In this document: positions 1 through 64,000 of the stretch, piece by piece
How positions within the stretch are numbered: position 1 is the first letter of the stretch
How the letters are laid out: every line of letters starts with the position of its first letter
Notes under the pieces: model-generated
What the model was told of the DNA's origin: nothing
Database searches by the model: none
What the model saw: the letters and a program-made list of their open reading frames with translations, nothing else
Translations under genes and position numbers: made by a program
IMG/VR virus record: IMGVR_UViG_3300009428_000004
Span: 27,018 to 91,017 of that record
Length of the DNA: 64,000 nucleotides
From: a virus
Direction: 5' to 3' (one strand)

Positions 1-84
1 CTCATCTACTTGAGCATTTTGGTGATTTCCAATCTGCATCATCATATTGGAAATCATAACTTGGTTCATATCAACCAGTATCAT
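1..84 (-). CDS. rnh: RNase H / 5'-3' exonuclease, N-terminal end (partial)
   Basis: Only the first 28 codons lie in the window; the gene continues beyond the left edge. The visible start reads M-I-L-V-D-M-N-Q-V, followed by a Met-rich stretch, and matches the first beta strand and acidic metal residue of the T4 RNase H (FEN-1-like) family, where an I-D-F-S-Q segment occupies the same place. T4 RNase H removes RNA primers during lagging-strand synthesis. A GGAG site precedes the ATG and a sigma-70-like promoter lies at 117-145. The call rests on memory of the family and on the replication context. Confidence 0.6.
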   Translation of the reverse strand, partial: MILVDMNQVMISNMMMQIGNHQNAQVDE

Positions 85-116
85 AATATTCTCCTTGTTT
101 GTATTATTGATGTATT

Positions 117-145
117 ATAATAACACAAACTGGCCGGCTTGTCAA
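117..145 (-). promoter_or_regulatory. sigma-70-like early promoter for rnh
   Basis: On the minus strand TTGACA (145-140), a 17-bp spacer and TATTAT (122-117) precede the rnh start. It overlaps the last codons of the gene before it. Confidence 0.8.
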
Positions 146-507
146 GTAATTTCTTCATCTTCTGCTTTGTACATCTCATCTAGAAACTCTTCTAGAGCCT
201 CACTGTAATCCATTTCTTCATCTTGAAACACCTGTTCAGATATATGCTGATAGTGATAATCTTCGCCAACACTCCTAAACATTAGAGCCCTAACCGTCTC
301 GATCAAGGACATAATGTCTAGCACAGATTTAGGTCGATTTGCCACATCGTATCCCATCTCATGCATAGCAGTTACTACATCACGGGCTACATCAATCGAA
401 AACCTCATTATAACTTTCTTATCATAGTCCTCGAATAGAGCTTCGGACTCTTTTGTTTCCTCTGCTCTTTTCTTAAGTCTTGCTGTGAAGTCTATGACAT
501 TGCTCAT
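142..507 (-). CDS. hypothetical protein, 121 aa
   Basis: I do not recognise this protein. It starts M-S-N-V-I-D-F followed by a Lys/Arg-rich segment and ends in a very acidic tail, so it is small, soluble and bipolar in charge. The ATG overlaps the stop of the preceding gene (ATGA at 504-507), which implies translational coupling. A function cannot be assigned. Confidence 0.8.
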   Translation of the reverse strand: MSNVIDFTARLKKRAEETKESEALFEDYDKKVIMRFSIDVARDVVTAMHEMGYDVANRPKSVLDIMSLIETVRALMFRSVGEDYHYQHISEQVFQDEEMDYSEALEEFLDEMYKAEDEEIT

Positions 508-1658
508 TGTAGTACCTTAAGTATGATGGTATCCCTATTAATACGACCGTCTGTCGTATTCTCTTTGGTCTTTAATGCTTTCAATTCCTTGAGAGACTTG
601 GCTTTACTACCTTTACCCAGAAGGGCTATGTACTCTTCAGGCTTTCTAAGCATCTTCTTAAACGATCTTTCAGCACAGAATCCAGTTACAGTACTACCTT
701 TCACCTGAAATCCATCTCTTCGATCAGACACCAGATACTTCATGACCCTAGTCTTAGTATTGAACAAGTACATGGATTCAGCACCCACCATCTTTTCAGG
801 ACTGACACTAGCGATCTTGAACTCCGATGAAGAAGGCAAGTATAATACCTTAGCCACTTGCTTATGTGCGGGAGTAGCTTTTTTAGTGCGAGGCTTACGT
901 GTTGCTTTCTTGCTGACAAGAAATTTCTCACAGTCAGTAATGATATTGCTAACGAACTTGTAGAATGCCTTCTGCTGTTTAGGAGTAAAGTTGTCATATC
1001 CCTCAATAAGGTCTTCTGTCTTATCTTCGACTAGTTCACGCAACTCTTCCTGAACGCTCTTATAATACTTAATAGTATCGTGGGCAGTCTGTGCGGCAGA
1101 GTTCAACTTGATCATCTCATTATAGATCGACCAATCTTTATCTAAAGTACCCTGTGTAAATTCGTCAACAAAGCCTTCGATCTCTCCTATGAACTCATTA
1201 GTCTTTTCGCCCAATAGTTCGGATGGACTCTTTCGCTTTACAGGCTCAGAAGCTTCTGGATCAATCACAGTCTTTACAGTCTTACCATAAGCGATAACGT
1301 TATTCAAATTAGTCTCTAAGAAACTCTTTGCAGATTTACTCAACACACAGCCATCTCTTTCCATCTTACATAATGATGCAAGTGTCGAGCTAGTACGCCA
1401 GTCATCAGCGGCTTTATAGTCTTTAAGATCCGAAGGACGATTGTCTTTGATCCAAGCTATAGTCCAGGCTAAGTAACTCTTCTTATCATAGAAGTACCCG
1501 TAATGGCGCATAGTCTCCATAGTTCGAGCTTCATATTTTTCAGCAGGGACACTAGACCAATCGGTAGTCTCTCTACCAATATGACCTTCTTCTATCAACT
1601 TTACGGATTTGCTTTTTCGAGGTGCTGACCTCATTACTTTTTTTGCTGATTTAGCCAT
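504..1658 (-). CDS. conserved marine-phage hypothetical protein, 384 aa
   Basis: A large soluble protein with a basic N-terminus rich in Lys, Ser and Arg and no signal peptide or membrane segment. The middle (about residues 140-245) is charged and probably helical; a Lys/Thr/Arg linker follows near residue 255. The C-terminal part (residues 270-370) looks like a separate beta-rich domain. I recall similar proteins in marine T4-like phages but no function. It is transcribed from its own promoter at 1688-1716 and coupled to the next gene by an ATGA overlap. Confidence 0.85.
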   Translation of the reverse strand: MAKSAKKVMRSAPRKSKSVKLIEEGHIGRETTDWSSVPAEKYEARTMETMRHYGYFYDKKSYLAWTIAWIKDNRPSDLKDYKAADDWRTSSTLASLCKMERDGCVLSKSAKSFLETNLNNVIAYGKTVKTVIDPEASEPVKRKSPSELLGEKTNEFIGEIEGFVDEFTQGTLDKDWSIYNEMIKLNSAAQTAHDTIKYYKSVQEELRELVEDKTEDLIEGYDNFTPKQQKAFYKFVSNIITDCEKFLVSKKATRKPRTKKATPAHKQVAKVLYLPSSSEFKIASVSPEKMVGAESMYLFNTKTRVMKYLVSDRRDGFQVKGSTVTGFCAERSFKKMLRKPEEYIALLGKGSKAKSLKELKALKTKENTTDGRINRDTIILKVLQ

Positions 1659-1687
1659 TAACTAACTCCATTTCGATTTATGTATAC

Positions 1688-1716
1688 ATCCTAACACACT
1701 ATGAGGAGCTTGTCAA
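1688..1716 (-). promoter_or_regulatory. sigma-70-like promoter for the 384-aa gene
   Basis: TTGACA (1716-1711), 17-bp spacer, TAGGAT (1693-1688) on the minus strand. It overlaps the 3' end of the glycosyltransferase gene, giving a promoter internal to the gene string. Confidence 0.7.
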
Positions 1717-2643
1717 GAGGTTTTTTAATAAATCTTCCCATTGTTCTTTTCTTCGTCTCCAGGAATATATAGCATCTACGGTATGTTTAGCAGTATTAAG
1801 ATGTTCAATTAACCTCTCTCGCTTTGTCGGATTTGAATACACATTTAGAGCATTCTCTAATTCGTGTAGAAATTTGACGCCGTGAGTCGGTCTATCTTCT
1901 ATAATGCCGTACATTGATGTAACGCCCAAGCACATTTCAGGAAAAGAACCTGTAGAAGAATGTATGCACATACAGCCTGCAGAAATAGCTTTCAGTAAAG
2001 GAGTGTACGACATCTCAGGATAATCAGTAGGGTACACAAATATGTGTGCTTCCTGCATATAAGATAGTAGTTCCTTTTCGGTAGCATCTCTGAACACACT
2101 GACTTTAGGATTATCTCGTATATCATTAGACAGTGATTGAAGCGATGGAGTCATCTCTTCAGGATTTGTTAGATTTGTTACGACTATCATACGTGTATCT
2201 TCATGCATCTTTCTAGTAAGCTTTTTAAAAGCACCATAAGCCAGGTCGAGTCCTCGATTCATTTCACCCACATACAATATATTAGTAAATTTCTTAGGCT
2301 TATTTCTAGAAAGTTTGTTAGGTACAGTGTCTATAGCATTACGTAGAACTATTCCAGCACCATAAGGTATATCTAAGAATAGATTATACATTTGCTGTTG
2401 CCAGTGAGACGCAAATATGATTGCTTCATATTCTTTCCATCGACCATCTTCTAGACATTCAAGCGAAGGATGATCAGCAGGCACCGACGGCATGAAGATA
2501 GTCCTCACACCGTCAGTTACCTTACTGGGAGATGTGACAAACTCGAACTCATCGAGTAATGTGTGCTTAACGTCTCGCCTAATAAGGTCTAACGTCAAGT
2601 CAACACTGGTCACAATCGCAGAGTTTCGACTATTGGACTCCAT
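1699..2643 (-). CDS. glycosyltransferase, GT-B fold (GT4-like)
   Basis: The protein has the layout of a GT-B glycosyltransferase. After an N-terminal half, the linker N-I-L-Y-V-G-E-M-N-R-G opens the nucleotide-sugar domain, and the C-terminal half has A-H-I-F-V-Y-P-T followed by an acidic E-M-S-Y-T-P-L-L-K-A-I-S-A-G-C segment typical of the GT4 E-x7-E region. It probably transfers a sugar from an NDP-sugar, but the acceptor (glycan, protein or modified base) is unknown. I chose the ATG at 2643, 20 codons inside the longest frame, because it overlaps the upstream stop by only a few bases and removes a Cys-rich leader unlikely to be coding; 2703 is the alternative. Confidence 0.75.
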   Translation of the reverse strand: MESNSRNSAIVTSVDLTLDLIRRDVKHTLLDEFEFVTSPSKVTDGVRTIFMPSVPADHPSLECLEDGRWKEYEAIIFASHWQQQMYNLFLDIPYGAGIVLRNAIDTVPNKLSRNKPKKFTNILYVGEMNRGLDLAYGAFKKLTRKMHEDTRMIVVTNLTNPEEMTPSLQSLSNDIRDNPKVSVFRDATEKELLSYMQEAHIFVYPTDYPEMSYTPLLKAISAGCMCIHSSTGSFPEMCLGVTSMYGIIEDRPTHGVKFLHELENALNVYSNPTKRERLIEHLNTAKHTVDAIYSWRRRKEQWEDLLKNLLTSSS

Positions 2644-2902
2644 TAGGCAACAACTGTCCTGCCACATCACGTAAGCTATCCCATCTGAATGATCTCCAGC
2701 CAACAGCGTCTACATCCCAAACAGGTAATGCAAACTCGTTAGACTTTTTCTTGCCCGCAACTGTGCCCTCAATAGGGGGCGAAACCACGATCAGGGATTC
2801 ACTCAACGTAGCATTCATCTCTCTACGTGCGCCGTTTGCTTTAATGAACTCGATCCTTACTGATCCAGCTTTAAGCATATCTTTTATTTCATCTTTAGTC
2901 AT
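2630..2902 (-). CDS. small SH3-like phage protein (DUF2693-type)
   Basis: The 90-residue protein resembles a small T4-like family (DUF2693 from memory): an N-terminal helix, a strand V-R-I-E-F-I-K-A-N-G, then M-N-A-T-L-S-E-S-L and a conserved end, P-V-W-D-V-D-A-V-G-W-R-S-F. Family members are annotated as SH3-like proteins of unknown role. The start at 2902 is chosen because GGAG sits six bases upstream; in-frame ATGs at 2914 and 2920 lack a site. It overlaps the stop of the glutaredoxin gene. Confidence 0.75.
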   Translation of the reverse strand: MTKDEIKDMLKAGSVRIEFIKANGARREMNATLSESLIVVSPPIEGTVAGKKKSNEFALPVWDVDAVGWRSFRWDSLRDVAGQLLPNGVQ

Positions 2903-3143
2903 TATATTCTCCATTTTCATTTATTAAAACTTCATTCACTTTTTGAGCTAGTTGCTCGTATCCACCGATGTGTTCTTCATTCCACAATATCTGTGGCACG
3001 ACATTCTCACCGGGAAATCTCTTCTTGAAATCCTCAACATCATCTTCAACAAGTCTGTACTCATATTCCATCTCTGCCGTTTGGCATAACTGAATACACT
3101 TTAAGCACCAAACACAGTTGGCTGATCCGTATATAACAATCAT
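2895..3143 (-). CDS. glutaredoxin-like thiol protein (NrdC-like)
   Basis: An 82-residue thioredoxin-fold protein with the redox pair C10-V-W-C13 after strand M-I-V-I-Y-G, a V-V-P-Q segment carrying the cis-proline near residue 51 and H-I-G-G-Y at the glutathione-binding end. It would reduce disulfides such as that of ribonucleotide reductase. It is one of three glutaredoxin modules in the window, the others being at 15581-15856 and inside NrdA. The ATG overlaps the stop of the preceding gene. Confidence 0.85.
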   Translation of the reverse strand: MIVIYGSANCVWCLKCIQLCQTAEMEYEYRLVEDDVEDFKKRFPGENVVPQILWNEEHIGGYEQLAQKVNEVLINENGEYND

Positions 3144-3454
3144 CGTTGTTCAGGTTTCCATTTATTGATAAATTCAAGCTTTTGCTCGATTGACCACTCT
3201 GCGAGGTAATCATTCTCCTCATCGAATAGATCGAGTATGCCATCAGTGTCATATGTTTGCATATCGATAATATTTTCACCTAGCCACTTTTGAGAGAACT
3301 CGGACACGTCTTCACAAGTGACGGCATCTAATGCCCACTTAGGATCGACAGGAACAGAGGTGTTCTCAAGTTGTAGTTGGCTTTTAGGTACACAATACTT
3401 TTGTCGGAACATACTTACAGTTGTAACTACGATGTACTCTTCTTCTTCAGACAT
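3140..3454 (-). CDS. conserved marine-phage hypothetical protein, 104 aa
   Basis: A small acidic cytoplasmic protein starting with an acidic run, then V-V-T-T-V-S-M-F and later A-L-D-A-V-T-C-E-D-V-S-E-F. I recall a similar pattern in other marine T4-like phages without an assigned function. It is the first gene after the promoter at 3489-3517 and is coupled to the glutaredoxin gene by an ATGA overlap. Confidence 0.75.
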   Translation of the reverse strand: MSEEEEYIVVTTVSMFRQKYCVPKSQLQLENTSVPVDPKWALDAVTCEDVSEFSQKWLGENIIDMQTYDTDGILDLFDEENDYLAEWSIEQKLEFINKWKPEQR

Positions 3455-3488
3455 ATATTTTCCTTAGTCATCTTGCATTTATTAGTGT

Positions 3489-3517
3489 ATGATACACCAT
3501 CAAGTCACGTTTGTCAA
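3489..3517 (-). promoter_or_regulatory. sigma-70-like early promoter
   Basis: TTGACA (3517-3512), 17-bp spacer, TATCAT (3494-3489) on the minus strand, placed directly upstream of the 104-aa gene and directly downstream of the lipoprotein gene. Confidence 0.8.
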
Positions 3518-3520
3518 GTC

Positions 3521-3988
3521 TTAATTGAAAAGTTTTTTCCAAATAGAAGTATTTTCTTCTTCAGATCGGGCTTCTTCAGCTTCAGTCTTAGCTTCTTCCA
3601 TGTCACTGTTTGCTTCTTCTATAGCATCTTCGGATTCTTGATAGTATCCTTCATAAGCCGCAACAATGGCTTGCTGTTGTTGAATGTATGCTCTTAAGTC
3701 TGATAGGTTGAGTCCCAAGTTTTGATAGCCTTCATCAGTCACACCAAAAATTGCAATTGATCTACCAGATTCTTTTACCTTATTGAACTGCTCTTCTACG
3801 TTTTCAGGCGTAATGATAACCCAATCAATCTTTCTCTGAAATAGTTGATCCGAGACTGGTAGAACTAGCTTTGGCTTTTCAATGGGCTTTGCCGATACCG
3901 TGATCGGCTGGGGCATACTACTGCAACCACTAATTACTGTTATAATTGTCAAACAACCAAGGACATTCACTATTGAACTTCTTGCCAT
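3521..3988 (-). CDS. outer-membrane lipoprotein, candidate o-spanin
   Basis: A typical lipoprotein signal peptide is visible: M-A-R-S-S, a hydrophobic core and the lipobox I-S-G-C with the acylated Cys at residue 22. The mature part starts with a Ser/Pro/Gln-rich tether, contains a small folded domain (W-V-I-I-T-P-E-N-V-E-E) and ends in an acidic predicted coiled coil (about residues 110-145). The gene overlaps the preceding TM/coiled-coil gene by 59 bases in another frame, the genetic arrangement of many two-component spanins. Such pairs fuse inner and outer membranes at the end of lysis. The spanin role is inferred from architecture, not sequence identity. Confidence 0.65.
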   Translation of the reverse strand: MARSSIVNVLGCLTIITVISGCSSMPQPITVSAKPIEKPKLVLPVSDQLFQRKIDWVIITPENVEEQFNKVKESGRSIAIFGVTDEGYQNLGLNLSDLRAYIQQQQAIVAAYEGYYQESEDAIEEANSDMEEAKTEAEEARSEEENTSIWKKLFN

Positions 3989-4385
3989 TTTCTGCCTCCT
4001 TCTCTTTATCTGTTAATGGTGCACCAGAAAGCAACTCAAAACATCTACCTGCTTTCAGAGATGCTCCATTGATAACTCTTTCTACTAAACCAGGTTTATT
4101 CTCTGCTAGATTACCTAGATCATGTCTACCTAGTTTATCTGATAGAACTCTGTTTTGTTGTCTGATAGCTGAAAACTCCGAGTTAACTTTAGTCAACTGT
4201 TCGTTTGCCTGAGCATATGATTGTTGTAAAGACGTTACAGCGTCTTCACTGATTTGAATGGCTGTCTCCAGCTTTGCGTTGTTGGCATTTAAAATGCGTA
4301 AACGCTCTTGTGTGTCATTGTAATACCAGTAGAATGCACCGATAGTCATGACTGTGATTATTGCAAATATTCCTGCTAATCTCAT
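3930..4385 (-). CDS. membrane-anchored coiled-coil protein, candidate i-spanin
   Basis: Residues 3-21 form one N-terminal membrane segment, followed by a charged predicted coiled coil (about residues 25-85) and a C-terminal globular part with two Cys (in G-R-C-F-E-L-L-S-G-A and N-S-E-C-P-W). N-in/C-out topology plus a periplasmic coiled coil fits an i-spanin, and the next gene encodes a lipoprotein in an overlapping frame. AGGAGG precedes the ATG, the strongest ribosome site in this gene cluster. No endolysin is adjacent; the GH19 endolysin lies at 28402-29292. Confidence 0.65.
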   Translation of the reverse strand: MRLAGIFAIITVMTIGAFYWYYNDTQERLRILNANNAKLETAIQISEDAVTSLQQSYAQANEQLTKVNSEFSAIRQQNRVLSDKLGRHDLGNLAENKPGLVERVINGASLKAGRCFELLSGAPLTDKEKEAENGKKFNSECPWLFDNYNSN

Positions 4386-4395
4386 ATTATTCCTC

Positions 4396-4578
4396 CTATG
4401 TTTTAATATCTATAAGGTTTCCAGTTCGACTAGCGGCTTCAACAATTCTCACTCGCTTCTTACTAGCGGTGTTGACTTTATCTGCAACTATAGGATACAC
4501 AGCAGGTATAGCAATTTGCTCACTTCTTTGTATTTCCATCTGCCTCATTAGGACGCTGTTTGTCATCTCTACTCGCAT
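4396..4578 (-). CDS. small basic hypothetical protein, about 60 aa
   Basis: A short frame ending R-I-V-E-A-A-S-R-T-G-N-L-I-D-I-K-T, a compact motif that reads as real protein. It lies between two well-supported small genes and overlaps the upstream one by 59 bases. An AAGGA site lies eight bases before the ATG at 4578; internal ATGs at 4566, 4548 and 4539 are alternatives. Function unknown. Confidence 0.5.
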   Translation of the reverse strand: MRVEMTNSVLMRQMEIQRSEQIAIPAVYPIVADKVNTASKKRVRIVEAASRTGNLIDIKT

Positions 4579-4684
4579 CTACCTTTTCCTTCTTTCCGAA
4601 TATGGTATCCCAGTTATCTCTACCCTGTTTTGAAAGGGCTTTAGATCGGATGCTATCTCCGGTTATATCATTTTTTGTACTCAT
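4520..4684 (-). CDS. small marine-phage hypothetical protein, 54 aa
   Basis: The frame reads M-S-T-K-N-D-I-T-G-D-S-I-R-S-K and then G-R-D-N-W-D-T-I-F-G-K-K, a pattern I recall from small proteins of marine T4-like phages. A purine-rich AGAGGAAGA precedes the ATG, which overlaps the stop of the upstream membrane peptide (ATGA). The C-terminus is charged and probably disordered. No known function. Confidence 0.75.
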   Translation of the reverse strand: MSTKNDITGDSIRSKALSKQGRDNWDTIFGKKEKVDASRDDKQRPNEADGNTKK

Positions 4685-4782
4685 TCTTCCTCTTCTTCAT
4701 CATCATATATACACGCTCTTATCGTTATTAAAACTACCACAAACAAAATTATTACCCATTCAATAACCGTACCCTCAAACAT
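4681..4782 (-). CDS. 33-residue single-span membrane peptide
   Basis: The frame encodes a short N-terminus, one hydrophobic segment (about residues 7-23, W-V-I-I-L-F-V-V-V-L-I) and an Asp/Glu-only tail. GGAG and AGGA motifs precede the ATG, and the stop overlaps the next start by ATGA, so it is translated as part of the same string. Its position upstream of the spanin-like pair makes a lysis-accessory role possible, but nothing in the sequence proves it. Confidence 0.65.
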   Translation of the reverse strand: MFEGTVIEWVIILFVVVLITIRACIYDDEEEEE

Positions 4783-4799
4783 CTAGATCCTACTCCTAT

Positions 4800-5126
4800 T
4801 TAGTTATAGTAGAAGCTTTCTCCGCATCCACATTTTCCGCTAACATTTGGGTTAACAAACTGATAACCCTCATTGAGTCCTACCTTCTCATAATCTAATC
4901 TGGTACCCACTAAATGCACCAAACTTTTAGGATCAATTATAATAACTGCTCCATCTTTTTCAATCGTGGTGTCTTCCGAATCAGAGTTTTCTAATGCATA
5001 TTCTAAGTGGTAGGCATATCCTCCACATCCTGAAGTTACTACTGATACACGTACAGCACAGCAATCTGGACGATCAGCTAAACTATATTTAATTCTCTCA
5101 ACTGCCTTTTCACTAATGTCTATCAC
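4800..5126 (-). CDS. HesB/IscA-like Fe-S cluster scaffold protein
   Basis: The three cysteines of the A-type Fe-S carrier family are present: one in S-G-C-G-G-Y (residue 34) and the C-terminal C-G-C pair (residues 99 and 101), separated by the usual distance. The family binds and delivers iron-sulfur clusters, and homologues are known from marine phages. The GTG at 5126 gives M-I-D-I-S-E-K-A-V, a typical family start, and overlaps the upstream stop as GTGA; the ATG at 5144 is the alternative. The cluster recipient is unknown. Confidence 0.85.
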   Translation of the reverse strand: MIDISEKAVERIKYSLADRPDCCAVRVSVVTSGCGGYAYHLEYALENSDSEDTTIEKDGAVIIIDPKSLVHLVGTRLDYEKVGLNEGYQFVNPNVSGKCGCGESFYYN

Positions 5127-5302
5127 AGCCCTATTAGACCCCATCCATGATTTGCTATTGCATTAGTTATAATGGCTACGCAAGTTATCATATGTGTAAG
5201 CCACCAAACTGTTCTAATACCTGCTACCGTATTTGCTTGTCTATCAGTTTCACCAACCTTTTCTCCTAGACTCTTAGCCCAGATTCTCCACCATTTACTC
5301 AT
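5123..5302 (-). CDS. small membrane protein, tandem copy 2
   Basis: A 59-residue protein with an N-terminal amphipathic W-x2-W-A-K-S-L-G-E-K segment, the motif A-G-I-R-T and one hydrophobic stretch (about residues 31-50). It shares the pattern W-x2-W-x2-A/S-L-G ... I-R-T with the gene immediately upstream (5299-5469), so the two look like diverged duplicates. The start at 5302 is fixed by an ATGA overlap with that gene. I recall similar small proteins in other marine T4-like phages; function unknown. Confidence 0.75.
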   Translation of the reverse strand: MSKWWRIWAKSLGEKVGETDRQANTVAGIRTVWWLTHMITCVAIITNAIANHGWGLIGL

Positions 5303-5469
5303 AACCATCCTATTAGAATGTTTATCATTATTAGATAAACGCACATTAGATTTGACAATACTATGAACGTACGGATATATGAGATTCTATTCTCGTTAGT
5401 CGCATCATATCCATCTTCCTCATCGAAAGATCCTAGAGCGTGTTTCCATACAGTCCATAACTTTTTCAC
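5299..5469 (-). CDS. small membrane protein, tandem copy 1 (GTG start)
   Basis: A 56-residue frame that must start at GTG, since an in-frame stop lies two codons upstream. It reads V-K-K-L-W-T-V-W-K-H-A-L-G-S, then S-Y-I-R-T-F-I-V-L and a hydrophobic end. The layout matches the next gene. It begins a few bases after the stop of the 94-aa gene and ends in an ATGA overlap, so it sits inside a translationally coupled string. Confidence 0.7.
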   Translation of the reverse strand: MKKLWTVWKHALGSFDEEDGYDATNENRISYIRTFIVLSNLMCVYLIMINILIGWL

Positions 5470-5472
5470 AAT

Positions 5473-5757
5473 TCATTCAATGTCTTTTATTACGGCATTA
5501 TGAATAGCGAACATTCCGCAGTCCATGCCTCTGTCGTAAGAGTTGCCGCTCAGTCCCATGACTTCATACAACGTATGTCGATAAGATCCTTGATCTAACA
5601 TCGAGCCTTGAAATATTTTTCTAGAAACTGCATACATTGCATGTTCCTTCTCATCATATGAAAGTGCATCCCACCAAGCATCATTGAGCTTTTCGAATTC
5701 TTTTCTACGACTATCTCTTTTTGTGGTTTCTGCTAAATCTGCAATTTCTCTGTCCAT
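5473..5757 (-). CDS. hypothetical protein, 94 aa
   Basis: A small charged protein with conserved-looking core D-A-W-W-D-A-L-S and C-terminal M-D-C-G-M-F-A-I-H-N. I do not recognise a domain. The ATG at 5757 shares one base with the stop of the preceding gene (TAATG); an ATG at 5766 is possible. Function unknown. Confidence 0.75.
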   Translation of the reverse strand: MDREIADLAETTKRDSRRKEFEKLNDAWWDALSYDEKEHAMYAVSRKIFQGSMLDQGSYRHTLYEVMGLSGNSYDRGMDCGMFAIHNAVIKDIE

Positions 5758-6272
5758 TAGTCCCATAACCCTTCGTAATATTTACCAAATAATTCAAACC
5801 CTTTTGTGATACGTGATTGATACTCTTCACGTCCTTCGCTATCGACCTTAAACGTGTCGTTCTCTATATCGCCCGAATAAAACTGTTCTTCCCAATTGTT
5901 GTTCTTACTCTCAAAGGCAAAGATCATATCATCGAGAATGTTATTCCATTCTTCTTCAGTGAGACTTGAGGGATAACCATGAGTAGTAGCCTTTAGCTGT
6001 TTAAGCATAGGAACAACAATATGCGCTAAAGTAGTATCCATACTCCAAGTATCATACTTATGTATATCAACTTTAACACTTTGTTCCTTGTTATCTAGAT
6101 ATAAATTTATCGTATGATCGTATACCCAATCGATCATGCCGTCTAAAGCTTCGACATAGAAGTCAAAAGATTCAGAACTATCTAAGAACCTATCGCCATA
6201 CTTTGTCTCCATGTAGTTCTCATGAACACTTGAGCGCCAGCGGGATGCGTAAGGACCAATTTTTACTTTCAT
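5757..6272 (-). CDS. conserved T4-like marine phage protein, 171 aa
   Basis: The protein contains M-K-V-K-I-G-P-Y at its start, K-Y-D-T-W-S-M-D-T-T-L-A-H-I, F-A-F-E-S-K in the middle and ends G-F-E-L-F-G-K-Y-Y-E-G-L-W-D. I recall this family as very widespread in marine T4-like phages, always without a function. The start at 6272 is set by an ATGA overlap with the gene before it, nine codons inside the longest frame. Confidence 0.8.
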   Translation of the reverse strand: MKVKIGPYASRWRSSVHENYMETKYGDRFLDSSESFDFYVEALDGMIDWVYDHTINLYLDNKEQSVKVDIHKYDTWSMDTTLAHIVVPMLKQLKATTHGYPSSLTEEEWNNILDDMIFAFESKNNNWEEQFYSGDIENDTFKVDSEGREEYQSRITKGFELFGKYYEGLWD

Positions 6273-6607
6273 TTTACTATCCAATTCATGTTTAACCAAT
6301 CGTGATCTTCGTCAAGCAACTCAATTTTGTCACCGTGTATGTCTTTAAGCTGTGAATATATGCCGGTAATAGACATTCTCATACCATAAGATTTCTCATG
6401 GCAGTGATATCTACTGCTACTCTTTCCTCTAAAAACATAGCACTCATCTACGTATTCAACACTCACGATTCCACTGTTTATTTTCCAGCTATCACCGTAT
6501 AAGTATCCACCGCTCCATCCAGCAAGTACTCGATAGTGCGATTTGTCACCTTGAGACAGTTTAAGTATTACCCACGAATCTGGGTGAACTACATCAGGCA
6601 CTGTCAA
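6269..6607 (-). CDS. hypothetical protein, about 112 aa
   Basis: A Gly/Tyr/Ser-rich small protein with alternating hydrophobic pattern suggesting a compact beta fold (S-W-V-I-L-K-L then Y-R-V-L-A-G-W-S-G-G-Y-L-Y-G). No domain recognised. The first in-frame start is TTG at 6607 with a GAG seven bases upstream; GTG at 6601 is equally possible. It overlaps the stop of the preceding gene. Confidence 0.65.
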   Translation of the reverse strand: MTVPDVVHPDSWVILKLSQGDKSHYRVLAGWSGGYLYGDSWKINSGIVSVEYVDECYVFRGKSSSRYHCHEKSYGMRMSITGIYSQLKDIHGDKIELLDEDHDWLNMNWIVK

Positions 6608-6812
6608 CTTCTAACTCTGTTTCTCCAAATACCGATGGTGCAAGTTTTCGTGCCTCTTCCATGTGGTACTCACCTGGAAAATGCTTAATAGCGTAATACG
6701 CTTTAAGTCGTATCTCTTTGGGCACTCTAGGAGTTTTCTTAGGGTCCATTAATTCTACTAGAAACTCACGAGTGTTTCTAACAGCATAGAACCTTTCCTT
6801 AGGCATGGTCAT
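6594..6812 (-). CDS. BPSL0761-like small protein
   Basis: The 72-residue protein carries M-P-K-E-R-F-Y-A-V-R-N-T-R-E-F-L, D-P-K-K-T-P-R-V-P-K-E-I-R and K-H-F-P-G-E-Y, the pattern of a small family (BPSL0761-like, from memory) found in bacteria and phages with no known activity. The ATG at 6812 shares a base with the stop of the GroES-like gene (TAATG). Confidence 0.75.
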   Translation of the reverse strand: MTMPKERFYAVRNTREFLVELMDPKKTPRVPKEIRLKAYYAIKHFPGEYHMEEARKLAPSVFGETELEVDSA

Positions 6813-7075
6813 TAGATGATACACTTAATGTGTTTAGCATCTATGATTGCCGCTTTCTGACCATCGATTGTTACAGGCATGGACTCTTTCCAGTTGAGGT
6901 ACACCTCTACTCCAACCATTAACTCTGGCATAATACTAGCAACTGTTTCACTAACACTCAGTACGATACCTGGCTTAACAGCCTTGTCAATATCAGCAGT
7001 TAGAATAATACCACCTGCCGTGGTGGTAGATTGTTCTGCTTCAGTGAGCAAAACGTTGTTATGTAGCATCTTCAT
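6812..7075 (-). CDS. GroES-like co-chaperonin (gp31-type role)
   Basis: An 87-residue beta-rich protein with the layout of the Cpn10 fold: N-N-V-L-L-T-E-A-E at the start, a T-T-T-A-G-G-I-I-L mobile-loop segment (about residues 17-25), V-K-P-G-I-V-L-S-V-S, V-Y-L-N-W-K and a hydrophobic end. In T4, gp31 replaces GroES so that GroEL can fold gp23; a phage GroES-like protein in a genome with gp23 suggests the same role here. It is slightly shorter than GroES. Confidence 0.8.
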   Translation of the reverse strand: MKMLHNNVLLTEAEQSTTTAGGIILTADIDKAVKPGIVLSVSETVASIMPELMVGVEVYLNWKESMPVTIDGQKAAIIDAKHIKCII

Positions 7076-7076
7076 A

Positions 7077-7241
7077 TTAATCCTCAGTTTTTTGTAAAGA
7101 CCAGGTATTATTACCCATGTCTGTAAATTCTATACTGTCCCCAACCTTCCAGCCGGCTTCAATAAGAAGATCGTCTGGAAAATCAAGAGCAAGTGCAGTG
7201 GGATCATCTGGATCCTGAATAACTTCGACAGTTCTAATCAT
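7077..7241 (-). CDS. small AbrB/MazE-like protein, 54 aa
   Basis: The frame reads M-I-R-T-V-E-V-I-Q-D-P, then F-P-D-D-L-L-I-E-A-G-W-K-V-G-D-S-I-E-F. The element P-x-D-L-L-x2-A-G-W-x-V-G-D resembles the second half of a SpoVT/AbrB swapped-hairpin DNA-binding domain, so DNA binding is possible but unproven. TGATG couples it to the gene upstream. Confidence 0.7.
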   Translation of the reverse strand: MIRTVEVIQDPDDPTALALDFPDDLLIEAGWKVGDSIEFTDMGNNTWSLQKTED

Positions 7242-7519
7242 CAGACAATCAATCCGCTATTAGCTGAATGATATGCCTTAGTCACGACATCATTAGTCTT
7301 AGTGACGAACACGATGCCTCCTGTGTAAAACCTAACAGACTTGGGAGAATCTTCGCCTGTAACGCAGATACCTGTGCCAAATCCGACACCTTGCTCTCCA
7401 GATACTAGCATCTTAGGATCTCCCATTTCGAGCATTGCAGGACTTTCGTTCACATATTTGCCCACATATTCTCCAGCTACAGTTATCACTGTAATGATAT
7501 CATTTTTCTTAAAGCTCAT
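7241..7519 (-). CDS. conserved small beta-barrel-like phage protein
   Basis: A 92-residue protein beginning M-S-F-K-K-N-D-I-I-T-V-I-T, then A-G-E-Y-V-G-K-Y and D-P-K-M-L-V, ending K-A-Y-H-S-A-N-S-G-L-I-V. The spacing of strands suggests an SH3/Sm-like barrel. I recall homologues in many marine T4-like phages. Function unknown. An ATGA overl​ap links it to the upstream gene. Confidence 0.75.
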   Translation of the reverse strand: MSFKKNDIITVITVAGEYVGKYVNESPAMLEMGDPKMLVSGEQGVGFGTGICVTGEDSPKSVRFYTGGIVFVTKTNDVVTKAYHSANSGLIV

Positions 7520-7644
7520 TCTTCATCCTCTTCTTCATTAAGTTGTTCAAGTCTGACCTTCATCTCAGATATAAGAGCAAGTAGCTCTAAGCCAATGTCT
7601 TTATCCTCGCTTGTGTCAATGTTAATATTAAATTCAATTTTCAT
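7516..7644 (-). CDS. small acidic hypothetical protein, 42 aa
   Basis: A short frame starting M-K-I-E-F-N-I-N-I-D-T and ending in a Glu/Asp run; the middle is a leucine-containing helix. It is positioned in a coupled string and its stop overlaps the next ATG (ATGA). A GAGG lies 7 bases upstream. No function can be proposed. Confidence 0.65.
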   Translation of the reverse strand: MKIEFNINIDTSEDKDIGLELLALISEMKVRLEQLNEEEDEE

Positions 7645-7663
7645 AATTTACCTCGAAGACTGG

Positions 7664-7801
7664 TTAACCCTGTCCTCTATATTTTTTAAAACTAGCCTTC
7701 TTTGATTTATTCATTGAAGACATCTTTACATTTCTACCATTGCCCTGGGAAGTCTTTTTGCTATTCGACTCTGGGCGCCATCCTCCTAACGTTTTTGCCA
7801 T
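7664..7801 (-). CDS. small basic marine-phage protein, 45 aa
   Basis: A Lys/Ser-rich protein starting M-A-K-T-L-G-G-W-R-P-E-S and ending K-K-Y-R-G-Q-G, a pattern I recall from many marine T4-like phages. The charge suggests nucleic-acid or ribosome binding, which is inference only. AGGAG precedes the ATG. The gene follows the strongly structured 7820-7919 element, which would form its 5' leader. Confidence 0.75.
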   Translation of the reverse strand: MAKTLGGWRPESNSKKTSQGNGRNVKMSSMNKSKKASFKKYRGQG

Positions 7802-7819
7802 ATATTTCTCCTATCGGTA

Positions 7820-7919
7820 TGGGCTGTTGAACACGCACAGATTGATACTGTTTCAACTTTTCCCTCACTTCGGTGACAGTGAGGTTGGCGATTGTTTAAC
7901 ATTGCTGTTAAATAGCCCA
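7820..7919 (-). ncRNA. candidate structured RNA (four-way junction) in a leader
   Basis: This 100-base interval has no convincing reading frame and folds into a closed cloverleaf-like shape by exact pairing. Closing stem: 7820-7825 with 7914-7919 (6 bp). Hairpin A: 7895-7901 with 7906-7912 (7 bp, 4-base loop). Hairpin B: 7863-7869 with 7878-7884 (7 bp, 8-base loop). Hairpin C: 7826-7831 with 7852-7857 and 7837-7840 with 7848-7851 (10 bp with a 5-base bulge). The element begins five bases after one stop codon and ends about 19 bases before the next ATG. It lacks a 7-base anticodon loop and a T-loop, so it is not a normal tRNA. The strand is inferred from the surrounding genes. Confidence 0.5.
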
Positions 7920-7924
7920 AATTT

Positions 7925-8365
7925 TTAATTTACTAAACTCATGTGAAAGGGAAAGCATTTTGTAAACAAAACGTCTGCTAACCCCATCGCCTCTTTCTCC
8001 CATGGCTGGTTCTCATATTTATATCCACCAGCACTGCGCTTTTTCCACTGGAACTCTCCACTACTATTGTAGGATAATTCTCCACGTATGTACTGTCTCA
8101 CATGAACCAACTCATGGGCAAGTGTCTGCATCTGCTCAAGGAACGATAAGTTATCACCGTTCGACTTTCTCGCTATCTGGACTTTAGCAACGTTTTTATC
8201 ACCGAAACACAAGCCCATACATTCACCATCTAAAACCGTCTCAAACTTTATTATAAGCGACTTACTTCTAAGTCTATGCAGTTTGAGACTGACCAGCATG
8301 TTAGCGACATACTGATCAACCACTTTTGTATTCTTATGTCTTCCGACAAGAAAATACTCCATCAT
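7925..8365 (-). CDS. HExxH zinc metallopeptidase-like protein
   Basis: The 146-residue protein has the zinc-peptidase motif H-E-L-V-H in L-A-H-E-L-V-H-V-R-Q (about residues 88-97), preceded by a substrate-strand segment V-A-K-V-Q-I-A and followed by Y-E-N-Q-P-W-E-K-E-A, where the last Glu could be the third ligand. The layout is SprT/IrrE-like. Homologues are common in marine T4-like phages; the substrate is unknown. GAGG precedes the ATG. Confidence 0.75.
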   Translation of the reverse strand: MMEYFLVGRHKNTKVVDQYVANMLVSLKLHRLRSKSLIIKFETVLDGECMGLCFGDKNVAKVQIARKSNGDNLSFLEQMQTLAHELVHVRQYIRGELSYNSSGEFQWKKRSAGGYKYENQPWEKEAMGLADVLFTKCFPFHMSLVN

Positions 8366-8373
8366 ATACTACC

Positions 8374-8553
8374 TCAGCCTAAATGACCTTGACGAATCAA
8401 TTTAGGTATAGCTGAACTAATCAATGCTACACCAACAATACACCAAAATAAAGTTTGCATTAAGGGTGGTCCCTGTATGCCAGCTTCGGTTGCAAAGTCA
8501 TCAGCACCTACTGTGCCAAGTACTATAAAGATTCCTAATATAAATCTAATCAT
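8374..8553 (-). CDS. small two-span membrane protein, 59 aa
   Basis: Two hydrophobic segments, one at the N-terminus (about residues 2-16) and one at residues 33-50, flank a short acidic loop with D-D-F-A-T-E. The start at 8553 is fixed by an ATGA overlap with the gene upstream. A holin-like role is conceivable from size and topology, but no lysis gene is adjacent. Confidence 0.65.
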   Translation of the reverse strand: MIRFILGIFIVLGTVGADDFATEAGIQGPPLMQTLFWCIVGVALISSAIPKLIRQGHLG

Positions 8554-8744
8554 TTAACTCTCACAATATATGCTGGTTTACTGTTATCAAGAATGAGGTC
8601 TTCATTAGTGACAGGCTCCACGTAGTCTACCCACACCTCAGCAGGAATTAGATGCTCTTCTCGATAATCTAAAGCTTCTACTTGGTTGCGGAAGGTCTTA
8701 AGAACAGTCATAGCATCATCAGTAAGATTTCTTAGTACATACAT
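8550..8744 (-). CDS. hypothetical protein, 64 aa
   Basis: A small soluble protein starting M-Y-V-L-R-N-L-T-D-D-A. The ATG at 8744 is chosen because GAGAG lies eight bases upstream, the ribosome site used by many genes here; an earlier in-frame start at 8759 has none. It is the first gene of its promoter (8778-8805). Function unknown. Confidence 0.7.
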   Translation of the reverse strand: MYVLRNLTDDAMTVLKTFRNQVEALDYREEHLIPAEVWVDYVEPVTNEDLILDNSKPAYIVRVK

Positions 8745-8777
8745 AATATAGTCTCTCAATCATTCAAATCAGATACT

Positions 8778-8805
8778 ATTATAGCAGGTTTGGCGCCAAT
8801 GTCAA
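8778..8805 (-). promoter_or_regulatory. sigma-70 promoter, near-perfect
   Basis: TTGACA (8805-8800), 16-bp spacer, TATAAT (8783-8778) on the minus strand. Confidence 0.85.
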
Positions 8806-8813
8806 GCTTTTTA

Positions 8814-9281
8814 TCAAGAAAAGTTAAAATTTTCTACAAAGTCAGGGTAATCCACAGCCTCTTCGGGCAACATTTCACCATCTTTGACTCTAAACCTAGT
8901 TACCTCACCCGTAGATCGGACATACTCTCTACCACCATCAATCATGTTTCCATCTAGGAACAGACACTCATGATGTGATCTGGAATACCAGTACTTACCA
9001 TCTCTGTCTTTTACCATTCCAAACTGATATCTATCAGAAGTCTCTATCGCATCTGCGTCTGTAATCATGATTCGGGCATCATTAGCAAAAGGATTCTTGT
9101 ATAGTCCAAAGTAGCGATTGCCAAACTCTGGATGTGGACTCTCTCGGTAAAAGATATCTACTGGCAAATCGCTTGCCAATAGATCAGTTGTACACACGTA
9201 TTTGATAGACACGCCATCCTTGTTCTCGTAATAAGATATAGCTTTCTTTCTATCAAACACGGGTGCATGATTAATTTCCAT
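8814..9281 (-). CDS. conserved hypothetical protein, 155 aa
   Basis: A soluble protein starting M-E-I-N-H-A-P-V-F-D and containing G-N-R-Y-F-G-L-Y, M-I-T-D-A-D and S-H-H-E-C-L-F. The pattern suggests a single alpha/beta domain. I recall relatives in marine T4-like phages but no function. The start overlaps the end of the preceding gene by 11 bases. Confidence 0.8.
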   Translation of the reverse strand: MEINHAPVFDRKKAISYYENKDGVSIKYVCTTDLLASDLPVDIFYRESPHPEFGNRYFGLYKNPFANDARIMITDADAIETSDRYQFGMVKDRDGKYWYSRSHHECLFLDGNMIDGGREYVRSTGEVTRFRVKDGEMLPEEAVDYPDFVENFNFS

Positions 9282-9501
9282 TACGTTCTCTCCAATTCTT
9301 AAGGCTGTTATAACCTTGCTTGGGCTCTCTCTTCTTTCGAAGTTGTCGTATTTGTTTAACGCCTTTTCGGGCTATACGTGCCACATAAGATCGTCTGATC
9401 CTATCTGTTCTGGTAGGGCGTTCTAAATAAGGTTCATTGACGATTACGATTTCAGCTTCACTCTCTGCCATTTCAGCTAGAGCCTCTTCGACTTCATTCA
9501 T
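9271..9501 (-). CDS. small bipolar hypothetical protein, 76 aa
   Basis: The first third is acidic, and the rest is strongly basic (Arg/Lys-rich from about residue 28), which suggests nucleic-acid binding by the C-terminal half. No motif is recognised. It lies just downstream of the terminator at 9521-9556, so it needs either read-through or an unseen promoter. Confidence 0.7.
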   Translation of the reverse strand: MNEVEEALAEMAESEAEIVIVNEPYLERPTRTDRIRRSYVARIARKGVKQIRQLRKKREPKQGYNSLKNWRERNGN

Positions 9502-9520
9502 AGGAATTCTCCCCTTTCAG

Positions 9521-9556
9521 TAAAAAACCCCCTAAGACGATAAAAGCCTTAGAGGG
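9521..9556 (-). terminator. rho-independent terminator
   Basis: A 9-bp stem (9548-9556 with 9528-9536, one G-U pair) is followed on the minus strand by six U residues (9527-9522). Confidence 0.85.
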
Positions 9557-9618
9557 TCAGGTATAAGATAATTGCTTGGGTCCACGGTGTGTCGGGTCAT
9601 ATGTCTTACCTTATACCT
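9521..9618 (-). ncRNA. candidate small late RNA with its own promoter and terminator
   Basis: A late-type box CATAAATA (9627-9620) is followed within about five bases by a 9-bp perfect inverted repeat (9610-9618 with 9559-9567) that closes a loop of about 42 bases and then by the terminator. A 22-codon frame (ATG at 9600, stop 9532) with an AAGGT site lies inside and ends in the terminator stem, so the unit could be an sRNA or a leader-peptide device. Confidence 0.4.
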
Positions 9619-9619
9619 T

Positions 9620-9627
9620 TATTTATG
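9620..9627 (-). promoter_or_regulatory. late-promoter-like box CATAAATA
   Basis: One base differs from the T4 late consensus TATAAATA. It lies immediately downstream of the 72-aa gene and points into the 9521-9618 unit. Confidence 0.5.
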
Positions 9628-9630
9628 ATA

Positions 9631-9849
9631 TTAGATACGTGGTTCAGGCGCATCAAAGAACTCTTTGATGATATCAAGCTGATCTCTATAAGTGGCTATT
9701 TGGTCCAACTCCGATTCGATAGCCTCTAAGATATTAGAGTGTTCACCAATACCCACAGGATTTGCAAGATACACCTCAATGTTCATTCGATGCTTTTCAA
9801 TATGCCCTAATGCATGTTGATTCAGTGCTGTTAAAATTTGCTTTCTCAT
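9631..9849 (-). CDS. conserved marine-phage protein, 72 aa
   Basis: A helical protein with M-R-K-Q-I-L-T-A-L, V-Y-L-A-N-P-V-G-I-G-E-H and a final E-F-F-D-A-P. I recall this pattern from marine T4-like phages, without a function. It follows the tRNA-Arg gene by 20 bases. Confidence 0.75.
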   Translation of the reverse strand: MRKQILTALNQHALGHIEKHRMNIEVYLANPVGIGEHSNILEAIESELDQIATYRDQLDIIKEFFDAPEPRI

Positions 9850-9869
9850 ATTATACTCCGTTTCTATGT

Positions 9870-9945
9870 TGGTGCGCTTGAAAGGATTCGAACCTTTGAC
9901 CCTCGGTTTCGTAGACCGATATTCTATCCACTGAACTACAAACGC
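9870..9945 (-). tRNA. tRNA-Arg (anticodon ACG)
   Basis: The 76-base gene folds as a full cloverleaf on the minus strand: 7-bp acceptor stem (one G-U), anticodon stem T-C-G-G-T/A-C-C-G-A with loop C-T-A-C-G-A-A, giving anticodon ACG, and a 5-bp T stem with loop T-T-C-G-A-A-T. The 3' CCA is encoded (9872-9870). The D stem contains one G-U pair. Confidence 0.95.
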
Positions 9946-10150
9946 CTTATTAAAAGGTCTGGGTGCTCTTAACGCTTCCCTGCCTACTAAAGTGATCTGT
10001 TATTGATCATGAACTTTAGGGCTCCACGCTTCAGTGCTAACGCATCCCAGCACACGGACTACTGTCATCGGGTAATTTTTTTACAGTTGCGAAACTGCTT
10101 CATCTTCATATGCATTACCATTAGCATACTATTCGGTGGCAAACCGACTG
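9946..10150 (-). ncRNA. gene-free structured region beside tRNA-Arg
   Basis: About 205 bases lie between the stop at 10156 and the tRNA without a good frame but with dense pairing. Stem 9959-9966 with 10042-10050 (8 bp, one bulged base) encloses an extended hairpin: 9987-9992 with 10014-10019, 9993-9997 with 10005-10009, and 9982-9984 with 10020-10022. Two further hairpins lie at 10084-10097 (5 bp, 4-base loop) and 10133-10147 (5 bp). A competing stem, 10034-10038 with 10049-10053, excludes the large one. A degenerate direct repeat links 9963-9983 and 10034-10051. No known RNA family is recognised, and the strand is assumed from context. Confidence 0.45.
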
Positions 10151-10155
10151 GTTAG

Positions 10156-10395
10156 TTATGCGCCATACGCCCAATGGCCGTAGTCGCTGAGATACTTCTC
10201 AGCCGCAAAGTTAAACTCGATTTCAAGCTCACTATCGTCAAGCTCTGATCCAAAAACCTCATGCATAGTCATAGTGATATCTGCATCAACGAAGTTCCAA
10301 TTAATAGAATTGTCTGCTTCGTGGTTTTCAGTGGACTCAACAGCACTCCTAAAAGCTCTGTTAAATTCTTCAAGTTGATATTTAGTCATCATCAT
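10156..10395 (-). CDS. hypothetical protein, 79 aa
   Basis: An acidic, probably helical protein starting with three Met codons, then T-K-Y-Q-L-E-E-F-N-R-A-F; Trp and Tyr residues cluster at the end. No family recognised. GAGAG motifs precede the start and the promoter at 10429-10457 drives it. Confidence 0.7.
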   Translation of the reverse strand: MMMTKYQLEEFNRAFRSAVESTENHEADNSINWNFVDADITMTMHEVFGSELDDSELEIEFNFAAEKYLSDYGHWAYGA

Positions 10396-10428
10396 ATAGG
10401 TCTCACTCTCTTATCAAGTTATGTACAC

Positions 10429-10457
10429 ATTATCGCATATTACGAACCGTTTGTCAA
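10429..10457 (-). promoter_or_regulatory. sigma-70-like promoter
   Basis: TTGACA (10457-10452), 17-bp spacer, GATAAT (10434-10429) on the minus strand, upstream of the 79-aa gene and then the tRNA. Confidence 0.8.
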
Positions 10458-10466
10458 GTACTTTCT

Positions 10467-10640
10467 TTATAACTTTGGCACATCATCACATTGACAGAGT
10501 TTAGCTTCTTGCCTATCAATAAGCAAGTCTAGCTTTCGCTCAATATCATCACACTTATCCATGAACTCGGACAAAAGTAATGACATCTCATCATTGTTAA
10601 CCGCTGATTTAACAGTCGGGCTATTCCTCGATTTGATCAT
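10467..10640 (-). CDS. small hypothetical protein, 57 aa
   Basis: The frame starts M-I-K-S-R-N-S-P-T-V and continues as a charged helix with four Leu/Ile heptad positions and two Cys near the end (L-C-Q-C-D-D). AAGGA lies six bases before the ATG. It could form a short coiled coil; no function is known. Confidence 0.6.
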   Translation of the reverse strand: MIKSRNSPTVKSAVNNDEMSLLLSEFMDKCDDIERKLDLLIDRQEAKLCQCDDVPKL

Positions 10641-10661
10641 CCCTGATCCTTTCTTTTGTTA

Positions 10662-10856
10662 CTAGACGCTGATATCACGAGGTATCATGATACATTTGGC
10701 ATAGAATTTTGCCGTGTCTGATGGACTAGTGTTTCTGAGAACCTCTGTGTTCATATTCTTAACACGCTCACATGTCTCTAGATCAGGAAACACCATGTTA
10801 GGTGCTTGTACTGAGTACATTCCATTTACCATTAAGACAACTAGAAAAACATACAT
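10662..10856 (-). CDS. small exported protein, 64 aa
   Basis: The N-terminus is a plausible signal peptide or anchor (M-Y-V-F-L-V-V-L-M-V-N-G-M). The mature part contains F-P-D-L-E-T-C-E-R-V and a second Cys near residue 55, so one disulfide in the periplasm is possible. The gene just upstream encodes a similar layout with S-F-E-Q-C-K-R-V. AAAGGA precedes the ATG. Confidence 0.65.
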   Translation of the reverse strand: MYVFLVVLMVNGMYSVQAPNMVFPDLETCERVKNMNTEVLRNTSPSDTAKFYAKCIMIPRDISV

Positions 10857-10857
10857 T

Positions 10858-11007
10858 CTAATTCCTTTCTTTTATAACTCTTTTACATTGTTCAAAACTT
10901 CTCATACTGTATCTTACACCATATAAATCGTCTGTATTCTTCACTGAGAAGGATAACCATAACATTAACAAAACTCGAAGTATCCAAACTCCATTTTCTC
11001 GATTCAT
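10858..11007 (-). CDS. small exported protein, 49 aa, possible paralogue
   Basis: Residues 7-21 form a hydrophobic signal or anchor, followed by a short mature region ending S-F-E-Q-C-K-R-V-I-K. The end matches the D-L-E-T-C-E-R-V motif of the next gene, which suggests a duplicated pair. The ribosome site is poor, so the start is uncertain; the stop lies just before the downstream ATG. Confidence 0.5.
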   Translation of the reverse strand: MNRENGVWILRVLLMLWLSFSVKNTDDLYGVRYSMRSFEQCKRVIKERN

Positions 11008-11034
11008 ATTTATCTTTTGTAGTCATACGTAAAT

Positions 11035-11111
11035 TGGCGTCCCCTGCAAGATTCGAACTTGCGACCTACGGCTTAGAAGGCCGTTGCTCTATCCAACTGA
11101 GCTAAGGAGAC
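11035..11111 (-). tRNA. tRNA-Arg (anticodon TCT)
   Basis: The 77-base gene forms a canonical cloverleaf on the minus strand: 7-bp acceptor, D stem G-C-T-C/G-A-G-C, anticodon stem A-C-G-G-C/G-C-C-G-T with loop C-T-T-C-T-A-A, and a perfect 5-bp T stem. The CCA end is encoded (11037-11035). TCT reads AGA/AGG codons. Confidence 0.97.
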
Positions 11112-11117
11112 TAAAAT

Positions 11118-11228
11118 TCATCCTAGTCTCTTTAACCAGTATTCGCTGAAGAGGGACGGGTGACACTGTTCATAGTATCTATTACCCGCCCATTTTTTGA
11201 TTTCTTCTAGAACCATAGATTCTAACAT
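11118..11228 (-). CDS. small hypothetical protein, about 36 aa
   Basis: After the stop of the HD-domain gene, the frame from ATG 11228 reads M-L-E-S-M-V-L-E-E-I-K-K-W and ends Y-W-L-K-R-L-G, with two Cys/His residues in Q-C-H-P. The longer upstream frame runs across the HD gene and is not credible. The ribosome site is weak; ATG 11216 is an alternative. Confidence 0.5.
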   Translation of the reverse strand: MLESMVLEEIKKWAGNRYYEQCHPSLFSEYWLKRLG

Positions 11229-11235
11229 TTCGTCT

Positions 11236-11754
11236 TTATACAAGAGGCGTTCCTTTCTGCTCTTCCCAAATGTGGGTAGTTCCCATTGCTTCAAGCAATG
11301 CAATAGTTTCTGCCTTAAAGACAATCCAAAAGTTAGGATCGTTAGCTTCAATAGTAGTTGCATTGTGCATCATGTCAAAAGTCTTGATCACCCTAATCAA
11401 CCAAGGGGCAGCCGCAAGTCTTGCCTGACACAACTCTTTTCTAACAGCCCTGTTTCCAACGAAGCTAGGAGTCTTAGTCAAGTACCAAACACCTTCAGCA
11501 ACTTCTTTACTGAAACGCTCAACGATGTTCTCTTCAGTAGCAGGAGTATCTTCAACAGTATCGTGAAGAAGAGCGATCTGTATTGCTGTAATAACGATCT
11601 CTTCTTCAGTCTCTTGCTCGTCTAGATAAGCCTCAACAAGATCAGCAACAGCGATTGGATGCTCAATATAAGCTCCACCGTTGTACTTTCTTGTCTGCCC
11701 CTCATGCATCTCAGTGGCAAATTCTAACGCTTCAACAAAGGTATTCTTCAACAT
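11236..11754 (-). CDS. HD-domain (p)ppGpp hydrolase-like protein (MESH1/SpoT type)
   Basis: The 172-residue protein shows the metal-binding set of small SpoT/MESH1-type hydrolases: H17 in H-E-G-Q-T-R-K, H32 in E-H-P, the H64-D65 pair in L-L-H-D-T-V-E-D-T and D127 in F-D-M-M-H-N. The family removes the 3' pyrophosphate of ppGpp. No synthetase or regulatory domain is attached. I start at ATG 11754 because GAGAG lies five bases upstream; the longest frame starts at 11790 inside the promoter. In infection it could blunt the stringent response; other nucleotide substrates are possible. Confidence 0.85.
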   Translation of the reverse strand: MLKNTFVEALEFATEMHEGQTRKYNGGAYIEHPIAVADLVEAYLDEQETEEEIVITAIQIALLHDTVEDTPATEENIVERFSKEVAEGVWYLTKTPSFVGNRAVRKELCQARLAAAPWLIRVIKTFDMMHNATTIEANDPNFWIVFKAETIALLEAMGTTHIWEEQKGTPLV

Positions 11755-11778
11755 ATTAACTCTCTCAATTAGATGTCT

Positions 11779-11807
11779 ATTATACGACATCCGAGGTGTA
11801 TTGTCAA
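11779..11807 (-). promoter_or_regulatory. perfect sigma-70 promoter for the HD-domain gene
   Basis: TTGACA (11807-11802), 17-bp spacer, TATAAT (11784-11779) on the minus strand. Confidence 0.9.
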
Positions 11808-11837
11808 GAACTTTTTCGGAATTCTTGACTTTTTTTA

Positions 11838-12176
11838 TCAGAGGTATCTAGGACCAGTCCACTGGATTGTGTAACCACCGTCTATCACATTTCCACGTGG
11901 CTTGTTTCTCGCAGGAGCATTGTAACCAGCGGCTTTCAATATATCACCTTGCTTGAACAACTTATCAGTAGTGACTTTAACAACAAAGCCCCAAACACTG
12001 CCTCTGCTGAGAATCTTGATATACTTCTGTCCTTCAGTGACAGAGAGACCTTCATTAAACTCAGCGATCATCTTCTTGTTAACATCAGTCAACTCATAGT
12101 CAGCAGAACGACTTGTCCACTTAAGGTAGTCAGTTTTGATTGCTTCGATCAGTGTTTCAATTTGCTCATTCATCAT
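11838..12176 (-). CDS. conserved phage protein, 112 aa
   Basis: The protein contains K-M-I-A-E-F-N-E-G-L, K-Y-I-K-I-L, W-G-F-V-V-K and the ending G-G-Y-T-I-Q-W-T-G-P-R-Y-L. I recall close relatives in a wide range of T4-like phages, always as a hypothetical protein. The aromatic C-terminus suggests a compact beta domain. ATG 12176 has GAGAG at good spacing, whereas the longer start at 12191 does not. Confidence 0.8.
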   Translation of the reverse strand: MMNEQIETLIEAIKTDYLKWTSRSADYELTDVNKKMIAEFNEGLSVTEGQKYIKILSRGSVWGFVVKVTTDKLFKQGDILKAAGYNAPARNKPRGNVIDGGYTIQWTGPRYL

Positions 12177-12210
12177 AATATACTCTCTCATTTCTTTAGT
12201 TTATACAAGT

Positions 12211-12238
12211 ATTATAGCATGGATGGCAGTAATGTCAA
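12211..12238 (-). promoter_or_regulatory. sigma-70 promoter, consensus boxes
   Basis: TTGACA (12238-12233), 16-bp spacer, TATAAT (12216-12211) on the minus strand. Its -35 end lies in the repeat shared with 12746-12771. Confidence 0.85.
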
Positions 12239-12257
12239 CCATTATTTTCACTTTTTT
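12232..12257. repeat. 26-bp direct repeat, copy 1 (copy 2 at 12746-12771)
   Basis: The same 26 bases occur at 12746-12771. On the minus strand each copy consists of an A-rich, UP-element-like tract followed by the -35 box. In both cases the copy also overlaps the stop region of the gene upstream. Confidence 0.85.
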
Positions 12258-12376
12258 TCATCTTTTTTACATAGCATATCAGAAGCTTTTGTTTCCCACA
12301 TGAAGGGAAATAGACCATGCACAATAAGGACTCCAGCGATGGACCACCCATGGATAAGGTGTTTAACATAAGACAT
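12248..12376 (-). CDS. small membrane protein, 42 aa (DUF6356-like)
   Basis: One hydrophobic segment (about residues 11-27) contains G-V-L-I-V-H-G-L-F-P-F and is followed by W-E-T-K-A-S-D. The H-G-L-F-P-F-x-W-E-T pattern resembles small DUF6356-type proteins as I remember them. The stop lies inside the A-rich repeat upstream of the next promoter. Function unknown. Confidence 0.65.
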   Translation of the reverse strand: MSYVKHLIHGWSIAGVLIVHGLFPFMWETKASDMLCKKDEKK

Positions 12377-12427
12377 CTCTATCTCTTTTAGGTGTTTCAC
12401 TGGTAATCTCCCTTGGTGGCTCTATTG

Positions 12428-12694
12428 CTATTTAGCGTTCTTACTAGAACTATATAGGGCAAAGTTGTTGAATATCACAATCGCTGACTCAAGTAGTTCA
12501 CTGGCACCTTCATCAGTATCAAAGCCCTCTTCTGAAGCAAAGTCAACTGAAGAAGAGGCATACACAGCATCAGCGAAACCTCCGTTTTCGAAAATAACAT
12601 TGGCTAGGTCATTGGCGTCTGAACTCGAGGCTACAATGCCTGCTTCATCCCAAAGTTGGACTTGACTCTCTGAGGCGCTTATATAGTTGATCAT
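12428..12694 (-). CDS. acidic hypothetical protein, 88 aa
   Basis: A Ser/Ala/Glu/Asp-rich protein with few basic residues, starting M-I-N-Y-I-S-A-S-E-S-Q-V. It could be a DNA mimic by charge, but it is too hydrophobic to be sure. It has its own promoter at 12724-12752. No family recognised. Confidence 0.65.
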   Translation of the reverse strand: MINYISASESQVQLWDEAGIVASSSDANDLANVIFENGGFADAVYASSSVDFASEEGFDTDEGASELLESAIVIFNNFALYSSSKNAK

Positions 12695-12723
12695 AGTATC
12701 ATCTTTCTCTTTATTACTCTTAT

Positions 12724-12752
12724 ACTATAAACCAACTATTGGTTGATGTCAA
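12724..12752 (-). promoter_or_regulatory. sigma-70-like promoter
   Basis: TTGACA (12752-12747), 17-bp spacer, TATAGT (12729-12724) on the minus strand; shares the upstream A-tract repeat with 12211-12238. Confidence 0.8.
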
Positions 12753-12910
12753 CCATTATTTTCACTTTTTTCTATTTTATTTCCATAATAATCATGGGTG
12801 CCCGCTCTATAGTTCTTCTTTCTCTGATCTAACAACAGAGTACTGATCCAGAGGGCTTTTACCATGAAGTACATTATAGGTAAAAATAACAATGATAGTA
12901 AAAGTTCCAT
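12749..12910 (-). CDS. small membrane protein, 53 aa
   Basis: An N-terminal hydrophobic segment (residues 1-28, E-L-L-L-S-L-L-F-L-P-I-M) is followed by a basic, Tyr/Asn-rich cytoplasmic tail. AGGAGAG precedes the ATG at good spacing, which is the main reason to accept this short gene. The stop codon overlaps the -35 box of the next promoter. Confidence 0.65.
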   Translation of the reverse strand: MELLLSLLFLPIMYFMVKALWISTLLLDQRKKNYRAGTHDYYGNKIEKSENNG

Positions 12911-12923
12911 AACTACTCTCCTT

Positions 12924-13133
12924 TTATCGAGGCGTAGACTTATATAGTTTTTTCAGGAACCACTTATTTTTACTAAAGTACTCTTTAGATGTGTACTGGA
13001 CTAAGTCACCTTCCCAGGTAAAGACCTCTTCTTTATGATCTTCCCACACGTTCATAGCGAATGCTCGAAATGGGCTCACTGTTGCGATCTCAAGAACTTT
13101 TTCCAAATCTTCTATAGTTTGTTTATCTAACAT
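12924..13133 (-). CDS. hypothetical protein, 69 aa
   Basis: A soluble protein starting M-L-D-K-Q-T-I-E-D-L-E-K-V and ending in a Lys/Tyr-rich segment. No domain recognised. It is the first gene leftward from a divergent promoter region shared with the plus-strand lipase gene. Confidence 0.7.
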   Translation of the reverse strand: MLDKQTIEDLEKVLEIATVSPFRAFAMNVWEDHKEEVFTWEGDLVQYTSKEYFSKNKWFLKKLYKSTPR

Positions 13134-13165
13134 ATAATGACCTGTGAGTTATGATTTACTCTCTC

Positions 13166-13194
13166 ATAATACACCATAATACGGTGCCTGTCAA
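13166..13194 (-). promoter_or_regulatory. sigma-70-like promoter, divergent from the lipase promoter
   Basis: TTGACA (13194-13189), 17-bp spacer, TATTAT (13171-13166) on the minus strand. Confidence 0.85.
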
Positions 13195-13203
13195 GTCTTT
13201 TAT

Positions 13204-13211
13204 TATAAATA
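13204..13211 (+). promoter_or_regulatory. late promoter TATAAATA for the lipase gene
   Basis: An exact T4 late consensus on the plus strand, 23 bases upstream of the lipase ATG and with no competing start. Its strand is opposite to nearly all other promoters here. Confidence 0.8.
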
Positions 13212-13233
13212 AATTGATATAGGAGAAATAAAT

Positions 13234-14001
13234 ATGACCCAAATCACTTCACAACCAATACTAGTTCGTTCACTGTTATTCGCAAGGCTCTCACAGATAG
13301 CATACTTAGATGAACCAGAAGCAAGCAAGGCAGCCAGAGCATTAGGATTTACCACAACAGAGTTTTATGAAAGAGATGGAGCTCAGGCATACAGATTTCA
13401 AAATAAGTCTGATCTAGTTATCGCATGTAGAGGCACACAGCCTACGGAATTTGGCGATATCAAAGCTGATCTAAAAGCATTCCCAGTATTAGCTGAAACA
13501 ATCTCTAGAGTTCACAGCGGATTCAAGACTGAAGTAGACGATCTATGGCCGATGATTATTGAAGACATTGCAAGAACAGTAAACGCTAAGAAAATGCTAT
13601 GGTTCTGCGGTCATTCTCTGGGTGCGGCAATGGCTACTATCATGGCGTCTAGATGTACTCACGATGATACACTAACTAGTCCTTCAATGGTATTTACGTT
13701 CGGTTCACCTAAAGTTGGTTGGCCAACATACTGTAAGTCTTTAGACGTTGTGCATCATAGATGGAAGAATAACAACGACATCGTAACTACTGTTCCTTTA
13801 CGTGTAATGGGATATAAGCATCACGGTGAAGAGCATTACATCAATGCGTATGGCTTAGTTAGGAATCCAACTGGATGGCAAAGAGTTAAAGATAAGTTTC
13901 GTGGTATTTGGATGGGATTAAAACAGGGCAAGATAGACTCATTCTCCGATCATAGTATCGATGAATACATCAAACACATTGATAACGCTATTCGTGGATA
14001 A
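13234..14001 (+). CDS. class 3 lipase / phospholipase-like hydrolase
   Basis: The 255-residue protein has the Lipase_3 layout: an early A-Y-L-D segment, I-A-C-R-G-T-Q-P (oxyanion region, about residues 63-70), the nucleophile S128 in G-H-S-L-G, F-T-F-G-S-P-K-V-G, D182 in N-N-N-D-I-V-T and H240 in S-D-H-S. These form a complete Ser-Asp-His triad. There is no signal peptide. It is the only long plus-strand gene, has its own late promoter and an AGGAG site, and overlaps a small membrane-protein gene. A role in late membrane breakdown or lipid remodelling is inferred. Confidence 0.9.
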   Translation: MTQITSQPILVRSLLFARLSQIAYLDEPEASKAARALGFTTTEFYERDGAQAYRFQNKSDLVIACRGTQPTEFGDIKADLKAFPVLAETISRVHSGFKTEVDDLWPMIIEDIARTVNAKKMLWFCGHSLGAAMATIMASRCTHDDTLTSPSMVFTFGSPKVGWPTYCKSLDVVHHRWKNNNDIVTTVPLRVMGYKHHGEEHYINAYGLVRNPTGWQRVKDKFRGIWMGLKQGKIDSFSDHSIDEYIKHIDNAIRG

Positions 14002-14152
14002 TAGACCTCTTCTAGATAAAGACGGTAACGAATATAAGCTAATACAAGCAGGACAAGACTGGTCTGACTCAGATACTTGGGGCGGATTAATCTTAGCCCT
14101 CGTAATTCTAGCGGTTGCTATATCTGGATTATACTTTAGATGGTGGAATTAG
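13994..14152 (+). CDS. small single-span membrane protein (GTG start)
   Basis: The frame overlaps the end of the lipase gene; GTG 13994 is the best start, making a 52-residue protein with a polar N-terminus (D-K-D-G-N-E-Y) and one hydrophobic segment near the C-terminus (G-L-I-L-A-L-V-I-L-A-V-A-I-S-G) ending F-R-W-W-N. An ATG at 13961 would give 63 residues. It ends convergently, overlapping the SET-domain gene by four bases. With the lipase it forms a two-gene late unit. Confidence 0.6.
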   Translation: MDNRPLLDKDGNEYKLIQAGQDWSDSDTWGGLILALVILAVAISGLYFRWWN

Positions 14153-14445
14153 TCACACTTGTAGAACGTGTATGTACAAGTAAGTTCTTCACCTGATAGA
14201 ATGTCTTTGCTTGCAATCATGAAGTATCTACTATCCCTTCGTGCTTTGTGTATGTTTGGAGAATCAGAATGATTGTAGAATGCTCCTAAAGGAGTTCTTT
14301 GAATATCTTCTCCCCAATAAAAATGAGACATCCCTATCTCAGTTCCTTCCTTGATATCTTCGACAGCCCATAGTCCTAGACCATGAATATCGGATCTCTT
14401 AATTGTCACACTAGACGGTAACGGCAAGTAAGTAGTATCAGTCAT
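14149..14445 (-). CDS. SET-domain protein (putative methyltransferase)
   Basis: A 98-residue single-domain protein with the SET core: G-L-G-L-W-A (residues 22-27) for the first glycine motif, the N58-H59-S60 motif followed by P-N for AdoMet binding, and G-E-E-L-T-C-T-Y-T (residues 85-93) for the catalytic pseudoknot and Tyr. SET proteins methylate lysines, mostly on proteins. No post-SET zinc cluster is present. It is the last gene of the nucleotide operon, four bases after glyA. The target could be a host or phage protein; it cannot be told. Confidence 0.8.
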   Translation of the reverse strand: MTDTTYLPLPSSVTIKRSDIHGLGLWAVEDIKEGTEIGMSHFYWGEDIQRTPLGAFYNHSDSPNIHKARRDSRYFMIASKDILSGEELTCTYTFYKCD

Positions 14446-14448
14446 ATT

Positions 14449-15591
14449 TTAATCCTCTAAAATATCTGCAATTTTATGCGCTAGTTTTCTAAACCACATA
14501 TCGTCATGACCACGAGTTGTTTCTGCGGCGGTACCCAATCGAATACCACTTGTCTCTACAAAAGAGCGTGGATCATTTGGAACACCGTTCTTGTTTACAG
14601 TAATACCATTTTCTTCTAGCAAGTCTGCGGCTTCACGACCACTGTACTTACTATCACTTAAATCCATTAGGATAATATGGCTGTCAGTGCCGCCTGTCTG
14701 CACAGGCATATCACGCTGTCTAAACACATCACACATAGCCTTAGCGTTGCGTACAACGTCTTTGCTGTACTGCTTAAACTCTAGTGTATCTGCTTCAATA
14801 AAGGACTGTGCTTTGGCCGCAATGATGTGCATCAACGGACCGCCTTGTGTGCCTGGAAAGATAGCACTATTAATCTTGCGAGTGAGTTCTTCATTGTTCC
14901 ATAGGATGATACCACCTCTTGGTCCACGTAATGTTTTGTGGGTTGTAGATGTTACAACATCTGCGTAAGGCAAAGGATTATCATATACACCACCAGCGAT
15001 TAGTCCCGAATAGTGAGCCATATCAACTACAAGATATGCGCCTACAGAATCAGCAATATCTCTAAAACCTTTCCAGTCGATCTGTCTTGGGTATGCGCTT
15101 GCACCAGCAACAATCACTTTAGGTTTATGAAGTTCTGCCAACATTTGAACTTGATCCATGTTAATATAACCATTCTCTTCAACGCCATAAGCATAACAGT
15201 CATAAATCTTACCGGAAATATTAGGTGCGCTACCGTGTGACAAGTGTCCACCACTTGCTAGATCCATGCCTAATAGTTTATCGCCTGGTTTCAGTAGTGC
15301 TTGGTAAACTGCTGTGTTTGCATTTGCACCTGAGTGTGGTTGTACGTTAGCAAAGTTTGCTCCATATAATCTACACAGTGTATCAATAGCAAGTTGTTCA
15401 ATCTCATCTGCGTGATCACATCCGTTGTAGTAACGCTTTCCAGGATAGCCTTCAGCATATTTGTTAGTAAAGATACTGCCTGATAAGTCCATCACAGCTT
15501 GGCTTGCAAAGTTTTCACTAGCAATAAGCTCAACAGTACTATCCTGGCGATGTTTTTCATCATCCAGAATATTTAGTATTCTATAATCCAT
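14449..15591 (-). CDS. glyA: serine hydroxymethyltransferase
   Basis: The protein carries the SHMT pattern throughout: E-L-I-A-S-E-N-F near the start, Y-A-E-G-Y-P-G-K-R-Y-Y, the PLP-binding Lys in S-T-T-H-K219-T-L-R-G-P-R-G-G and S-G-I-R-L-G-T at the substrate carboxylate site. At 380 residues it is shorter than the bacterial enzyme (about 415), mainly at the C-terminus. It converts Ser plus THF to Gly plus methylene-THF, the cofactor consumed by ThyA encoded in the same operon. It overlaps the glutaredoxin gene by 11 bases. Confidence 0.95.
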   Translation of the reverse strand: MDYRILNILDDEKHRQDSTVELIASENFASQAVMDLSGSIFTNKYAEGYPGKRYYNGCDHADEIEQLAIDTLCRLYGANFANVQPHSGANANTAVYQALLKPGDKLLGMDLASGGHLSHGSAPNISGKIYDCYAYGVEENGYINMDQVQMLAELHKPKVIVAGASAYPRQIDWKGFRDIADSVGAYLVVDMAHYSGLIAGGVYDNPLPYADVVTSTTHKTLRGPRGGIILWNNEELTRKINSAIFPGTQGGPLMHIIAAKAQSFIEADTLEFKQYSKDVVRNAKAMCDVFRQRDMPVQTGGTDSHIILMDLSDSKYSGREAADLLEENGITVNKNGVPNDPRSFVETSGIRLGTAAETTRGHDDMWFRKLAHKIADILED

Positions 15592-15856
15592 TTAGTGCAT
15601 CCTTTAATTCAGTAAAACCACCAATATATTTCCAATTTATTTTGCTGTGACGGCCGGCCCAGAATTCGTTAGTCTCTTTTGTAAATATTTGTGGTACTGA
15701 TCTGAATTGCTCTCCAGCAATCTTCATCAGTTCGTCTTGTTCTTCTTCAGTCACTTCGCTTAGATCGACATATTCAAAATTCAATCCATTCTGTCTCAGT
15801 ATACTCTTAGCTTGATGGCAGTAGCCACAAGTTTTTGTTCCGTAAATTATATGCAT
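15581..15856 (-). CDS. glutaredoxin
   Basis: A 91-residue thioredoxin-fold protein with T-C-G-Y-C (Cys10 and Cys13), V-P-Q-I-F carrying the cis-proline, and Y-I-G-G-F-T-E-L at the glutathione site. An insertion with Trp and Arg/His residues (about residues 62-75) lies between strands. It probably supplies electrons to NrdAB, encoded upstream in the same operon. Confidence 0.9.
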   Translation of the reverse strand: MHIIYGTKTCGYCHQAKSILRQNGLNFEYVDLSEVTEEEQDELMKIAGEQFRSVPQIFTKETNEFWAGRHSKINWKYIGGFTELKDALNGL

Positions 15857-15860
15857 AATG

Positions 15861-16274
15861 TCATCCTCTAAGCTTTGTTACATGTGTCCTATGTATTTTA
15901 CAGTTAATAATGCCGTTGTAGTAATCATCTGATAAAAGGACTTCTCTATCAAATTGTTCTTTTGCCTCTAGATATGACATAGTACCACGTGTCGGACACA
16001 GGTGCAATATCTCTCTATGAAATGCTTTGCTACCATGTTCTTCAACCAGTAGCTTGACTTCTTCGCTTGATCCATAGTAAGTCATCCAATCAGACTCCTT
16101 AATGACCTTGCGCTTTCTAGTCTTACCTTTCAGTGGCGGTAAAGTTCGCTTGGATTGAAATAGCTTCTTTCCAACATACTTCTTTTTGTTCATGAGGTCT
16201 GTGATAACGTACACGAATCCAACATAGTCTCCTATCATATCGCTAGTGAATTCTACATCGTCTAGATACCACAC
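15861..16274 (-). CDS. GIY-YIG endonuclease-like protein (SegE type, GTG start)
   Basis: The GIY-YIG core can be read as G-F-V-Y-V-I-T-D ... K-K-Y-V-G-K-K (about residues 18-36), followed by a basic loop, W-M-T-Y-Y-G-S-S and a Glu-containing helix (L-E-A-K-E-Q-F). The pattern matches the SegE-type GIY-YIG family in T4-like phages. It may be a free-standing homing endonuclease or a repair enzyme. The start is GTG, with GGA six bases upstream, directly after the zinc-ribbon gene. Confidence 0.8.
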   Translation of the reverse strand: MWYLDDVEFTSDMIGDYVGFVYVITDLMNKKKYVGKKLFQSKRTLPPLKGKTRKRKVIKESDWMTYYGSSEEVKLLVEEHGSKAFHREILHLCPTRGTMSYLEAKEQFDREVLLSDDYYNGIINCKIHRTHVTKLRG

Positions 16275-16442
16275 TTAATTCCAGCCCTCTTCGTTCTGCT
16301 CATCCCAATCTTCCATTTCAGATTCTTCATAATCTACTTCTGATCCACATATTGGACAGAATACAATTGGGTCTTCCATATTAGTTGTTTCTACGGTACA
16401 TTCACTATCACAATACTCGCAGACTAAATCTTGTCTCTTCAT
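16275..16442 (-). CDS. small zinc-ribbon-like protein, 55 aa
   Basis: Two C-x2-C knuckles, C-E-Y-C and C-P-I-C, are spaced by about 18 residues, with an acidic C-terminal tail rich in Glu, Asp and Trp. It probably binds one zinc. Start and end are tightly packed: ATGA with the dCMP deaminase stop upstream and adjacency to the next GTG. The role is unknown; it may be a structural adaptor. Confidence 0.75.
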   Translation of the reverse strand: MKRQDLVCEYCDSECTVETTNMEDPIVFCPICGSEVDYEESEMEDWDEQNEEGWN

Positions 16443-16867
16443 AGTTTTTCTACCCTTATATTGCAGGACTTGAGAAAATCTATCCCCTCTGTGTTCCTGT
16501 ATGATGTTCTATAATACACATTCTTTATGCCAGTGCCGTATACCAACTTTGCACATTCTACACACGGAGCGTGAGTTATATATATGTCAGCGTCTAAACC
16601 ACTTTCGCTTGATCTAGCAAGTTTACTTATAGCGTTAGCTTCTGCATGTATTACCTCAGATTTAGTTACCGTGGTGGTTGTTCCGAGTTCGTGATGATGA
16701 AAAGTATCTTCGCACACGTTGTCCCAGCCAGATGGCGTACCGTTATAACCAATAGAGATAATACGATTGTCTTTTACAACAATAGCACCGACTTTCAGTC
16801 TAACAGCAGTTGACAGAGACCCGAAGGTCTCTGCCGTTTTCATGTAAGCGTCTTGCCACTTATTCAT
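16439..16867 (-). CDS. cd: deoxycytidylate (dCMP) deaminase
   Basis: The zinc site is complete: H74-A-E76 in V-I-H-A-E-A-N-A and P-C102-V-E-C105 later. Early residues R-L-K-V-G-A-I-V and G-Y-N-G-T-P-S-G-W match dCMP deaminases. The enzyme makes dUMP from dCMP, feeding ThyA in the same operon, as in T4. Confidence 0.95.
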   Translation of the reverse strand: MNKWQDAYMKTAETFGSLSTAVRLKVGAIVVKDNRIISIGYNGTPSGWDNVCEDTFHHHELGTTTTVTKSEVIHAEANAISKLARSSESGLDADIYITHAPCVECAKLVYGTGIKNVYYRTSYRNTEGIDFLKSCNIRVEKL

Positions 16868-16885
16868 AATATAGCCCTGTGTTAT

Positions 16886-17890
16886 TTAAGCTGGACAACC
16901 GTTTCCATCGACTCCACAAACTTCGCCTTCAGATGCGTTTGCATCCCAACCCCAATCACCTTCCATACCATTAACAGAGTATTCAGTAACTCGCTTCTCA
17001 AAGAAGTTGTCGTGTGATGCTCCGTTCAGTACCCAGTCTAACCATGGCATTGGATTCTCTTTTACTCCAAACTTAGGCTTCATGCCCAACTGAAGTAATC
17101 GACGGTCAGCGATATGTCTAATGTATTGCTTGACCTCTTTCTCAGTGATACCTTCTTGATCTTTGCCATCGAAAGCCAGTTTGATGAACTTGTCTTCTAG
17201 CGTAACAGCGTTAGTAGCCATCTCATACACCTTAGACTTCAACTCATCGTTGACAATACGTGGATGCTCTTCTACAAATTCACGGAACAATTTAGCGTTA
17301 CCTTGAACGTGCATAGTCTCATCACGGATAGACCATTCAACAATTGTTCCCATGCCTTTCATTTTGCCAAAACGCTGAAAGTTCAGTAGCATTACAAAGG
17401 ATGCGAATAGTGACATCCCTTCGTTAAACACTGACTGAGCCACTACGAGAGCGAGACCTGTATGGGAGTTAATGTTACCTTCTTTCATAAAGTCTAACTT
17501 GTCTGCCATCTCAGAGTATTCAAGGAAAGTGTGAAACTCTTCGTCTGGTAAACCCAGTGTATCATTCAGTAAAGCATATGCACGTTGATGCACACCTTCA
17601 CGATTAGCAAATGACGCAAGCATGTTGCGGATTTCATTGTTCTTAAATTTTGGAATCATCAGTTCGTGATAGTTCTCACCAACTTGTACATCTGACTGCG
17701 TGAACAATCGAAGAATTTGGGTCACAAAGTCCTTCTCATCTTCAGTTAGTTTTGTTTTCCAGTCTTGAACGTCTTCGCTCAATTCTGCTTCGTCTTCGAC
17801 CCAGTGGATCTCTTCGTGCTTTTTAGTTAACTCTACTGCCCATGGGTAATGAAATGGGCGATAGCTTTTTGATAAATCTAATAGTGACAT
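16886..17890 (-). CDS. nrdB: ribonucleotide reductase small subunit (class I beta)
   Basis: All six expected iron ligands can be placed: D67 in S-D-V, E98 and H101 in E-G-V-H, E157 in F-N-E-G, E191 and H194 in D-E-T-M-H. Tyr105 lies at the radical position four residues after H101. The 334-residue length is in the usual range, and the C-terminus ends in a Gly/Cys-rich tail. It forms the radical-generating subunit for the NrdA encoded 36 bases upstream. Confidence 0.95.
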   Translation of the reverse strand: MSLLDLSKSYRPFHYPWAVELTKKHEEIHWVEDEAELSEDVQDWKTKLTEDEKDFVTQILRLFTQSDVQVGENYHELMIPKFKNNEIRNMLASFANREGVHQRAYALLNDTLGLPDEEFHTFLEYSEMADKLDFMKEGNINSHTGLALVVAQSVFNEGMSLFASFVMLLNFQRFGKMKGMGTIVEWSIRDETMHVQGNAKLFREFVEEHPRIVNDELKSKVYEMATNAVTLEDKFIKLAFDGKDQEGITEKEVKQYIRHIADRRLLQLGMKPKFGVKENPMPWLDWVLNGASHDNFFEKRVTEYSVNGMEGDWGWDANASEGEVCGVDGNGCPA

Positions 17891-17926
17891 GTATTCTCTT
17901 TCCTTTAATGTTTGTTTGTTATATGT

Positions 17927-19915
17927 TTAGCCTTCGCAAGCTCTACACTCTTCGCCTTCTTCTATGGCGAGTGGTTTGTTTAAAAAGTCCATCAACTCGT
18001 TATAGCCGCCTACATATTCACCTGCGATATATACTTGCGGCACACTTTTGACATCTTTACGTCCAGTTACTTCTGCGGCTGTTTTGCCGATCTCTTTAAG
18101 GTCAATCTTATCGAATGGAATACCTCGTAACTTTAACTCTTCCATAGCCATGGAACAAAACGGACAATCTTTTTTGGAGTATACGATGCTACGCATATCT
18201 CCAGCTAGTGCAACTCTTTCGACTTTCTCACTAACGTTCTCTGCACGTTGCTTTGCCTCTGTACGCAGATAATACAGCCCTTTGAGTCCTTCTTTCCATG
18301 CACGTAGATGTACTTGACTTACGTATGATTTAGGTGCTCCTGCAGGGAAGAATAGATTAACTGATTGTCCTTGACAGATATACTTCTGTCTGTCTGCGGC
18401 ATGTTGTACCACCCAGTTCTGATCTAATTCATCAGCAGTTTTAAATATAGCCTTTTCGCCTTCTGTTAAGAATGGCAGGTGTTGGACTGAACCCTTTTTA
18501 GTAATAATAGAAGTCCAATTAGTGTCATTGTTTTCTCCTTTAAATGTTAACAATGCTGATAGATACTTGTTCTTTACCAAGAAAGAGCCAGCACGTGTTC
18601 TATGAGTGTATGCATTAGCTTTCAAAGGCTCGATGGAGGGAGACGTGGCTAGGATCACACCAGATGATGCGTTAGGCGCAATTGCAAGCAAGTGTGAGTT
18701 ACGTCTGCCCGAACCAATCCCATCTGGGTACTCACCACGCTCTACAGCTAGTCTCTCAGTCTCGGCCACAGCTTGCCTCTTAATCTGACTGAAAACGACA
18801 TCATTGATCTCTTTAGCCTTCTCAGACTCCCAAGCAACACCGTGCTTTTGCAGTAAACTATGGAATCCCATAGCTCCAAGTCCTAGAGAGCGTTCACGAC
18901 CAGCACTAAACTTGGCACGTGAAATAGTATCAGGAGCATTCTCAATGAAGTACTCGATAACGTTATCTAACATACAGATAAGATCAGCAACAATACTCGT
19001 ATCTTTCCACTCATCATAGTATTCTAGATTCAAGGATGATAAGCAACACACAGCGGTGCGATCTTCGCTAGTTGGTAAATGAATTTCATTACAGAGATTA
19101 GATCCATTGATCTTGAGACCCAAATCTTTCAGAGGTTGAGGCAGATCACGATTAGCAGTGTCGATGAAATTCATGTAAGGCTCACCAGTTCTAAAGCGTG
19201 TCTCTATAATACGCTCCCACAGTTTACGAGCATCTACACTATCTTTAACACTTCCATCTTTTGGATCACGGAGGTCAAAAGATTTCCCTTCTGCCGCGGC
19301 ATTCATAAACTCATCAGTAATGTTTACAGCGTTGTGCAAGTTCAGAGCTTTACGTTGTACGTCACCTGTAGGTATACGCATGTTAAGAAATTCGATGATG
19401 TCTGGGTGAGAGATGTCCATGTATGCCGCATAAGAGCCCTTACGAGTTTTACCTTGACGATATGCAATCATGTCAGCATCTACTGTGTGGAGAAAAGGCA
19501 TAGGACCAGGTGCTACATCAGATACAGTACGCACATCAGACCAGTGACCACCAACTCCACCACCGTAAACAGATAGCCAACGTAACTCAGAAGTGTGACC
19601 AATAAGACCCTCAAGAGTGTCTGGAACATATGTCAAGAAACATGAGATGGGCATTCCTTTACCTTGTTTAGCACCATTAGGAGCATTAGACAATACTGGT
19701 GATGCGAACATGAACCACTTGTTAGAGACATAGTTATACAATCGTTGTGCCATGTCTTCATTCATATCTTCTCGGTATTTCGACCATGCAGTTGATGCAC
19801 GTTTGAAAGCCTCTTGTGGCGATTTCTCATACTCTGTTAAGTAAAAGTCTTTTAGCATTCCTACAGCGTAGGACTCTAGTAGACTATCTTTTGTTTTATC
19901 TATCTTTATTGTCAT
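17927..19915 (-). CDS. nrdA: ribonucleotide reductase large subunit with inserted glutaredoxin
   Basis: The catalytic barrel shows C92 (P-I-S-C), N-L-C275-N-E, C290/C291 and the radical-transfer pair Y548-Y549. The usual C-terminal redox tail is present (C657-R-A-C660). Between the Tyr pair and this tail lies a complete glutaredoxin domain (about residues 574-648) with C584-P-F-C587, V-P-Q-V-Y and Y-V-G-G-Y. The N-terminus is too short for an ATP-cone, so allosteric activity control is probably absent. At 662 residues the core is compact. The arrangement places a disulfide reductant next to the tail it must reduce. Confidence 0.95.
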   Translation of the reverse strand: MTIKIDKTKDSLLESYAVGMLKDFYLTEYEKSPQEAFKRASTAWSKYREDMNEDMAQRLYNYVSNKWFMFASPVLSNAPNGAKQGKGMPISCFLTYVPDTLEGLIGHTSELRWLSVYGGGVGGHWSDVRTVSDVAPGPMPFLHTVDADMIAYRQGKTRKGSYAAYMDISHPDIIEFLNMRIPTGDVQRKALNLHNAVNITDEFMNAAAEGKSFDLRDPKDGSVKDSVDARKLWERIIETRFRTGEPYMNFIDTANRDLPQPLKDLGLKINGSNLCNEIHLPTSEDRTAVCCLSSLNLEYYDEWKDTSIVADLICMLDNVIEYFIENAPDTISRAKFSAGRERSLGLGAMGFHSLLQKHGVAWESEKAKEINDVVFSQIKRQAVAETERLAVERGEYPDGIGSGRRNSHLLAIAPNASSGVILATSPSIEPLKANAYTHRTRAGSFLVKNKYLSALLTFKGENNDTNWTSIITKKGSVQHLPFLTEGEKAIFKTADELDQNWVVQHAADRQKYICQGQSVNLFFPAGAPKSYVSQVHLRAWKEGLKGLYYLRTEAKQRAENVSEKVERVALAGDMRSIVYSKKDCPFCSMAMEELKLRGIPFDKIDLKEIGKTAAEVTGRKDVKSVPQVYIAGEYVGGYNELMDFLNKPLAIEEGEECRACEG

Positions 19916-19936
19916 CTCATTTCCATTTATTTGTTA

Positions 19937-20824
19937 TTAGACTGCCATCATTGCTTTGATAGCACTCATTGGTTTATATCCCTCTAACTGGAAGTCAGAG
20001 ACGTCCAAATCTAGTACTTCATCTAGTGAAGTAAACTTTGGCATACGTAGTGAAGGTAGGTTTTGCGGAATGCGCTTTAGTTGTTCGCTCACTGCTTCAT
20101 AGTGTGTATTGTATATATGTACATCGCCAACCGTATGGACGAAATCACCGACTTGTAGACCAGTTATTTTCGCTATAATGTGTGTCAATAAAGCATAGCT
20201 TGCGATGTTAAAGGGTACACCTAAAAACATATCTGCGCTTCTCTGATACATTTGACAACTCAGTTTTCCATTGTTGACGTAGAACTGCGACATAGTGTGA
20301 CAAGGAGGTAAAGCCATCTGGTCGATCTGATTAGGATTCCATGCACTTAGAATTAATCTACGACTGTCCGGATTTGTTTTTATCTCATTGATGAGCCACG
20401 TGATCTGGTCTGTCCCTTGAAGATGCGGCGCACTATTGTACATTGAGCCGTTGAAATTTCTCCATTGAAAGCCGTAAACTGGACCAAGCCCTTTGTGCAT
20501 GTAGTCATTGTGATAGCCTAAAGCTACACCTTGATTATCAGCATTAGCTGTCCATATAGTACTACGGTCATATAACTCTTTCCTATCTTCTCCGAACGTA
20601 ATCTCTGCTAGTCTACGCTCATCGGTACTGCCTTCTAAGAACCACAGTAGTTCACCTACTACAGACTTCCAAGCCAACTTCTTAGTTGTAACAGCTGGAA
20701 ACCCTCGTCTCAGGTCATACCTCATCTGATAACCAAAAATACTTTTAGTACCAGTTCCCGTTCGGTCCATACGCTCATCACCGTTGTCCATAATGTCTTG
20801 CATAGCTTCTAAGTATTGCTTCAC
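19937..20824 (-). CDS. thyA: thymidylate synthase (GTG start)
   Basis: A full ThyA: R21-T-G-T-G, W-x-L-E-G-S-T, the nucleophile C175 in L-P-P-C-H and N206 in P-F-N-I-A, the Asn that selects dUMP over dCMP. It makes dTMP from dUMP using methylene-THF. The conserved Asn argues against a dCMP hydroxymethylase. The start is GTG, sharing one base with the DHFR stop (TAGTG). Confidence 0.95.
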   Translation of the reverse strand: MKQYLEAMQDIMDNGDERMDRTGTGTKSIFGYQMRYDLRRGFPAVTTKKLAWKSVVGELLWFLEGSTDERRLAEITFGEDRKELYDRSTIWTANADNQGVALGYHNDYMHKGLGPVYGFQWRNFNGSMYNSAPHLQGTDQITWLINEIKTNPDSRRLILSAWNPNQIDQMALPPCHTMSQFYVNNGKLSCQMYQRSADMFLGVPFNIASYALLTHIIAKITGLQVGDFVHTVGDVHIYNTHYEAVSEQLKRIPQNLPSLRMPKFTSLDEVLDLDVSDFQLEGYKPMSAIKAMMAV

Positions 20825-21315
20825 TATATTGACCTTCTATACTTTTCGATTCGTAAATTTTTATCGACATCATACTCTTTATGAAACAATTCATAGTCGC
20901 ACATATCGCTGAGATGTGTATCACAGTCGTAAACTCCGTTAATACGGCTTATCCATAACTCTTCGCACACATGCATTAGTGCCTTAAATGTAGTCGAACC
21001 ACCTATTACCCAAACGTCTTGTTGAAATAGCGTCATCGTATGAGTCAGACTATCAACTTCTTGAAAGATCATATTAGGTCCAGACAACATTTTAGGTCCA
21101 GTACTAAGGTCTTTAGTTGTTAATACTATGTTGTAGCGATCAGGAAGAGGAGCTGGCATAAGTGGATCATTCCAAGTTCTCCTTCCCATCACTACTACAC
21201 AATTTTTGGTACTTCTCTTAAACCATTTTAAATCTTCACTGTTGTGCGGCCATGGTAGAGTGCCATTTTTTCCAATGCCATTCTCACGATCACACGCAAA
21301 TATACCTCTAATCAA
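20824..21315 (-). CDS. frd: dihydrofolate reductase (TTG start)
   Basis: The DHFR fold is evident from G-I-F-A-C-D, G-I-G-K-N-G-T-L-P-W, the V-V-M-G-R-R-T-W NADPH loop and V-I-G-G-S-T near residue 100. It recycles the DHF made by ThyA. The only sensible start is TTG at 21315 with GGAG at good spacing. It precedes thyA with a one-base overlap, the T4 order. Confidence 0.95.
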   Translation of the reverse strand: MIRGIFACDRENGIGKNGTLPWPHNSEDLKWFKRSTKNCVVVMGRRTWNDPLMPAPLPDRYNIVLTTKDLSTGPKMLSGPNMIFQEVDSLTHTMTLFQQDVWVIGGSTTFKALMHVCEELWISRINGVYDCDTHLSDMCDYELFHKEYDVDKNLRIEKYRRSI

Positions 21316-21336
21316 CTCACTTCTCCATGTTAAGTT

Positions 21337-21756
21337 TTATATCTTGTAGAACTTACCTATAAGCATCTTGATGGCTACAGTACTTGGAATGAACATCCAT
21401 TTTGAAAACACATAGCCCTTTGATTCCATCTTTTCTTTAGTGACGAATTTCTTCTGAATATTATCAGCGAATTCTCCATCGTATCGTAATACAGCGTGTC
21501 CACGATCTGGAGTTTCTACGTAACAATAACAGATTTTAGCTTTGCGTGAAATGAGGTTCCACCAAAACTTCACATAACTATGATCAGATATGTGCCATAA
21601 AAGAGTTAAAGCGAAGTCTTCGCAGTCACCCTCTAGTTTACCCTTAGCAGTCTCTTCTCGCATGATGTACCATGCATCTCTTTTACTGTACTGCTCACTA
21701 TCATACCTGTATTTAAACTTCTTGCCAAGTGATTTGGCTAGGTCTTCTTTACTCAT
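21337..21756 (-). CDS. transglutaminase-like cysteine protease family protein
   Basis: The motif G-D-C-E-D-F-A supplies the Cys and D-R-G-H-A-V-L the His of a bacterial-transglutaminase-like cysteine proteinase, with an Asp expected shortly after (R-Y-D-G). At 139 residues it is a minimal domain. Relatives occur in marine T4-like phages; the substrate is unknown. ATG 21756 is chosen because GGAG lies six bases further upstream; the ATG two codons earlier is too close. Confidence 0.7.
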   Translation of the reverse strand: MSKEDLAKSLGKKFKYRYDSEQYSKRDAWYIMREETAKGKLEGDCEDFALTLLWHISDHSYVKFWWNLISRKAKICYCYVETPDRGHAVLRYDGEFADNIQKKFVTKEKMESKGYVFSKWMFIPSTVAIKMLIGKFYKI

Positions 21757-21779
21757 AAACATCTCTCCAATATTTAGTT

Positions 21780-21808
21780 ATAATAACATAGTATTGAGAG
21801 GGTGTCAA
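21780..21808 (-). promoter_or_regulatory. sigma-70-like promoter for the DHFR-thyA-nrd operon
   Basis: TTGACA (21808-21803), 17-bp spacer, TATTAT (21785-21780) on the minus strand, between primase and the protease-like gene. Confidence 0.85.
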
Positions 21809-21822
21809 TACGCAATGCTATC

Positions 21823-22884
21823 TTAAGTTACTTTTTTCCATTCAGCCACCTCTAATTTTCCAGAGAGTCCCTGATAGGTGTTCATATCTATAATCATCTC
21901 TATATCTATAGGATTGGTACCATTAAGAACCATATCATTGATATCTTTGACTATCTCCTTCTTAGGGAAGATGCAGACTTTGAAGCCTTTGTCTAGACAT
22001 CTTTCCATACGCTGGACTATCTCTTTATTTCTTGGTTCGTTATCAAACACGAAAACAGCATTCTCTGTGTTCTCTAAACCTCTAGCATTACCATCAGCAC
22101 CTGCCATAGCGACAGCGTTACTCAAGAAGAGACTGTCGATAGGACCTTCTGTAACATAGTACTTCTTGTTAAAGTCAACCTTGTCTAGATTAAACATCTT
22201 AGGCATAGTATCGTCTAGCATTATAGTTATATATCTTAGTTCGTCATCACCAAAAGCTCTAGCATTAAATCCGAACAAATTGCCGCCCTTGTCTATGAAT
22301 GGCATGATCAGTCTAGGACGATCTCTCTCTATTGTAGGGAGCTTCCCAGGTACGATAGAGTTTACCCACTCATTAAACTTTGGCGCATAGTATAATTTAT
22401 ATTGTACCGATGCCGGGATCAGTCGTTTTTGCAAATAAATCTTAGCTTTATGATCATAATTTAGCTGAGAAATCTTTTTAATTTTTAGTAGAGGTGAGCC
22501 TTTCTTACGAAAGTTTGGTGCTTTCATTCTTAGCTTGTCTAACGGCTTTATTGGTTCTTGATGTCTATTCTGAAAGATTTCACGTCTCTGACCTTTCTCT
22601 AAAGCAGAGTCGATCACATATTCATTGAATAGATTGTTGTCGATGAATCTAAGAAAACTACGCATATTGTGTGATGCGTTACAATTATGGCAATAGATGA
22701 TTGCGGTGTTTTCTTTCTCAAGAATCCATCCACGTGCCTTAGTTTTGTTCTTTTGAGAGTCACCACAGATAGGACATCTGAAGTTAGCCCTGTAAGGATT
22801 ATGTGCCTTGACAGTAAATCTCTCTAATCTTACAGAGAGGATACCAGCATATTTTAGATCAGTAATATTCAATATAAACTCCAC
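21823..22884 (-). CDS. 61: DNA primase (gp61)
   Basis: The N-terminal zinc domain is visible (F-R-C-P-I-C-G-D-S and Y-C-H-N-C-N), followed by a TOPRIM-type core with V-T-E-G-P-I-D-S and V-F-V-F-D-N-E-P-R. With gp41 it forms the T4-like primosome. The longest frame starts at GTG 22884 without a ribosome site; TTG 22872 (M-N-I-T-D-L-K-Y) has GGAG six bases upstream and is the likelier start. Confidence 0.9.
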   Translation of the reverse strand: MEFILNITDLKYAGILSVRLERFTVKAHNPYRANFRCPICGDSQKNKTKARGWILEKENTAIIYCHNCNASHNMRSFLRFIDNNLFNEYVIDSALEKGQRREIFQNRHQEPIKPLDKLRMKAPNFRKKGSPLLKIKKISQLNYDHKAKIYLQKRLIPASVQYKLYYAPKFNEWVNSIVPGKLPTIERDRPRLIMPFIDKGGNLFGFNARAFGDDELRYITIMLDDTMPKMFNLDKVDFNKKYYVTEGPIDSLFLSNAVAMAGADGNARGLENTENAVFVFDNEPRNKEIVQRMERCLDKGFKVCIFPKKEIVKDINDMVLNGTNPIDIEMIIDMNTYQGLSGKLEVAEWKKVT

Positions 22885-22908
22885 GTATACAATTCAACCA
22901 ATAAGTCT

Positions 22909-22936
22909 ATTATACACTATTGGTACGTGGTGTCAA
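22909..22936 (-). promoter_or_regulatory. sigma-70 promoter for primase
   Basis: TTGACA (22936-22931), 16-bp spacer, TATAAT (22914-22909) on the minus strand. Confidence 0.88.
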
Positions 22937-22942
22937 GACATA

Positions 22943-23398
22943 TTATCGAAGGATATGTAAGAATCCTTCTAATTCAGCTAATAGGAATCCTACAACAGTA
23001 GCACCGCCTAGCATGACCCATTTCCATCGCTCTAGTTGAGTAATACGGTCATTCATTTTTGTGATGTATTGCTCACTTCTTTCATCGTGTTCTTTGAGGA
23101 ATGTCATGAGGCTTTCATGATTCTTTTCGGCTTGAAGCCTGTGTTCAGCTTCTTTCTCAGATATACGCTTATGTAACAATTCGTTTGCCGTCTCCCTAAG
23201 TCTATTGGACTCTATATTATCCGTAGAAGCTTTATCAAGTTGTGTATCGTGTACAGCGAGTATTCGGGATATGCCATTACTAGCATCCGCTATCTTATCT
23301 ATAGCCATGTCTAATCTGCCTAATAAACCCTGTATATTAGACACATCATTTTTGAGTATTTCAACATCCGTACGGACGCTATTCAAATCTGTTTCCAC
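22943..23398 (-). CDS. coiled-coil protein with C-terminal membrane segment
   Basis: Most of the 151-residue protein is a predicted coiled coil with heptad Leu/Ile; the end, W-K-W-V-M-L-G-G-A-T-V-V-G, is a membrane segment. This tail-anchored layout resembles XhlA-type phage membrane proteins that act with holins. The start is GTG 23398 with AGG upstream. The lysis link is speculative. Confidence 0.7.
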   Translation of the reverse strand: METDLNSVRTDVEILKNDVSNIQGLLGRLDMAIDKIADASNGISRILAVHDTQLDKASTDNIESNRLRETANELLHKRISEKEAEHRLQAEKNHESLMTFLKEHDERSEQYITKMNDRITQLERWKWVMLGGATVVGFLLAELEGFLHILR

Positions 23399-23406
23399 TG
23401 ATTTAC

Positions 23407-23970
23407 CTATTTTGTTTGATTAGGAGTGCTATCGATCTCTATCGTAGCATCTCTAAAGCGTTTCAGCGGTTGTTTCTTCTTCTTCTTTTGCTGTGACTTA
23501 CTAACGCCTGGCTCACCATCTGATCCTACACCAATACCTGCAATGTTACCGCTACCTGCACTATTAGCAGGAGCGTCTTCGTCAAAGGCACTTTCGAAGA
23601 TTTTATCGATATCAATAGTAGATTCAACTAGATTCATATATTGCTCTAGTTTTTCTGTAAGTTGCTCTTCCGTGAGCGTGTTGCAGTCCGATTCAATTTG
23701 ATTGTTTTCTTTAATCAAATATAGGGCAGCGGCATAAGATCCAATTCGACTCTTACCGCCAGGTACTTTCTCTAACAAACGCTTGAGCTTTGCGATCATA
23801 ATATCAAAAATTTGAAATGAATCTTTTTGCTCACGTGTTGTAAAGTTTTTTCTTTTTATAAGTTGTTTGCCAGTTTCGTCAATGATTCCTAATTTGAATG
23901 CCGACCATTCATTGAAGGGTGTTGCCAACCTTCGTATAAACTGGTAGACTAAAAATAGATCAACAATCAT
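23407..23970 (-). CDS. conserved T4-like marine phage protein, 187 aa
   Basis: The N-terminal half is conserved-looking (F-I-R-R-L-A-T-P-F-N-E-W-S-A-F-K-L-G-I-I-D, then K-V-P-G-G-K-S-R-I-G-S-Y-A-A-A-L). The C-terminal part is Gly/Ser/Lys-rich and probably disordered. I recall relatives in marine T4-like phages, sometimes listed as structural. It is coupled by ATGA to the gene upstream that has a late box, so a virion-related role is likely. Confidence 0.75.
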   Translation of the reverse strand: MIVDLFLVYQFIRRLATPFNEWSAFKLGIIDETGKQLIKRKNFTTREQKDSFQIFDIMIAKLKRLLEKVPGGKSRIGSYAAALYLIKENNQIESDCNTLTEEQLTEKLEQYMNLVESTIDIDKIFESAFDEDAPANSAGSGNIAGIGVGSDGEPGVSKSQQKKKKKQPLKRFRDATIEIDSTPNQTK

Positions 23971-24341
23971 AGCTCTCTCAACTCTTTAATAATTCTTGCG
24001 TCCAGAGGTATTTCTGAACTTATAATTTTCTCTTCGCTATACTCTACTAGTTCAGGCATAAAAGCTAAAAATACCACAAAAGGTTTTAAATACTTGTGAT
24101 AGTCTCTAAGCTTAAAGAACAGCATAGTCGTAGCGGCTGAACCAAAACAGTTATACAAAACTGTCAAATGATTAAGAATCAATCTGACCTTTAAATCATC
24201 ATCATCTTCATATCTCTTAAACAATCTCTTTAAATGCTGAAAGCGTTTAAGATCGTCATAAAATTCATCTGCCGATGCTGCCATTCTAATATCATAGTAC
24301 TTTGCGGCATACAGCAAAAAGCTGTCTTCGTCTAGCTTCAT
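23967..24341 (-). CDS. conserved phage protein (DUF7207-like), 124 aa
   Basis: A helical protein with M-K-L-D-E-D-S-F-L-L-Y-A-A-K-Y-Y-D, L-I-L-N-H-L-T-V-L-Y-N-C-F-G and K-P-F-V-V-F-L. The pattern fits a small family widespread in marine T4-like phages (DUF7207 from memory). The late box at 24398-24405 and a hairpin at 24369-24394 lie upstream. Confidence 0.75.
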   Translation of the reverse strand: MKLDEDSFLLYAAKYYDIRMAASADEFYDDLKRFQHLKRLFKRYEDDDDLKVRLILNHLTVLYNCFGSAATTMLFFKLRDYHKYLKPFVVFLAFMPELVEYSEEKIISSEIPLDARIIKELREL

Positions 24342-24368
24342 AGTTTATTCACCTTTAGTTAAATTATA

Positions 24369-24394
24369 CTGAAGAGCGATGTTCTGCTCTTCAG
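24369..24394 (-). terminator. 9-bp hairpin between late box and gene
   Basis: Perfect stem 24369-24377 with 24386-24394 and an 8-base loop. The following bases are only moderately U-rich, so it may be a weak terminator for the upstream Ig-domain gene or a leader structure. Confidence 0.55.
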
Positions 24395-24397
24395 TAT

Positions 24398-24405
24398 TAT
24401 TTATA
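24398..24405 (-). promoter_or_regulatory. late promoter TATAAATA
   Basis: Exact late consensus on the minus strand between the Ig-domain gene and the DUF7207-like gene. Confidence 0.75.
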
Positions 24406-24423
24406 ACTTCATTTATAATCAGT

Positions 24424-25575
24424 TTAAGACTGAGTAGCCACTACTTCGCTTGAAGTCAAGTCTTTCGCCGCTGTAGCACTTACAACACAACGATACTTCT
24501 TACCAGCTAAGTTATTAGTGGTTCCAGTAATAGTCATTGTTGCAGTTGTTACGTTGGTGTAGATACCAGATGCAGAGATGTTAGATCCATCTTCTTGCCA
24601 CTGATATGCTAGACCTGTATTTCCAGGTAGTGCTGTAGCAACTACAGCTAGAACGATGTTAGCATCGCCAGCTAAGTTAACTGTTGCTGAAGCTTGCGTA
24701 GGCTGAGTAGTGATTGCTACTTCTCTATCGAACAACAAGACATCATCAGTTCCGTCAACACCAACATCACCAGCAGTTCCTGCGGCAACTTTCATTGGTA
24801 CGATATTTTCAATAACGTTTCGTGTTACACTGTCTGCGGCTGTAAAAGTTTGAGTTCCTACGCCTACAACTGTAAGTGCTTTAAGACCAGTTGCTCCACC
24901 AGCAATTGCTTGAGCGGCTGTAGTGTATAACTTAATCATGCCAGCGCCTACGTTATGTACGTAAACTACAGCACCGTCTGTTAGACCCGTTACGATTGTT
25001 TGACCGCCTCTAGAGTAAGTTACTGCGCTACCGTTAATCAATACAGGTTGATTATCAACTCTGACGATATTGTTAGCCAGATCGACTCCCACAGCAGTAG
25101 CATTAAAAGACAATACTGTTGCTGGTACTGCTTTAGTAGAGTACTCGTTCCAACCTGGAGTTTTAAATCCTTTAACACGGTTAGTCGATAAGCTTGCTTC
25201 AGTAGTATCGATGAAGTATGTGTCATCAGGTACTCTAACAAAGTTATGACCTGCACCAACTCCAACACCAGTAAGTCCTTTAAGACCTGTTGATGCGTGA
25301 CCAGTGATAGCCTGTGCTTTAGTGCCATATAGCTTGATAGTGTCTGCGTCAACTCGATTAACAAATACGGTAGTCGCATCGGTCAAACCAGTGATAACAG
25401 TACCACCTGCATCATTGTACTGTACACCGTCGCCGGTGACATAGCTATGACCTGGTAGTTTAATTGTATTTGATGCTAGAACGACCACTGCGGCGTTGGT
25501 TGCGTCAAATGTTGTTGTTTTTGTATTAACTTTTGGCGTTGCTGCCAAAGTGTCTACTGTTCCCCATAATGCCAT
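24424..25575 (-). CDS. virion protein with two beta repeats and an Ig-like domain
   Basis: The protein is Ala/Thr/Val/Gly-rich. Residues of about 28-110 and 160-245 are diverged repeats, each with V-I/V-T-G-L-T-D, V-x-V followed by I-K-L-Y and G-L-K-x-L-T. The C-terminal 95 residues form an Ig-like domain with Y-Q-W-Q-E-D-G, T-M-T-I and K-Y-R-C-V-V. Such proteins decorate capsids or tails. No capsid-targeting-like N-terminus is present. Confidence 0.8.
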   Translation of the reverse strand: MALWGTVDTLAATPKVNTKTTTFDATNAAVVVLASNTIKLPGHSYVTGDGVQYNDAGGTVITGLTDATTVFVNRVDADTIKLYGTKAQAITGHASTGLKGLTGVGVGAGHNFVRVPDDTYFIDTTEASLSTNRVKGFKTPGWNEYSTKAVPATVLSFNATAVGVDLANNIVRVDNQPVLINGSAVTYSRGGQTIVTGLTDGAVVYVHNVGAGMIKLYTTAAQAIAGGATGLKALTVVGVGTQTFTAADSVTRNVIENIVPMKVAAGTAGDVGVDGTDDVLLFDREVAITTQPTQASATVNLAGDANIVLAVVATALPGNTGLAYQWQEDGSNISASGIYTNVTTATMTITGTTNNLAGKKYRCVVSATAAKDLTSSEVVATQS

Positions 25576-25576
25576 T

Positions 25577-25744
25577 TCATTTCTCCTTGTTTAAATGGTT
25601 CGTTTCTTCATTTTGAATTTCTTCTGACTGATGCCCAGTAGCGTGGTATACGCTATCTATAAACATCTGTGCTTCATACATTGTTGCGTGGTTTGGCCAA
25701 TTCTCGACTACATCCGCACAAAATCTTTTTATCCACTCTTTCAT
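25577..25744 (-). CDS. small hypothetical protein, 55 aa
   Basis: A charged short protein starting M-K-E-W-I-K-R-F-C-A-D-V and ending in a Glu/Asn/Lys-rich tail. It is a real-looking frame filling the space between two late genes. A late-like box, AATAAATA (25754-25747), overlaps the region just upstream. No family recognised. Confidence 0.6.
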   Translation of the reverse strand: MKEWIKRFCADVVENWPNHATMYEAQMFIDSVYHATGHQSEEIQNEETNHLNKEK

Positions 25745-25749
25745 ACTAT

Positions 25750-26928
25750 TTATTGAACGTAGCAGTTCAACTCGTACTTCGAACCCATGTTATATACTTG
25801 GATTTGTAAGAACTTTCTTGTTGGCTTGCCGCCCTTCTCTAGTTTGATAGAATATCTGTTTGTCTTATCTTTACTAGGTTTTTTAGGACCAGTAGCGACT
25901 TTATTAGACCAATCGTCCTCATCAACGTCATATCCCTGCTTCTTAGCAACTGCAATAGCTTCTTGCACTGCGGCAGAAAATGTGTTATGAAGTACTTTAT
26001 AGGCTGAAGCTTCTACAGTATACGTTAAATCTTTGCCCTCGTCAAGCTCTAATTCAACTTCTTCCTTAACAATCTTGAAGTGAGTAGCTGGTACAGCCTT
26101 TAAAGCAGGATCTTTCCAATGCTTCATAGCTTTGTTGATTGCTTCGAATGCACTACGTGCCTTGACAGTTACGTTCTGACCCTTCTTTAGCTTATTAACA
26201 GGCTTAACTACACTAATTGTCCAGTTACCCATAGCTTCTACAAGATCAAAAGCTTCGTCTAGTAATACTTCTTCCTTGAGTTGAGCTTTAAGTTTATCAA
26301 GCTTCTTCTGCATAGCAAGCTTCTTCATCTTAACTGAAGAGGTATTACCGAAGAACGTCTTCATGTGCTTCTCAGTTTGATCTATCTGCTTTTGAATCTT
26401 AACTTTATCTACAGAGGCATTCATTGATCCATAGGATTCGTCAAGGTCTTCGTTTACTCTTTTGAGTACCGCTTTCACTTGAGGATGATTAGACAGACCC
26501 TTTTTGATCTTGTCAATAGCTTGAGTTGCGCCAGTCATATCGCCACCTTTGTAGCGTTTGTCTGTAGCAACACCAATTGCCATTTTTATTTCTTTAGGTG
26601 AAAAGCCTTCGTCCATCTGAGTTTCCTCTTTGAAAGTTTTGAGTGTCGTAATCATATCTTTGTATGATTTGCCCATAGCATCTTGCATCTTCATTTTAGA
26701 ATCTGGCTTACGTACCTTAGCAAACTTGTCTAAAGCGATCTTCATGATATTCATAGGCACCTTCTGAGACTTACCGTCACCAAATTTGATAGCTAGATTA
26801 CCACGAACATCCATAGACTTTCTCAACTGCATGACGATATTCATCTTAGCAGAGGCTTTATCTTTGTCTGTTGCAACTAGATCGAAATCAGCTGGATCAA
26901 ATTTAGCTTCGTCTATTACATCAGTCAC
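25750..26928 (-). CDS. probable internal virion protein, 392 aa (GTG start)
   Basis: A Lys-rich, helical protein with G-F-S-P-K-E-I-K-M-A-I-G-V and M-T-G-A-T-Q-A-I-D-K-I-K-K, which I recall from marine T4-like phages. Acidic linkers such as E-E-V-L-L-D-E-A-F and E-V-E-L-E-L-D-E-G separate basic modules; the L-x-E/V-x-E sites in them fit T4 prohead-protease cleavage. The C-terminal module (about residues 300-392) is beta-rich. GTG 26928 has GGAGG seven bases upstream. Confidence 0.7.
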   Translation of the reverse strand: MTDVIDEAKFDPADFDLVATDKDKASAKMNIVMQLRKSMDVRGNLAIKFGDGKSQKVPMNIMKIALDKFAKVRKPDSKMKMQDAMGKSYKDMITTLKTFKEETQMDEGFSPKEIKMAIGVATDKRYKGGDMTGATQAIDKIKKGLSNHPQVKAVLKRVNEDLDESYGSMNASVDKVKIQKQIDQTEKHMKTFFGNTSSVKMKKLAMQKKLDKLKAQLKEEVLLDEAFDLVEAMGNWTISVVKPVNKLKKGQNVTVKARSAFEAINKAMKHWKDPALKAVPATHFKIVKEEVELELDEGKDLTYTVEASAYKVLHNTFSAAVQEAIAVAKKQGYDVDEDDWSNKVATGPKKPSKDKTNRYSIKLEKGGKPTRKFLQIQVYNMGSKYELNCYVQ

Positions 26929-26930
26929 GT

Positions 26931-27788
26931 CTAGTCCTCCAAAGCTTTAGCGATTGCTTTTCTGCGTCTATGTAGATACTTGTCTGACTCATCTTCATCG
27001 CCATCGTTGTCGAGGTCTTTATCTTTACGATCTGTAAACTTCTTCTTGACAGCTTTCTGATCTACATCATCCAAACCTTCTTTAACTTCTTCATGACTGG
27101 CGCACTTGCCTTCGTACACTTCGCTTATCGACTTTTGAACGTCTGCGATTGTTTTACACTTTGCATCACATCCAAGACTTCTCTTTGCGTATGCAATAAT
27201 CTTTGCATCTGGACCAGACATCTCTACGTCATCACCGCCAAAGCTTGAAGAGCCAAGCTTCTTCATCTTGATACCAGCTGGTGCTTTACCAGTGAAAGAT
27301 TTTACAGTGATAGTACCTTCTGACAATTCCTCGTCTTCGTCTTCGTCTTCGACTTTTTTGCCATCTTTCTTAGCATTTTTCTTATCGATTGCTTTCTGAA
27401 GAGCAGGTGGTAAAGTACCCTCTTCTACTTCAGCACTGTCGGGTTCACAGTCTTCTTTTACTGCTTTGTCTTCACTATAGCTCGCTTTTAATGCAGTAGG
27501 CTTATCTGAAACGTCTTTGTCTAACTTGCGCTTCGCTTTTGTTTTAATTTCACCGATTTCAGGAGTAACATCTCCTGCTTTAGGCACTGCTACGTCTCCA
27601 TCAGCTTGGTCTGCTTTGCGCTTACCAGCAGATTCGGATAGTTCTGCGTCTGCTTCTACAGCAGGTGCAAGGTCTACAGCAGGTTCTTCTACAACAGGCG
27701 ATTTAAAACCTTGCTGAGAAAGGGCAGCATCGAATGCATCTGCCATGCCTGCGGGTAATGGGTTAATATCTTTGGCTTTCTTAAACAT
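26931..27788 (-). CDS. acidic/basic virion protein with EF-hand-like motif
   Basis: The 285-residue protein alternates acidic linkers (E-D-E-D-E-D-E-E) with basic blocks. Near the C-terminus, D-K-D-L-D-N-D-G-D-E-D-E-S-D has the spacing of an EF-hand/dockerin calcium loop, followed by K-Y-L-H-R-R-R-K. Four Cys occur between residues 205 and 235. The N-terminus starts M-F-K-K-A-K-D-I-N-P-L-P. A virion or scaffold role is inferred from the late block and composition. Confidence 0.65.
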   Translation of the reverse strand: MFKKAKDINPLPAGMADAFDAALSQQGFKSPVVEEPAVDLAPAVEADAELSESAGKRKADQADGDVAVPKAGDVTPEIGEIKTKAKRKLDKDVSDKPTALKASYSEDKAVKEDCEPDSAEVEEGTLPPALQKAIDKKNAKKDGKKVEDEDEDEELSEGTITVKSFTGKAPAGIKMKKLGSSSFGGDDVEMSGPDAKIIAYAKRSLGCDAKCKTIADVQKSISEVYEGKCASHEEVKEGLDDVDQKAVKKKFTDRKDKDLDNDGDEDESDKYLHRRRKAIAKALED

Positions 27789-27825
27789 TATAATGTTCTC
27801 CTAATTTTTGAATTTATATTAATAC

Positions 27826-27833
27826 TATTTATC
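27826..27833 (-). promoter_or_regulatory. late-promoter-like box GATAAATA
   Basis: One mismatch to TATAAATA on the minus strand, 38 bases upstream of the 285-aa gene; a second partial match (TATAAATT) lies at 27818-27811. Confidence 0.4.
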
Positions 27834-27837
27834 TTTA

Positions 27838-28167
27838 TCAGTTATCTACTTTTGAACCGGCACGCCACTGATAGCAACTCCAGTACTTCGCTTTCCACTT
27901 GGGTCCTGGACTATCACATCCGTGTCTGGCTCTGAAACTTTTTCTTCTTGCCGGATCGTCTCTTTTGATCTCTGAATTAGGATCGCCAAAGGTTACCTTA
28001 ACTACATTATCTTTATCGTTCTTAACGTAGACTCCGAACTTGCCCTTTGAACCAGTAGGTAATCGAAAAGGATCATTAAGTGTTACCTTACGTCCTTGAT
28101 ACTCACTTTCTTCTGTGACTAGCTCTTCGCAGTTACAAACGTCTAGGAATTTTTGAAAAGACTTCAT
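27838..28167 (-). CDS. late protein with capsid-targeting-like N-terminus, 109 aa
   Basis: The N-terminus M-K-S-F-Q-K-F-L followed by E-E-L-V-T-E-E resembles the T4 capsid-targeting peptide (M-K-T-Y-Q-E-F-I-A-E). The core has K-V-T-L-N-D-P-F-R-L-P, V-K-V-T-F-G-D-P-N and the ending R-R-K-S-F-R-A-R-H-G-C ... W-K-A-K-Y-W-S-C, a Cys-containing module seen in many phage and bacterial proteins (DUF5872-like from memory). It is coupled by ATGA to the next listed gene upstream. Packaging into the head is inferred. Confidence 0.75.
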   Translation of the reverse strand: MKSFQKFLDVCNCEELVTEESEYQGRKVTLNDPFRLPTGSKGKFGVYVKNDKDNVVKVTFGDPNSEIKRDDPARRKSFRARHGCDSPGPKWKAKYWSCYQWRAGSKVDN

Positions 28168-28397
28168 TCATCTTCTCCACTATTCATCATATATCGATGA
28201 GCAGTATTCAAATAATCTGCGGCTTTCGTGATCTTACTTTGAACCCATTCAGGCAAGTTCTCTTCATCTTCAAACATTCCAATCATATGCTCTGCATCTG
28301 AAAGTATGCCTTTAAGCTGAGTCTTAGCCATCTTGCCCTCGTTGTCGTATTCTTTAGAGTTTTTATCTTCCGATACGAATGTCGCAAAAGTTTTCAT
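28164..28397 (-). CDS. small late protein with capsid-targeting-like N-terminus
   Basis: A 77-residue helical protein starting M-K-T-F-A-T-F-V-S-E, which fits the capsid-targeting pattern with V-S-E as candidate cleavage site. The rest has M-A-K-T-Q-L-K-G-I-L and L-P-E-W-V-Q-S-K-I-T-K-A, a pattern I recall as highly conserved in marine T4-like phages. Function unknown; an internal head protein is likely. Confidence 0.75.
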   Translation of the reverse strand: MKTFATFVSEDKNSKEYDNEGKMAKTQLKGILSDAEHMIGMFEDEENLPEWVQSKITKAADYLNTAHRYMMNSGEDE

Positions 28398-28401
28398 CTT
28401 T

Positions 28402-29292
28402 TTATCCTAAAAGTTTTTGAAGTGTAGCAGGACCAGCGACACCATCTGGAGTCAGTCCACTTTTTGTTTGATACTCTTTGATAGCTCTTTTGGTACCTGG
28501 ACCAAATATTCCATCTGCTGTCAAGCCTAGTTTTGCTTGAACTGCTTTGACTGTATCGTTATTATCACCTATTGATATTGTCACATATTCAACAGATCCC
28601 GTTTTCTTAGATGATTTCTTAAGTACAGGCTTCTTACCAGTTAGTAATTCCATTGCACTCTCATAGCGACTAGTGCGATCAGCAAGACCGATATCACCAC
28701 CGTTAATCTTTTTAGTCATCTTAACTATATCGCATTGGTCTGCGATAGCGTTTAACTTAGATGTTTTCCAAAACCAGCAAGCCGACTCGATAGCGCCCTT
28801 TTCAGTGGCTACGTATGCGGCTGCCTTCTCAGCAGTCATCTTAACTGTTTTACCAAACTTGGTATAATTCTCACGACCAGTAAGTTGCTTTAGTCCACGA
28901 CCTCTGAACAACCAACCGTCACCAGATTTTGTGTTGCCCATTTTATACTTACGGAACTCGTCCATGTATACGTAGTTAGCGATCTTCTCTGGGTTACGTG
29001 CGTACTCTTTTGCATTACGCTTAGTTCCACCAGTACCAAAATACCGACCAAACACTCGCTTGAGTGCATCTTCGCTATAGTTTAAATTCTCTTCTAACGA
29101 TCTAAAATTATTAGACTCATGGGCACACTGTGCTATGAATCCTGCTATTCTTTCAGGCGTGTTAATTTCATACTTGGGAAATATTTCCACAATAGCATCA
29201 TACCACATGTCTACCTTATCATTACCAGGTATCATCTGGGCTAGCATTTCTTTCGTGAGTGCGCTATCACTCTTGTTCTTTTTCCAAAACAT
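28402..29292 (-). CDS. endolysin: GH19 muramidase/chitinase domain plus peptidoglycan-binding domain
   Basis: Residues of about 25-215 are a glycoside hydrolase family 19-like domain with catalytic-type Glu59 (A-H-E-S) and Glu68 (S-L-E-E-N-L), G-R-G-x2-Q-L-T-G and N-G-G-D-I-G-L-A-D-R. Residues 232-296 are a PG_binding_1 repeat (V-K-A-V-Q-A-K-L-G, A-D-G-I-F-G-P-G-T). It degrades peptidoglycan. There is no signal peptide, so it needs a holin. It sits between two genes with capsid-targeting-like N-termini, away from the spanin-like pair. Confidence 0.9.
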   Translation of the reverse strand: MFWKKNKSDSALTKEMLAQMIPGNDKVDMWYDAIVEIFPKYEINTPERIAGFIAQCAHESNNFRSLEENLNYSEDALKRVFGRYFGTGGTKRNAKEYARNPEKIANYVYMDEFRKYKMGNTKSGDGWLFRGRGLKQLTGRENYTKFGKTVKMTAEKAAAYVATEKGAIESACWFWKTSKLNAIADQCDIVKMTKKINGGDIGLADRTSRYESAMELLTGKKPVLKKSSKKTGSVEYVTISIGDNNDTVKAVQAKLGLTADGIFGPGTKRAIKEYQTKSGLTPDGVAGPATLQKLLG

Positions 29293-29723
29293 TATTCGTT
29301 TATCCCTTTTGTAAAAGTTTTACTGAAGCTGTAGACGTGCTTCAACAGTTCCTTCACCTTAACATTTGACTGCATAACATCTATACTGCCACCAACATTC
29401 TTAGCCGCTAACCATCTATGGTGTCCATCAATTATATAGTTGTCTGAACTAACAATGAGAGGCTTAGCCTTACCCAAAGTTTTAATGTTAGATATCTTAT
29501 CGACAATTTTGTCTACATTGAAATCACTTTGCGTGGCTTTTAATTTTGTAGCCTTAACGCTCTTCTTCTGAACTCGCACGCCATTCTTCTTAAGATGCAC
29601 TATCAACTCATCATAGTCCTTAGACCTGACTTGCGGCATCTTATCTCTCTTTATTCCGAGAGTGTCTTTAGCATCAGGTCTTTCGACCTTCAACTCAGCG
29701 ATATATGTTCTAAACTTCTTCAT
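29292..29723 (-). CDS. ParB-like nuclease-domain protein with capsid-targeting-like N-terminus
   Basis: The start M-K-K-F-R-T-Y-I-A-E-L matches the T4 capsid-targeting pattern with I-A-E as cleavage site. Residues of about 75-115 form a ParB-like core: K-P-L-I-V-S-S-D-N-Y-I-I-D-G-H-H-R-W-L-A. ParB-like domains bind CTP, and some cleave nucleic acids; the activity here is unknown. ATGA overlap with the 1006-aa gene. Confidence 0.8.
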   Translation of the reverse strand: MKKFRTYIAELKVERPDAKDTLGIKRDKMPQVRSKDYDELIVHLKKNGVRVQKKSVKATKLKATQSDFNVDKIVDKISNIKTLGKAKPLIVSSDNYIIDGHHRWLAAKNVGGSIDVMQSNVKVKELLKHVYSFSKTFTKGINE

Positions 29724-32700
29724 ACTTTAATTACTTTATCTGATGTGCCAAAGTTTTTCTTACGCATGATAGTCTTGTTAACTACTTCATACTCGTCTTT
29801 ATCTTTATTATAGTTGATTACGATAGGCAGATTCAAGTCAGCTTGCATGTCTTTTAATACAGCTTCACTATCTGGATTCTGTCTGATCTCTACTGCTTTT
29901 CTCTTAGCAATTTTCTTAAACACTTTTTGCAACTCTGCCACAGTGATTGCCGGCTTGTTACGTGAATCGTTCATACGATCTGCAAAGTGTCTAGTGAATT
30001 CGATATCGATTTTGAATTTAGCAAGTAGTCGATCACCAAACTTCTCTAGGTCTTGCAACTGCTTCTGCGTAACGTCTTCACTGAACATCTCATCAAATGA
30101 TTCGTTAATACTTTGTCCAGGAGTATCTTTCTTGTAACGCTTAGTAACTTTATCAGTACCTTTGTCTCCAGCTCCACCCTCTTCGGTTACCATCTTCGCT
30201 AATAGCTTAGAGTCAACGTTTTTGTAGCTTCTAGCGATCTGTGCGGCGTAGTAACCTACGTCATGTCGCATACTGCCTTTTGGTCCAGTAGTCTCTTTTT
30301 TCTTTCTAGAGATTAAATCTTTTAGTGTTTTAAGTGCGTGTTGGTATTGTGTTTTATATAGCTTTAGACCTAACTTATCTTTGATCATCTCGGTTGGACT
30401 TTTCTCCATAAATAGATTTTCAAAGGATTCATCTACACTTTCTTTCGGTACACAATTAGGAACTAGCTTGCCGTTTTTCTTCTTCATGCCTTTTTGCTCA
30501 TGAGAGTCCCAACAAGGGTCGTCTTCTTTAATTGATTTGCCTTCGCTGTCGTATCCTGGCTTGCCAGCTTTCTCTTTCTTAGAGATAGCAATTGCGGCTC
30601 TTTGTGCAGGAGATACTGCGCCTTCTTCTAGATCAACTTCTTCTTTACGTACTTTAGCGGCAAGGTCTGCGTCAGCTTTACCCCATGTACCAGATGATTT
30701 AGTAATGAAAGAGTTAACACGTGCAAAGCCCCATTGTTGAGGAGTAGTACCAGGTCTGTGACCAGTTCTCCATGCGGCAATACCTCTGTCATAAACTTTC
30801 TTTAGAACACTCAATGGCATTCCAGACTTCTCTGCTTTCTTTTTTAAACCTTCATTACCCTTCTCTTCGTCTAGTAATACTTGATTAAAGATGTCATTAG
30901 AGGTCTCTTCGATGAAAGATATCAGATCAGCATCACAATCGAACTCTTCATTTCTGGTCTCGGGTCTGTTTATTGAACGAACTTTCTTACGTAATTCACG
31001 TGTCAGTAAACCGTCCATCTCACGCTCATGCTCTCGACTCAGATTATTTCGTTCATCTTTGTGGTGCTTCTTTAGAGTCTTTTCTGCATCAGTATTGATA
31101 GCTATCTCTTCTAATTCTTGAGCTTCTGGAGTCTTTTTCTTGAATGCACGAAATCTAGCGTCTAATTTTATTTTACCGTCTTTCTTAAACATCTGATGAA
31201 ATCTTTGCACTTTAGGAGATTCGAACTCTTCATCGAACTGTTGATTTACTACAAACTCTTCAAAAGTCTCGTTTACTTTACCGTATGTCTCGCACGGAGT
31301 TTTACCACATCCACAGTTTTTTTGCTCTTCAACAGGCTTCTCATGAGTGTATCCCATTTTCTTCATACGAAGATGATCTTCTTCTTTATCAGCTTTGTAA
31401 CTTTTTCCAGTCTTTGGGTCATACATCATATGAGGCTCGAACGCTTCACCATACATTTGATCATATTTTTTAGTGTGCTTCGATGTCTTAGTTTTAGCCT
31501 GTGCATCGCCAGGAGCTGGCTCATATGCGGCAGGATTATCGTCATTCATTTCAGCGCCCTTCTTGAAATGTGCGTCACGTTTTACTTTAGTTGACTTAGC
31601 AAGACCTTTGTGATACACTGCAGGCTGTGTGCCTTTACGATCAGCAATATCTTTATCTTGACCAACACTTGGAGCTTCAAATAGTCTTTCGAATTGCTCG
31701 TTAAACTCCTCATTCTTGCTCTTGCTGTTTAATCTAGCTAGGTCTGCTTTACGCACACTAGGAAGGATCTTCTTAGCAATCTTATCGATAGCTGCCTTCT
31801 TCTTAGAAACTCTCTTGTCAATCATCATCTTTTCTGAGGGAGAAAGTGATGCATACTTTTCGCCTTTCTTACCAGCGATCTTCTTACGAATAATCTTGAT
31901 AGCGGCCTTTCTCGCACGAGACTTCAGCATAGTCATAGTTGCGGCTTTTTTAGACAGACGCTTACGTGCGGCGGCAATCTTGTTTTTATACTTACGCATT
32001 ACAATGCCACGATTACGGCGTTGCTGTACTGTTAGAACTGCTTCGTCTAGTTCCATCTCTTCAGCGATCTTTAATCCACCACGAACCAAATCGTAGATGT
32101 CTTCTGCATCTCTCTGTAATTTCTTAGGTAGTCCAGTTGTGAACTTCTTCATGTCGCCTTGAGATGCCAATAATCTCATTTTAGATGCAGACATGCCCGA
32201 AACGTCATCGGCATCTGGATCACGATCACCAGCAGATACAACTTCAATGTTATCAAACTTGTAGTCTTTACCGTTATATTTATTGAGTAGTTCGTCAAAT
32301 TGCTTGATTCTGTCTGAACCTACAACCAAGATGACTTTAGAGTACTTTGACTGTAGCTCTTGCATGATTTGGATAATAGTCTTGGATTTAGACTTCTCGA
32401 TCACATTGTTGCCGAATGCTTTCTTGGCAAGCATGATCTTATCGTCATACGCCAAAGGATTCTTTTTAGCATCCTGTGTATGAGATATGTAAACTTTTGG
32501 GACTGCGGAAGCTTTACGTGCAACAGCTTTAATCTTGTTGACTAGCTTCTCATGTCCAACAGTGATGGGATTCATTCTGCCCCATCCAAGAACTACAGTC
32601 TTATCGACCGCTTCGTCTAGAGTGGGATTGATATCAATAGTGTTCTTTACTAAAACTTCGTTTTCTTTATCTAACTTAGCTTTAGCCTTTTTCTTGACAA

Positions 32701-32740
32701 CCTTCTTCTCAACAGGTTTAGTGTCTTCTATATCGTCCAT
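29720..32740 (-). CDS. 1006-residue multidomain late polyprotein with nucleotidyltransferase domain
   Basis: Residues 48-230 form a NadM/cytidylyltransferase-like HIGH-type domain: V-L-G-W-G-R-M-N-P-I-T-V-G-H and a later S-G-M-S-A-S-K-M-R. A Lys/Arg-rich segment follows (239-340). Short motifs resembling the capsid-targeting peptide recur at about 343-355 (N-E-E-F-N-E-Q-F), 490-507 (N-E-T-F-E-E-F), 770-779 (D-E-S-F-E-N-L-F-M-E) and 879-888 (N-E-S-F-D-E-M-F-S-E). Between them lie a Cys cluster (C-G-C-G-K-T-P-C), a DUF5824-like module (about 635-700) and a C-terminal module (889-1006, toxin/RelE-like fold possible). I read it as a prohead-protease-processed internal protein. Confidence 0.75.
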   Translation of the reverse strand: MDDIEDTKPVEKKVVKKKAKAKLDKENEVLVKNTIDINPTLDEAVDKTVVLGWGRMNPITVGHEKLVNKIKAVARKASAVPKVYISHTQDAKKNPLAYDDKIMLAKKAFGNNVIEKSKSKTIIQIMQELQSKYSKVILVVGSDRIKQFDELLNKYNGKDYKFDNIEVVSAGDRDPDADDVSGMSASKMRLLASQGDMKKFTTGLPKKLQRDAEDIYDLVRGGLKIAEEMELDEAVLTVQQRRNRGIVMRKYKNKIAAARKRLSKKAATMTMLKSRARKAAIKIIRKKIAGKKGEKYASLSPSEKMMIDKRVSKKKAAIDKIAKKILPSVRKADLARLNSKSKNEEFNEQFERLFEAPSVGQDKDIADRKGTQPAVYHKGLAKSTKVKRDAHFKKGAEMNDDNPAAYEPAPGDAQAKTKTSKHTKKYDQMYGEAFEPHMMYDPKTGKSYKADKEEDHLRMKKMGYTHEKPVEEQKNCGCGKTPCETYGKVNETFEEFVVNQQFDEEFESPKVQRFHQMFKKDGKIKLDARFRAFKKKTPEAQELEEIAINTDAEKTLKKHHKDERNNLSREHEREMDGLLTRELRKKVRSINRPETRNEEFDCDADLISFIEETSNDIFNQVLLDEEKGNEGLKKKAEKSGMPLSVLKKVYDRGIAAWRTGHRPGTTPQQWGFARVNSFITKSSGTWGKADADLAAKVRKEEVDLEEGAVSPAQRAAIAISKKEKAGKPGYDSEGKSIKEDDPCWDSHEQKGMKKKNGKLVPNCVPKESVDESFENLFMEKSPTEMIKDKLGLKLYKTQYQHALKTLKDLISRKKKETTGPKGSMRHDVGYYAAQIARSYKNVDSKLLAKMVTEEGGAGDKGTDKVTKRYKKDTPGQSINESFDEMFSEDVTQKQLQDLEKFGDRLLAKFKIDIEFTRHFADRMNDSRNKPAITVAELQKVFKKIAKRKAVEIRQNPDSEAVLKDMQADLNLPIVINYNKDKDEYEVVNKTIMRKKNFGTSDKVIKV

Positions 32741-32825
32741 TTTTATCCTCTTATCGTAGGTTTACCGTAGTCTAACTACAAATGATATTGTAATAGTCCA
32801 CTAACAAGTGCTAGTGAACTATCTT

Positions 32826-32833
32826 TATTTATA
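32826..32833 (-). promoter_or_regulatory. late promoter TATAAATA for the 1006-aa gene
   Basis: Exact late consensus on the minus strand. An 8-bp hairpin with one G-U (within 32797-32820) follows in the leader. Confidence 0.75.
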
Positions 32834-32844
32834 ATATATGGTTG

Positions 32845-33348
32845 CTATGAATCTGTAGTTGTCGGTGACATATGCTGATTATAAACATCTCTCAACGTTC
32901 TAGCATCTTCTTCTGCGGCATCAGCGTGAGCCTTAGCTTCTTCTAATGCGATATTGGCTGCCAATAGTCTAGCCTCAGCCATTCTAACATCTTCTTCCAT
33001 ACGTTGCAACATACGTGCCATATCTTTGGCTTCTTGAATCTTTGCCGCTTCAACGACAGGATCAACCATAGGCTGTATCTCAGCAAAAACTTCAGATAGA
33101 AGTGGATCGTCCTGAGGCTCTGGTATATCAATCAACTCTTCTGAGAATTCTGGGTGTAATGGATGCTCTGACACCTCAAACTCATAAGCGACATCTTCAG
33201 CTTCCATGTCTTCTTCAATCTTCTTGAGAGTGATAAATTCTTGAAGTTGGGCAATTAGATGAGACTTAACAAGTCTTCTATCCAATTCAATACCAATCGT
33301 TCTTCCATATGATTCTAGATCAGACTTGCTCATTGATTCGAATTCCAT
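32845..33348 (-). CDS. late protein with SAP/LEM-like N-terminus and coiled coil
   Basis: Residues 6-40 (S-K-S-D-L-E-S-Y-G-R-T-I-G-I-E-L-D, K-S-H-L-I-A-Q-L) have the look of a helix-extended-loop-helix or SAP-like module as found in T4-like proteins. The middle is acidic and Pro-rich, and residues 95-160 are a predicted Ala/Glu coiled coil. Probably structural or scaffold-associated. GGAG precedes the ATG. Confidence 0.7.
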   Translation of the reverse strand: MEFESMSKSDLESYGRTIGIELDRRLVKSHLIAQLQEFITLKKIEEDMEAEDVAYEFEVSEHPLHPEFSEELIDIPEPQDDPLLSEVFAEIQPMVDPVVEAAKIQEAKDMARMLQRMEEDVRMAEARLLAANIALEEAKAHADAAEEDARTLRDVYNQHMSPTTTDS

Positions 33349-33351
33349 ATT

Positions 33352-33513
33352 CTACTTCTCCGACTTCATGAATGTCCAGATACCGTATGCTAATCCAGCC
33401 CAGGCTGCGATCTTCACGATACCACCAAATAGAATGATTGCTATGCAACCAGCTACAATAACACCAGCGTCTAAGCTAGTTCTTTCTAAAAATCTTTCTT
33501 TTAACCAATTCAT
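33352..33513 (-). CDS. small membrane protein, 53 aa
   Basis: The protein starts M-N-W-L-K-E-R-F-L-E-R-T-S-L-D and has two hydrophobic stretches in residues 16-48. ATG 33513 has AAAGGAGA at good spacing; the longer frame from 33534 does not. I recall this protein as conserved in marine T4-like phages. It follows a late box and hairpin. Confidence 0.75.
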   Translation of the reverse strand: MNWLKERFLERTSLDAGVIVAGCIAIILFGGIVKIAAWAGLAYGIWTFMKSEK

Positions 33514-33533
33514 AATTATCTCCTTTAAATGCA

Positions 33534-33556
33534 AAAGCAGGCATTAAGCCCGCTTT
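33534..33556 (-). terminator. 9-bp G-C hairpin in the leader of the 53-aa gene
   Basis: Stem 33534-33542 with 33548-33556 (one G-U) and a 5-base loop; a short U run follows on the minus strand. It could stop transcripts from the DUF1127-like genes or attenuate the late transcript. Confidence 0.6.
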
Positions 33557-33575
33557 ATTAGTTGACTCGTACTAT

Positions 33576-33604
33576 TATTTATAATAGCACGAATATGATG
33601 TCAA
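33576..33604 (-). promoter_or_regulatory. overlapping early and late promoter elements
   Basis: A perfect -35 TTGACA (33604-33599) stands 15 bp upstream of TATAAA, which is itself part of an exact late box TATAAATA (33583-33576). Confidence 0.65.
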
Positions 33605-33613
33605 GTGAATTTA

Positions 33614-33778
33614 TTAGTCCTGCATCATAACTCGCTTGGCTTCTTCATGCATTCCCATCTGACTGAGTTGGGCTGCGGCTCTCGCACGACCAACACGCTC
33701 CGTAGACTTGATCCACGCTCTACCAAAAAATCGTAGAGACGCACAGACTGAACAATAAGTGGCTGTTAAAGTACTCAT
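33614..33778 (-). CDS. small DUF1127-like protein, 54 aa
   Basis: The frame includes F-F-G-R-A-W-I-K-S-T-E-R-V-G-R-A-R-A-A-A-Q-L and M-G-M-H-E-E-A, the Arg-rich short-helix layout of YjiS/DUF1127-type proteins. It follows another DUF1127-like gene with an ATGA overlap, so the pair may be duplicates. DUF1127 proteins in bacteria bind RNA or regulators; the phage role is unknown. Confidence 0.6.
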   Translation of the reverse strand: MSTLTATYCSVCASLRFFGRAWIKSTERVGRARAAAQLSQMGMHEEAKRVMMQD

Positions 33779-34017
33779 ATGTCCAATATTCCTTCTGGCA
33801 TTTTATCGTATAAAGGAACTTTTTTACCATTCATGCGTTCTATGATATCATCATAATGCTTATTAGCTATGTAATGTATATCACCTCTGCAAAGTCCAAT
33901 GTCATTCAAGTCTTTATCTGAAAGTCTTGACAATTCTTTTACAGTATCTCTGGCTGCCCAGTGTGCGTTAAATCTAACTCTAATGCCTTTAGCAACTCTA
34001 ATGAATTTTTCAATCAC
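33775..34017 (-). CDS. DUF1127-like protein, 80 aa (GTG start)
   Basis: The core T-V-K-E-L-S-R-L-S-D-K-D-L-N-D-I-G-L-C-R-G-D-I is the DUF1127 signature. I start at GTG 34017: AGGAG lies seven bases upstream of it, while the ATG at 34032 is itself upstream of that site. The late-like box at 34063-34070 precedes it. Small bacterial relatives modulate RNA and phosphate or sugar responses. Confidence 0.8.
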   Translation of the reverse strand: MIEKFIRVAKGIRVRFNAHWAARDTVKELSRLSDKDLNDIGLCRGDIHYIANKHYDDIIERMNGKKVPLYDKMPEGILDI

Positions 34018-34062
34018 AACATTTCTCCTCATATTTGTGCTGTAGCCCTTTGACTACACTAT

Positions 34063-34070
34063 TATTTATG
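34063..34070 (-). promoter_or_regulatory. late-promoter-like box CATAAATA
   Basis: One mismatch to the late consensus, 46 bases upstream of the DUF1127-like GTG. Confidence 0.55.
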
Positions 34071-34129
34071 AGAGAAATGTGTATTTTAGCTTTGCAAGTA
34101 TAGTATACTCGCCATGCACGTGGTGAATT

Positions 34130-35362
34130 CTACTTCTGCCAGCCTTTGATGTACTCTGAATTGAAGTTGGCGTTACTGAACTGCAATCTATCTACCAGCT
34201 TTACTGCGTTCTTGCCCATACGATCAATAGCAACGAAGCCTTCTTGCTCAGTCACTTTGTATCCGTCTGCCGTTTTCAAGAATGTGCCAACGTTCTTAGC
34301 TCTATCAAGTTTACGTATGATAGTCAACTTAGCCTCAACAATCAAATTGTATAGCTCGAATAGCGCAACGATTTGGCTCTTATCAGTATTGGAAAAGTAT
34401 GATAGTATCTCTGTACGTTTAGCGGTCTTCTTTTCTTTACCCTTTTCAGACTTAAGCTTATCAATCTCTTTCTGGTAGTATGCATAGATGAAGTCCATAA
34501 GCTCACTGACAAATGATGCAGGATCTTTGATCTTTTCACCAGCTCGTACTTTCACATTAACAAACGTCTTAACTCTAGTGAGAAGTTCTTCGTTCTCTGT
34601 GATTCCGTCGAAGGTAGACTTTTTAATAGTGTTGAATTTCTTGCCAGCTTGAGATAGAAGTTTTGTTACTGCATCAGTTTCTTTCTGTGTCATAGTGGCA
34701 TCACCACTCATGTCTTTGTAGATAGCGTCTACCGACCAGACGCCTGTCGATTTTTTGAGATTGCTTGCGATCTCTTTTCCAAAACTTGCTGACATTGATT
34801 CAAAAGATTTACCTCTGTATTCAGTGTGCCAAACCACACCGATCTCGGATCTGAGGATTTGTGAAGCAAGCTTGCTTTTCGCTGGTATCGCATAAACAAT
34901 GGTATTAGGATGGAAAGTAATATACGATTCTCCATCAACACTAACCTTTTTGATATCCTTTTTCGCATATAAGAAATCACCCTGTATCACCCCCTTAATA
35001 TTCAATGCTGGCAAGTTCTTTAACGCCAACTTCATTTTTATATTCAAATCACCCTTTGCGATATCATCATCGATATCTTTATTAGTCTTGTATACTTTAG
35101 GATTCTTATTAAAGATACCCTTCTTAGCAACAAAGAACTTGCCATCAGTCGGATCAATACCAGCAAATACTGCTGGTGCTCCATCCCACTTTACAGTCAC
35201 ATTGACCTTAGCTTTAGATTTACCAGCCAACATATCTCGCAATGCTCTTAGGTAGTTGATAGACTCCCTAGCACCATCGACACCTGCGTTCAGCAGATTA
35301 TCTTCGAGGTGTTCCATATGAGTATTCTTGTCTTCAGTCAAAAATGACGATAAGCGTATCAT
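34130..35362 (-). CDS. KxDG nucleotidyltransferase-like protein with capsid-targeting-like N-terminus (DUF6267-like)
   Basis: The N-terminus M-I-R-L-S-S-F-L-T-E-D fits the capsid-targeting pattern (L-T-E site). The motif V-T-V-K-W-D-G-A-P-A-V-F has the spacing of ligase motif I, with the Lys at residue 58 as candidate AMP/GMP acceptor. V-I-Q-G-D-F-L-Y fits motif III, F-H-P-N-T-I-V-Y motif IIIa and G-V-V-W-H-T-E-Y could contain motif IV. I recall the family in marine phages as DUF6267. ATG 35362 has GGAG six bases upstream; the earlier start at 35374 is TTG without a site. Ligase or capping activity is inferred. Confidence 0.75.
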   Translation of the reverse strand: MIRLSSFLTEDKNTHMEHLEDNLLNAGVDGARESINYLRALRDMLAGKSKAKVNVTVKWDGAPAVFAGIDPTDGKFFVAKKGIFNKNPKVYKTNKDIDDDIAKGDLNIKMKLALKNLPALNIKGVIQGDFLYAKKDIKKVSVDGESYITFHPNTIVYAIPAKSKLASQILRSEIGVVWHTEYRGKSFESMSASFGKEIASNLKKSTGVWSVDAIYKDMSGDATMTQKETDAVTKLLSQAGKKFNTIKKSTFDGITENEELLTRVKTFVNVKVRAGEKIKDPASFVSELMDFIYAYYQKEIDKLKSEKGKEKKTAKRTEILSYFSNTDKSQIVALFELYNLIVEAKLTIIRKLDRAKNVGTFLKTADGYKVTEQEGFVAIDRMGKNAVKLVDRLQFSNANFNSEYIKGWQK

Positions 35363-35363
35363 G

Positions 35364-36167
35364 TTATACTCCAAATAACTTTTTTATGTCTTCGGGATTA
35401 TCAAGGCTATACTTAGATTTGATATTTGTTTTTAATCTACCTTGACATCTATATCCAGCACCGACAACACGATAATCTTCGCCTTCAACTTTTCTCGCTT
35501 TACTTCCAGATGGTCCAAGTCTGAACTCGATATTCACAGAGCCTTTATACTCAGGCACATCTAGCTTCAATGGATTACTGCCTAGATAAAACAGTCCTGC
35601 TTTACCAATCTGAATGTAGTACACATTCTTTCTATTGTATGCTTTTGCGATAGTTCTTGCTGAATCAAAAGACTGAATGGTATTCATCTTCGCAAGATAT
35701 CCAGCTTTCTGTGCCGCTGACCATGCTTCTTTTGTTACTGATCCAAATGGAATAGTATACGGAATCTTTTTATGTAATGCTAGTGGCTCTTGCTTACGAA
35801 CGAAGTTGACCCAATCCTTTAGTGCCTTGTCTTGCTTCTTAGCCGCTTCTATAAAGAAGGGAATAGCGTCTTCGTCTACCGCATCGGGCTTGACTAGCGT
35901 GTGTGTCTTGTTTAACGTATCAATGCGAATAGAAGTACCACCCATTTGAGCGTTCTTATCCAGCTTGATTTCGATATTGAATTCTTTACCGTTATATAAT
36001 GCTTCAATATCACCTGCGCCTTGGTTACTGTATCCTGCGCCTGGCTTACTTCCAACATTTAGTCCTTCAATGCCCGCAGACTTCATCGCATCGAAAACTT
36101 TCTTCTCGTATGCTAGTCCCTTAGCGCCAACGCTTTCGGTAATAAAACTTTTAAATCTGACAGTCAT
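35364..36167 (-). CDS. PD-(D/E)XK nuclease-like protein with capsid-targeting-like N-terminus
   Basis: The N-terminus M-T-V-R-F-K-S-F-I-T-E-S has the same pattern (I-T-E site). Y-E-K-K-V-F-D-A, G-A-G-D-I-E-A-L-Y and F-N-I-E-I-K-L give a helix Glu, the catalytic-type Asp and E-x-K of a restriction-endonuclease fold. The C-terminal half is basic and Tyr-rich. It is coupled by ATGA to the next upstream gene. Nuclease activity on host or incoming DNA is inferred. Confidence 0.7.
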   Translation of the reverse strand: MTVRFKSFITESVGAKGLAYEKKVFDAMKSAGIEGLNVGSKPGAGYSNQGAGDIEALYNGKEFNIEIKLDKNAQMGGTSIRIDTLNKTHTLVKPDAVDEDAIPFFIEAAKKQDKALKDWVNFVRKQEPLALHKKIPYTIPFGSVTKEAWSAAQKAGYLAKMNTIQSFDSARTIAKAYNRKNVYYIQIGKAGLFYLGSNPLKLDVPEYKGSVNIEFRLGPSGSKARKVEGEDYRVVGAGYRCQGRLKTNIKSKYSLDNPEDIKKLFGV

Positions 36168-37228
36168 TTTTTAACCTTAAATTTTGTATCGTTTGGATAT
36201 TCACCAGCTTTAGAATTTCTCAACTCAATCACATAATCCTCAACGTCATTGCTACACAATATAGTGATCTGCTTGGACGTTTTTGTAGGATACCTTATGC
36301 TATTAACTCGTATATTTTTAGATAGCTTATCCAACTTCGTTTTTCCTAACCAGAAGACTTTCCATCCACTAGTTAATCGTCTCACATAGAAGTAGTTCAT
36401 ACCCCAGGCTCTGTTGAAAATCTTTTCGATTTCTCTTGCGTTAACTCTAGAGACTGAAAGCTTTGGTCTACCTATACTAGCAGTATTTATATTACCTCGT
36501 TCATCGAACCCCGATTGGACTTTATTCAAGTCTACGCCAAAAGTGTTTAAGAATGTAGCACCTTCAGAATCTGGCTGAAGATTTCCTTCTTTATCAAAGA
36601 GTGATGCGGCACCAGAGTACGAACTAAACGTATTGCCTTTAATATCTTTAAGTGAGATGTACCAAGTATTTCTTTGAGAATCAGTGAGAATGATGTCTCC
36701 AATAATAGCACCCAAATCTGCAATGGGAACGCCTTCTTTCTTAGTAGCACCACGTCTCTGCGTAGCACTCACTATCTCTGAACTAGCAAATGGAGCGTGT
36801 GATTCGTTCATCATGGTAACTACTTTAGCTATCTCAGAGTTGCCTCTGGTCTTAAAGTAATCGTCTAGATTTGTCACTGTGCGTGTTTCAAACCTTTCGC
36901 CAGCATTCGCACCACGAGCAATGATTATATCAAACATTTGCCTATCAAAGATGAAAGAGTAACTAGGAAACTTAGAACTGTTTGGAGATATTTCATTGTA
37001 CTTGATCTGCGTAATCTTAGGGTCTTGTCTTAGCTTATTACTCAGATGTGCGATACACGCTTTACTTGTATCTAGTTCTTTGTTTATGAGATTTAACCTG
37101 TACTCTCGATAGCGTTTATCATTAGAACCTGGTTTGCCTTTTGGAAACCGAGCGTTAAGCTCATAGTTCTTATTTTTTACCATAGAGTTCAGATTCTCTC
37201 CAAGTTTTTGATATACTTCTGCGCTCAT
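36164..37228 (-). CDS. late hypothetical protein, possible second nuclease-like fold
   Basis: A 354-residue basic soluble protein. A-N-A-G-E-R-F-E-T, G-D-I-I-L-T-D and W-Y-I-S-L-K-D-I-K-G are placed like the helix Glu, Asp and x-x-K of a restriction-endonuclease fold, similar in order to the adjacent gene, but the central Glu is Ser here. It lacks a capsid-targeting-like start (M-S-A-E-V-Y-Q-K). It might be the partner of the 267-aa protein. Confidence 0.6.
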   Translation of the reverse strand: MSAEVYQKLGENLNSMVKNKNYELNARFPKGKPGSNDKRYREYRLNLINKELDTSKACIAHLSNKLRQDPKITQIKYNEISPNSSKFPSYSFIFDRQMFDIIIARGANAGERFETRTVTNLDDYFKTRGNSEIAKVVTMMNESHAPFASSEIVSATQRRGATKKEGVPIADLGAIIGDIILTDSQRNTWYISLKDIKGNTFSSYSGAASLFDKEGNLQPDSEGATFLNTFGVDLNKVQSGFDERGNINTASIGRPKLSVSRVNAREIEKIFNRAWGMNYFYVRRLTSGWKVFWLGKTKLDKLSKNIRVNSIRYPTKTSKQITILCSNDVEDYVIELRNSKAGEYPNDTKFKVKK

Positions 37229-37254
37229 GGGTCAGTAGAATCCTTATGTTTCTA

Positions 37255-37461
37255 CTATTTATCGATCAGGTTATTTTGGTTAGTCTCGACATGCTCTTCG
37301 ACTATAGCTTGAATCAAAGACAATCGTCCTTCGGAGATATGCTCTTCTAGTCGATAAATCTTGATTAACTCTTCCAATCTATCTGCTATAGACTTCCAGG
37401 GTTCTTTGGTTACCCATTGTTCCATTGACCTTAATTTACTAACCATTTGATCATCGGTCAT
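37255..37461 (-). CDS. small helical hypothetical protein, 68 aa
   Basis: Acidic and helical, with I-A-D-R-L-E-E-L-I-K-I-Y-R-L-E-E-H-I as a possible coiled coil. ATG overlaps the stop of the next gene upstream (ATGA). No family recognised. Confidence 0.7.
   Translation of the reverse strand: MTDDQMVSKLRSMEQWVTKEPWKSIADRLEELIKIYRLEEHISEGRLSLIQAIVEEHVETNQNNLIDK
37256..37263 (-). promoter_or_regulatory. late-promoter-like box GATAAATA
   Basis: One mismatch to the late consensus, 28 bases upstream of the 354-aa gene and overlapping the stop of the 68-aa gene. Confidence 0.5.
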
Positions 37462-37622
37462 ACTGTAGCCTCTTTATGATCTTGAACACCATCCCATCTG
37501 AAGAAAGCCACTCGTTCACTGCACCAGTACCATCCCATATACTTTTGATCTTCTTGTTTCAGATCGCTTTCGTGATACTTCCTTCCTTGTCTGTCTATTG
37601 TCACATCTACTTCATTACTCAT
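37458..37622 (-). CDS. small Trp-rich hypothetical protein, 54 aa
   Basis: The frame contains K-Y-M-G-W-Y-W-C-S-E-R-V-A-F-F-R-W-D-G-V. It fills the space between two real genes, and its stop overlaps the next ATG (ATGA). Function unknown. Confidence 0.65.
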   Translation of the reverse strand: MSNEVDVTIDRQGRKYHESDLKQEDQKYMGWYWCSERVAFFRWDGVQDHKEATV

Positions 37623-37631
37623 ATTATTTCC

Positions 37632-38051
37632 TCATTTAGCCATTCTTGCTATTTCTATTGCTTGCTGTTGGTTGGTGATAGGTACTGCATTTGACTTGTG
37701 CATGGTGGCAATTCCGACGATGTAGTTTCCTGTGTACACTGGATTCTCTCGTTTTCTTCCCGATTGCGGGATTCCATGAACTGGGCTCTTCTGCGTGTTT
37801 GACGGATAATGCGGTTGCGGAACTGTTGGCGTCGGTTCATAAGGTACAAATTTCCTTTTAGTAGGCTTTAGTTTACCAGATATATATGCAACATATCTAT
37901 CCAGTGTGTCAAACTGACATGAGTGTAAATGCTTACGCCTCATCTCTTTATTATATCTTCTCCACTCGATCTCTACTTTAGACATATCAAGTTTCTTGAT
38001 CTTGCGTTTGCTCGTAGGAACGTACACGCCTTTTATCATGTGCATACTCAT
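37632..38051 (-). CDS. conserved T4-like marine phage protein, 139 aa
   Basis: The protein starts M-S-M-H-M-I-K-G-V-Y-V-P-T and ends Y-T-G-N-Y-I-V-G-I-A-T-M-H-K-S-N-A-V-P-I. The C-terminal motif G-I-A-T-M-H-K-S-N-A-V-P is one I recall as almost universal in marine T4-like phages, with no known function. GAGGAG precedes the first ATG, and its promoter lies at 38081-38109. Confidence 0.85.
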   Translation of the reverse strand: MSMHMIKGVYVPTSKRKIKKLDMSKVEIEWRRYNKEMRRKHLHSCQFDTLDRYVAYISGKLKPTKRKFVPYEPTPTVPQPHYPSNTQKSPVHGIPQSGRKRENPVYTGNYIVGIATMHKSNAVPITNQQQAIEIARMAK

Positions 38052-38080
38052 ATGTATACTCCTCTATAAACTATGTTACC

Positions 38081-38109
38081 ATTATGCACTATTTTATGCA
38101 GTTTGTCAA
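38081..38109 (-). promoter_or_regulatory. sigma-70-like promoter
   Basis: TTGACA (38109-38104), 17-bp spacer, CATAAT (38086-38081) on the minus strand, with an A-rich upstream tract. Confidence 0.8.
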
Positions 38110-38164
38110 GAAATATTTTTATTTTTATTTTTTTATGGAAACGCTTGACTCAGGTTTTCTTTTG

Positions 38165-38172
38165 TATAAATA
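38165..38172 (+). promoter_or_regulatory. late promoter TATAAATA on the plus strand
   Basis: Exact late consensus on the plus strand, opposite to all neighbouring genes; it opens a short unit that ends at the 38304-38337 terminator. Confidence 0.75.
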
Positions 38173-38215
38173 ACAGCATGGGTGCGTGTTAATGTGTAAT
38201 ACACAAGAGGCAAGT

Positions 38216-38305
38216 GTGATCGGTAATAATCAACTCACAGAAGGAATAGCATACGTTACATCTTTGATGTCCGTGGGGTTCGGGTATGCCACGCAAACTA
38301 TCTAA
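38216..38305 (+). CDS. 29-residue late peptide on the plus strand (GTG start)
   Basis: GTG 38216 has AGAGG five bases upstream. The peptide begins I-G-N-N-Q-L-T-E-G and continues with a moderately hydrophobic segment (I-A-Y-V-T-S-L-M-S-V-G-F-G-Y). The stop at 38303-38305 touches the terminator. Promoter, ribosome site, frame and terminator are all in register, which is why I accept so short a frame. Without the frame the unit would be a roughly 160-base late sRNA. Confidence 0.5.
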   Translation: MIGNNQLTEGIAYVTSLMSVGFGYATQTI

Positions 38306-38337
38306 AAAAAGGCAATCTTAACGACTGCCTTTTTTTT
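38304..38337 (+). terminator. strong bidirectional rho-independent terminator
   Basis: AAAGGCA (38308-38314) pairs with TGCCTTT (38326-38332) and is flanked by A7 and T8 runs, so it works on both strands: for the plus-strand late unit and for genes from 38341 upward on the minus strand. Confidence 0.92.
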
Positions 38338-38340
38338 GGT

Positions 38341-38514
38341 TTAGATACCTTCAACTTCATCTAATCTACGCACCTCAAACTCTTCGATCAAACTACTTTC
38401 TTCGTTCAATCTCCTGGCTAGAACAGTAGCTTTACTTAATGTACCAGTATAGTAGACTGTCATATCCTTTCTTTCTAACACCACATATTCATAACACGGC
38501 ACTAGTGTCAGCAT
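38341..38514 (-). CDS. small hypothetical protein, 57 aa
   Basis: The frame reads M-L-T-L-V-P-C-Y-E-Y-V-V-L-E-R-K, then a charged helix with L-A-R-R-L-N-E-E. It starts one base after the stop of the upstream gene and ends just before the terminator. No family recognised. Confidence 0.65.
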   Translation of the reverse strand: MLTLVPCYEYVVLERKDMTVYYTGTLSKATVLARRLNEESSLIEEFEVRRLDEVEGI

Positions 38515-38515
38515 T

Positions 38516-38764
38516 TTACTTTTCCTCGAGCCTCGAAAGCCTCTCTTCTAATTCATCTATTCTCTTAGCGATATTAGGATACTTAGTTTTCCAAGCAATA
38601 CCTTCTTTATCCAAAATATCGATACCATATCTCTCAGTTGCCCAATCAGCAATAGAATCAAACTGATTGTAGCACCAAACTCCTGCTCGGGTATCTTTAA
38701 ACCAAGCAGTTGATGCCGCACCTAATAGTGCTCCTGCTATATTACTTACTATCCATAACCACAT
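38516..38764 (-). CDS. small membrane plus coiled-coil protein, 82 aa
   Basis: An N-terminal hydrophobic segment (about residues 2-20), F-K-D-T-R-A-G-V-W-C-Y, R-Y-G-I-D-I-L and a C-terminal coiled coil (E-L-E-E-R-L-S-R-L-E). I recall the pattern from marine T4-like phages. AAGGAG precedes the ATG; function unknown. Confidence 0.75.
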   Translation of the reverse strand: MWLWIVSNIAGALLGAASTAWFKDTRAGVWCYNQFDSIADWATERYGIDILDKEGIAWKTKYPNIAKRIDELEERLSRLEEK

Positions 38765-38775
38765 ATGATGTCTCC

Positions 38776-40212
38776 TTACTTTAGTTCACCAAAGTCTGGC
38801 TTACTTTTTGTTTTGTTTTGACGGTATGATAAGATATTATCTTTGTTCTCGCCCTTCTCTGCTTTCATTCTATCACCGAAAGAACCCTTATCTGCAACAG
38901 GTGTACTAGAATCATTAACTAGATCCTGTGCGCTATCTTCCGCATCAAATAACTTCATCTTAGACCTATCAACACCGATGACAAATCTCTTAAGGTAATT
39001 GGTATCACCCCATCGATTTTTCAACTGCTTGACCATCAACTGTCCAAGACCCTCAAGTTCTTCTGTAGATATCAAGCCAAACATAAAGTCAGCAGTAGCA
39101 GGTAGACCAAAAGACTCAGAAGTATCTTCGAGGTTTAAGTCTGAACTACTGTAACCAGTACGAGTTGTTTGAGTAGCACTCAGAATGGGAACGTTGAATT
39201 CGACTGCAAGACCACGAAGTTCTTCAGCAATCGCTTTGATCAACGTGTAAGAGTTGACATTAGCACCAGCTTTCATCCTAGAACTTGTACATATATTTAG
39301 ATAATCGATGTACACAATATCAGGAACAAAGTTCTTCTTTAGCTTTAACTCATTTAACAAGTGTCTAAAATGTGCAGAACCAGCACTGGCAGTAGGATAC
39401 TCTTTAACGATCAACTTACCAGTAGTCTTTGCTTTGACTCTACCGATACGCTTCATGAATACATCCTTAGGCATATCTTGTAGACTATCCATAGTAGCAT
39501 TCATTAAGTTAGCATCGATACGTTCAGATATTTTCTCTTCAGCCATTTCCATAGTGATATACAAAACATTCTTACCATCCATAAGATTGGCTGCCGCACA
39601 ATGCGTCATAAACAATGTCTTACCAACACCAGTACCTGCTAGACAGATACTCAAAGACTTTCTAGATAAACCACCTTTAGTGATCTTATTAAGTAGATCG
39701 AGATCAAAGGGTACCTTATCTTCTTTACTATGATAAAACTCATATCGACTTTCAGTGTCTTCTAGGAAGTCATGACCAATAGCTTGATCGAATGACACAC
39801 CTAAAGCTTTAGATAGGAGATCAGGAATAGACCCCTTATCTAGTTCTTTGTGATTACCATCTAGCACTAGAATAGACTCACGCACTGCATTAAAGACTGC
39901 TTTATCTTGGCAGAACTTCTCTGTCTTATCTACAATCCAGTCAAGATCAGTTTTATGATCATACTCTAAACCGTCAATCAAACTTACGATTTGTTGATAC
40001 TGATCATCGCTGATATTGTCTTTCTCTTCGATAGCGATACGTAAGGCTTCTCTAGTAGGAATACCGTTGTAATCTTCGATATACTTCAGAATAGACCTGT
40101 ACACCATTTTGTCACTGAAGTCGCCAAAGTATTCTTCAGTTAGAAAGGGTATGACTCTCCGCATGTAATCTTCATTGTGTAATAATCCCGCAAGTACGGT
40201 ATTCTCAATCAT
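38776..40212 (-). CDS. 41: replicative DNA helicase (gp41, DnaB-like)
   Basis: The RecA-type core has Walker A G-T-G-V-G-K-T (193-199), Walker B I-V-Y-I-D-Y-L and S-A-T-Q-T-T-R as the glutamine switch. The N-terminal 150 residues are the helical DnaB-type domain. gp41 unwinds the fork ahead of gp43 and partners gp61 primase. It follows uvsX by two bases. Confidence 0.95.
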   Translation of the reverse strand: MIENTVLAGLLHNEDYMRRVIPFLTEEYFGDFSDKMVYRSILKYIEDYNGIPTREALRIAIEEKDNISDDQYQQIVSLIDGLEYDHKTDLDWIVDKTEKFCQDKAVFNAVRESILVLDGNHKELDKGSIPDLLSKALGVSFDQAIGHDFLEDTESRYEFYHSKEDKVPFDLDLLNKITKGGLSRKSLSICLAGTGVGKTLFMTHCAAANLMDGKNVLYITMEMAEEKISERIDANLMNATMDSLQDMPKDVFMKRIGRVKAKTTGKLIVKEYPTASAGSAHFRHLLNELKLKKNFVPDIVYIDYLNICTSSRMKAGANVNSYTLIKAIAEELRGLAVEFNVPILSATQTTRTGYSSSDLNLEDTSESFGLPATADFMFGLISTEELEGLGQLMVKQLKNRWGDTNYLKRFVIGVDRSKMKLFDAEDSAQDLVNDSSTPVADKGSFGDRMKAEKGENKDNILSYRQNKTKSKPDFGELK

Positions 40213-40214
40213 TG

Positions 40215-41315
40215 TTATACTGTCTCCTCAGTATTGACGACAGGAGCTTCTTCAATGTGTTCTGGGATCTGACTATCGTCATCACTCATAAGACCATTAG
40301 AAGCCATTTTATAACGAGACTCGATAAAGTTAGCTAGGTCTGTTTTTTGAAACATCATTAGCCAGAAATCTTTATTGTCTACAATTTCTTTGGCTCTCAT
40401 CATCTTATCACAGAGAACTTCACCAGTTGCAGGATTCAGTGCTTCGTACCAACCAACTTTAGGCTTGACTACATAACCACCCTTCTCAGCAACTTCAAGT
40501 AGACCAGACCACTTCATGATACCACCTTCAAAGGTAACCATGATTGGAATCTTAGACTTCTCACGGACGTGTCTTGACTTCTCGATGTTAATGACGAAGT
40601 TATATCCACGAATCTCAGTACCGTCTTTATCTTGTTGACGACCAATAATCCAAATAGCATCAGCAGAGTAATACGCACCAGTACCACCAGATACGACATC
40701 TTTAGGATATAAACCAATCTCTTTATAAGTGTGGTTCACACAGATCATTGGAATATCTTTCAGATTCAAGTGAGGTGTTACAATACGAAACAGAGATTTC
40801 ATCTGCTTTGCACGTGACATGTCAGCTACAGACTTGCCATCCATTGCATCGTCTACTTCTTTCTTAGACGCTAAGTTACCAATAGAATCGATAACAATAC
40901 AAACGTTGTCTTTCTTATCGAGGTCATTCAACTGCTTAGTGATATCAAACTTCAATTGTTCAACATCAGTAATCGGTGTGTGAATAACTCGATTCATATC
41001 AATACCGAAAGACTTGAAGTATTCTGGTGGTGTACCAAACTCACTATCATAAAATAGAATGACACCGTCTTTATGCTTCTTCTGGTGTGCGGCTGCCATA
41101 AGCAACGCAAACGCAGATTTGAAGTGTTTAGATGGACCCGCTAACATCAGCAGTCCAGGTGAAATACCACCGTCAACTCTGCCAGACAGAGCAACGTTTA
41201 CCATTGGCACGGATGTTGGTGACATATCTTTCTTACCGAACACTTTCGAGTCCATAATAGGAGCAGTCTGCTTAATAGTAGTGTTCCTAGCTAATTTTTC
41301 CATCAATGATGACAT
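40215..41315 (-). CDS. uvsX: UvsX RecA-like recombinase
   Basis: Walker A is G-P-S-K-H-F-K-S (60-67), as in T4 UvsX, and Walker B is C-I-V-I-D-S-I-G. The acidic C-terminus (E-E-A-P-V-V-N-T-E-E) is typical. It catalyses strand exchange for recombination-dependent replication with UvsY. A perfect early promoter lies just upstream. Confidence 0.95.
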   Translation of the reverse strand: MSSLMEKLARNTTIKQTAPIMDSKVFGKKDMSPTSVPMVNVALSGRVDGGISPGLLMLAGPSKHFKSAFALLMAAAHQKKHKDGVILFYDSEFGTPPEYFKSFGIDMNRVIHTPITDVEQLKFDITKQLNDLDKKDNVCIVIDSIGNLASKKEVDDAMDGKSVADMSRAKQMKSLFRIVTPHLNLKDIPMICVNHTYKEIGLYPKDVVSGGTGAYYSADAIWIIGRQQDKDGTEIRGYNFVINIEKSRHVREKSKIPIMVTFEGGIMKWSGLLEVAEKGGYVVKPKVGWYEALNPATGEVLCDKMMRAKEIVDNKDFWLMMFQKTDLANFIESRYKMASNGLMSDDDSQIPEHIEEAPVVNTEETV

Positions 41316-41355
41316 TTATAATTCTCCATAGTTTAAATTCTGTTGTACTGCGACT

Positions 41356-41384
41356 ATTATAACATCATGCATCGTAAATGTCAA
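41356..41384 (-). promoter_or_regulatory. perfect sigma-70 promoter for uvsX
   Basis: TTGACA (41384-41379), 17-bp spacer, TATAAT (41361-41356) on the minus strand, overlapping the 3' end of the 87-aa gene. Confidence 0.9.
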
Positions 41385-41628
41385 ACAATTTCTTCTCAAA
41401 TTGTTCGATCTTTGCTGTGCGGTTTGGCCAAAGAATGTACTCTTTCTCTGGGTTTGCCTTAAGGTTATTAAGCAGTGGTGTTATTGAGTTGTAAAGCCTG
41501 TCAAGCTTGTCTTGTAGGTCTGTTGCTGTACCACTCTCTTGAGCAACTTTTGCCTGCGCTTGTTGCACGACCTCCAGTTCTGTTTCATCAACGGCAGTAA
41601 AGCCGAAGTCAAATATATCTTCTGTCAT
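41365..41628 (-). CDS. conserved small protein between gene 43 and uvsX
   Basis: An 87-residue protein with an acidic start (T-E-D-I-F-D-F-G-F), a helical middle and Y-I-L-W-P-N-R-T-A-K-I-E-Q-F, which I recall as conserved at this position in marine T4-like phages. ATGA overlap with gene 43. Function unknown; its position suggests an accessory replication role. Confidence 0.8.
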   Translation of the reverse strand: MTEDIFDFGFTAVDETELEVVQQAQAKVAQESGTATDLQDKLDRLYNSITPLLNNLKANPEKEYILWPNRTAKIEQFEKKLFDIYDA

Positions 41629-44132
41629 GAGAAAAATCCTTCTAATGTGTTTATGTATTCAAGTTCCCAGTTTATGGCGTCAGATACCATCTTCAATGGG
41701 TCTTTGAATGTTTTGTTGAATTGCATATCGTAATCAATATGACTATCTAAGTCAAACTCTTTTGGCAAGAACTGTGGGAAAGATATGATGTTCTCCATTA
41801 AAGGATTAGGCATCTTCATGTAACAAAACTTAACCTTACTACCATTCTTAATCTCTTCCATAGACAGCTTCTTTTCTTTCATAAGCTTATTGAAAAGTAA
41901 AGCACCTCTGACGTGGATAGGAGTACCTTTCTTGTATATCGTATGCTTATCATTCCATTTATTGATGTCGCTGACACCACGAGGAAACGATACGTCCTCT
42001 GCTGGCAAAGATTTGAACTCTTCATAGAAGTCAGCCACGAATGACTGTAGTTCTACTTCTGTAGAATTTAGCATGATGCTGTAAGCCTTTTTAAACTTAT
42101 CACGCACAACTTGAGGAGTTGATGATTTCACAGCCTCGATACCCATAACTTTAAGCTTAGGCTCTGCGTACTGTACACCCTCATTATTATGAACGTTAAG
42201 TATATAGCGTTTCTTTGCCATCCAGATACCCTTATCTGCGATAGCTTCACGTGCCATAACCATTCTATTTTCATAAGCATTCATTTGAGTAAACATATCA
42301 TTGTACGACTTCTGTAGAAGAGGCACAAGCTTTTGCTCACATGCTTGATCGATGAACTTTACGGGATCTGTTGGTTTGACTGCATCAACAAGAGGTCCCA
42401 TGTTCACGTATAAAGAGTCAGTATCCATAGCGATAACATAGTCTTCATCATCAGATTTGAGAATAGTATTCAATGCCTTGTTCATGGCTTTCTCAGCCCA
42501 CTTGATAGACAACTGACCAGACAGCGTAATGCCCTCTGCAATTCTCATATCGAAGTATCTGAAGTATTGATTGCCTAATGCACCATAAAGCGAGTTAAGC
42601 AAAATCTTAACAGCCTGCTGAGTATTCTCAAGTCTATTTATTTCTCTCAACATCTCTGGAGACTTCTTCTTCTCGTATTCTGACTTGAGGGAAAGCATCT
42701 CGTTTTTGATGCCACGTCTCTCATCGTACAGACCAATAATGATCGTAGGTAATACACCACGAACGTCTTTACGATACATAGAACCGTTGACAGCAACAGA
42801 TAGATCACGCTCACGTACATCTTCACGTATTGGGTTATTGAGATAATGCTCAACACCACTTGCAGTAAAGTCATCACCACCTGAAACTAAAGTCTCGGGT
42901 GACATGTTGTACTGAACAATCAGATTGGGATATAGTGAGTTAAGGTCAAATGATGTTACCCATTCAGTCATGCCTACCTTAGGCTCTTTAACATAACCAC
43001 CAGGATACGATTCTTTATGTTTGCGTACCGAAGGTGGAACAGCGATCTTTCTCTCACTGAGATATCGATAGATGATTGAATCCCATATGCCAGTTGTACC
43101 GAATGCATCGTTATAGTTTACACCGCCCTTGTATGCAACGATCAACGCCAAGTCCATAAGACCAGTCTGTATGTCAATCTGATCTACTACCTGAACATCA
43201 CGAATATTATAGTCGATGAACTTCTGGTGATTAGCTTTGTACAAACCGTGTAAAGAACCGTACTCAGAATAAGACAGCTTCTTGGTACCTAGAACAACAG
43301 CGGCAATATTATCTAGAGCATAAGATGCTTGATTGCCATATGTAAAACCAAATTTCTGAAACAGGTCAAAGTAATCTACTTGCTGAACACCATATATCTC
43401 ATAAGCATCCATGTCTTTACCCTTGATGCCGATCTGTCGATATTTCGTAATACCGAAAGGCGAGAACTGCTTAACGATCTTATCGCCAAGAATACGAGTA
43501 GTTCTGTTTATCATGTAGGGGATATCGAATAGTCGAATATTCCAACCAGTGATAATATCTGGACAATTGGCATGCCAGAAAGTTAAGAACTTAAGCATGA
43601 GGTCGGACTCATCAGTACATAGGCGATATTGAACCATGTAGCCATCTAGATCAAGCTCACAGTCTTCTAGTCTCCATTCACCTAAACCCCAAACGTGATA
43701 CACTTTAGAAGTACTGCTCTTGTATGCGATAGAAATAATTGGATGCTTTGCTTCACCAGGCTCGGGGAAACCATCATCAGATGCGACCTCAATATCTATA
43801 TTACCGACATTGATACGCTTTAGATCGTAGGGTACTATGCCAGGATACTTATCAGCGATGAACTGAGCTACATAATTGTTGTTGCCATATATCTTAAAAT
43901 TGTCAACGCCCTCGTATCTCTTATTGAACTCTGTGGCTTCTGACATAGAATCAAGTTGAATAGGCTCAACTGAAGCACCATCAAAGCCCTTCCATTCACC
44001 AGGTCCCTTAGTAGAAGGAACGTACATCGTTGGCTTGAATGGGAATTTCTTCATGATGGGTTTGCCATCATCATTGTAGCCACGGAACAATATGTTATTG
44101 CCGTAGCGATTAACGCAAGTATAAAAACTCAA
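41625..44132 (-). CDS. 43: DNA polymerase, family B (gp43; TTG start)
   Basis: Exonuclease motifs are present (N-I-D-I-E-V about residue 111, and I-T-G-W-N-I-R-L-F-D). Polymerase motif A is D-L-N-S-L-Y-P-N, motif B K-I-L-L-N-S-L-Y-G-A and motif C A-M-D-T-D-S-L-Y. The C-terminus ends in a hydrophobic clamp-binding-like peptide (L-E-G-F-F-S). The only start near the N-terminal domain is TTG 44132 with GAGG seven bases upstream, which could restrict expression. 835 residues is close to the T4 enzyme. Confidence 0.97.
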   Translation of the reverse strand: MSFYTCVNRYGNNILFRGYNDDGKPIMKKFPFKPTMYVPSTKGPGEWKGFDGASVEPIQLDSMSEATEFNKRYEGVDNFKIYGNNNYVAQFIADKYPGIVPYDLKRINVGNIDIEVASDDGFPEPGEAKHPIISIAYKSSTSKVYHVWGLGEWRLEDCELDLDGYMVQYRLCTDESDLMLKFLTFWHANCPDIITGWNIRLFDIPYMINRTTRILGDKIVKQFSPFGITKYRQIGIKGKDMDAYEIYGVQQVDYFDLFQKFGFTYGNQASYALDNIAAVVLGTKKLSYSEYGSLHGLYKANHQKFIDYNIRDVQVVDQIDIQTGLMDLALIVAYKGGVNYNDAFGTTGIWDSIIYRYLSERKIAVPPSVRKHKESYPGGYVKEPKVGMTEWVTSFDLNSLYPNLIVQYNMSPETLVSGGDDFTASGVEHYLNNPIREDVRERDLSVAVNGSMYRKDVRGVLPTIIIGLYDERRGIKNEMLSLKSEYEKKKSPEMLREINRLENTQQAVKILLNSLYGALGNQYFRYFDMRIAEGITLSGQLSIKWAEKAMNKALNTILKSDDEDYVIAMDTDSLYVNMGPLVDAVKPTDPVKFIDQACEQKLVPLLQKSYNDMFTQMNAYENRMVMAREAIADKGIWMAKKRYILNVHNNEGVQYAEPKLKVMGIEAVKSSTPQVVRDKFKKAYSIMLNSTEVELQSFVADFYEEFKSLPAEDVSFPRGVSDINKWNDKHTIYKKGTPIHVRGALLFNKLMKEKKLSMEEIKNGSKVKFCYMKMPNPLMENIISFPQFLPKEFDLDSHIDYDMQFNKTFKDPLKMVSDAINWELEYINTLEGFFS

Positions 44133-44164
44133 GATAGAACCTCATTTTGTATGGTATAGTTTAC

Positions 44165-44193
44165 ATTGTACATTATAAGAAACAAAAAGTCAA
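44165..44193 (-). promoter_or_regulatory. sigma-70-like promoter for gene 43
   Basis: TTGACT (44193-44188), 17-bp spacer, TACAAT (44170-44165) on the minus strand. Confidence 0.75.
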
Positions 44194-44198
44194 GTAAA

Positions 44199-45350
44199 TT
44201 AGTCAGCACGTTCACCGTATCCGTAGTCTATAACTACAGGAAATCTAGGCACACCATCCGGAGTTAGACCGAAATATCGTAACGTTGCCCAACTAGGAGT
44301 ATCGCCTGATTCCCAAAGCTCTTTAAGCTTGTCTTGCTTACCTCGAACTCCAGCTCCACAGTTGTCTCCATTAGGCATAATCAAAACAAACTTCTTGACA
44401 TGTCCTGCCCAGTTGCCTTGACCTTCTAACATAGACGCAACTCTGAACTCTTCAGTTATAAACTCTTTACGCTTCAGTAGACCATTCGATCTTTTGTTTT
44501 CATAAGGAGTATTGTTACGCACCATTTGTCCTTCGTATCCATCCGTCGTGTAATTAGCGTATAATTCGTCTAACTCTTCTTGATCGACAGCTAAGGACGT
44601 TGGAACTTTCTTTAGATATAGGCAGTTGCTGTTGATAAGATGCTCGATAACAGCAGATCGTATTGAGAACGAATCATTAGGCGACATACTATCTTGTAGA
44701 TCATAGACGTGGTATTGCACCAAATTCTTAGCCTCTTCTATATCTTCATCAGTAGACTTCATCTTTCTCACTAATGAGGTGATCTTATTAAAGTCATCTT
44801 TTAACTCGTGATTATATAGTTCGCCGTCTAAAGTCATAGTTGGATTAGCATCTAAGATTGGCTTAACTGCTGACCAAATATGAGGACAACTCGTGATGGC
44901 TTTACCGGCACGTGTCCACAATCCACTAGAATTCGCAACACATCTAATGCCGTCCAATTTAGGCTGACTAAATCCAGATGTTACTTGAACCCTTTGCTTA
45001 GTGTAATCACCAGCAAGCATGGGCTTAAATTTCTCATAAGTGTCTACGAAGTTAATGTCTGTAAAGTACTCTTTCTCTGCCTTCTTGTCCCAATTTGCTT
45101 GAGCTTCTGATTCGGCTTGAGTACGTGATGTCGTGCCATTGATTTTACCGACATTTTTAGGTTTGCTGATTTTCCATCCAGAGGTAACTAACTTACCTTC
45201 TTGCAATCCAGCTATCGATCTAGTTCCAAACAGGTCTTCAGTATTTGTAGGAAAACCATGTTCAACTAGACCGACTTCTATAGTCAGTACTCGTATCTTA
45301 CCTTTACTATCACGTTTGTAGAGGGTGGGTAGGCTTTGTACAGTTTGCAT
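44199..45350 (-). CDS. ATP-dependent DNA ligase with N-terminal WGR-like domain
   Basis: The adenylated Lys is K131 in S-Q-P-K-L-D-G-I-R-C; L-D-G-E-L-Y-N is motif III, and E-G-Q-M-V-R and L-L-K-R-K-E fit motifs IV and V. Residues 1-100 look like a WGR-type domain (Y-F-T-D-I-N-F at its end). The OB part ends R-Y-F-G-L-T-P-D-G-V-P-R-F. It would seal nicks after replication, the role of T4 gp30, though the domain layout differs. Confidence 0.92.
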   Translation of the reverse strand: MQTVQSLPTLYKRDSKGKIRVLTIEVGLVEHGFPTNTEDLFGTRSIAGLQEGKLVTSGWKISKPKNVGKINGTTSRTQAESEAQANWDKKAEKEYFTDINFVDTYEKFKPMLAGDYTKQRVQVTSGFSQPKLDGIRCVANSSGLWTRAGKAITSCPHIWSAVKPILDANPTMTLDGELYNHELKDDFNKITSLVRKMKSTDEDIEEAKNLVQYHVYDLQDSMSPNDSFSIRSAVIEHLINSNCLYLKKVPTSLAVDQEELDELYANYTTDGYEGQMVRNNTPYENKRSNGLLKRKEFITEEFRVASMLEGQGNWAGHVKKFVLIMPNGDNCGAGVRGKQDKLKELWESGDTPSWATLRYFGLTPDGVPRFPVVIDYGYGERAD

Positions 45351-45386
45351 AATATAGTCTCTCTCAATTAATCATTTGATGTATAC

Positions 45387-45415
45387 ATTATAGCACGGTT
45401 TAGTGCCATTGTCAA
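45387..45415 (-). promoter_or_regulatory. perfect sigma-70 promoter for the ligase gene
   Basis: TTGACA (45415-45410), 17-bp spacer, TATAAT (45392-45387) on the minus strand. Confidence 0.9.
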
Positions 45416-45419
45416 GTAC

Positions 45420-45456
45420 TAAAAACGAAAACGGTGAGCCGTTAAGTTCACCGTTG
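45420..45456 (-). terminator. rho-independent terminator after the 40-aa gene
   Basis: Stem 45431-45437 with 45448-45454, then a U-rich tail (45430-45420) on the minus strand. It separates the Hsp20 region from the ligase promoter. Confidence 0.88.
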
Positions 45457-45476
45457 GAGTTATTTACCTTATATCC

Positions 45477-45599
45477 TTATGCTAGTTGTGTTAGACAACT
45501 AGCTATTACAAAAGTGGATAATGCTAACAACAGTACTTGAGATACAGTGTCGCAGAATGCACCGTCGCAACTCTTAATGAAAGAGATTGCAGTTTTCAT
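45477..45599 (-). CDS. small membrane or exported peptide, 40 aa
   Basis: The frame starts M-K-T-A-I-S-F-I-K-S-C-D-G and has a hydrophobic segment at residues 22-36 (L-L-L-A-L-S-T-F-V-I-A-S). Three Cys are present. AGGAG lies 16 bases upstream, a little far, and a terminator follows directly. The unit is downstream of Hsp20. Function unknown. Confidence 0.6.
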   Translation of the reverse strand: MKTAISFIKSCDGAFCDTVSQVLLLALSTFVIASCLTQLA

Positions 45600-45682
45600 A
45601 AGCTTTATTTGCTCCTATACAAATATTTGATTAAAGGGTGAGACAATAAACTTTTGATCTACGTCCCACCCAAATGTCCCTA

Positions 45683-46144
45683 CTATTCTTGTAGTAGTTC
45701 TTTCTCTCCCGTATTAAGCTTCTGCCCAATCTTAATTTTCTTAGGCTTCTGCTCCTCTGGGATGACGTTTTCTAACAAGATACGAAGCATACCATTCTCA
45801 AGTCCTGCATCTTTCACAATTACCGTTTCAGCAAGTGTGAATGTTCTCGTGAAAGCACGAGCGGCAATGCCTTTGTGAATGTACTCTTTATCTTCAGAGT
45901 CCTCAACCTTACCTTCGACTGTTAGGACACCTTCTTTGACTTGAATGTCAAGAGATTCCTCAGTGAATCCAGCAACTGCCATTTCAACGATATACGTTGT
46001 ATCACTTTCTCTCGTGATATTATATGGCGGATAGTTACTGGCACCTCTATCGTTGGGCGTTTGATGCATCGCTTGGATGCGTTCAAAGATTCTATCGAAT
46101 CCTACGGTTGTAAATGGATCGTACTGTGTTTGCATATAAGTCAT
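45683..46144 (-). CDS. hsp20: small heat-shock protein (Hsp20/IbpA family)
   Basis: An alpha-crystallin domain runs from about residue 40 to 135: Y-N-I-T-R-E, Y-I-V-E-M-A-V-A-G-F, L-T-V-E-G-K-V and the A-x-x-x-G-x-L-like A-G-L-E-N-G-M-L. The N-terminus resembles IbpA (Y-D-P-F-T-T-V-G-F-D-R-I-F). It prevents aggregation, and phage versions are common in marine T4-like phages. AGGAGG precedes the ATG, and the late box at 46202-46209 drives it. Confidence 0.95.
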   Translation of the reverse strand: MTYMQTQYDPFTTVGFDRIFERIQAMHQTPNDRGASNYPPYNITRESDTTYIVEMAVAGFTEESLDIQVKEGVLTVEGKVEDSEDKEYIHKGIAARAFTRTFTLAETVIVKDAGLENGMLRILLENVIPEEQKPKKIKIGQKLNTGEKELLQE

Positions 46145-46201
46145 ATTGACCTCCTGTTAAGCAAGGGTTATTGTTATGAGTCCCCGAAGGCAACTCACAT
46201 G

Positions 46202-46209
46202 TATTTATA
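46202..46209 (-). promoter_or_regulatory. late promoter TATAAATA inside a palindrome
   Basis: Exact late consensus on the minus strand, flanked symmetrically so that 46197-46204 pairs with 46207-46214. A UUCG-capped hairpin (46170-46190) follows in the hsp20 leader. Confidence 0.78.
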
Positions 46210-46239
46210 CATGTTATATGGTAATGTTCCGAAAAAACT

Positions 46240-46425
46240 TCATGATATTTTGTAATACGTCATATTACTATCTGTAATAGTTGTGCCATCAAATGAGACA
46301 TTGTAACTGAAACTGTACGATAAGTCTTTCACGTTAACATCAAGTTCTAGATGTTCAGGTGTTTTAAAATCCAACTCTAACTGCTCAGGATCTAAATCAT
46401 AAAACTTAAAAGATGTCTGATACAT
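46240..46425 (-). CDS. hypothetical protein, 61 aa
   Basis: Two acidic L-E-L-D repeats (E-Q-L-E-L-D-F and E-H-L-E-L-D-V) are followed by a Ser/Tyr-rich beta segment. ATG 46425 shares its first base with the dUTPase stop (TGATG) and has AGGAG seven bases upstream; the GTG one codon earlier is less likely. Function unknown. Confidence 0.65.
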   Translation of the reverse strand: MYQTSFKFYDLDPEQLELDFKTPEHLELDVNVKDLSYSFSYNVSFDGTTITDSNMTYYKIS

Positions 46426-46985
46426 CACTGAACTCCTGTAGAGCCAAGACCACCTGTTCGATCAGTCTTTTCTTTAGGCTCAATAGTAGTTTCAATAAAC
46501 CACACTCTATTGTTTTTAACGATCTCTGCCTGAGCAATACGATCACCGTCACGTATCATAAATGGTTGATCAGAAATGTTCTGTAGCATCACATAGGTCT
46601 GTTGAACGTAGTCAGCATCGACAACACCTTCACAGTTTGCTACTGTAATACCAGATTTCCAAGCTAAGCCTGAACGTGGATGAATGCGTAGGGATTGATC
46701 TTCAGTGAGATCAAAGACTAGCCCCGTAGGAACTAATACTCTTTCTCCTGAGTATAGTACGCAACCTTTACCATTATTAGGATCAATGACAGACTTGCGC
46801 TTCTCATTGGATTGTCCATAAACTGTTAAGGTATCTGTAGGACGAATAGACGCTTTTAGATCAAAACAAGCTGACCATTCTGTGCCGTATATAGGCATAT
46901 GGGCTTCTGGAAAAAGTTTGAATATCTTCAACTCGCTGTCTTCTATCATGTTGATAGCGGCAAGCATATCATTATCTCTAATCAT
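46425..46985 (-). CDS. dut: dUTP diphosphatase (dUTPase)
   Basis: All five trimeric dUTPase motifs are visible: A-C-F-D-L-K-A-S, H-P-R-S-G-L-A, G-V-V-D-A-D-Y, R-D-G-D-R-I-A-Q and the C-terminal R-T-G-G-L-G-S-T-G. An insertion lies between motifs 1 and 2. It makes dUMP for ThyA and keeps uracil out of DNA. ATG 46985 has AAGG at good spacing; the longer frame (47000) has none. Confidence 0.95.
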   Translation of the reverse strand: MIRDNDMLAAINMIEDSELKIFKLFPEAHMPIYGTEWSACFDLKASIRPTDTLTVYGQSNEKRKSVIDPNNGKGCVLYSGERVLVPTGLVFDLTEDQSLRIHPRSGLAWKSGITVANCEGVVDADYVQQTYVMLQNISDQPFMIRDGDRIAQAEIVKNNRVWFIETTIEPKEKTDRTGGLGSTGVQ

Positions 46986-47017
46986 AGTATAATCCTTCAT
47001 TAAAATGTAAAATCAGT

Positions 47018-47413
47018 TTAGCGTTTTTTGCCTATGCTGTACTTAGCAATAAGTTCCCACTCGCCCTTTTCCTTGTGAGGAAGAATTTTGATTTGTGATA
47101 GTGGAGCTGTTGGCTCTGCAATCATCTCAGCATTCAAAGGCTTAATCAATGACCATTCTTCAAGCAACTTGACAATAGTATTTCTACGTGCCTTGTCCTC
47201 TTCTGAGAAGTCGTTAATCTTTCCGTCTAACATGAAAAGTTCTTTGAAGTGTACAATGTAGTACTTGCCCTGCTTGTGCAGGATATGGCAAGACTGATAC
47301 AACTTCTGCTCTTTCTTTGAGGCAATACCTATACGAGTAAGTGTTTCTTTTACTTTAAGAAAGCTTTCCTCGTTGGGCAGAGTTACCTCTACTAGTTTCT
47401 CTAAAATGTTCAT
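47018..47413 (-). CDS. regA: RegA translational repressor
   Basis: The family pattern is clear: F-L-K-V-K-E-T-L-T-R-I-G-I-A, Y-Q-S-C-H-I-L-H-K-Q-G-K-Y-Y-I-V-H-F-K-E and L-L-E-E-W-S-L-I. RegA binds the start regions of early mRNAs, including those of genes 44 and 45 in T4. It is in the T4 position after gene 62, with an ATGA-type overlap. Confidence 0.95.
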   Translation of the reverse strand: MNILEKLVEVTLPNEESFLKVKETLTRIGIASKKEQKLYQSCHILHKQGKYYIVHFKELFMLDGKINDFSEEDKARRNTIVKLLEEWSLIKPLNAEMIAEPTAPLSQIKILPHKEKGEWELIAKYSIGKKR

Positions 47414-47805
47414 TTCTTCACACCACCTATTTCTTGTTGTTCTTTCATGATTCTCAATTCATCACTAGACAACAAAGAAAGATATTCTTGACCAACAGTT
47501 CTATTACAAAGATAGAACTCACATATCATATCAAGGTCTTCATTACTAGCATTCTTAACCCACTTTGCCCATCGCTTTTTAGGTCTAATGCTATTTATAA
47601 GACACTCGTATTGGGGACGCTTATCCAACTGGTGGTTCATATTCATTAGGTTTGCATGAAGAATTGTATCAGGAAAGTAAGACAGTGCATTGTTTACTAA
47701 CCAAGGCTCATAGCCTTTTTCTGCAAGAACATCGTTCTCGCTATCACGCATCATATTCTTCTTACTTAGCGTAATTGTATTTACGTACTCAAACGGAGAT
47801 GTCAT
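47410..47805 (-). CDS. 62: clamp loader small subunit (gp62)
   Basis: A 131-residue protein between gene 44 and regA, as in T4. Y-L-C-N-R-T-V-G-Q-E-Y-L-S-L-L-S and I-R-P-K-K-R-W-A-K-W fit gp62. It forms the 4:1 gp44/62 loader. A zinc-ribbon gene is inserted between 44 and 62. Confidence 0.85.
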   Translation of the reverse strand: MTSPFEYVNTITLSKKNMMRDSENDVLAEKGYEPWLVNNALSYFPDTILHANLMNMNHQLDKRPQYECLINSIRPKKRWAKWVKNASNEDLDMICEFYLCNRTVGQEYLSLLSSDELRIMKEQQEIGGVKK

Positions 47806-47986
47806 TTTCTCGATTCCTATCTACTGTATCCTTATTAAATTCTTCGCTACACACATCACATAGATATGCAACGCCTTCACCATCTTGATACTTGTATCGT
47901 ACCTCAGAAGGATTACTACCAGCAGTCTTCATGCAAATAAGGCATGTATGCTGTGGTTCCTTCTTTTTAAATGGATTCAGTTTCAT
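47789..47986 (-). CDS. small zinc-ribbon protein, 65 aa
   Basis: Two C-x2-C knuckles (C-L-I-C and C-D-V-C) with about 25 residues between them make one zinc ribbon; the N-terminus is basic. It overlaps both gene 44 (ATGA) and gene 62 (17 bases), so it is co-translated with the clamp loader. Absent from this place in T4; role unknown. Confidence 0.75.
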   Translation of the reverse strand: MKLNPFKKKEPQHTCLICMKTAGSNPSEVRYKYQDGEGVAYLCDVCSEEFNKDTVDRNRENDISV

Positions 47987-48933
47987 TTCCAGTCGATCTC
48001 TGCCATAAGTGTGGCAAGTGCCGCAACTCGGTTGATCTCAGAGTTGGCAACGAATGCCTCTTTATATTGATACTCTGCTAGAATGATAATAGAATCAGCA
48101 ATACTTTGAGTACTGTTAACTTTACTTGGTAAAATATCGTACAACTGCCTGTATAGAACAGCAGAGTCGATATCTTGGTTATCTGCAACCCACTTACGAG
48201 TGGCAGTGAAGTTCTTATCTTTCATAAGATTGATAAGAGTAGAAATATTGTCAGACGATTTACTTGCTAGGATGCCAGCATCAATACGACCAGTAGCAGA
48301 ATAACGCTGTAATTCATTAAGCACTCGGCGCCAATCAGGGAAATAAACCTGTACAATTTCGGCAACAGACTTTTGATCATACGTAATACCCTCTTCATCT
48401 AAAATGCCGCATACTCTCTTGAAAAACTGTGAGGCAATAACGGGCTTATCTTTGTTAGTAATACCAAACTCGATAACACTGCATCTAGAATGTAGTGGCT
48501 CAATGATGCGGTTCTTAAAGTTACACGTCATAATGAAACCACAGTTCTTTGAGAACTCTTCCATAAAGTTACGAAGAGCGGGCTGTGTAGAGTTTGCGTT
48601 AAGGTAGTCAGCTTCGTCTAGTATGACGTATTTACGACCACCGGTGAATGATACACTAGATGCAAAGTTTGAAATTTCTACACGTAGGGTATCGATATTG
48701 CCGTTCATCGAACCGTTGATGGTTATGTAATCGGCACCTATCTCTTCTAGCATAGCTTTAGCGATTGTAGTCTTACCTACACCTGCTCGACCCGCTAGTA
48801 ATAAATTGGGAACATTGTCTTGATCGACAAACTGTTGAAAGGTCTTCTTCATCTCATCAGGAAGAATTGTATCTTTAACTGTGCGTGGGCGATACTTCTC
48901 TACCCATAAAAAATCATTCTGCATCATCATCAC
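47983..48933 (-). CDS. 44: clamp loader AAA+ subunit (gp44)
   Basis: RFC-type AAA+ ATPase: W-V-E-K-Y-R-P, Walker A G-R-A-G-V-G-K-T (48-55), Walker B V-I-L-D-E-A-D-Y and the arginine-finger S-R-C motif. It loads the gp45 clamp. Several start codons follow each other (one GTG, three ATG), with GGAG just upstream. Confidence 0.95.
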   Translation of the reverse strand: MMMMQNDFLWVEKYRPRTVKDTILPDEMKKTFQQFVDQDNVPNLLLAGRAGVGKTTIAKAMLEEIGADYITINGSMNGNIDTLRVEISNFASSVSFTGGRKYVILDEADYLNANSTQPALRNFMEEFSKNCGFIMTCNFKNRIIEPLHSRCSVIEFGITNKDKPVIASQFFKRVCGILDEEGITYDQKSVAEIVQVYFPDWRRVLNELQRYSATGRIDAGILASKSSDNISTLINLMKDKNFTATRKWVADNQDIDSAVLYRQLYDILPSKVNSTQSIADSIIILAEYQYKEAFVANSEINRVAALATLMAEIDWK

Positions 48934-48962
48934 TCCATAATATAATAAACTTTATACCGTAC

Positions 48963-48991
48963 AGTATAAAGGGTTGAAGGGAAGAAGTCAA
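48963..48991 (-). promoter_or_regulatory. sigma-70-like promoter for gene 44
   Basis: TTGACT (48991-48986), 17-bp spacer, TATACT (48968-48963) on the minus strand. Confidence 0.8.
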
Positions 48992-49021
48992 GTAAACTCA
49001 ACCTCTTCCCTTCGATCTCAC

Positions 49022-49309
49022 TTAAGCTTCAGCTGGTGCTTCAGCAGGTGCTTCAGCTGGTGGCGCACTAGGTGCTTCACCTGGCAACTGAACATCTTGA
49101 CCCTGCTCTTTAGCATGACGCAAGAATGCCATAAAGCGTTCACGTACCATGCCCACTGACGCAAGCTCTTCACCGCGGAATGCTCCACGAGGCGTCACTA
49201 CATCAATGATTTGAACAGCCGCAGAAATGTCCTGCAATGATAGACCAGGAGCTTGTTCTTGCTCTTGCTCTGGTGCTTCACCTGAAGCTACTTGGTTTTC
49301 ATCTGTCAT
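49022..49309 (-). CDS. conserved protein between genes 45 and 44, 95 aa
   Basis: The core I-S-A-A-V-Q-I-I-D-V-V-T-P-R-G-A-F-R-G-E-E-L-A-S-V-G is a pattern I recall at this locus in marine T4-like phages. The N-terminus is Glu/Gln-rich and the C-terminus consists of Pro-Ala-Glu-Ala repeats, probably disordered. Function unknown. Confidence 0.75.
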   Translation of the reverse strand: MTDENQVASGEAPEQEQEQAPGLSLQDISAAVQIIDVVTPRGAFRGEELASVGMVRERFMAFLRHAKEQGQDVQLPGEAPSAPPAEAPAEAPAEA

Positions 49310-49321
49310 AATATTCTCCTA

Positions 49322-49329
49322 TATTTATG
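49322..49329 (-). promoter_or_regulatory. late-promoter-like box CATAAATA
   Basis: One mismatch to the late consensus, 13 bases upstream of the 95-aa gene's ATG; the spacing is short. Confidence 0.45.
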
Positions 49330-49333
49330 ATGA

Positions 49334-49984
49334 TTAACGAGATTCGATTGCAATCCAGTATTGGACTTTATCGGATTTAAAGTGTGCCATACCTTTAGAA
49401 GACAATGTGACCTCGTAGTCGGTTGGTACTAGTTTAAGATTATCTGTTTTGATAATCATGTTAAAGGGCTCAGTGTTCACACCTTCAGCAACAACTGTAT
49501 TATAGTTGTCAGCAGTAGATGTTTTGCTGTCTACGGCAGAAATAGTAACACTATTTCCATCACCGATGAAAGCGATTTCTGGTAACTGTAGAACGCCTGC
49601 GGCACGCAGTACGCTATCTATAGCTTGCCAGGTAATGTTGACAGACACTTCAGGATCAGGAACAACAATGTCCTTCTCCGGCGGTGTTACAATCAACGAT
49701 TCAGAAGTGTAAGTGTATCGGAGTTCGCTTTTACCACCCTTAATAGTAAAACGATCTGTACCGAAAACGACTTCTGGATTCTCGAATAATGCGAGAGTGC
49801 TTAAGAAGCGAGACAAGTCATAAACACCTGCCTGTTGCTCAACTGTTTCACCAATTGTAGCCGCTGCCATCACAGTCTTTTGTGGGGATATTGTTCGAAT
49901 AGTCGATCCAGGTTTAAAAACAACACTGGGATTGATAGTCGAAAAGTTCTTGAGGATACTCAAGGTATCATTGCTAAATTTCAT
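49334..49984 (-). CDS. 45: sliding clamp (gp45)
   Basis: A 216-residue beta protein with the gp45 layout (M-K-F-S-N-D-T-L-S-I-L-K-N-F at the start and Y-W-I-A-I-E-S-R at the end). It tethers gp43 and, with gp55, activates late promoters. It lies upstream of 44-62-regA as in T4. Confidence 0.93.
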   Translation of the reverse strand: MKFSNDTLSILKNFSTINPSVVFKPGSTIRTISPQKTVMAAATIGETVEQQAGVYDLSRFLSTLALFENPEVVFGTDRFTIKGGKSELRYTYTSESLIVTPPEKDIVVPDPEVSVNITWQAIDSVLRAAGVLQLPEIAFIGDGNSVTISAVDSKTSTADNYNTVVAEGVNTEPFNMIIKTDNLKLVPTDYEVTLSSKGMAHFKSDKVQYWIAIESR

Positions 49985-50027
49985 ATTTTATTCACCTTCC
50001 ATAATATTTTAAAGTCACGCTCTGTTA

Positions 50028-50035
50028 TATTTATA
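50028..50035 (-). promoter_or_regulatory. late promoter TATAAATA for gene 45
   Basis: Exact late consensus on the minus strand, 43 bases upstream of the clamp ATG. The clamp is itself required for late transcription in T4, so this would be a positive loop. Confidence 0.65.
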
Positions 50036-50059
50036 TCAGAACACCAAAAGTTTTCCATC

Positions 50060-50500
50060 TTATTTCATCTTACTCCTTGCTTGTGTTAAATCCTCAGCTA
50101 ATTTTAATTGGTCACTTATGAACTTAGCGCAGTCTTTAGCAGTCAAGGCACCACCATCTAACTCAGGCATACGATCATCTTCACCGATGCCTCTTATAAC
50201 CGAACTGGATAGCATTAGAGCACCTGCCATTATCATACAAACATGATGTAGTCCCGAACCACTGGGTCCATCATCATAGTCGTTTCTTCGCTCAAAATCA
50301 TCGATGTGTCGTTTAAGACTATCAATCATTTGTTGCCAAGGTAAACCCTTTTCCCAGTTTCTATCTGCATACTTCATTGCACCGTATTCAAGTGCGGCGG
50401 CACCTGCGGCAAGACCCTCAAGAGGGAGCTGTCGCATATAAGGTACACCGAGTGCTTCACGTTGGGCGCCACTCTTAGCGGCTTCAAAATTGTCATTCAT
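50060..50500 (-). CDS. dATP/dGTP diphosphohydrolase-like protein (DUF5664)
   Basis: A MazG-like all-alpha pattern: L-E-Y-G-A-M-K-Y-A-D-R-N-W-E-K-G, L-K-R-H-I-D-D-F-E-R and S-G-L-H-H-V-C-M-I-M-A-G-A. The family (DUF5664 from memory) includes enzymes hydrolysing dATP and dGTP. No PurZ-like gene is seen, so it need not relate to base Z. It overlaps the exonuclease gene (ATGA). Confidence 0.75.
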   Translation of the reverse strand: MNDNFEAAKSGAQREALGVPYMRQLPLEGLAAGAAALEYGAMKYADRNWEKGLPWQQMIDSLKRHIDDFERRNDYDDGPSGSGLHHVCMIMAGALMLSSSVIRGIGEDDRMPELDGGALTAKDCAKFISDQLKLAEDLTQARSKMK

Positions 50501-51141
50501 CGGGCAGTTTGCTCCATGTCGTTCTCGGCTCTGTATATTGTTTGAAGTCTCATAACATCAGCCGCAACATCATGAGAGCTATCGTGTGCAATGAACGCTG
50601 TCGACCAATAAGACTCATCACTCACAGGTACGAAACCATTACGTGTAGTGTAATCAAACTTGGCATCGATGTGACTACGAACATCCCTAACCTTATAGAA
50701 CTTAAGATACTGATCCATCGTTGGCATGTTATCTGTCGCAAGCATTAGCCTGTTAAGTATAACTGGGTCAAACGTATTGCCACGTGACCACCAATAATCA
50801 ACGTTTCTTTGTTCTCTAAGATAAGCTAGTATTGTATCACAAAACTCTACGACTGTCAAGTCATTTTCTGTCCTGTTCAACTTATCACGTGCAAGTTTAG
50901 GAAGTCTTTCCCACCACTCAACATCAGCCTTGTTAAACTTAGTGCCATAATTCTGTATCTGATCGTTAACATCAGCCTTTAAAGTCTGAACGGTACTTGC
51001 AACCTCTTCGAAGGTATATGGCTCTTCAGCAAATCTATCCCACTCAAATGTGGTATATGCGACATCGACAACGGGGCAGTGAAAAACATTTGCCCCTATC
51101 GTCTCTAAATCAAAAATAAAATCTTTTCTGCCTTTCTTCAC
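50497..51141 (-). CDS. dexA: DexA-like 3'-5' exonuclease (GTG start)
   Basis: DnaQ-fold motifs: F-D11-L-E13-T (Exo I), W-W-S-R-G-N-T-F-D (Exo II region) and H-D-S-S-H-D-V-A-A-D (Exo III). T4 DexA degrades single-stranded DNA and contributes to host DNA breakdown. GTG 51141 overlaps the preceding stop (TAGTG). Confidence 0.85.
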   Translation of the reverse strand: MKKGRKDFIFDLETIGANVFHCPVVDVAYTTFEWDRFAEEPYTFEEVASTVQTLKADVNDQIQNYGTKFNKADVEWWERLPKLARDKLNRTENDLTVVEFCDTILAYLREQRNVDYWWSRGNTFDPVILNRLMLATDNMPTMDQYLKFYKVRDVRSHIDAKFDYTTRNGFVPVSDESYWSTAFIAHDSSHDVAADVMRLQTIYRAENDMEQTAR

Positions 51142-51455
51142 TATGCTACCTCACTAAAACCGCAAGCATCTACTTCATAAGTTCTGCCGTTAGCGATCAT
51201 CAAGTCTCTCATTGATGTAGAACGAAGTCCGTAAGTTTTACCCTCACTCTCGATAAGTGGAGCTAAGACAGTAACGTTTGGATTTTCATCATTATTGTCT
51301 TCGATATCTGTTCGTGACCAAGAACCCATAATGTTGTTAGTCCATCGATAAGCATACTCTAATGCTTCATCTATGGTGGCTAAGGCAGGAGAATTAACTT
51401 CTGCAACTGTTACTTGGTCTTTCTCGAACGCTTTGTGAATCACTGTTACTATCAT
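51141..51455 (-). CDS. conserved T4-like phage protein, 104 aa
   Basis: A-L-E-Y-A-Y-R-W-T-N-N-I-M-G-S-W-S, N-P-N-V-T-V-L-A-P-L and K-T-Y-G-L-R-S-T-S-M are features I recall from this family in T4-like phages. Function unknown. It is the first gene after the promoter at 51487-51515 and has a GAGAG ribosome site. Confidence 0.8.
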   Translation of the reverse strand: MIVTVIHKAFEKDQVTVAEVNSPALATIDEALEYAYRWTNNIMGSWSRTDIEDNNDENPNVTVLAPLIESEGKTYGLRSTSMRDLMIANGRTYEVDACGFSEVA

Positions 51456-51486
51456 AATATACTCTCTTTTTTTAATCTATGTACAC

Positions 51487-51515
51487 ATTATCGCATAAAA
51501 AAGGGTCCGTGTCAA
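51487..51515 (-). promoter_or_regulatory. sigma-70-like promoter
   Basis: TTGACA (51515-51510), 17-bp spacer, GATAAT (51492-51487) on the minus strand. Confidence 0.82.
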
Positions 51516-51527
51516 CTCTTTTTTTAA

Positions 51528-51992
51528 TTAATGTGTAATTTTTCTTGCAGAAGCTTTCCTGTTACTGAAGTCGCCGTACTTCATAGACTTCTTAGCATGA
51601 CACAATTTACATATCGTCTTAACGTTTTCGGGATCATTGTTATCGTGATTACCGTCAACGTGTTCTAAATCTAAAGACTGTAACATGCCCAACTTGAGCC
51701 AGCTTGCTTTAGGTACTGGACATTTCCAGCCTAAATGGGAATCATGGTTTTCACAGAATTGCTTCTTGTGTATAACAATGCCTTCCATTGCCTTGCCTTT
51801 GATACCAGTCGCTCTTGCTTTGTAACATGTGCCACACTCGGTCTTGAATGACCAGTTAGTCCAACATCTAACTTGAACCGGGCGAATACATCCACTGTTT
51901 ATGCATGTCGGAAGAGAATATCCCTCATTGAAGAACTTCTCTTTTGCGGTTGCTGAGGCACCGCTAATTTCCGGTCTGGAAGCGATACTCAT
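51528..51992 (-). CDS. HNH endonuclease-like protein
   Basis: The 154-residue protein has an HNH core in L-D-L-E-H-V-D-G-N-H-D-N-N-D, N-V-K-T-I-C and C-H-A-K-K-S, plus three further C-x-n-C pairs (C-I-N-S-G-C, C-G-T-C) that would bind structural zinc. It resembles free-standing homing-type HNH proteins. ATG 51992 shares a base with the upstream stop (TAATG). The target is unknown. Confidence 0.85.
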   Translation of the reverse strand: MSIASRPEISGASATAKEKFFNEGYSLPTCINSGCIRPVQVRCWTNWSFKTECGTCYKARATGIKGKAMEGIVIHKKQFCENHDSHLGWKCPVPKASWLKLGMLQSLDLEHVDGNHDNNDPENVKTICKLCHAKKSMKYGDFSNRKASARKITH

Positions 51993-52345
51993 TATACTAG
52001 TTCGTAAGATTTGTTCCACTGACCAATGTTGATGTCAGTGTAATGCGAACGGCTAAAGTAGTCGGTCATGGCATCATCATCGTTGAAGTAGCTAGGACCT
52101 TTCATAGCATCAAGAAGCTTGTTAAGGAACTTCTTGGCTACTGGCTTCTCAGCGAAGTGATCATCAATCCAGTAAGTGTTTACTTGATAATGGGCATCGC
52201 CAAAGTCTACTTCGCCCTTTTTAAGATTAACAACTAATGTTGAGTGGTTACGGACAGAGATACTGCCCTTCATGCCAAACTCTTTAAGCACTGCTTTGAT
52301 AGCAGGAGCAAGTTGTTTTTTGTCTTCTTGTGATACGTAAGCCAT
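51992..52345 (-). CDS. conserved phage/bacterial protein, 117 aa
   Basis: A-P-A-I-K-A-V-L-K-E-F-G, I-S-V-R-N-H-S-T-L-V-V-N and the ending Y-T-D-I-N-I-G-Q-W-N-K-S-Y are a pattern I recall from many phages and polyvalent-protein modules. Function unknown. It has its own promoter at 52378-52405. Confidence 0.78.
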   Translation of the reverse strand: MAYVSQEDKKQLAPAIKAVLKEFGMKGSISVRNHSTLVVNLKKGEVDFGDAHYQVNTYWIDDHFAEKPVAKKFLNKLLDAMKGPSYFNDDDAMTDYFSRSHYTDINIGQWNKSYELV

Positions 52346-52377
52346 AATTTATTTCTCTCTCAATTGATTACTTAGTT

Positions 52378-52405
52378 AGTATAGCAGGTTGGACTAGTAA
52401 GTCAA
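52378..52405 (-). promoter_or_regulatory. sigma-70-like promoter
   Basis: TTGACT (52405-52400), 16-bp spacer, TATACT (52383-52378) on the minus strand. Its spacer resembles those of the next two promoters. Confidence 0.78.
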
Positions 52406-52413
52406 CCTTTATT

Positions 52414-52611
52414 TTAACTAATTTTAACAAAAGCATGTTCTGGTCTATCGAACTCGTTTAGACAACCAACTTCATCGAAACCATACAGCACCAGACCGTC
52501 ATCAACTGGGTCAGTACCACGCTCATATTCGATGAGATCGAAACCAGCTGGAATCACACCAGTGAACAAATGGATGTTGTCGATGTATTGCACTTCAATA
52601 TTCTCTGTCAT
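52414..52611 (-). CDS. acidic hypothetical protein, 65 aa
   Basis: A small acidic protein (I-P-A-G-F-D-L-I-E-Y-E-R-G and C-L-N-E-F-D-R-P-E-H). No family recognised. It is a single-gene unit between two similar promoters. Confidence 0.65.
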   Translation of the reverse strand: MTENIEVQYIDNIHLFTGVIPAGFDLIEYERGTDPVDDGLVLYGFDEVGCLNEFDRPEHAFVKIS

Positions 52612-52642
52612 AATCGTCTCTCTTTATCAATTCAATACAAGT

Positions 52643-52670
52643 ATTATAGCAGGTTGGACAGCAATGTCAA
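52643..52670 (-). promoter_or_regulatory. sigma-70 promoter, consensus boxes
   Basis: TTGACA (52670-52665), 16-bp spacer, TATAAT (52648-52643) on the minus strand; the spacer end CCAACCTGC is shared with 52378 and 53009. Confidence 0.87.
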
Positions 52671-52673
52671 CCG

Positions 52674-52976
52674 TTATTTGAGATAATTAGGGTATAATCT
52701 ATGATTTTTTATGTCCCATTTCTCAAGTACTGGTAGACCAAACTCATCCTCATCTACGCAGATATACGCTACAGTCTTCTTGACTATGGCATATCGGTAG
52801 CCCGAATCGTTGATTGGGTTGTTGCTGACCCACACCTTATGTGGAAAGTCTTCGCAGAAATAGAAAGGATCATCGTTGACAGAGAACTCAAAGAAGTTAT
52901 CATTATCTTTCAGTCTCCAGCCACCGAGAATGGTAGCTTTATTTTCGAAGTAGGTTTCTTGTGGGGCATAAGCCAT
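52674..52976 (-). CDS. hypothetical protein, 100 aa
   Basis: An aromatic-rich small protein with F-F-E-F-S-V-N-D-D-P-F-Y-F-C and Y-R-Y-A-I-V-K-K-T-V-A-Y-I-C, probably a beta sandwich. No family recognised. Single-gene unit with its own promoter. Confidence 0.65.
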   Translation of the reverse strand: MAYAPQETYFENKATILGGWRLKDNDNFFEFSVNDDPFYFCEDFPHKVWVSNNPINDSGYRYAIVKKTVAYICVDEDEFGLPVLEKWDIKNHRLYPNYLK

Positions 52977-53008
52977 AAAACATCTCTTTCTCTGTCTAAT
53001 GAGATACT

Positions 53009-53036
53009 ATTATAGCAGGTTGGACCAGTATGTCAA
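53009..53036 (-). promoter_or_regulatory. sigma-70 promoter, consensus boxes
   Basis: TTGACA (53036-53031), 16-bp spacer, TATAAT (53014-53009) on the minus strand. Confidence 0.87.
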
Positions 53037-53039
53037 CCT

Positions 53040-54554
53040 TTATTTTGCATTTTTCCAATCAAAATCTCTCTTCAATTCCATGCTATAGTTATTTGTACCA
53101 GATGGTAACACCACGCTTTCTCGTAGCTTCAGCTTGTTTACTTTGAAAGGACTATAGTCGACCCAGTGATGCCATCTACCGTAACGCCAGACAAGTCTAG
53201 CCACATCAGGATGCATATCTACTAACATCTGGGACTTATTAACAGTACCTTCTGTATTGTACCCACTCTCTTTGAACTCCTCGTTCTCAGTGTTCTCAGC
53301 ATGATAGAACTCAGCGGTATTACCTCCGGCAACAGTCTGAGTAGCACATTTACCTTGTAGAAAAGCATTGAACTGTAGACACACATCACCGTCTTTCATA
53401 ACCCGCAAACATATATCCGTATCTTCATTATAACGACCACGCCATCTGTGCTTGCAATCATTGCGTATCAAAAGGGCAGAATAAATTCTAGTGTTGGCAA
53501 CATAAGCAGGATAACTCTGATCTGGAGCAATAAAGAATCTGTATTGTGGTCCAGCAATGTAGACGTTATCGTAACGATCTACAAAGTCTTCCATAACTTT
53601 AAAGCCAACACCACTCTCAAATCTAATACGCTCATTATTGTGTAGTCTATAAAAGTCTGAAATGTTATCATCAAATACCCAGTGACTAGTCGCACCAATT
53701 GTCAGAGAATGATCCCATGCCCAATTTCTAGCACGACCAGGTCCATCACCGTGATTGGAAAATGGTGCGACTAAAAGTGTGACGTATTGGCGAATATCAA
53801 AATTGTCTAGTGCTTCCTCATATAGTGCCTCATCTTGTGGCTCAATTACGATATAGTGAGGAATATGCATACGTGCAAATGATCTAGAAGTGATCATCGT
53901 ATCAGCACGACCCTTAGAGACGATATACATCGGATGCTCTGGATTAGTACGACTTTCTTGTACCCATCTTAACTTAAGGTTCTTTGTCACGTTAAGTTTT
54001 GGATGCCACATACTCTTAGTTTTGTCAGTTACATCTTGATCGATCTTTGTAGAAAAGTCATCGTAGTCTTCTTTGCGTCTGAACTTCACGGTAATAGTTC
54101 TATAAGAACCATTCTCATCTTGAACGAACTCTGGCATTCCAACCCAATGTTCTTTCCAGATTTTATCATCTTCTGGAATATCAACATCTGCATTTTTATA
54201 TTTTGACGATAGCTTTGACGCATCTATAGTAACTGGTACATCATCAACCTCATCTAGTCCGAATAGACTTAAAGATGGGTCAATAAGAGGATAGTAAGCA
54301 GACTTGTTTGGCATCATCTGATTGAGTTTGGTACAGAAATCTACAACATCTTCTAGGTTGCGAAAGTGTACCTTGACTGCTTTCCAAACATCAGACTCTA
54401 AAGAACTCTTTGCCTTAGTCATATCTTGAAGTACGACAGGCAGAGGTTCATCGAAAAACTTGTCCAAGCCAATGCTGTAAGTATCATTCTTACGTGCATC
54501 AGCTTCCATATAGTTATCGTAATTTGAACTTTCTTCTACCTTATGTCCGCTCAT
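53040..54554 (-). CDS. TET-associated-type glycosyltransferase (TAGT)
   Basis: Residues of about 215-470 match the TAGT family: Y-I-V-S-K-G-R-A-D, H-I-P-H-Y-I-V-I-E-P-Q-D, G-P-G-R-A-R-N-W-A-W-D, W-V-F-D-D-N-I and R-W-R-G-R-Y-N-E-D-T-D, with Asp-rich sites as expected for a GT-A fold. The N-terminal half has two copies of a small domain, one with N-L-E-D-V-V-D-F and one with R-K-E-D-Y-D-D-F, each followed by a K-S-x-Y/W segment. The family is proposed to glycosylate oxidised 5-methylpyrimidines in phage DNA. No TET-like oxygenase lies in this window. Confidence 0.85.
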   Translation of the reverse strand: MSGHKVEESSNYDNYMEADARKNDTYSIGLDKFFDEPLPVVLQDMTKAKSSLESDVWKAVKVHFRNLEDVVDFCTKLNQMMPNKSAYYPLIDPSLSLFGLDEVDDVPVTIDASKLSSKYKNADVDIPEDDKIWKEHWVGMPEFVQDENGSYRTITVKFRRKEDYDDFSTKIDQDVTDKTKSMWHPKLNVTKNLKLRWVQESRTNPEHPMYIVSKGRADTMITSRSFARMHIPHYIVIEPQDEALYEEALDNFDIRQYVTLLVAPFSNHGDGPGRARNWAWDHSLTIGATSHWVFDDNISDFYRLHNNERIRFESGVGFKVMEDFVDRYDNVYIAGPQYRFFIAPDQSYPAYVANTRIYSALLIRNDCKHRWRGRYNEDTDICLRVMKDGDVCLQFNAFLQGKCATQTVAGGNTAEFYHAENTENEEFKESGYNTEGTVNKSQMLVDMHPDVARLVWRYGRWHHWVDYSPFKVNKLKLRESVVLPSGTNNYSMELKRDFDWKNAK

Positions 54555-55636
54555 GTAAAAAACTCCGTTAAATCTGAATATGTTTTATTCTTATCATTAT
54601 ATCTCATCTGAAGCATTTTGTCAATACCTAATTTCCAATTAGCTAGGCTGTGCTTTCTCCTAGTCATCTCAGCTATTTCATCTCTACGGTTTTTCATCAC
54701 ATTAGCGAATTCCCGTACAGTTGTTTCAAACTCAGCCCTTGAACACTTTCTATTTACTTTGATATAATGTGTGCGGTGTGCCGCAATCTCTTCACTTGCA
54801 TGTGCATCGCTATCATCAGTAAACAGAATAACTGGCACTCCACAACCTAAAGCTTCCATTGTAGTTATTCCCCAAGATTCTTTTGGCCAAGTAGAACAGA
54901 AAACTTTAGACTTAGATATCATTTTCATAACGTCAGAGTGTGGCAATCCACGCATAGTATACTGAGGCTCAGACCAGTGCTGATTAGATGCCACGTAATC
55001 GTTGACTGTATCGCTTTTGTAAACTCCATCGTTTGTCATCACAAGACTATTTAGGTCAGTATTTTTAAGCTTATCATGTATAAGAAATGGTGCCTTCTCA
55101 TTATCACATCTACCTACTGTTGATACATCATATGTCGTTTCAGAAGAAATGGGCATATCGTATGGTAGATATGAAGGATTTATGAAACCTTTAATTTCAC
55201 CAAAGTCAACATTCTTGATTCTCTTTGACATATCTCTATGAAAATCTAACTGGCGGGAACTTACAAACCAAATATGTGCGCCATAGTCATTCAAATCTCT
55301 CAGTATTGTGCCTAGTTCTACCATACGTATGTCACGCACAAGTGGTTCATGCATAATAGAAATTAATGGAACACCGAATGTTCTCATCATGTTTCCCCAC
55401 CAGGGATTGTTGAATAAGATCATATCTGGATTATGCATAGCAATCGCATCTCTAATCTTGCGCTTGGTATTACGATTATCTTTATCATCTTTAGTGATAC
55501 ACAACGGTATGATACCGTCAATATTTCGCTCTAGGTCTTGGCAGAACTTTTCAATACCGCCAGTGATGACAGGACTATCCGAGTCTTGAGTCTTCACTAC
55601 CTCGAAGTGAGTTGAGTAGGGTAAGAGTATCTTCAT
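54551..55636 (-). CDS. glycosyltransferase, GT-B fold (GT4-like)
   Basis: The start M-K-I-L-L-P-Y-S with T-G-G-I-E-K-F-C is typical of GT4 enzymes, and W-P-K-E-S-W-G-I-T-T-M-E-A-L-G-C-G-V-P-V is the E-x7-E donor site. It overlaps the TAGT gene (ATGA) and follows a cytidylyltransferase. It probably acts in the same sugar pathway, on DNA or a glycan. Confidence 0.85.
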   Translation of the reverse strand: MKILLPYSTHFEVVKTQDSDSPVITGGIEKFCQDLERNIDGIIPLCITKDDKDNRNTKRKIRDAIAMHNPDMILFNNPWWGNMMRTFGVPLISIMHEPLVRDIRMVELGTILRDLNDYGAHIWFVSSRQLDFHRDMSKRIKNVDFGEIKGFINPSYLPYDMPISSETTYDVSTVGRCDNEKAPFLIHDKLKNTDLNSLVMTNDGVYKSDTVNDYVASNQHWSEPQYTMRGLPHSDVMKMISKSKVFCSTWPKESWGITTMEALGCGVPVILFTDDSDAHASEEIAAHRTHYIKVNRKCSRAEFETTVREFANVMKNRRDEIAEMTRRKHSLANWKLGIDKMLQMRYNDKNKTYSDLTEFFT

Positions 55637-56082
55637 TTATTAAAGTCCGATTCAGCAGACACAACTCGCTTACGTAAGTCACTGGTTGAAAATCTATGCT
55701 CTCTGCTGTTAAAGTATAAATCCATGCCTAGAGTATCACACAAATCTCTACCAGTAAACTCTTTATCTTTGTACTCTACTCCAAGAATTCTGACATCAAT
55801 TTTGTGCATAGTTAAGATATCGAGTAAGTCTTGTTCAGTGGCATACACCAGAATCTCATCAACATACTTGATAGCTGATAGCTGTGAATAACGTTCTACT
55901 ATAGTTTGTATAGGACTGTTCTTTTCTGGTCTGTCTACGCTAGGATCAATTTGCAAACCACAGATCAAATAGTCACATTGATCTTTAGCCTCACGTAGCA
56001 TAGCAACATGACCCGCATGAAGCAAGTCGAAAGTACTAGCTGTGAATCCTACTGTTTGCATTTCTCTTTTAGTAATTTCCAT
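55633..56082 (-). CDS. cytidylyltransferase-like protein (TagD type)
   Basis: The HIGH-type motif T-A-S-T-F-D-L-L-H-A-G-H and F-S-T-S-D-L-R-K-R near the end identify a glycerol-3-phosphate-cytidylyltransferase-like enzyme that makes a CDP- or NDP-activated small molecule. I start at ATG 56082, with GGAG six bases upstream; ATG 56061 is an alternative. Overlaps the phosphatase gene. Confidence 0.85.
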   Translation of the reverse strand: MEITKREMQTVGFTASTFDLLHAGHVAMLREAKDQCDYLICGLQIDPSVDRPEKNSPIQTIVERYSQLSAIKYVDEILVYATEQDLLDILTMHKIDVRILGVEYKDKEFTGRDLCDTLGMDLYFNSREHRFSTSDLRKRVVSAESDFNK

Positions 56083-56759
56083 GTGTGTCTCCAATCATCA
56101 ACTTGTACGGCATCATTTCCTCTAGCTCGTACTTCCATAGCAATATCGTGATCATTCCCACCGGGAAAGGTTTTATCACCGTAAAAATGTATTATAGCAT
56201 CTTTATCGAAGTCTGTCAAGACCTGTTCTTTGCCTTCACCTTTTTTAACAATATCTATGCCAGTCTCACCTGCCACTTGAAAATTGTAACCAGTAAATTT
56301 ATTTCTTAGGTGTTCTGCTATAATATTGCGCTCATTGTGAATCTCATCATACTCAACATAATCTTTGCGTTGTTGATCGTTGGCATTGCGCCCTACGATA
56401 GAGAAGTTTAATAAACCAGGACGTATCTCGATATGACATCCTGTTCTTATGTAAAACTTAGATACTGAGAGTTCGACATTCAATGCGTTATGTAGTTCAT
56501 CATTAGGCAAATCCTCAAATTCTGAAGTTCTTATTCTTTTATCACCAATCCAGTGGTCATTACCACTACACTGATATGCGCCCTTTAATTTAGAGTAGAT
56601 GTCTTTACCCAACTGCTCTTCTGTTTTAGGTCGATCACTTCCTGTAACTACGTATACATCGTGATCATGACAGAATGAACCAAACCACAATGAGAAGTCC
56701 TTGTCCATTCTGCCACGACTAGGTGTTAGCGTACCATCAACATCAAACATGAAAATCAT
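56049..56759 (-). CDS. HAD phosphatase, phosphomannomutase-like
   Basis: D6-V-D8-G-T-L-T is the HAD nucleophile motif, V-V-T-G-S-D the second, and F-Y-G-D-K ... G-G-N-D-H-D-I the acidic end. L-N-F-S-I-V-G-R-N-A is typical of eukaryotic-type PMM. It may interconvert mannose-6-P and mannose-1-P and so feed NDP-sugar formation for the adjacent glycosyltransferases. ATGA overlap with the gene upstream. Confidence 0.85.
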   Translation of the reverse strand: MIFMFDVDGTLTPSRGRMDKDFSLWFGSFCHDHDVYVVTGSDRPKTEEQLGKDIYSKLKGAYQCSGNDHWIGDKRIRTSEFEDLPNDELHNALNVELSVSKFYIRTGCHIEIRPGLLNFSIVGRNANDQQRKDYVEYDEIHNERNIIAEHLRNKFTGYNFQVAGETGIDIVKKGEGKEQVLTDFDKDAIIHFYGDKTFPGGNDHDIAMEVRARGNDAVQVDDWRHTWKLLKEKCKQ

Positions 56760-56938
56760 GTATACATGTCCACTACTTTAGTACGCAGAACATTCATTTC
56801 ATCTTTTAACATAAGTTTATCCTTCTTCAATTTTGTCACAAATCCATCAGGTGCTTTTTCAGCTTCAGCACATTCTATAAGTTTATGCACTCGTTTATGT
56901 TCATCTTCTAGCCAACTCAGCCTATCAGACACATTCAT
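56756..56938 (-). CDS. small DUF465-like protein, 60 aa
   Basis: A helical hairpin: W-L-E-D-E-H-K-R-V-H-K-L-I-E-C-A-E then L-K-K-D-K-L-M-L-K-D-E-M. The pattern E-H-x3-H-x2-I ... L-K-x3-L-x-L-K-D is that of YdcH/DUF465. Function unknown. GGAG lies close upstream. Confidence 0.75.
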   Translation of the reverse strand: MNVSDRLSWLEDEHKRVHKLIECAEAEKAPDGFVTKLKKDKLMLKDEMNVLRTKVVDMYT

Positions 56939-56947
56939 CTAAGTCTC

Positions 56948-58660
56948 CTATCCTGTTGCTATTCTGCTAAAGTTCTTCACCTTCTCAAACTTAATCACAC
57001 TGTGGAACTTGTCAAACAACTGGTCACCTTTGTGGCTGATAATAAATATATTGGAATCTGAAGTAAGCTCTTCTATAATCTTCAGAAACTCCTCAGTACC
57101 AGAACTGTCTAATGATGAATCCATAATCTCATCCATAATGAGAAGATTTGTAGATACAGAATTTCGCAGTTTAGACACTGCTCTCCATGTAAACAACAAA
57201 GCTAGATCAATTCGCAACTTCTCACCTTCGGAGAATGATGCATACGAGAACTCATCACGAAATCTAGACTTGATCGTCTCATTAAAGTTTTCGTCTAATT
57301 CAAATTGTACAAAGAAGTCCATAGCAGACAGGTACTTACCGATAAGCTTGTTCATCACAGGAACATATTGCTTAATAATACGAGTCTTGATACCGCCATC
57401 TTTCAGCATAGAAGATACTACAGAAAGAATTTCTTTATCATCGAACAACTGGTTCTGCTTGTTGTGATATGATAATAAGCTCTCTTCCTGATCTTTAATC
57501 TCACTGCTGTCGATAGCAACAACTTCTTTCTCTGCTTCATCTAGATCATTCTTAATGTATCCACACGAATTTAAAGCCATCTTACGATTAGCTCTATGTT
57601 CACTAACCTCTAGGTTCTTAGCATTAATAGCGTCTTCAGTATTACTGATCTCAGTAAGCCGCTCTTCAACTTTTAGACTTCTATGTCCAAGTTGTTTCCT
57701 AGCTGTTTCAATCTCTTGTGCTTTCTCAGTATTACCATTAACGGCACCACTCTTGAAGTCGTGTTCGATGCCCTGCTTGCAAGTTGGGCAGTTGTCGTTG
57801 TGTTCATAGAATGCGATTTCTTTCCGTAGCGACTTGAGTCGGTTTGATAGTTCTCCATCTAATGTCTGTAGCTCCTCTAACTTCTTCTTGACAGTAGACT
57901 TATCAGAGATGCCTTTAGTGGTATCTGCAACTTCGTCTAATAGAGTGTCAACTATGGCTTGTTCTGCCTCGATGAAATCTACTTGTTCACGTAGCTTCTC
58001 TTTAAGTTTGCCTACTTCTATTTGCTTCATCTTACGAATGGATTCATTATGAGCTTTAGATGACGTAATCTTATTCTCTAGCAAATCTATCTGATACTTG
58101 ATCTCAGTGATCTCAGTCTTGTTTGCAGTGACACGCTCTTTGAGCAATGTATTCATTGTGGTGAAGATTTGAATGTCTAGAAGGTCTTCAATAACTTCTC
58201 TTCTCTCACCAGCTTTCAACTGCATGAAAGGGACAAACGTGGAACTACCTAAAACAACTACTTGACCAAAAGACTTGTAGTTAAGCTTTAAGATAGTATC
58301 TTCTAGATATGTTTGATAATCACGGGCTGCCGCATCTTGATTAAGCAACTCATCATTCTTCCAGACTTCGAATATGCCTGGTTTGATGCCACGCTTGATC
58401 ACATACTTATTACCACTTATAGTGAAATAAGCCTCTACTTCTAAACCTTTGTTATTAACACTATTGAGTAGCTGATACTTGTTAATCTTTCTGAATGGCT
58501 TACCGTACAGTGCGAATGTCAAAGCATCGAGCATGGTTGATTTACCAGCACCGTTGTCTCCAACAATAAGAGTAGACTTACTGCGGTTTAAAAATACTTC
58601 TGTCCAAGCATTACCAGTACTTAAAATGTTCTTATAACGAACCTTTTCAAATAATATCAT
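56948..58660 (-). CDS. 46: recombination nuclease subunit (gp46, SbcC/Rad50-like)
   Basis: Walker A G-D-N-G-A-G-K-S-T (34-42), a coiled coil split by the zinc hook C291-P-T-C294, the signature S-F-S-E-G-E-K and Walker B L-L-I-M-D-E-I. With gp47 it resects DNA ends in recombination-dependent replication and degrades host DNA. Coupled to gene 47 by an overlap. Confidence 0.96.
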   Translation of the reverse strand: MILFEKVRYKNILSTGNAWTEVFLNRSKSTLIVGDNGAGKSTMLDALTFALYGKPFRKINKYQLLNSVNNKGLEVEAYFTISGNKYVIKRGIKPGIFEVWKNDELLNQDAAARDYQTYLEDTILKLNYKSFGQVVVLGSSTFVPFMQLKAGERREVIEDLLDIQIFTTMNTLLKERVTANKTEITEIKYQIDLLENKITSSKAHNESIRKMKQIEVGKLKEKLREQVDFIEAEQAIVDTLLDEVADTTKGISDKSTVKKKLEELQTLDGELSNRLKSLRKEIAFYEHNDNCPTCKQGIEHDFKSGAVNGNTEKAQEIETARKQLGHRSLKVEERLTEISNTEDAINAKNLEVSEHRANRKMALNSCGYIKNDLDEAEKEVVAIDSSEIKDQEESLLSYHNKQNQLFDDKEILSVVSSMLKDGGIKTRIIKQYVPVMNKLIGKYLSAMDFFVQFELDENFNETIKSRFRDEFSYASFSEGEKLRIDLALLFTWRAVSKLRNSVSTNLLIMDEIMDSSLDSSGTEEFLKIIEELTSDSNIFIISHKGDQLFDKFHSVIKFEKVKNFSRIATG

Positions 58661-59724
58661 AAATTGATAGCCTCATTGTGTAGATCCTCGAGAACTTTTT
58701 CGATCTTACTCTTATCATTAGTAATCTCTAAGTTCTGTACGTATTGCTTCAAAATTGTTAAAGTGTCCTGCGCTTCATCGACCAACTCGCTCTCATCGAT
58801 AACATCAAGGTTCATGTGGTCTTCTACGACTTTGATGTCGCACGGAGCAGATGCTTGAAGTTTATCTAAGAACAGATCGAATATATAAGGATTGTTCTTA
58901 ACTGATACAATGACTTTTATGAAAGTGTTTGCCAAGTTAGACGTATCTAGATTAGCAATGTCTTCTATAGTCATGTTAGTATCATCGTACATTATCTTAT
59001 GAAACAAACTAAATGGATTACGAATATGCTCCATCTTACGAGACTCAGTATCGAACACACTGAAGCCACGCTTTTGATCGTGATCAGACCAGGTCATCTC
59101 ATATTGAGCACCTAGATATGATATGTTACCAATCGATGAAGGTTGATGAAAGTGACCAGAGTACACAGAATCAAACTTAGCAAATGTAGTGCGGTCCATA
59201 CCGTGATCACATAGATGTCCTTTGTCCATCTCATAACCAGTAATCTCAAAATGACCCATAAGAATCTGTGCCTTAGTTTCAGACATAGCTTTCATAGACT
59301 CTTCATAGTTGTCAGCACATAGCCATGGAGCAAGCATTATTTTGCATCCATCCATCTCTAGCTCGACAGGTCTTTCCCAATACAGATGTAAATTTTCGTG
59401 ACTAGTGTTACCGTACAGCTGGTTAAGGCTGTTTACGTCATTAGTGTTCTTGAAGTACGTATCATGATTACCAGCTATCATGTATAGCTCTATATTCTCA
59501 TCGGCACAAACTCTCATGAAGTGATCTTCAAGATTCTTGGCTGTAACGAAGTTAATATACTTTCGTCTATCTGTGACATCACCTAAGTGAAAAATAGTAG
59601 TAATGCCATGCTCACGTAAATACGGAAAGAATACTTCCCGATAAAACTTTATTTGATGTTCAGCAATTGCGGCATTGTCATTTCTTGCGCCCCAATGCGT
59701 ATCATTAATAACAGCAATCTTCAC
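58657..59724 (-). CDS. 47: recombination nuclease subunit (gp47, Mre11-like; GTG start)
   Basis: Metallophosphatase motifs: N-D-T-H-W-G, F-H-L-G-D-V-T-D, I-A-G-N-H-D, L-M-G-H-F-E and S-G-H-F-H. The 355-residue length fits gp47. GTG 59724 overlaps the gene 55 stop (GTGA). Confidence 0.96.
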   Translation of the reverse strand: MKIAVINDTHWGARNDNAAIAEHQIKFYREVFFPYLREHGITTIFHLGDVTDRRKYINFVTAKNLEDHFMRVCADENIELYMIAGNHDTYFKNTNDVNSLNQLYGNTSHENLHLYWERPVELEMDGCKIMLAPWLCADNYEESMKAMSETKAQILMGHFEITGYEMDKGHLCDHGMDRTTFAKFDSVYSGHFHQPSSIGNISYLGAQYEMTWSDHDQKRGFSVFDTESRKMEHIRNPFSLFHKIMYDDTNMTIEDIANLDTSNLANTFIKVIVSVKNNPYIFDLFLDKLQASAPCDIKVVEDHMNLDVIDESELVDEAQDTLTILKQYVQNLEITNDKSKIEKVLEDLHNEAINL

Positions 59725-60326
59725 TCAGACTTCTCCTCGACTTTAGTCTCATCAGTATCTGATTTATCATCGGGAAGAACTACGTCTTCTGCAATGAACT
59801 TCTCTAAACCAATCTTAGCTTTTATCTGCTTCTTCTTCTTATCTTCGATCTTCTTCTCATAAGTCCTAACAAAGTCTGACATGTAATCGTTGTTAAGATC
59901 AATGTACGCAGGTTCACCAGAAGCATCATCAGCTCCATCTGTAGCTGTACCCGTCATGACTGAGTTTACAGTTACCTTGTGCTTAATATACAACTGTTTC
60001 TTCTCTTTGTCAATACGTCTTAAGAATGCATACCATATGATTTGAGTGAAGTAAGCAAATGGATTATGAGACTTCTCTGGATCAAAGTTGCCTAGTGCTT
60101 GAATAGCATTTTCTAAGCCGTCGCTGATCATCTCATCTTTATATGAATATCCTGAAAAGTTGGGCTTGGACGCTAGTCTAGTCGATATCTGATAGATACA
60201 GTGCCCAATATAGTTTGGTATTTGTGGACGTTTATCACCCGAGTCTTCTGCTTCGATACACAGTTTCTTGTAGGCTATGATAGCCTCTAAGAACTCCGGG
60301 TTATTAACGTAATTACGTTTTGCCAT
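59721..60326 (-). CDS. 55: late-promoter sigma factor (gp55)
   Basis: Reduced sigma-70-family protein: Y-S-Y-K-D-E-M-I-S-D-G-L-E-N-A-I-Q-A-L and F-A-Y-F-T-Q-I-I-W-Y-A-F-L-R-R-I form region 2. The extended acidic/Lys-rich C-terminus is longer than in T4. It recognises TATAAATA boxes, found repeatedly in this window. ATG 60326 has AGGAG eight bases upstream; the longer frame starts at a GTG inside that site. Confidence 0.95.
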   Translation of the reverse strand: MAKRNYVNNPEFLEAIIAYKKLCIEAEDSGDKRPQIPNYIGHCIYQISTRLASKPNFSGYSYKDEMISDGLENAIQALGNFDPEKSHNPFAYFTQIIWYAFLRRIDKEKKQLYIKHKVTVNSVMTGTATDGADDASGEPAYIDLNNDYMSDFVRTYEKKIEDKKKKQIKAKIGLEKFIAEDVVLPDDKSDTDETKVEEKSE

Positions 60327-60351
60327 TAGATTCACTCCTTATTTGACTATC

Positions 60352-60380
60352 ATTATAGCTGAAAGAACATGCCATGTCAA
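60352..60380 (-). promoter_or_regulatory. perfect sigma-70 promoter for gene 55
   Basis: TTGACA (60380-60375), 17-bp spacer, TATAAT (60357-60352) on the minus strand. Confidence 0.9.
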
Positions 60381-60432
60381 GCATTATATAAGATATTTTG
60401 TTAGATTAATTGAATTATTTTCGAGATATGTA

Positions 60433-60461
60433 TTGACAAACCATGAAACGGACTGTATAAT
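60433..60461 (+). promoter_or_regulatory. perfect sigma-70 promoter facing against the genes, copy 1
   Basis: TTGACA (60433-60438), exactly 17 bp, TATAAT (60456-60461) on the plus strand. The transcript would start near 60468 and run antisense to the 114-aa gene and uvsW. Confidence 0.88.
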
Positions 60462-60597
60462 AGAGTTATCGCTCTTAAGAATAATACTAGATTGGGTAGT
60501 AGTAATGTACATGGTATTCTCACTCTTTCTGCGAAAGTGCTTGACAGCAAGATCATCTCTGTGTATAATAGCGTTATCGCTGTAAACAATAATACTA
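60462..60597 (+). repeat. two similar initial-transcribed regions, 108 bp apart
   Basis: Both plus-strand promoters are followed by nearly the same roughly 28 bases (from 60462 and 60570), each able to form a short 5' hairpin: 60462-60465 with 60472-60475 in copy 1, and 60570-60573 with 60578-60581 in copy 2. The remaining 60381-60594 interval holds no convincing gene; a minus-strand frame across it is produced by the repeats. Confidence 0.7.
60541..60569 (+). promoter_or_regulatory. perfect sigma-70 promoter facing against the genes, copy 2
   Basis: TTGACA (60541-60546), exactly 17 bp, TATAAT (60564-60569) on the plus strand. Start expected near 60576. No terminator is visible just downstream. 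Confidence 0.88.
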
Positions 60598-60939
60598 ATG
60601 TTTGATCTGATCTCTAGATTCGAGGTATGCAACTAGTAGGTCTTCGACTTCTTCGGTCAAGTTTGTCTCTCTATCATCTTGTAGGTCTTTCAATCTAGAT
60701 ACGAATGTGTCGTAGTACTCTATTGCTTTTTCGTTAGCCTCTCCGCAAAACAAAACATCGTCATTTCCTAGAGTGACAGCATTTGCTTTAGACAATAGCA
60801 TCCAACTCTTAGCAAAGAATCCGTGTACTGGGTGTATGCGTACCTGAATTGGATTCTCTACTACGATACTCTCTTTGCCAGTCTTTATTAGATCAGCTAT
60901 AAGATCATCACCATTATTCATTTTAATATGTATCAACAT
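60595..60939 (-). CDS. conserved Sm-like protein, 114 aa
   Basis: The N-terminal 75 residues read like an Sm-type barrel: M-L-I-H-I-K-M-N-N-G-D-D-L-I-A-D-L, V-V-E-N-P-I-Q-V-R-I-H and F-F-A-K-S-W-M-L-L-S. The C-terminus is acidic and helical. Relatives are found between gene 55 and uvsW in marine T4-like phages as I recall. It may bind RNA; unproven. Confidence 0.78.
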   Translation of the reverse strand: MLIHIKMNNGDDLIADLIKTGKESIVVENPIQVRIHPVHGFFAKSWMLLSKANAVTLGNDDVLFCGEANEKAIEYYDTFVSRLKDLQDDRETNLTEEVEDLLVAYLESRDQIKH

Positions 60940-60942
60940 GGC

Positions 60943-62400
60943 TTACCCCTTAACGTTAACATTATATATACGATACTCAAAACCCTCATCGTTGTAAATC
61001 TTTACTCTTTCCATGAAGTGTTTAGTAGCGAAGTTCTTAGTCTGTTTCCATTGTAGATCATCTACTATATCGTAAAGCGTAGCTTTACTGTTCCCATCAT
61101 GCTTTCTTAGTACTCGTCCGATCGATTGTAGATTTCTGATTTTCGATTTAGACGGGCTTGCAAAGATGATATTGTCCAAACGCTTGATATTAACACCAGT
61201 GCTGAAAGTACCATAACTAGCGAGGATAATATTATCATCATTTGTTTCAGACAATCTCCTAACATTCTCACGCTCTTCTGCACCAACTCCGCCATGTATG
61301 AAGTGTATGTTCTTACCTTCTTTTTCAAGCATGGGATGTAAGACTTTACCGTGTTTTTCGACAAACTGAAATAGAATAAGAGTGTTGCCCTTGAGGCTAT
61401 GTGCCAAATTTTTAATGTATTTATTACGTGATTCATTACCAACAATCCAGTCAATTTCTTCTTGATAGCTCTTACCTTTATTTAGCTTCCTAATTTCGTC
61501 TGGATATTGGAGAGCAATTGCTACAATACCAAACTCCGCAAGCGTGTTGTCTTCGATTAGCTTCTTAGTCTGAGTGACTTCAAATACTGAACCAAATAGT
61601 CCTTCTAACACTAGCTTATGTGTTTCTGTGCCATCTAACGTGCCTGTAAAACCGTAACGATACTTACAGTCAGGCATTTTTTCTAATACTGATACAAGAG
61701 ACTTAGCTTTGAATAGATGCGCTTCATCTCCCATCACTACGTCAAACTTAGCAAACCAATCTTTTTTCAGCTTGTATACTGATTGCCAAGTAGTGATAGT
61801 TATATCAGCATCTACATTCTTATCAACACCACCTCTAATCTTGTGTATGCTCAGTTCATTGCCATTGTTGTATTCGATGAAGTCTGTAGACATTTGCTCG
61901 ACTAGTGACGTTGTTGGTACAACAATTAAAACCTTTCTCTGTGAAGACTCTACGTGATATCGTGTCAATAGATATATGATAAAAGACTTACCCGATGCTG
62001 TTGGCGATAGCAGTAATGCTCTATCACTTTTGAGTGCATGAACTACTGCGTTGTTTTGATAATCTCTAGGAACAAATGGCGAGTTAAACTCTTTTGATAG
62101 ATCGAGTCCAGCAGTATCTTGTACGAGATTGTTGGGTACAACTCCCTTATCTACCGTAACATGGTATTCCCTAACGTTACAAAACTTGAGTATGTACGGA
62201 ACTAGTCCAGCATATATCATACCAGTCATAACATTGAGTAGACGAATCTTACCGTCCCAAACTTTGTTACGTACAGAAGGCATAAACTTAGCACCAGGTA
62301 CTTCGAATGTGAAGTACTCCGACATTTCCATCTTCACGCCAGGGTCAGCATTGACTCTAACGTAGACTTCGTTTACCTTCTCGATACTCACTTCATCCAT
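60943..62400 (-). CDS. uvsW: UvsW RNA-DNA/DNA helicase
   Basis: SF2 helicase with Q-type P-R-D-Y-Q, Walker A S-P-T-A-S-G-K-S (132-139), D-E-A-H and the late motif Q-S-I-G-R-V-L-R-K. UvsW unwinds R-loops at origins and branched recombination intermediates, and in T4 marks the switch from origin- to recombination-dependent replication. It overlaps uvsY by one base. Confidence 0.95.
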   Translation of the reverse strand: MDEVSIEKVNEVYVRVNADPGVKMEMSEYFTFEVPGAKFMPSVRNKVWDGKIRLLNVMTGMIYAGLVPYILKFCNVREYHVTVDKGVVPNNLVQDTAGLDLSKEFNSPFVPRDYQNNAVVHALKSDRALLLSPTASGKSFIIYLLTRYHVESSQRKVLIVVPTTSLVEQMSTDFIEYNNGNELSIHKIRGGVDKNVDADITITTWQSVYKLKKDWFAKFDVVMGDEAHLFKAKSLVSVLEKMPDCKYRYGFTGTLDGTETHKLVLEGLFGSVFEVTQTKKLIEDNTLAEFGIVAIALQYPDEIRKLNKGKSYQEEIDWIVGNESRNKYIKNLAHSLKGNTLILFQFVEKHGKVLHPMLEKEGKNIHFIHGGVGAEERENVRRLSETNDDNIILASYGTFSTGVNIKRLDNIIFASPSKSKIRNLQSIGRVLRKHDGNSKATLYDIVDDLQWKQTKNFATKHFMERVKIYNDEGFEYRIYNVNVKG

Positions 62401-62834
62401 TATGCACCTGTTCTAAAGCGTTCCCAATCAATTATAGATTTGATTTGAAATCCTCTATTGTTAATTTGTTTAATGATTGCTTCTAGATATTCTACCTTTT
62501 GTGCCTGTGCGCCTATCTTCAGAGATGAATCTATGATGTCATCGTCTGCTTCTAAGTATGATGGAATATCTTGTCGTAGAATTTTTAGGGGCTGTGGTTT
62601 CCAACCAAACTGCTTTAGTTCAGTATCGTCTAGTTCGCCTCTATAGTATTCTGTCTTGAGTTTGAAAAGCTTCTTATAGTCAGCTTTCATCTTACGTAGG
62701 ATGTAACCTTCACCCATGTAAATTTTGAAGTACTTGTTGTGTAGCTTCGGCGTTTGTGATGCTTCGTTTGATATGTTTATAGTATCAACTGGTCCATCTT
62801 TTTCCCACGCTTCAATAATATCTTCTAATTTCAT
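62400..62834 (-). CDS. uvsY: UvsY recombination mediator
   Basis: A 144-residue helical protein next to uvsW as in T4. Y-F-K-I-Y-M-G-E-G-Y-I-L-R-K-M, Y-Y-R-G-E-L and the ending F-Q-I-K-S-I-I-D-W-E-R-F fit UvsY. It loads UvsX on gp32-coated DNA. Confidence 0.9.
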   Translation of the reverse strand: MKLEDIIEAWEKDGPVDTINISNEASQTPKLHNKYFKIYMGEGYILRKMKADYKKLFKLKTEYYRGELDDTELKQFGWKPQPLKILRQDIPSYLEADDDIIDSSLKIGAQAQKVEYLEAIIKQINNRGFQIKSIIDWERFRTGA

Positions 62835-62882
62835 TCATAATCTCCATAATTAATACAAGTGCTAATGCACGAGTTTTCAAGC

Positions 62883-63407
62883 TTACAGTATTTCTATAGT
62901 GTAATCACTGTATTTAAATGTAACATCAAAAGTAGGTGGATTGATATCAGCTTCAGTAGTATTTAGCTGTATTCCACCAACGGCAACTGGGAACATCTCT
63001 TTGAACGTTAGTCTAAGATTAGGGTTCTTATTGCTATCCATTATAATGATGGAGCCAGATGATGTTACACCTGTTCCTTTTGGATTAACAGATCCTGCCG
63101 CACCCGCAACTTGAGGCGAGTTCAAAGCCGCATATCCAGTAAAACTTTCTGGTCGAGTAATAGCCTCTAACCAATCTAAGGATTCTTTAAACGATAGCAT
63201 GTTTTCGTCTGCTATGATAGTCATTGCTAAGTCTTCATACACTAGTGTATCACCAGGTGTGTAGATTGACTTAAACGGGGTCATTCTCTCTGCGTATCCT
63301 GAGTTTACTCCAGGTATGTTTATCTGCTGTACATAAAACTCTACGTTAGGCAGTCTCTCAAGTATGAACCTAAACTCTACGTTTGATAAGAAGTTGTTTG
63401 TTGCCAT
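62883..63407 (-). CDS. 19: tail tube protein (gp19)
   Basis: F-L-S-N-V-E-F-R-F-I-L-E-R-L, V-Q-Q-I-N-I-P-G-V and L-D-W-L-E-A-I-T-R-P match T4-like gp19 tail tube subunits, which are about 165 residues. A late box and the gp23 terminator lie upstream. Confidence 0.88.
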   Translation of the reverse strand: MATNNFLSNVEFRFILERLPNVEFYVQQINIPGVNSGYAERMTPFKSIYTPGDTLVYEDLAMTIIADENMLSFKESLDWLEAITRPESFTGYAALNSPQVAGAAGSVNPKGTGVTSSGSIIIMDSNKNPNLRLTFKEMFPVAVGGIQLNTTEADINPPTFDVTFKYSDYTIEIL

Positions 63408-63431
63408 GTTGTCTTCTCCAGTTATATGTAC

Positions 63432-63439
63432 TATTTATA
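63432..63439 (-). promoter_or_regulatory. late promoter TATAAATA for gene 19
   Basis: Exact late consensus on the minus strand, just after the gp23 terminator and 24 bases upstream of the ATG. Confidence 0.82.
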
Positions 63440-63444
63440 CAGAC

Positions 63445-63474
63445 AAAAAAAAGAGGCTCCGAAGAGCCTCTTTA
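63445..63474 (-). terminator. strong terminator after gene 23
   Basis: A 10-bp perfect stem (63450-63459 with 63464-63473) with a UUCG loop on the minus strand, followed by a U run. Confidence 0.95.
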
Positions 63475-63504
63475 AAGTAGGTTGGGTTGACCCCAATCTT
63501 ATTT

Positions 63505-64000
63505 TTATAGCAAGTTGGTAACTGCTGTACGTCTGTAGTAGACGTTAGTGTTAGCAGTAAGAGCACCCTGTGTAGTAGCCGCAGATCCGTCAGCGAATGG
63601 GTTTGATACCATACCGTAACGAGTCTTGAAGCCAAGCTTCGACTGGAAGCTATTCTCACCAACTGCACGAACCATTTGTAATGGCACGTATGGGCAATAG
63701 AAGAGACCAGCATCGAATGTGCTAGAACCCTTATAACCAACTACCATGTAGTTAGCGCCGGCATATGGATCGATGTATACTTTAAAGCGACCGTTAAGAA
63801 CACCAGCAAATGTATTGCCTGTGTCATCTGGTTGCAAGTTGTTGCTATTCAAAGCAGGAGCATAGTCTAGAACGCCAGCCATTTGAAGTGCAGATGCAAC
63901 ATCAGATGAACATACGATCAAGTTACCTTTGCCTCGACGGGTGTCTTTAGCAATTTGGTTAGCTTCTTTTTCGATTTGGAACATTAAGCCTTTAAACTTC
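63505..64000 (-). CDS. 23: major capsid protein (gp23), C-terminal part (partial)
   Basis: The frame is open through the right edge and reads K-F-K-G-L-M-F-Q-I-E-K-E-A-N-Q-I-A before D-T-R-R-G-K-G-N, matching the C-terminal half of T4-like gp23. A-G-A-N-Y-M-V-V-G-Y-K-G and Y-C-P-Y-V-P-L-Q-M are typical of the HK97-fold P-domain. The Met at 63984 is internal. The expected neighbours (prohead protease gp21, scaffold gp22) would lie to the right. Confidence 0.95.
   Translation of the reverse strand, partial: KFKGLMFQIEKEANQIAKDTRRGKGNLIVCSSDVASALQMAGVLDYAPALNSNNLQPDDTGNTFAGVLNGRFKVYIDPYAGANYMVVGYKGSSTFDAGLFYCPYVPLQMVRAVGENSFQSKLGFKTRYGMVSNPFADGSAATTQGALTANTNVYYRRTAVTNLL

Follow-up and report, generated by a model that had tools for sequence, protein, structure and literature searches.

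An exchangeable capsid-targeting-like tag marks a candidate head-cargo locus, with a predicted cargo polyprotein, in a T4-like marine phage

The window, a 64,000-nucleotide stretch (positions 27,018 to 91,017) of viral record IMGVR_UViG_3300009428_000004, carries between gp41 and gp61 a group of minus-strand genes, several of whose products start in a similar way (Table 1). The first-pass annotation, made from the sequence alone, had described five consecutive late proteins with one short N-terminal pattern. All five open reading frames were found where it had placed them, and four of the proteins (MKTFATFVSE, MKKFRTYIAE, MIRLSSFLTE and MTVRFKSFITE) are exact matches to M-x(1-3)-[FYL]-x-x-[FY]-[ILV]-x-E, whereas the first lacks Glu at position 10 and has an IPI-type start instead; nor are the genes consecutive, as the endolysin gene, the gene for a 1006-aa protein and small open reading frames intervene. 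The reading frame of the DUF6267 protein is nested in a 414-aa frame that opens at a TTG further upstream, and translation of the 410-aa protein probably begins at the ATG at 35362. A gene of a head-protein family (phrog_613) sits in the same locus as the tagged genes.

Table 1. Features of the gp41-gp61 interval in window coordinates (CTS, capsid-targeting sequence; an arrow marks the predicted cleavage position)
Feature	Position	Strand	Basis
CTS-like tag MTVRFKSFITE↓ (N-terminal, nuclease-like protein)	36135..36167	-	Exact T4-pattern match
267-aa PD-(D/E)XK-like putative cargo protein	35364..36167	-	Conserved D53, E66-x-K68; AF2 mean pLDDT 84
CTS-like tag MIRLSSFLTE↓ (N-terminal, 410-aa protein)	35333..35362	-	Exact pattern match
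410-aa DUF6267 putative cargo protein, KWDG/EGFV/KLV motifs	34130..35362	-	Pfam DUF6267 E=2e-112
T4-late-type promoter TATAAATA, 93 nt before 1006-aa gene	32826..32833	-	Box shared with L074
1006-aa protein, proposed cargo polyprotein	29720..32740	-	Pfam/PHROG and module shuffling in relatives
Predicted processing site LDE↓A before cytidylyltransferase module	32612..32620	-	L-x-E-A conserved in close relatives
Predicted processing site LDE↓A before basic QQRR module	32042..32050	-	L-x-E before QQR in 8/12 distinct contexts (count includes a few unrelated hits)
Internal CTS-like element NEEFNEQFERLFE↓AP before KGTQP module	31676..31714	-	Gene of its own in G003
Internal CTS-like element NETFEEFVVNQQFDEEFE	31220..31273	-	Repeat of [ND]E[EST]F motif
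Internal CTS-like element NEEFDCDADLISFIEE↓ before DUF5824 module	30905..30952	-	[ILVMF]xE ahead of DUF5824 in 9/9 distinct contexts
Internal CTS-like element DESFENLFME↓	30404..30433	-	CTS-like motif
Internal CTS-like element NESFDEMFSE↓ before C-terminal FTRHF module	30077..30106	-	Separate tagged gene in relatives
CTS-like tag MKKFRTYIAE↓ (N-terminal, ParB-like protein)	29694..29723	-	Exact pattern match
143-aa ParB-like (GHHR) putative cargo protein	29292..29723	-	phrog_2859 E=7e-28 and several ParB-like PHROGs; Pfam weak
Untagged GH19-like endolysin with peptidoglycan-binding domain, between cargo genes	28402..29292	-	Pfam/PHROG
CTS-like tag MKTFATFVSE↓ (N-terminal, 77-aa protein)	28368..28397	-	Exact pattern match
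77-aa tagged protein	28164..28397	-	No confident family (Pfam, PHROG)
IPI-type long tag MKSFQKFLDVCNCEELVTE↓	28111..28167	-	F4, F7, E19 spacing as in T4 IPI
109-aa YQGRKV-module protein	27838..28167	-	589 relatives among 600 matched stretches

Mutations in T4 IPIII assign residues 4 and 7 to targeting and residues 8 and 10 to processing, and the prohead protease gp21 cleaves after L/I-x-E (PMC9026906). Four of the five window proteins match all four functional residues. Hydrophobic or aromatic residues stand at positions 4 and 7 in all five, offset by one residue in the 35364-36167 protein, and a site of the [LI]-x-E type is found at 8-10 in four (9-11 in one of these, V-x-E in another) and at 17-19, as V-x-E, in the remaining one. 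That protein (27838-28167, starting MKSFQKFLDV) was left out by the exact pattern because a Glu is required at position 10; the IPI spacing accounts for it, with F4, F7 and V17-T18-E19 where IPI has I17-T18-E19. As a control, we scanned the 267 called genes of T4, where the exact pattern matched only IPII, IPIII and gene 61.1 and the IPI-spacing pattern only IPI; in the window's genome, the latter picked out only the 27838-28167 protein.

This similarity exceeds that of random N-termini. In scans that included alternative starts, 5 of the 155 genes of the 91-kb record match the pattern, where shuffling the N-termini leads one to expect 0.3 (Poisson P 1.6e-5), as do 4 of 60 genes (0.13 expected) in an independent relative, G007. 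Matching genes make up 4 of 19 in the 22.9-38.1 kb locus and 1 of 136 elsewhere (Fisher P 8e-4, for a locus picked after the data were seen), and a sixth tagged gene, P-loop kinase-like and starting MLTFENYLKEE, lies outside the window (L040:2998-3702). The tail, baseplate and replication genes of the window's record gave no exact match, so late genes do not generally start with the tag. One relative, G001, had looser matches only (MAFASFSQFLVEE and MKTFKLFLER). Short, hydrophobic, lysine-rich starts are common in phage proteins, and a motif this short might recur by chance or as a generic likeness; T4 gene 61.1 also matches, and in S-CREM2 one or two tagged proteins went undetected. However, shuffled N-termini gave just 0.1-0.7 matches per genome, 71 of 74 cytidylyltransferases in marine viral contigs (55 distinct N-termini) keep positions 4, 7, 8 and 10, and the tag is enriched among S-CREM2 proteins detected in virions (see below), which together make chance very improbable.

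Exchange at the DNA level, or a translation start element common to the genes, could also explain the shared start with no protein signal, given that the genes of the locus are tightly packed and swapped as cassettes. The five starts differ in their codons, so that no DNA repeat is present, and in their upstream sequences, and the tag peptide also occurs inside open reading frames, distant from any start. On the codon differences we rejected a DNA-level repeat or shared start element, and we regard an explanation of this kind as scarcely credible.

Of the assignments previously given to the bodies behind the tags, ParB-like and KxDG are backed by motifs or by profile hits that are weak, and nuclease by a conserved D-ExK pattern with a weak fold match. 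In 14 aligned homologues of the nuclease-like protein, D53, E66 and K68 of the D...(D/E)xK core are invariant. Its AF2 model has residues 1-13 below pLDDT 50 and a confident fold thereafter, and Hjc/RecU resolvases recur among the top Foldseek matches as a functionally coherent group, at E > 0.1 over ~65 residues. Six homologues of the DUF6267 protein keep K58/D60/G61, E374/G375/V377 in the form EG(F/Y)V, and K388; we take these to be motif I (KxDG), motif IV (EGxV) and the motif V lysine of covalent nucleotidyltransferases and ligases. The model of this protein (pLDDT 64) gave no meaningful fold match in the PDB, and its untagged homologues start at about the residue that follows the tag. A region homologous to the ParB-like protein is fused to a cytidylyltransferase in phage DLP6. 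A sequence search of the PDB returned nothing useful, and NCBIfam and PADLOC gave weak hits only. We drew relatives from viral contigs because DNA comparison with annotated phages yielded just a short gp41 match and tblastn of the nuclease-like protein no match.

Across these relatives, the DUF6267, nuclease, YQGRKV (51 distinct contexts inspected), FTRHF and KGTQP modules each occur N-terminally tagged, internally tagged or untagged, and the cargo bodies, which are enzymes and small basic proteins, differ between close relatives. The FTRHF module is a separate, N-terminally tagged gene in L020 (MISFKQHLQE↓A) and L059 (MLTFKEHLQE↓A), and the KGTQP module is a gene of its own in G003 (L069:1956-2519; start MDFNSLYEKA). 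In five aligned cytidylyltransferases, the alignment is invariant at M1, F4, F7, E10 and A11 and then at no position before residue 85.

The 1006-aa protein, whose modular make-up the first-pass annotation had missed, lacks a tag at its own N-terminus. It consists of cytidylyltransferase, very basic, KGTQP, TDAEK, DUF5824, CWDSH and FTRHF modules, with CTS-like or L-x-E sites between them; the basic QQRR module has a net charge of +28 in 122 aa. Four internal CTS-like motifs were observed against 0.34 expected, and six copies of [ND]E[EST]F against 0.06. It shares with polyvalent proteins several distinct domains that are single and shuffled elsewhere, and phage-injected polyvalent proteins of 2-15 domains are known (PMC5512222). 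It might thus be delivered whole, its E-x-F and L-x-E sites being flexible acidic linkers in which richness in Glu makes L-x-E likelier by chance. We found, however, that [ILVMF]xE directly precedes modules in 63 of 88 distinct contexts, where composition-preserving shuffles gave 27; the junction P values are too small because the contexts share ancestry. Exact CTS copies also lie at fusion junctions (SFASFITE↓AE in L022, SFESFLAE↓D in L034 and NTFSEYFYE↓S in L026), in each case of a domain that has its own tagged gene elsewhere. The release of known polyvalent proteins is, moreover, attributed to peptidases embedded in them, and Pfam and PHROG scans of the 1006-aa protein detected none. We therefore consider delivery of the intact chain unlikely, and favor its cleavage by the prohead protease.

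The window's own record stops before gp21, but a gp21-type Peptidase_S77 and gp23 are present in seven of eight relatives. The propeptides of the relatives' capsid proteins read SLLNE↓A, SLLSE↓A and QLTE↓A where the T4 cut falls, and the end of the tag resembles this predicted L-x-E↓A site of the major capsid protein in close relatives. The core gene adjoining gp21 in relatives bears a similar tag, MKSFKEMLAE↓T. This tagged core gene, like the phrog_613 gene in the locus, would also fit prohead core or assembly factors that join the scaffold through the tag and work within the prohead, on packaged DNA for instance, with no delivery to the host; presence in virions does not prove injection. Against this, the variable enzymes and small basic proteins behind the tags do not look like conserved assembly parts, and the tagged T4 proteins that serve as models, IPI and Alt, do enter the host by injection (PMC3012670, PMC5512222). 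A role confined to head assembly thus appears improbable.

Homologues in cyanophages bear on packaging. Proteins detected in S-CREM2 virions (PMC10665884) include a SAM hydrolase (MKDFDSFLEE), a kinase (MKRFDAFLTE), gp13 (MKDLHSFLTE), a cytidylyltransferase (MKNFSSFLTEA) and a Cas9-like protein whose residues 19-25 read FASFMAE. Among the non-structural proteins there, 4 of 27 detected were tagged against 1 of 167 undetected (Fisher P 0.0014); most unknown proteins detected were untagged, so the tag is not required for presence in the virion. Virion-detected cytidylyltransferases of S-SM1 (MKKFSAFLNEA; PMC3037559), S-SZBM1 (MRFRQFIIEA; PMC9146016) and S-SCSM1 (MKSFLQFLKEA; PMC9602691) bring those tagged to four of four examined, in three of the four phages within the same genome interval as in the window. 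An untagged DUF6267 homologue, S-SZBM1 gp141, was undetected in the virion, a weak observation from one phage. The main texts of these proteomes give tryptic peptide counts, with no N-terminal mapping, and the authors of one allow carry-over of such proteins (PMC9602691). As far as the accessible text goes, the tag and the packaging route are not mentioned for these cytidylyltransferases (PMC3037559, PMC10665884, PMC9146016, PMC9602691).

T4-late-type promoter sequences precede transcription units of the locus. The TATAAATA box, which also precedes gp23, gp22 and gp18 in relative L074, was mildly enriched (11 against 5.4 expected), while TAAATA alone was uninformative (49 found, 68 expected).

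Taken together, these results suggest, with a probability of about 0.8, that this T4-like marine phage has, in the gp41-gp61 interval, a head-cargo locus with an exchangeable tag; the 1006-aa protein, as a polyprotein that the prohead protease would cut into cargo modules, probably belongs to it. The earlier proposal of a modular T4-like tag on unrelated bodies is supported by the functional residues, the tagged virion homologues, the capsid-like cleavage site, the domains found both tagged and untagged and the late-type promoters. That the tag works as a CTS is very likely. Packaging of the locus proteins is argued from homologues, by which the tagged proteins are highly likely to reach the mature head; on the T4 analogy their tags are likely to be cleaved. 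Internal cleavage of the polyprotein, as its junction sequences predict, is fairly probable, and injection into the host, again by analogy, somewhat less so.

We envisage that the F-x-x-F half of the tag would bind the prohead scaffold core during head assembly and bring the enzyme inside, and that a gp21-type protease would then cut after L-x-E, removing the N-terminal tags and splitting the 1006-aa protein into modules. Once freed, the proteins would remain associated with the DNA, and some of them, if not all, may enter the next cell alongside it, to act ahead of phage gene expression. The nucleotidyltransferase, nuclease-like and ParB-like domains among the bodies point to DNA protection, countering host defenses and tuning nucleotide or NAD metabolism as their likely jobs; counter-defense as the main role is a tentative idea. 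We lean slightly toward the broader view that T4-like marine phages load cargo polyproteins, internal CTS copies anchoring the chain at several scaffold points, the prohead protease splitting it into separate injected proteins and recruitment requiring only a module inserted behind a tag. Cleavage at the predicted sites, if it occurs, would let a single gene deliver injected proteins as a fixed set.

The T4 tag had been associated with a handful of small inhibitor proteins, with a suggestion that T4-like phages use it generally for loading (PMC9026906). That generality is now testable, with the conserved residues found on enzymes of very common ocean phages, and the tag offers a reason for the cytidylyltransferase, kinase, SAM hydrolase and Cas9-like nuclease in cyanophage virions. 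It also supplies a sequence rule for finding proteins, many of unknown function, that are carried into cells at infection. Our findings suggest a general, swappable loading tag for proteins that abundant ocean viruses bring into the cell. Outside subscription papers, our literature search found no paper joining capsid targeting and cyanophages, bar a review citing cyanophages in its reference list, and none naming DUF6267.

The tag resembles those of T4 IPI, IPII, IPIII and Alt in positions 4, 7, 8 and 10 (E19 in the IPI form) and in ending at the type of protease site used by the phage's own capsid protein; as with the T4 internal proteins, late-type promoters precede the genes, and unrelated bodies, small and basic or enzymatic, follow one tag. 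Unlike in T4, the cargo includes predicted enzymes of other families and lies between gp41 and gp61, and the T4 literature we found describes no cargo polyprotein like the 1006-aa protein with its internal tag copies. Polyvalent proteins (Iyer, Burroughs, Aravind 2017, PMC5512222) likewise combine many domains per chain, shuffle them, include ParB-like domains and are probably packaged and injected, but their release is thought to depend on embedded peptidases, whereas the junctions here resemble prohead-protease sites and no peptidase domain was found. They are reported as scarce in cyanobacterial lineages, and the word cyanophage is absent from that paper (PMC5512222). In SPN3US and phiKZ, the prohead protease strips N-terminal propeptides from many internal proteins, ejection proteins among them; several of these propeptides are longer than 100 residues, unlike the 10-residue F-x-x-F-L-x-E peptide (PMC5694885). 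A short N-terminal signal of P1 DarB also suffices to carry a reporter into the phage head, but it maps to residues 1-30 of a single protein, from a phage with no T4-type scaffold, and is not shown to be a tag that several proteins share or that ends in a protease site of T4 type (PMC9024508). The closest counterparts of the window's own module are its homologues, the cytidylyltransferase/NMNAT-like proteins of cyanophage virions (PMC3037559, PMC10665884, PMC9146016, PMC9602691); unlike them, the enzyme here sits within a multi-module protein.

The 91-kb IMG/VR record, of which the window is bases 27018-91017, carries recognizable T4-like phage genes (gp43, uvsX, gp41, gp61, gp46/47, gp55, uvsW, uvsY, the tail tube gene, and the end of gp23), and gp41 and gp61 flank the tagged locus, which is entirely on the minus strand. 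The five open reading frames that the first-pass annotation had described as consecutive genes sharing a T4-like capsid-targeting N terminus were present with the starts assigned to them, but they are not consecutive, since an endolysin-like gene, a 1006-amino-acid (aa) gene, and small open reading frames are interposed. The common start held for four of the proteins, which have the short pattern, whereas the fifth, 27838-28167, lacks Glu at position 10 and instead has F4, F7, and V-T-E at 17-19, the spacing of T4 IPI (MKTFKEF...ITE19).

Genes of the tagged locus and its flanks (window coordinates)
Feature	Position	Strand	N terminus or setting
gp61	21823-22884	minus	flank
YQGRKV protein (109 aa)	27838-28167	minus	MKSFQKFLDVCNCEELVTE
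Tagged gene	28164-28397	minus	MKTFATFVSE
Endolysin-like gene	28402-29292	minus	interposed
Tagged gene	29292-29723	minus	MKKFRTYIAE
1006-aa gene	29720-32740	minus	interposed
DUF6267 gene	34130-35362	minus	MIRLSSFLTE
Nuclease-like gene	35364-36167	minus	MTVRFKSFITE
gp41	38776-40212	minus	flank

Downstream of the cargo genes, two charged window proteins (25750-26928 and 26931-27788) carry repeated E-x-F and L-x-E motifs and are possibly further processed head proteins; the C terminus of the former resembles that of L060:18447-19337 (YNMGSKYELN).

The short tag pattern, M-x(1-3)-[FYL]-x-x-[FY]-[ILV]-x-E, was compared with expectations from shuffling of the first residues. It occurred in 5 of the 155 called genes of the record (0.3 expected), more often than by chance. 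Among relative phages, G007 had it in 4 of 60 distinct genes (0.13 expected) and G004 in 3 genes (0.2 expected); no gene start of G001 matched. Across T4, the positive control, the pattern found only IPII, IPIII, and gene 61.1 (MKTFKEFIKE), and a regular expression for the IPI spacing had a sole match in T4, IPI, and a sole match in the record, 27838-28167. Because the codons of the tag differ between the window genes, the likeness lies at the protein level.

T4 gene 61.1 (NC_000866:18966-19130, L270), the sole T4 gene with the short pattern besides ipII and ipIII, begins MKTFKEFIKEDMVAGD, and its product may be an unrecognized internal protein. Outside the window, the record (L040:2998-3702) encodes a sixth tagged protein, VLTFENYLKEE, which is P-loop kinase-like and has a GTG start and an upstream TATAAATA box; its PHROG relatives include portions of much longer proteins. 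The homologous small proteins S-SZBM1 gp191 (L103:37312-37629; MKSFKSFLSESVNISGDF) and S-SCSM1 gp30 (L108:9216-9536; MKTFKQFMSESVNISGDF) of two cyanophages adjoin virion structural genes and, judged by sequence, are a further tag-bearing family.

In the T4 IPIII capsid-targeting sequence (CTS), residues 4 and 7 serve targeting and residues 8 and 10 processing, with gp21 cleaving after L/I-x-E (PMC9026906); the window tags have these four positions in common with it. Both gp21 and gp23 are present in relatives, whose capsid-protein propeptides read SLLNE|A, SLLSE|A, and QLTE|A (the bar marks the predicted cut, placed by homology) where T4 gp23 has FLTE|A, and in G004/G005 the core gene adjoining gp21 begins MKSFKEMLAE|T. 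For the two largest proteins with a single tag, AlphaFold predicted no confident structure across it (residues 1-13 and 1-17).

The proposal of a modular tag on unrelated bodies was borne out by modules found with an N-terminal tag, with an internal tag, or with none. DUF6267 carries a tag in the window (FLTE|DKNTHMEHLED), in Stenotrophomonas phage DLP6 (FLAE|SKD), and in G007, and follows an internal one in L034 (KLSFESFLAE|DKGGKNLHLEHLED); the S-SZBM1 and P-HM1 proteins, which start MAKNTHLEHLED and MANVTQLKHLEHIED, have no tag. The untagged S-SZBM1 homologue was absent from the virion proteins detected, which is weak evidence from one phage. The nuclease-like domain, N-terminally tagged in the window, is internal in G003 (NTFSEYFYE|SLNLGGLEYE). 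The YQGRKV module (51 distinct contexts) mostly forms small genes with MK-x-F-type starts but is also fused into several longer proteins, in L022 behind a perfect internal tag (KYSFASFITE|AEYQGRKV). As for the folds proposed earlier, the KxDG nucleotidyltransferase-like assignment of 34130-35362 stands at the level of motifs, and the PD-(D/E)XK-like nuclease assignment of 35364-36167 has the motifs and a weak fold match.

Virion proteomics of cyanophages agreed with packaging. For S-CREM2 (PMC10665884), the non-structural proteins reported from virions include a SAM hydrolase, an APH-like kinase, a Cas9-like nuclease, a cytidylyltransferase, two endolysins, and hypothetical proteins. We read the N termini MKDFDSFLEE (SAM hydrolase), MKRFDAFLTE (kinase), MKNFSSFLTEA (cytidylyltransferase), and MKDLHSFLTE (gp13); in the Cas9-like protein, residues 19-25 read FASFMAE. 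The T4 pattern occurs in 4 of 27 virion-detected non-structural proteins versus 1 of 167 undetected ones (scored across 218 of the S-CREM2 CDS; Fisher P 0.0014). Cytidylyltransferase-like proteins are likewise reported from virions of S-SM1 (PMC3037559; MKKFSAFLNEA), S-SZBM1 (PMC9146016; MRFRQFIIEA), and S-SCSM1 (PMC9602691; MKSFLQFLKEA). Across five aligned members, M1, F4, F7, E10, and A11 are invariant, the next invariant residue being 85, and 71 of 74 members in viral contigs (55 distinct N termini), a scan biased to S-SM1 relatives, have the pattern. The gp41-gp61 interval holds the gene in S-SM1, S-SZBM1, and S-SCSM1, as in the window record; in S-CREM2 the gene comes after gp55. Of the earlier interpretation, targeting and packaging are supported through homologues, and cleavage and injection are predictions.

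The 1006-aa protein combines a cytidylyltransferase with a very basic segment (net charge +28 over 122 aa) and with KGTQP, DUF5824, CWDSH, and C-terminal FTRHF modules. Strict CTS-like motifs occur four times in it, against 0.34 expected, and [ND]E[EST]F repeats six times, against 0.06; one internal element reads ESFDEMFSE. Through module loss and gain, homologues from phages whose neighboring genes are very similar range from 772 to 1073 aa, and a more distant one has 1482 aa. Phage DLP6 encodes a 722-aa cytidylyltransferase to which a ParB-like module is fused. Several modules are elsewhere genes of their own that start at module boundaries, such as KGTQP in G003 (MDFNSLYEKA) and FTRHF in L020 (MISFKQHLQE|A) and L059 (MLTFKEHLQE|A). 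For ten module types, [ILVMF]xE lay within the last ten residues upstream in 63 of 88 distinct contexts versus 27 expected from shuffling, an excess whose significance is overstated by the contexts' common ancestry. Because of the internal motifs, the module-boundary starts, and [ILVMF]xE at junctions, we propose that the chain would be cleaved inside the prohead. A classic polyvalent protein, which has an embedded peptidase (PMC5512222), was rejected because Pfam and PHROG scans found none in the 1006-aa protein.

The T4 late promoter sequence, TATAAATA, lies 93 nt upstream of the 1006-aa gene, and in the relative L074 it also precedes head and tail genes; GATAAATA variants lie upstream of 36164-37228 and 26931-27788. 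The T4 gp41-gp61 interval holds dmd, 61.2/adfA, and tifA, a possible anti-toxin-antitoxin island (PMC9391042), as well as 61.1 with its match to the tag pattern. Given this island, 61.1, and the defence role of T4 internal proteins, the most natural role of the cargo would be counter-defence or early takeover.

Elsewhere, the record (L040:6277-12749) has a curli-type export set with CsgG (E=4e-54), CsgF (2e-13), two curlin-repeat proteins, and a CHASE2-guanylate cyclase, with a G001 equivalent at L061:3194-9071. At L040:2262-4947, a heme oxygenase (E=5e-17) adjoins an aminotransferase-fold enzyme resembling 5-aminolevulinate synthase, a possible case of phage tetrapyrrole metabolism. IscA-like and NifU/IscU-like Fe-S assembly proteins are encoded at window 4800-5144 and L040:14109-14510, and a 380-aa protein (window 14449-15591) resembles serine hydroxymethyltransferase.

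The shared tag is confirmed, refined at one point and supplemented at several. The principle of one tag on many bodies is already known in T-even phages; the T4 internal proteins are described as diverse defence proteins whose sole common feature is the conserved CTS (PMC3012670). New, as far as the searchable literature goes, are the presence of such a tag on enzymes of marine T4-like phages, with proteomics in agreement, and the internal tag copies, which suggest a cargo polyprotein.

Follow-up and report, generated by a model that had tools for sequence, protein, structure and literature searches.

A conserved, predicted antisense promoter with a start-site inverted repeat beside uvsW in marine T4-like phages

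Results

Two antisense promoters beside gene 55

The window, a 64,000-nucleotide stretch of viral DNA (IMG/VR record IMGVR_UViG_3300009428_000004, positions 27,018 to 91,017), carries on its minus strand gene 55, an Sm-like gene, uvsW and uvsY (Table 1). The annotation of the Sm-like gene in cyanophages is 'methylamine utilization'. The 268-bp gap between gene 55 and the Sm-like gene (60327-60594) houses two predicted promoters of the opposite orientation, P1 and P2. The first-pass annotation had described two exact TTGACA-17-TATAAT promoters on the plus strand, 108 bp apart in the gap beside the gene 55 promoter, that share about 28 bases after the −10 box. All of this is found at the locus, and 24 of the 28 bases are identical between the two copies. 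The Sm-like gene, uvsW and uvsY all lie on the minus strand, so that plus-strand transcripts would be antisense to the three of them, as had also been proposed. Our promoter and start-site calls are consensus-based, with expected starts deduced from consensus spacing.

Table 1 Features of the locus, in window coordinates.
Feature	Position	Strand	Remarks
Gene 55, late sigma factor	59721..60326	−	phrog_234, 3.8e-58
Gene 55 divergent promoter	60352..60380	−	perfect TTGACA-17-TATAAT
AT-rich linker	60381..60432	.	52 bp between the divergent −35 boxes; length helically phased across relatives
Antisense promoter P1	60433..60461	+	−35 TTGACA 60433-60438, 17-bp spacer, −10 TATAAT 60456-60461
Start-site inverted repeat 1	60462..60475	+	AGAGTTATCGCTCT, TTATCG between the arms; centre at expected start 60468
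Antisense promoter P2	60541..60569	+	−35 TTGACA 60541-60546, 17-bp spacer, −10 TATAAT 60564-60569
Start-site inverted repeat 2	60570..60581	+	AGCGTTATCGCT, TTAT between the arms; centre at expected start 60576
Sm-like gene (T4-like GC 139)	60595..60939	−	overlapped in antisense by the predicted P1/P2 transcripts
uvsW helicase gene	60943..62400	−	next antisense target after the Sm-like gene
uvsY	62400..62834	−	

A scan of the 91,017-bp record for TTGACA-N15-19-TATAAT returns 22 perfect promoters: 20 belong to the minus (coding) strand, and the only two of the plus strand are P1 and P2. None appears in 60 simulations of the window under an order-2 Markov model. The strand bias within the record, together with conservation in relatives, excludes a chance origin of the pair. 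A hidden gene in the gap was also rejected: no conservation was seen for the ORFs across it (37-82 aa), and phiM12 alone has an annotated small ORF at this place. Rfam gave only two tRNAs, and no match at the element.

Several other features of the window were recorded. A second promoter family on the minus (coding) strand, for example at 52670, 53036, 8805 and 12238, has a 16-bp spacer with the conserved end TTGACATTGNNGTCCAACCTGCTATAAT and is apparently repeated across the record. Perfect sigma-70 promoters also lie within coding sequences, in gene direction, on the minus strand (56219-56191 and 54624-54596). Adjacent terminator-like hairpins on both strands stand between late genes at 63450-63499, and two tRNA genes occupy the minus strand at 9873-9945 and 11038-11111.

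Conservation at the junction

The gene order uvsY, uvsW, Sm-like gene (T4 GC 139), gene 55, 47, 46 is common to cyanophages and Pelagibacter phage HTVC008M. We compared 55 distinct upstream regions of IMG/VR gene 55 relatives, referred to as the window clade. A promoter pointing away from gene 55 is present in 55/55 of these loci, with a 12/12 match in 50. The tandem layout noticed at first is confirmed in the window, yet it is exceptional: two copies occur in 7 of the 55 loci and the others have one.

All 15 marine isolates examined, namely 14 cyanophages (Syn9 among them) and HTVC008M, possess the antisense promoter, the weakest versions being those of P-HM2 (10/12) and ACG-2014f (TTGCCA). 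In Sinorhizobium phage phiM12 the promoter reads TTGACA-16-TATAAT, with CAGGAATGTCCTG after it. An annotated antisense-strand ORF of about 50 aa (22251-22403, +) comes directly after the element in this phage; none was seen among the marine phages studied. The 5' ends of the predicted antisense transcripts are expected near 84474 (−) in S-PM2, 123733 (−) in Syn9, 120744 (−) in P-HM2 and about 22.2 kb (+) in phiM12.

Three further gene 55 sets, assembled without bias and counted as distinct loci, extend the comparison. A promoter matching at least 10 of 12 positions is found in 75/75 loci of the S-PM2-like set, 71/79 of the HTVC008M-like set and 68/68 of the S-RIM2-like set (214/222 in sum). 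At 11/12 or better, the respective counts are 50/75, 60/79 and 53/68. Antisense control windows inside genes score at these two levels in 7-11% and 0-0.2% of cases. Altogether, sigma-70 hexamers with 16-18 bp spacing reach at least 10/12 in 269 of 277 distinct loci, and 12/12 twice in the window.

Most of the misses in the HTVC-like set have a gene inserted beside gene 55, the element being farther off and adjoining the Sm-like gene. Such an inserted gene precedes gene 55 in at least nine phages, where the element stays next to the Sm-like gene. The junction of the T4-like phages Yut3 and ACP17 measures only 11 and 26 bp and is devoid of the element; T-even RB51, with a different gene order, is also without it.

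The check proposed in the first-pass annotation, a search at the same place in relatives, thus locates the element at the junction of gene 55 and the Sm-like gene far beyond the window clade, including in cyanophages, HTVC008M and phiM12. As judged from sequence comparison, marine T4-like phages have conserved a strong predicted sigma-70-type promoter that points away from gene 55, towards the Sm-like gene and uvsW. That hundreds of related phages carry it in the same place implies that it has some function; in the open-access literature, nobody appears to have described one.

The element also has copies at other places. Its strict cyanophage form is carried by 80 contigs, at gene 55 in 64 of them, cut off at the uvsW side in 2 and elsewhere in 14; for the window form, the 46 contigs divide into 36 at gene 55, 1 cut off and 9 elsewhere. 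Several of the 14 copies lie in sense, 75-90 bp ahead of small genes. S-PM2 holds one sense copy (162737) and ACG-2014b two. Because the promoter with its repeat also precedes ordinary sense genes in some phages, it may be simply a promoter class. At S-PM2 162737 and in five other relatives, the promoter and leader stand in sense ahead of a small conserved gene, which in S-PM2 belongs to phrog_507. In Synechococcus phage Sf-FR1 (43500-47500) and one more relative, a second antisense copy adjoins another UvsW-like helicase gene (phrog_16).

The start-site inverted repeat

A short inverted repeat starts at the first nucleotide past the −10 box and has the expected start at its centre. The stems of the two window copies differ (AGAG/CTCT versus AGCG/CGCT) and both keep pairing. 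In relatives, the stems change completely yet remain complementary around a constant TGT, or TTAT in the window clade; examples are CCGGTATGTCCGG, AACGGTGTCCGTT, AGACTATGTAGTCT, AACAGTGTCGCTGTT and AACTCTGTCAGGGTT, next to AGCGTTATCGCT from the window. Of 153 distinct non-window leaders, 149 have the TGT 6-9 nt past the −10 box, a position that fits the expected sigma-70 start spacing; the window clade has TTAT or TTAA. Conservation of the pairing and not of the sequence is unusual for a sigma-70 promoter.

We tested covariation by swapping right arms between relatives and rescoring the pairing. In the HTVC-like set, the stem score is 4.00 versus 2.66 with swapped arms, and stems of at least 4 number 32 versus 11.5 (300 shuffles, maximum 20). 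The window clade has 20 stems versus 7.5 with swapped arms. The S-RIM2-like set is uninformative in this respect, as its arms hardly vary. For 14 picked sequences placed in one geometry, 86% of cells pair versus 47% when shuffled, with 25 double-change cells versus 8.9 expected from shuffles (0/500 reach it); since these sequences were picked for a visible stem, the HTVC-like arm-swap test is the fairer one. About 11 of 37 window-clade and 12 of 50 HTVC-like leaders show no clear stem.

Three other accounts of these sequences were rejected. The repeat is not a general promoter feature, as other promoters have no excess of start-site hairpins. Nor does it serve the uvsW operon as a hairpin or terminator on the coding strand: there, the T-G pair common in S-PM2-like stems turns into A-C, and no T-run comes after. 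Finally, the 'ACTAATGTTTA' after the repeat, which at first seemed conserved, largely reflects the C-terminal Lys-His-stop codons of the Sm-like gene as seen from the opposite strand.

A dyad centred on the start is the classic position of a repressor, and the copies within S-PM2, like those within ACG-2014b, share their repeat sequence. Both facts would suit an operator through which a phage or host regulator shuts the promoter. However, tandem copies within a genome have different stems, and from species to species the stem sequence varies with hardly any restriction, complementarity being kept; the stems also contain 45 G-T against 0 A-C pairs, though from few independent events. An operator is, to our mind, the least probable of the explanations considered here.

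The first-pass annotation had seen in each copy a hairpin beginning the transcript, with stem bases that vary between copies. The variation holds, but the structure is not expected to form a 5' hairpin of the RNA. With a start about 7 nt after the −10 box, the TGT would contain +1 and the left arm would lie upstream, outside the RNA. The element is therefore better described as a DNA start-site inverted repeat, and we infer that its pairing acts in opened DNA.

Product or process

A conserved intrinsic terminator was not found within 500 nt downstream (13/120 versus 6/120 in the control), and no conserved stretch continues beyond about 25 nt. Where the Sm-like gene is overlapped at its end, fourfold-site divergence is about 0.39, only slightly below the 0.47 or so elsewhere. 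No GC-skew switch occurs at the site in S-PM2, P-HM2, HTVC008M, ACG-2014b or the 91-kb record. The lack of a terminator and of a skew switch, with little extra coding constraint, favours a process at the site over a product: the element would act in cis, through transcription initiation itself.

A short trans-acting or structured small RNA starting at the element, an idea of the first-pass annotation, would account for a strong promoter without an evident gene and for the GUCAGGGUUCA common to cyanophage leaders. It is weakened by the absent terminator (although processing or Rho could end the transcript), by the little coding constraint, by downstream conservation that ends so early, by the missing Rfam match and by a left hairpin arm situated outside the transcript. 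We consider such an RNA very unlikely.

The divergent pair

The distance from −35 to −35 box between the antisense and gene 55 promoters falls into bands of 13-15, 22-27, 31-38, 41-47 and 52-57 in the window clade and the HTVC-like set. The best periods are 10.0 and 10.5 bp in the two sets, which agree in phase; 0/2000 jittered sets are equally periodic, a p-value that is optimistic because dereplicated loci were taken as independent though related. The bands follow each other by about 10.5 bp over five turns, and the linkers are AT-rich. In most S-RIM2-like phages the divergent promoters overlap (at −16), and in most S-PM2-like phages they are 2-7 bp apart.

This helical phasing, like the overlapping or abutting promoters, would be consistent with a coupling of the divergent promoters: the gene 55 promoter, lying on the same face of the DNA, would be regulated by polymerase or a factor bound at the antisense one. 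Yet the antisense element persists in the at least nine phages where an inserted gene separates the pair, so coupling cannot explain everything. Sense copies of the element exist without a divergent partner, and the phasing may come from shared A/T-tract UP elements. Coupling is quite improbable as the function of the element.

Discussion

A candidate replication origin

Few viruses are as abundant as the marine T4-like phages, for which we know of no mapped replication origin in the open-access literature. The element offers a precise, conserved candidate, testable in cultured phage-host pairs. An origin of the R-loop type is the leading candidate for its use in our assessment, possible though tentative.

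R-loops of T4 need no specific transcript sequence, only a promoter and an unwinding element, and they are removed by UvsW (PMC3016281). Where only the act of transcription matters, an unconserved downstream sequence and the lack of a terminator are expected. More R-loops also form in vitro when the non-template strand is stabilised, and self-pairing of this strand accompanies nick-started R-loops (PMC12478114). At the element, RNA polymerase would open the DNA at the start site, and the melted non-template strand could fold on the repeat, with its left arm at about −6 to −2 and its right arm at about +4 to +8. The folded strand would hinder re-annealing, the 5' end of the RNA staying paired with the template as an R-loop. 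This R-loop may then start replication in the manner of T4 oriF/oriG and be cleared afterwards by UvsW, which is encoded alongside. The two tandem copies of the window would double the site.

The first-pass annotation had already suggested an origin next to uvsW. The absence of a gene product, the neighbouring uvsW, the AT-richness, the start-site repeat and the conserved place agree with it; a GC-skew switch is missing, as it is from T4 oriA and oriC. The A+T content of the gap stands at the 99.96th percentile (top 0.04%) of 150-bp windows in the record, where intergenic DNA is generally AT-rich, and the site ranks at percentiles of 96-99.7 in four relatives. Cyanophage leaders are not notably AT-rich, which counts against an origin. 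T4 oriF is located at uvsY, and oriE is said to depend on an early-type promoter. The motA gene is absent from cyanomyoviruses (PMC2984593). The further-reaching proposal, of a new phage promoter class with a sequence-free start-site hairpin that serves as the conserved main origin of marine T4-like phages, we regard as unlikely.

The main rival to an origin is antisense or convergent transcription that controls the junction between uvsW-Sm-like and gene 55; although somewhat doubtful, it is a serious one, and the data do not decide between the two. In this reading, polymerases moving early against the upstream operon would keep transcription from reading through into gene 55 and hold down uvsW and Sm-like expression until late infection. 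Such control would make sense of an orientation that is the same in every locus at the junction, of an element that keeps its place at the Sm-like gene's end despite gene insertions ahead of gene 55, and of a promoter that in the window clade usually equals or exceeds that of gene 55 in its match to the consensus. It leaves unexplained the covarying start-site repeat and the sense copies elsewhere, and in S-SSM7 an extra gene separates uvsW from the Sm-like gene.

Comparison with known systems

The T4 origins oriF (ori(uvsY)) and oriG (ori(34)) resemble the element in being promoter-based, with an unimportant transcript sequence, a proposed R-loop and UvsW encoded nearby. They rely on a MotA middle promoter, whereas the window element, only a candidate origin, has the sigma-70 consensus, is antisense to uvsW and bears a start-site inverted repeat. 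T4 oriE has an early-type promoter as well; contrary to it, the candidate in the window is devoid of iterons. CfrI of cyanophage S-PM2 is another antisense transcript of a T4-like cyanophage. CfrI is, however, known to be expressed, as an RNA of about 225 nt at the psbA locus, while the transcript of the window element is predicted, with no discrete 3' end seen. The ordinary sigma-70 early and middle promoters of the same phages have TTGACA-16/17-TATAAT in common with it, but most of them belong to the coding strand, and start-site hairpins occur in them at background rate only.
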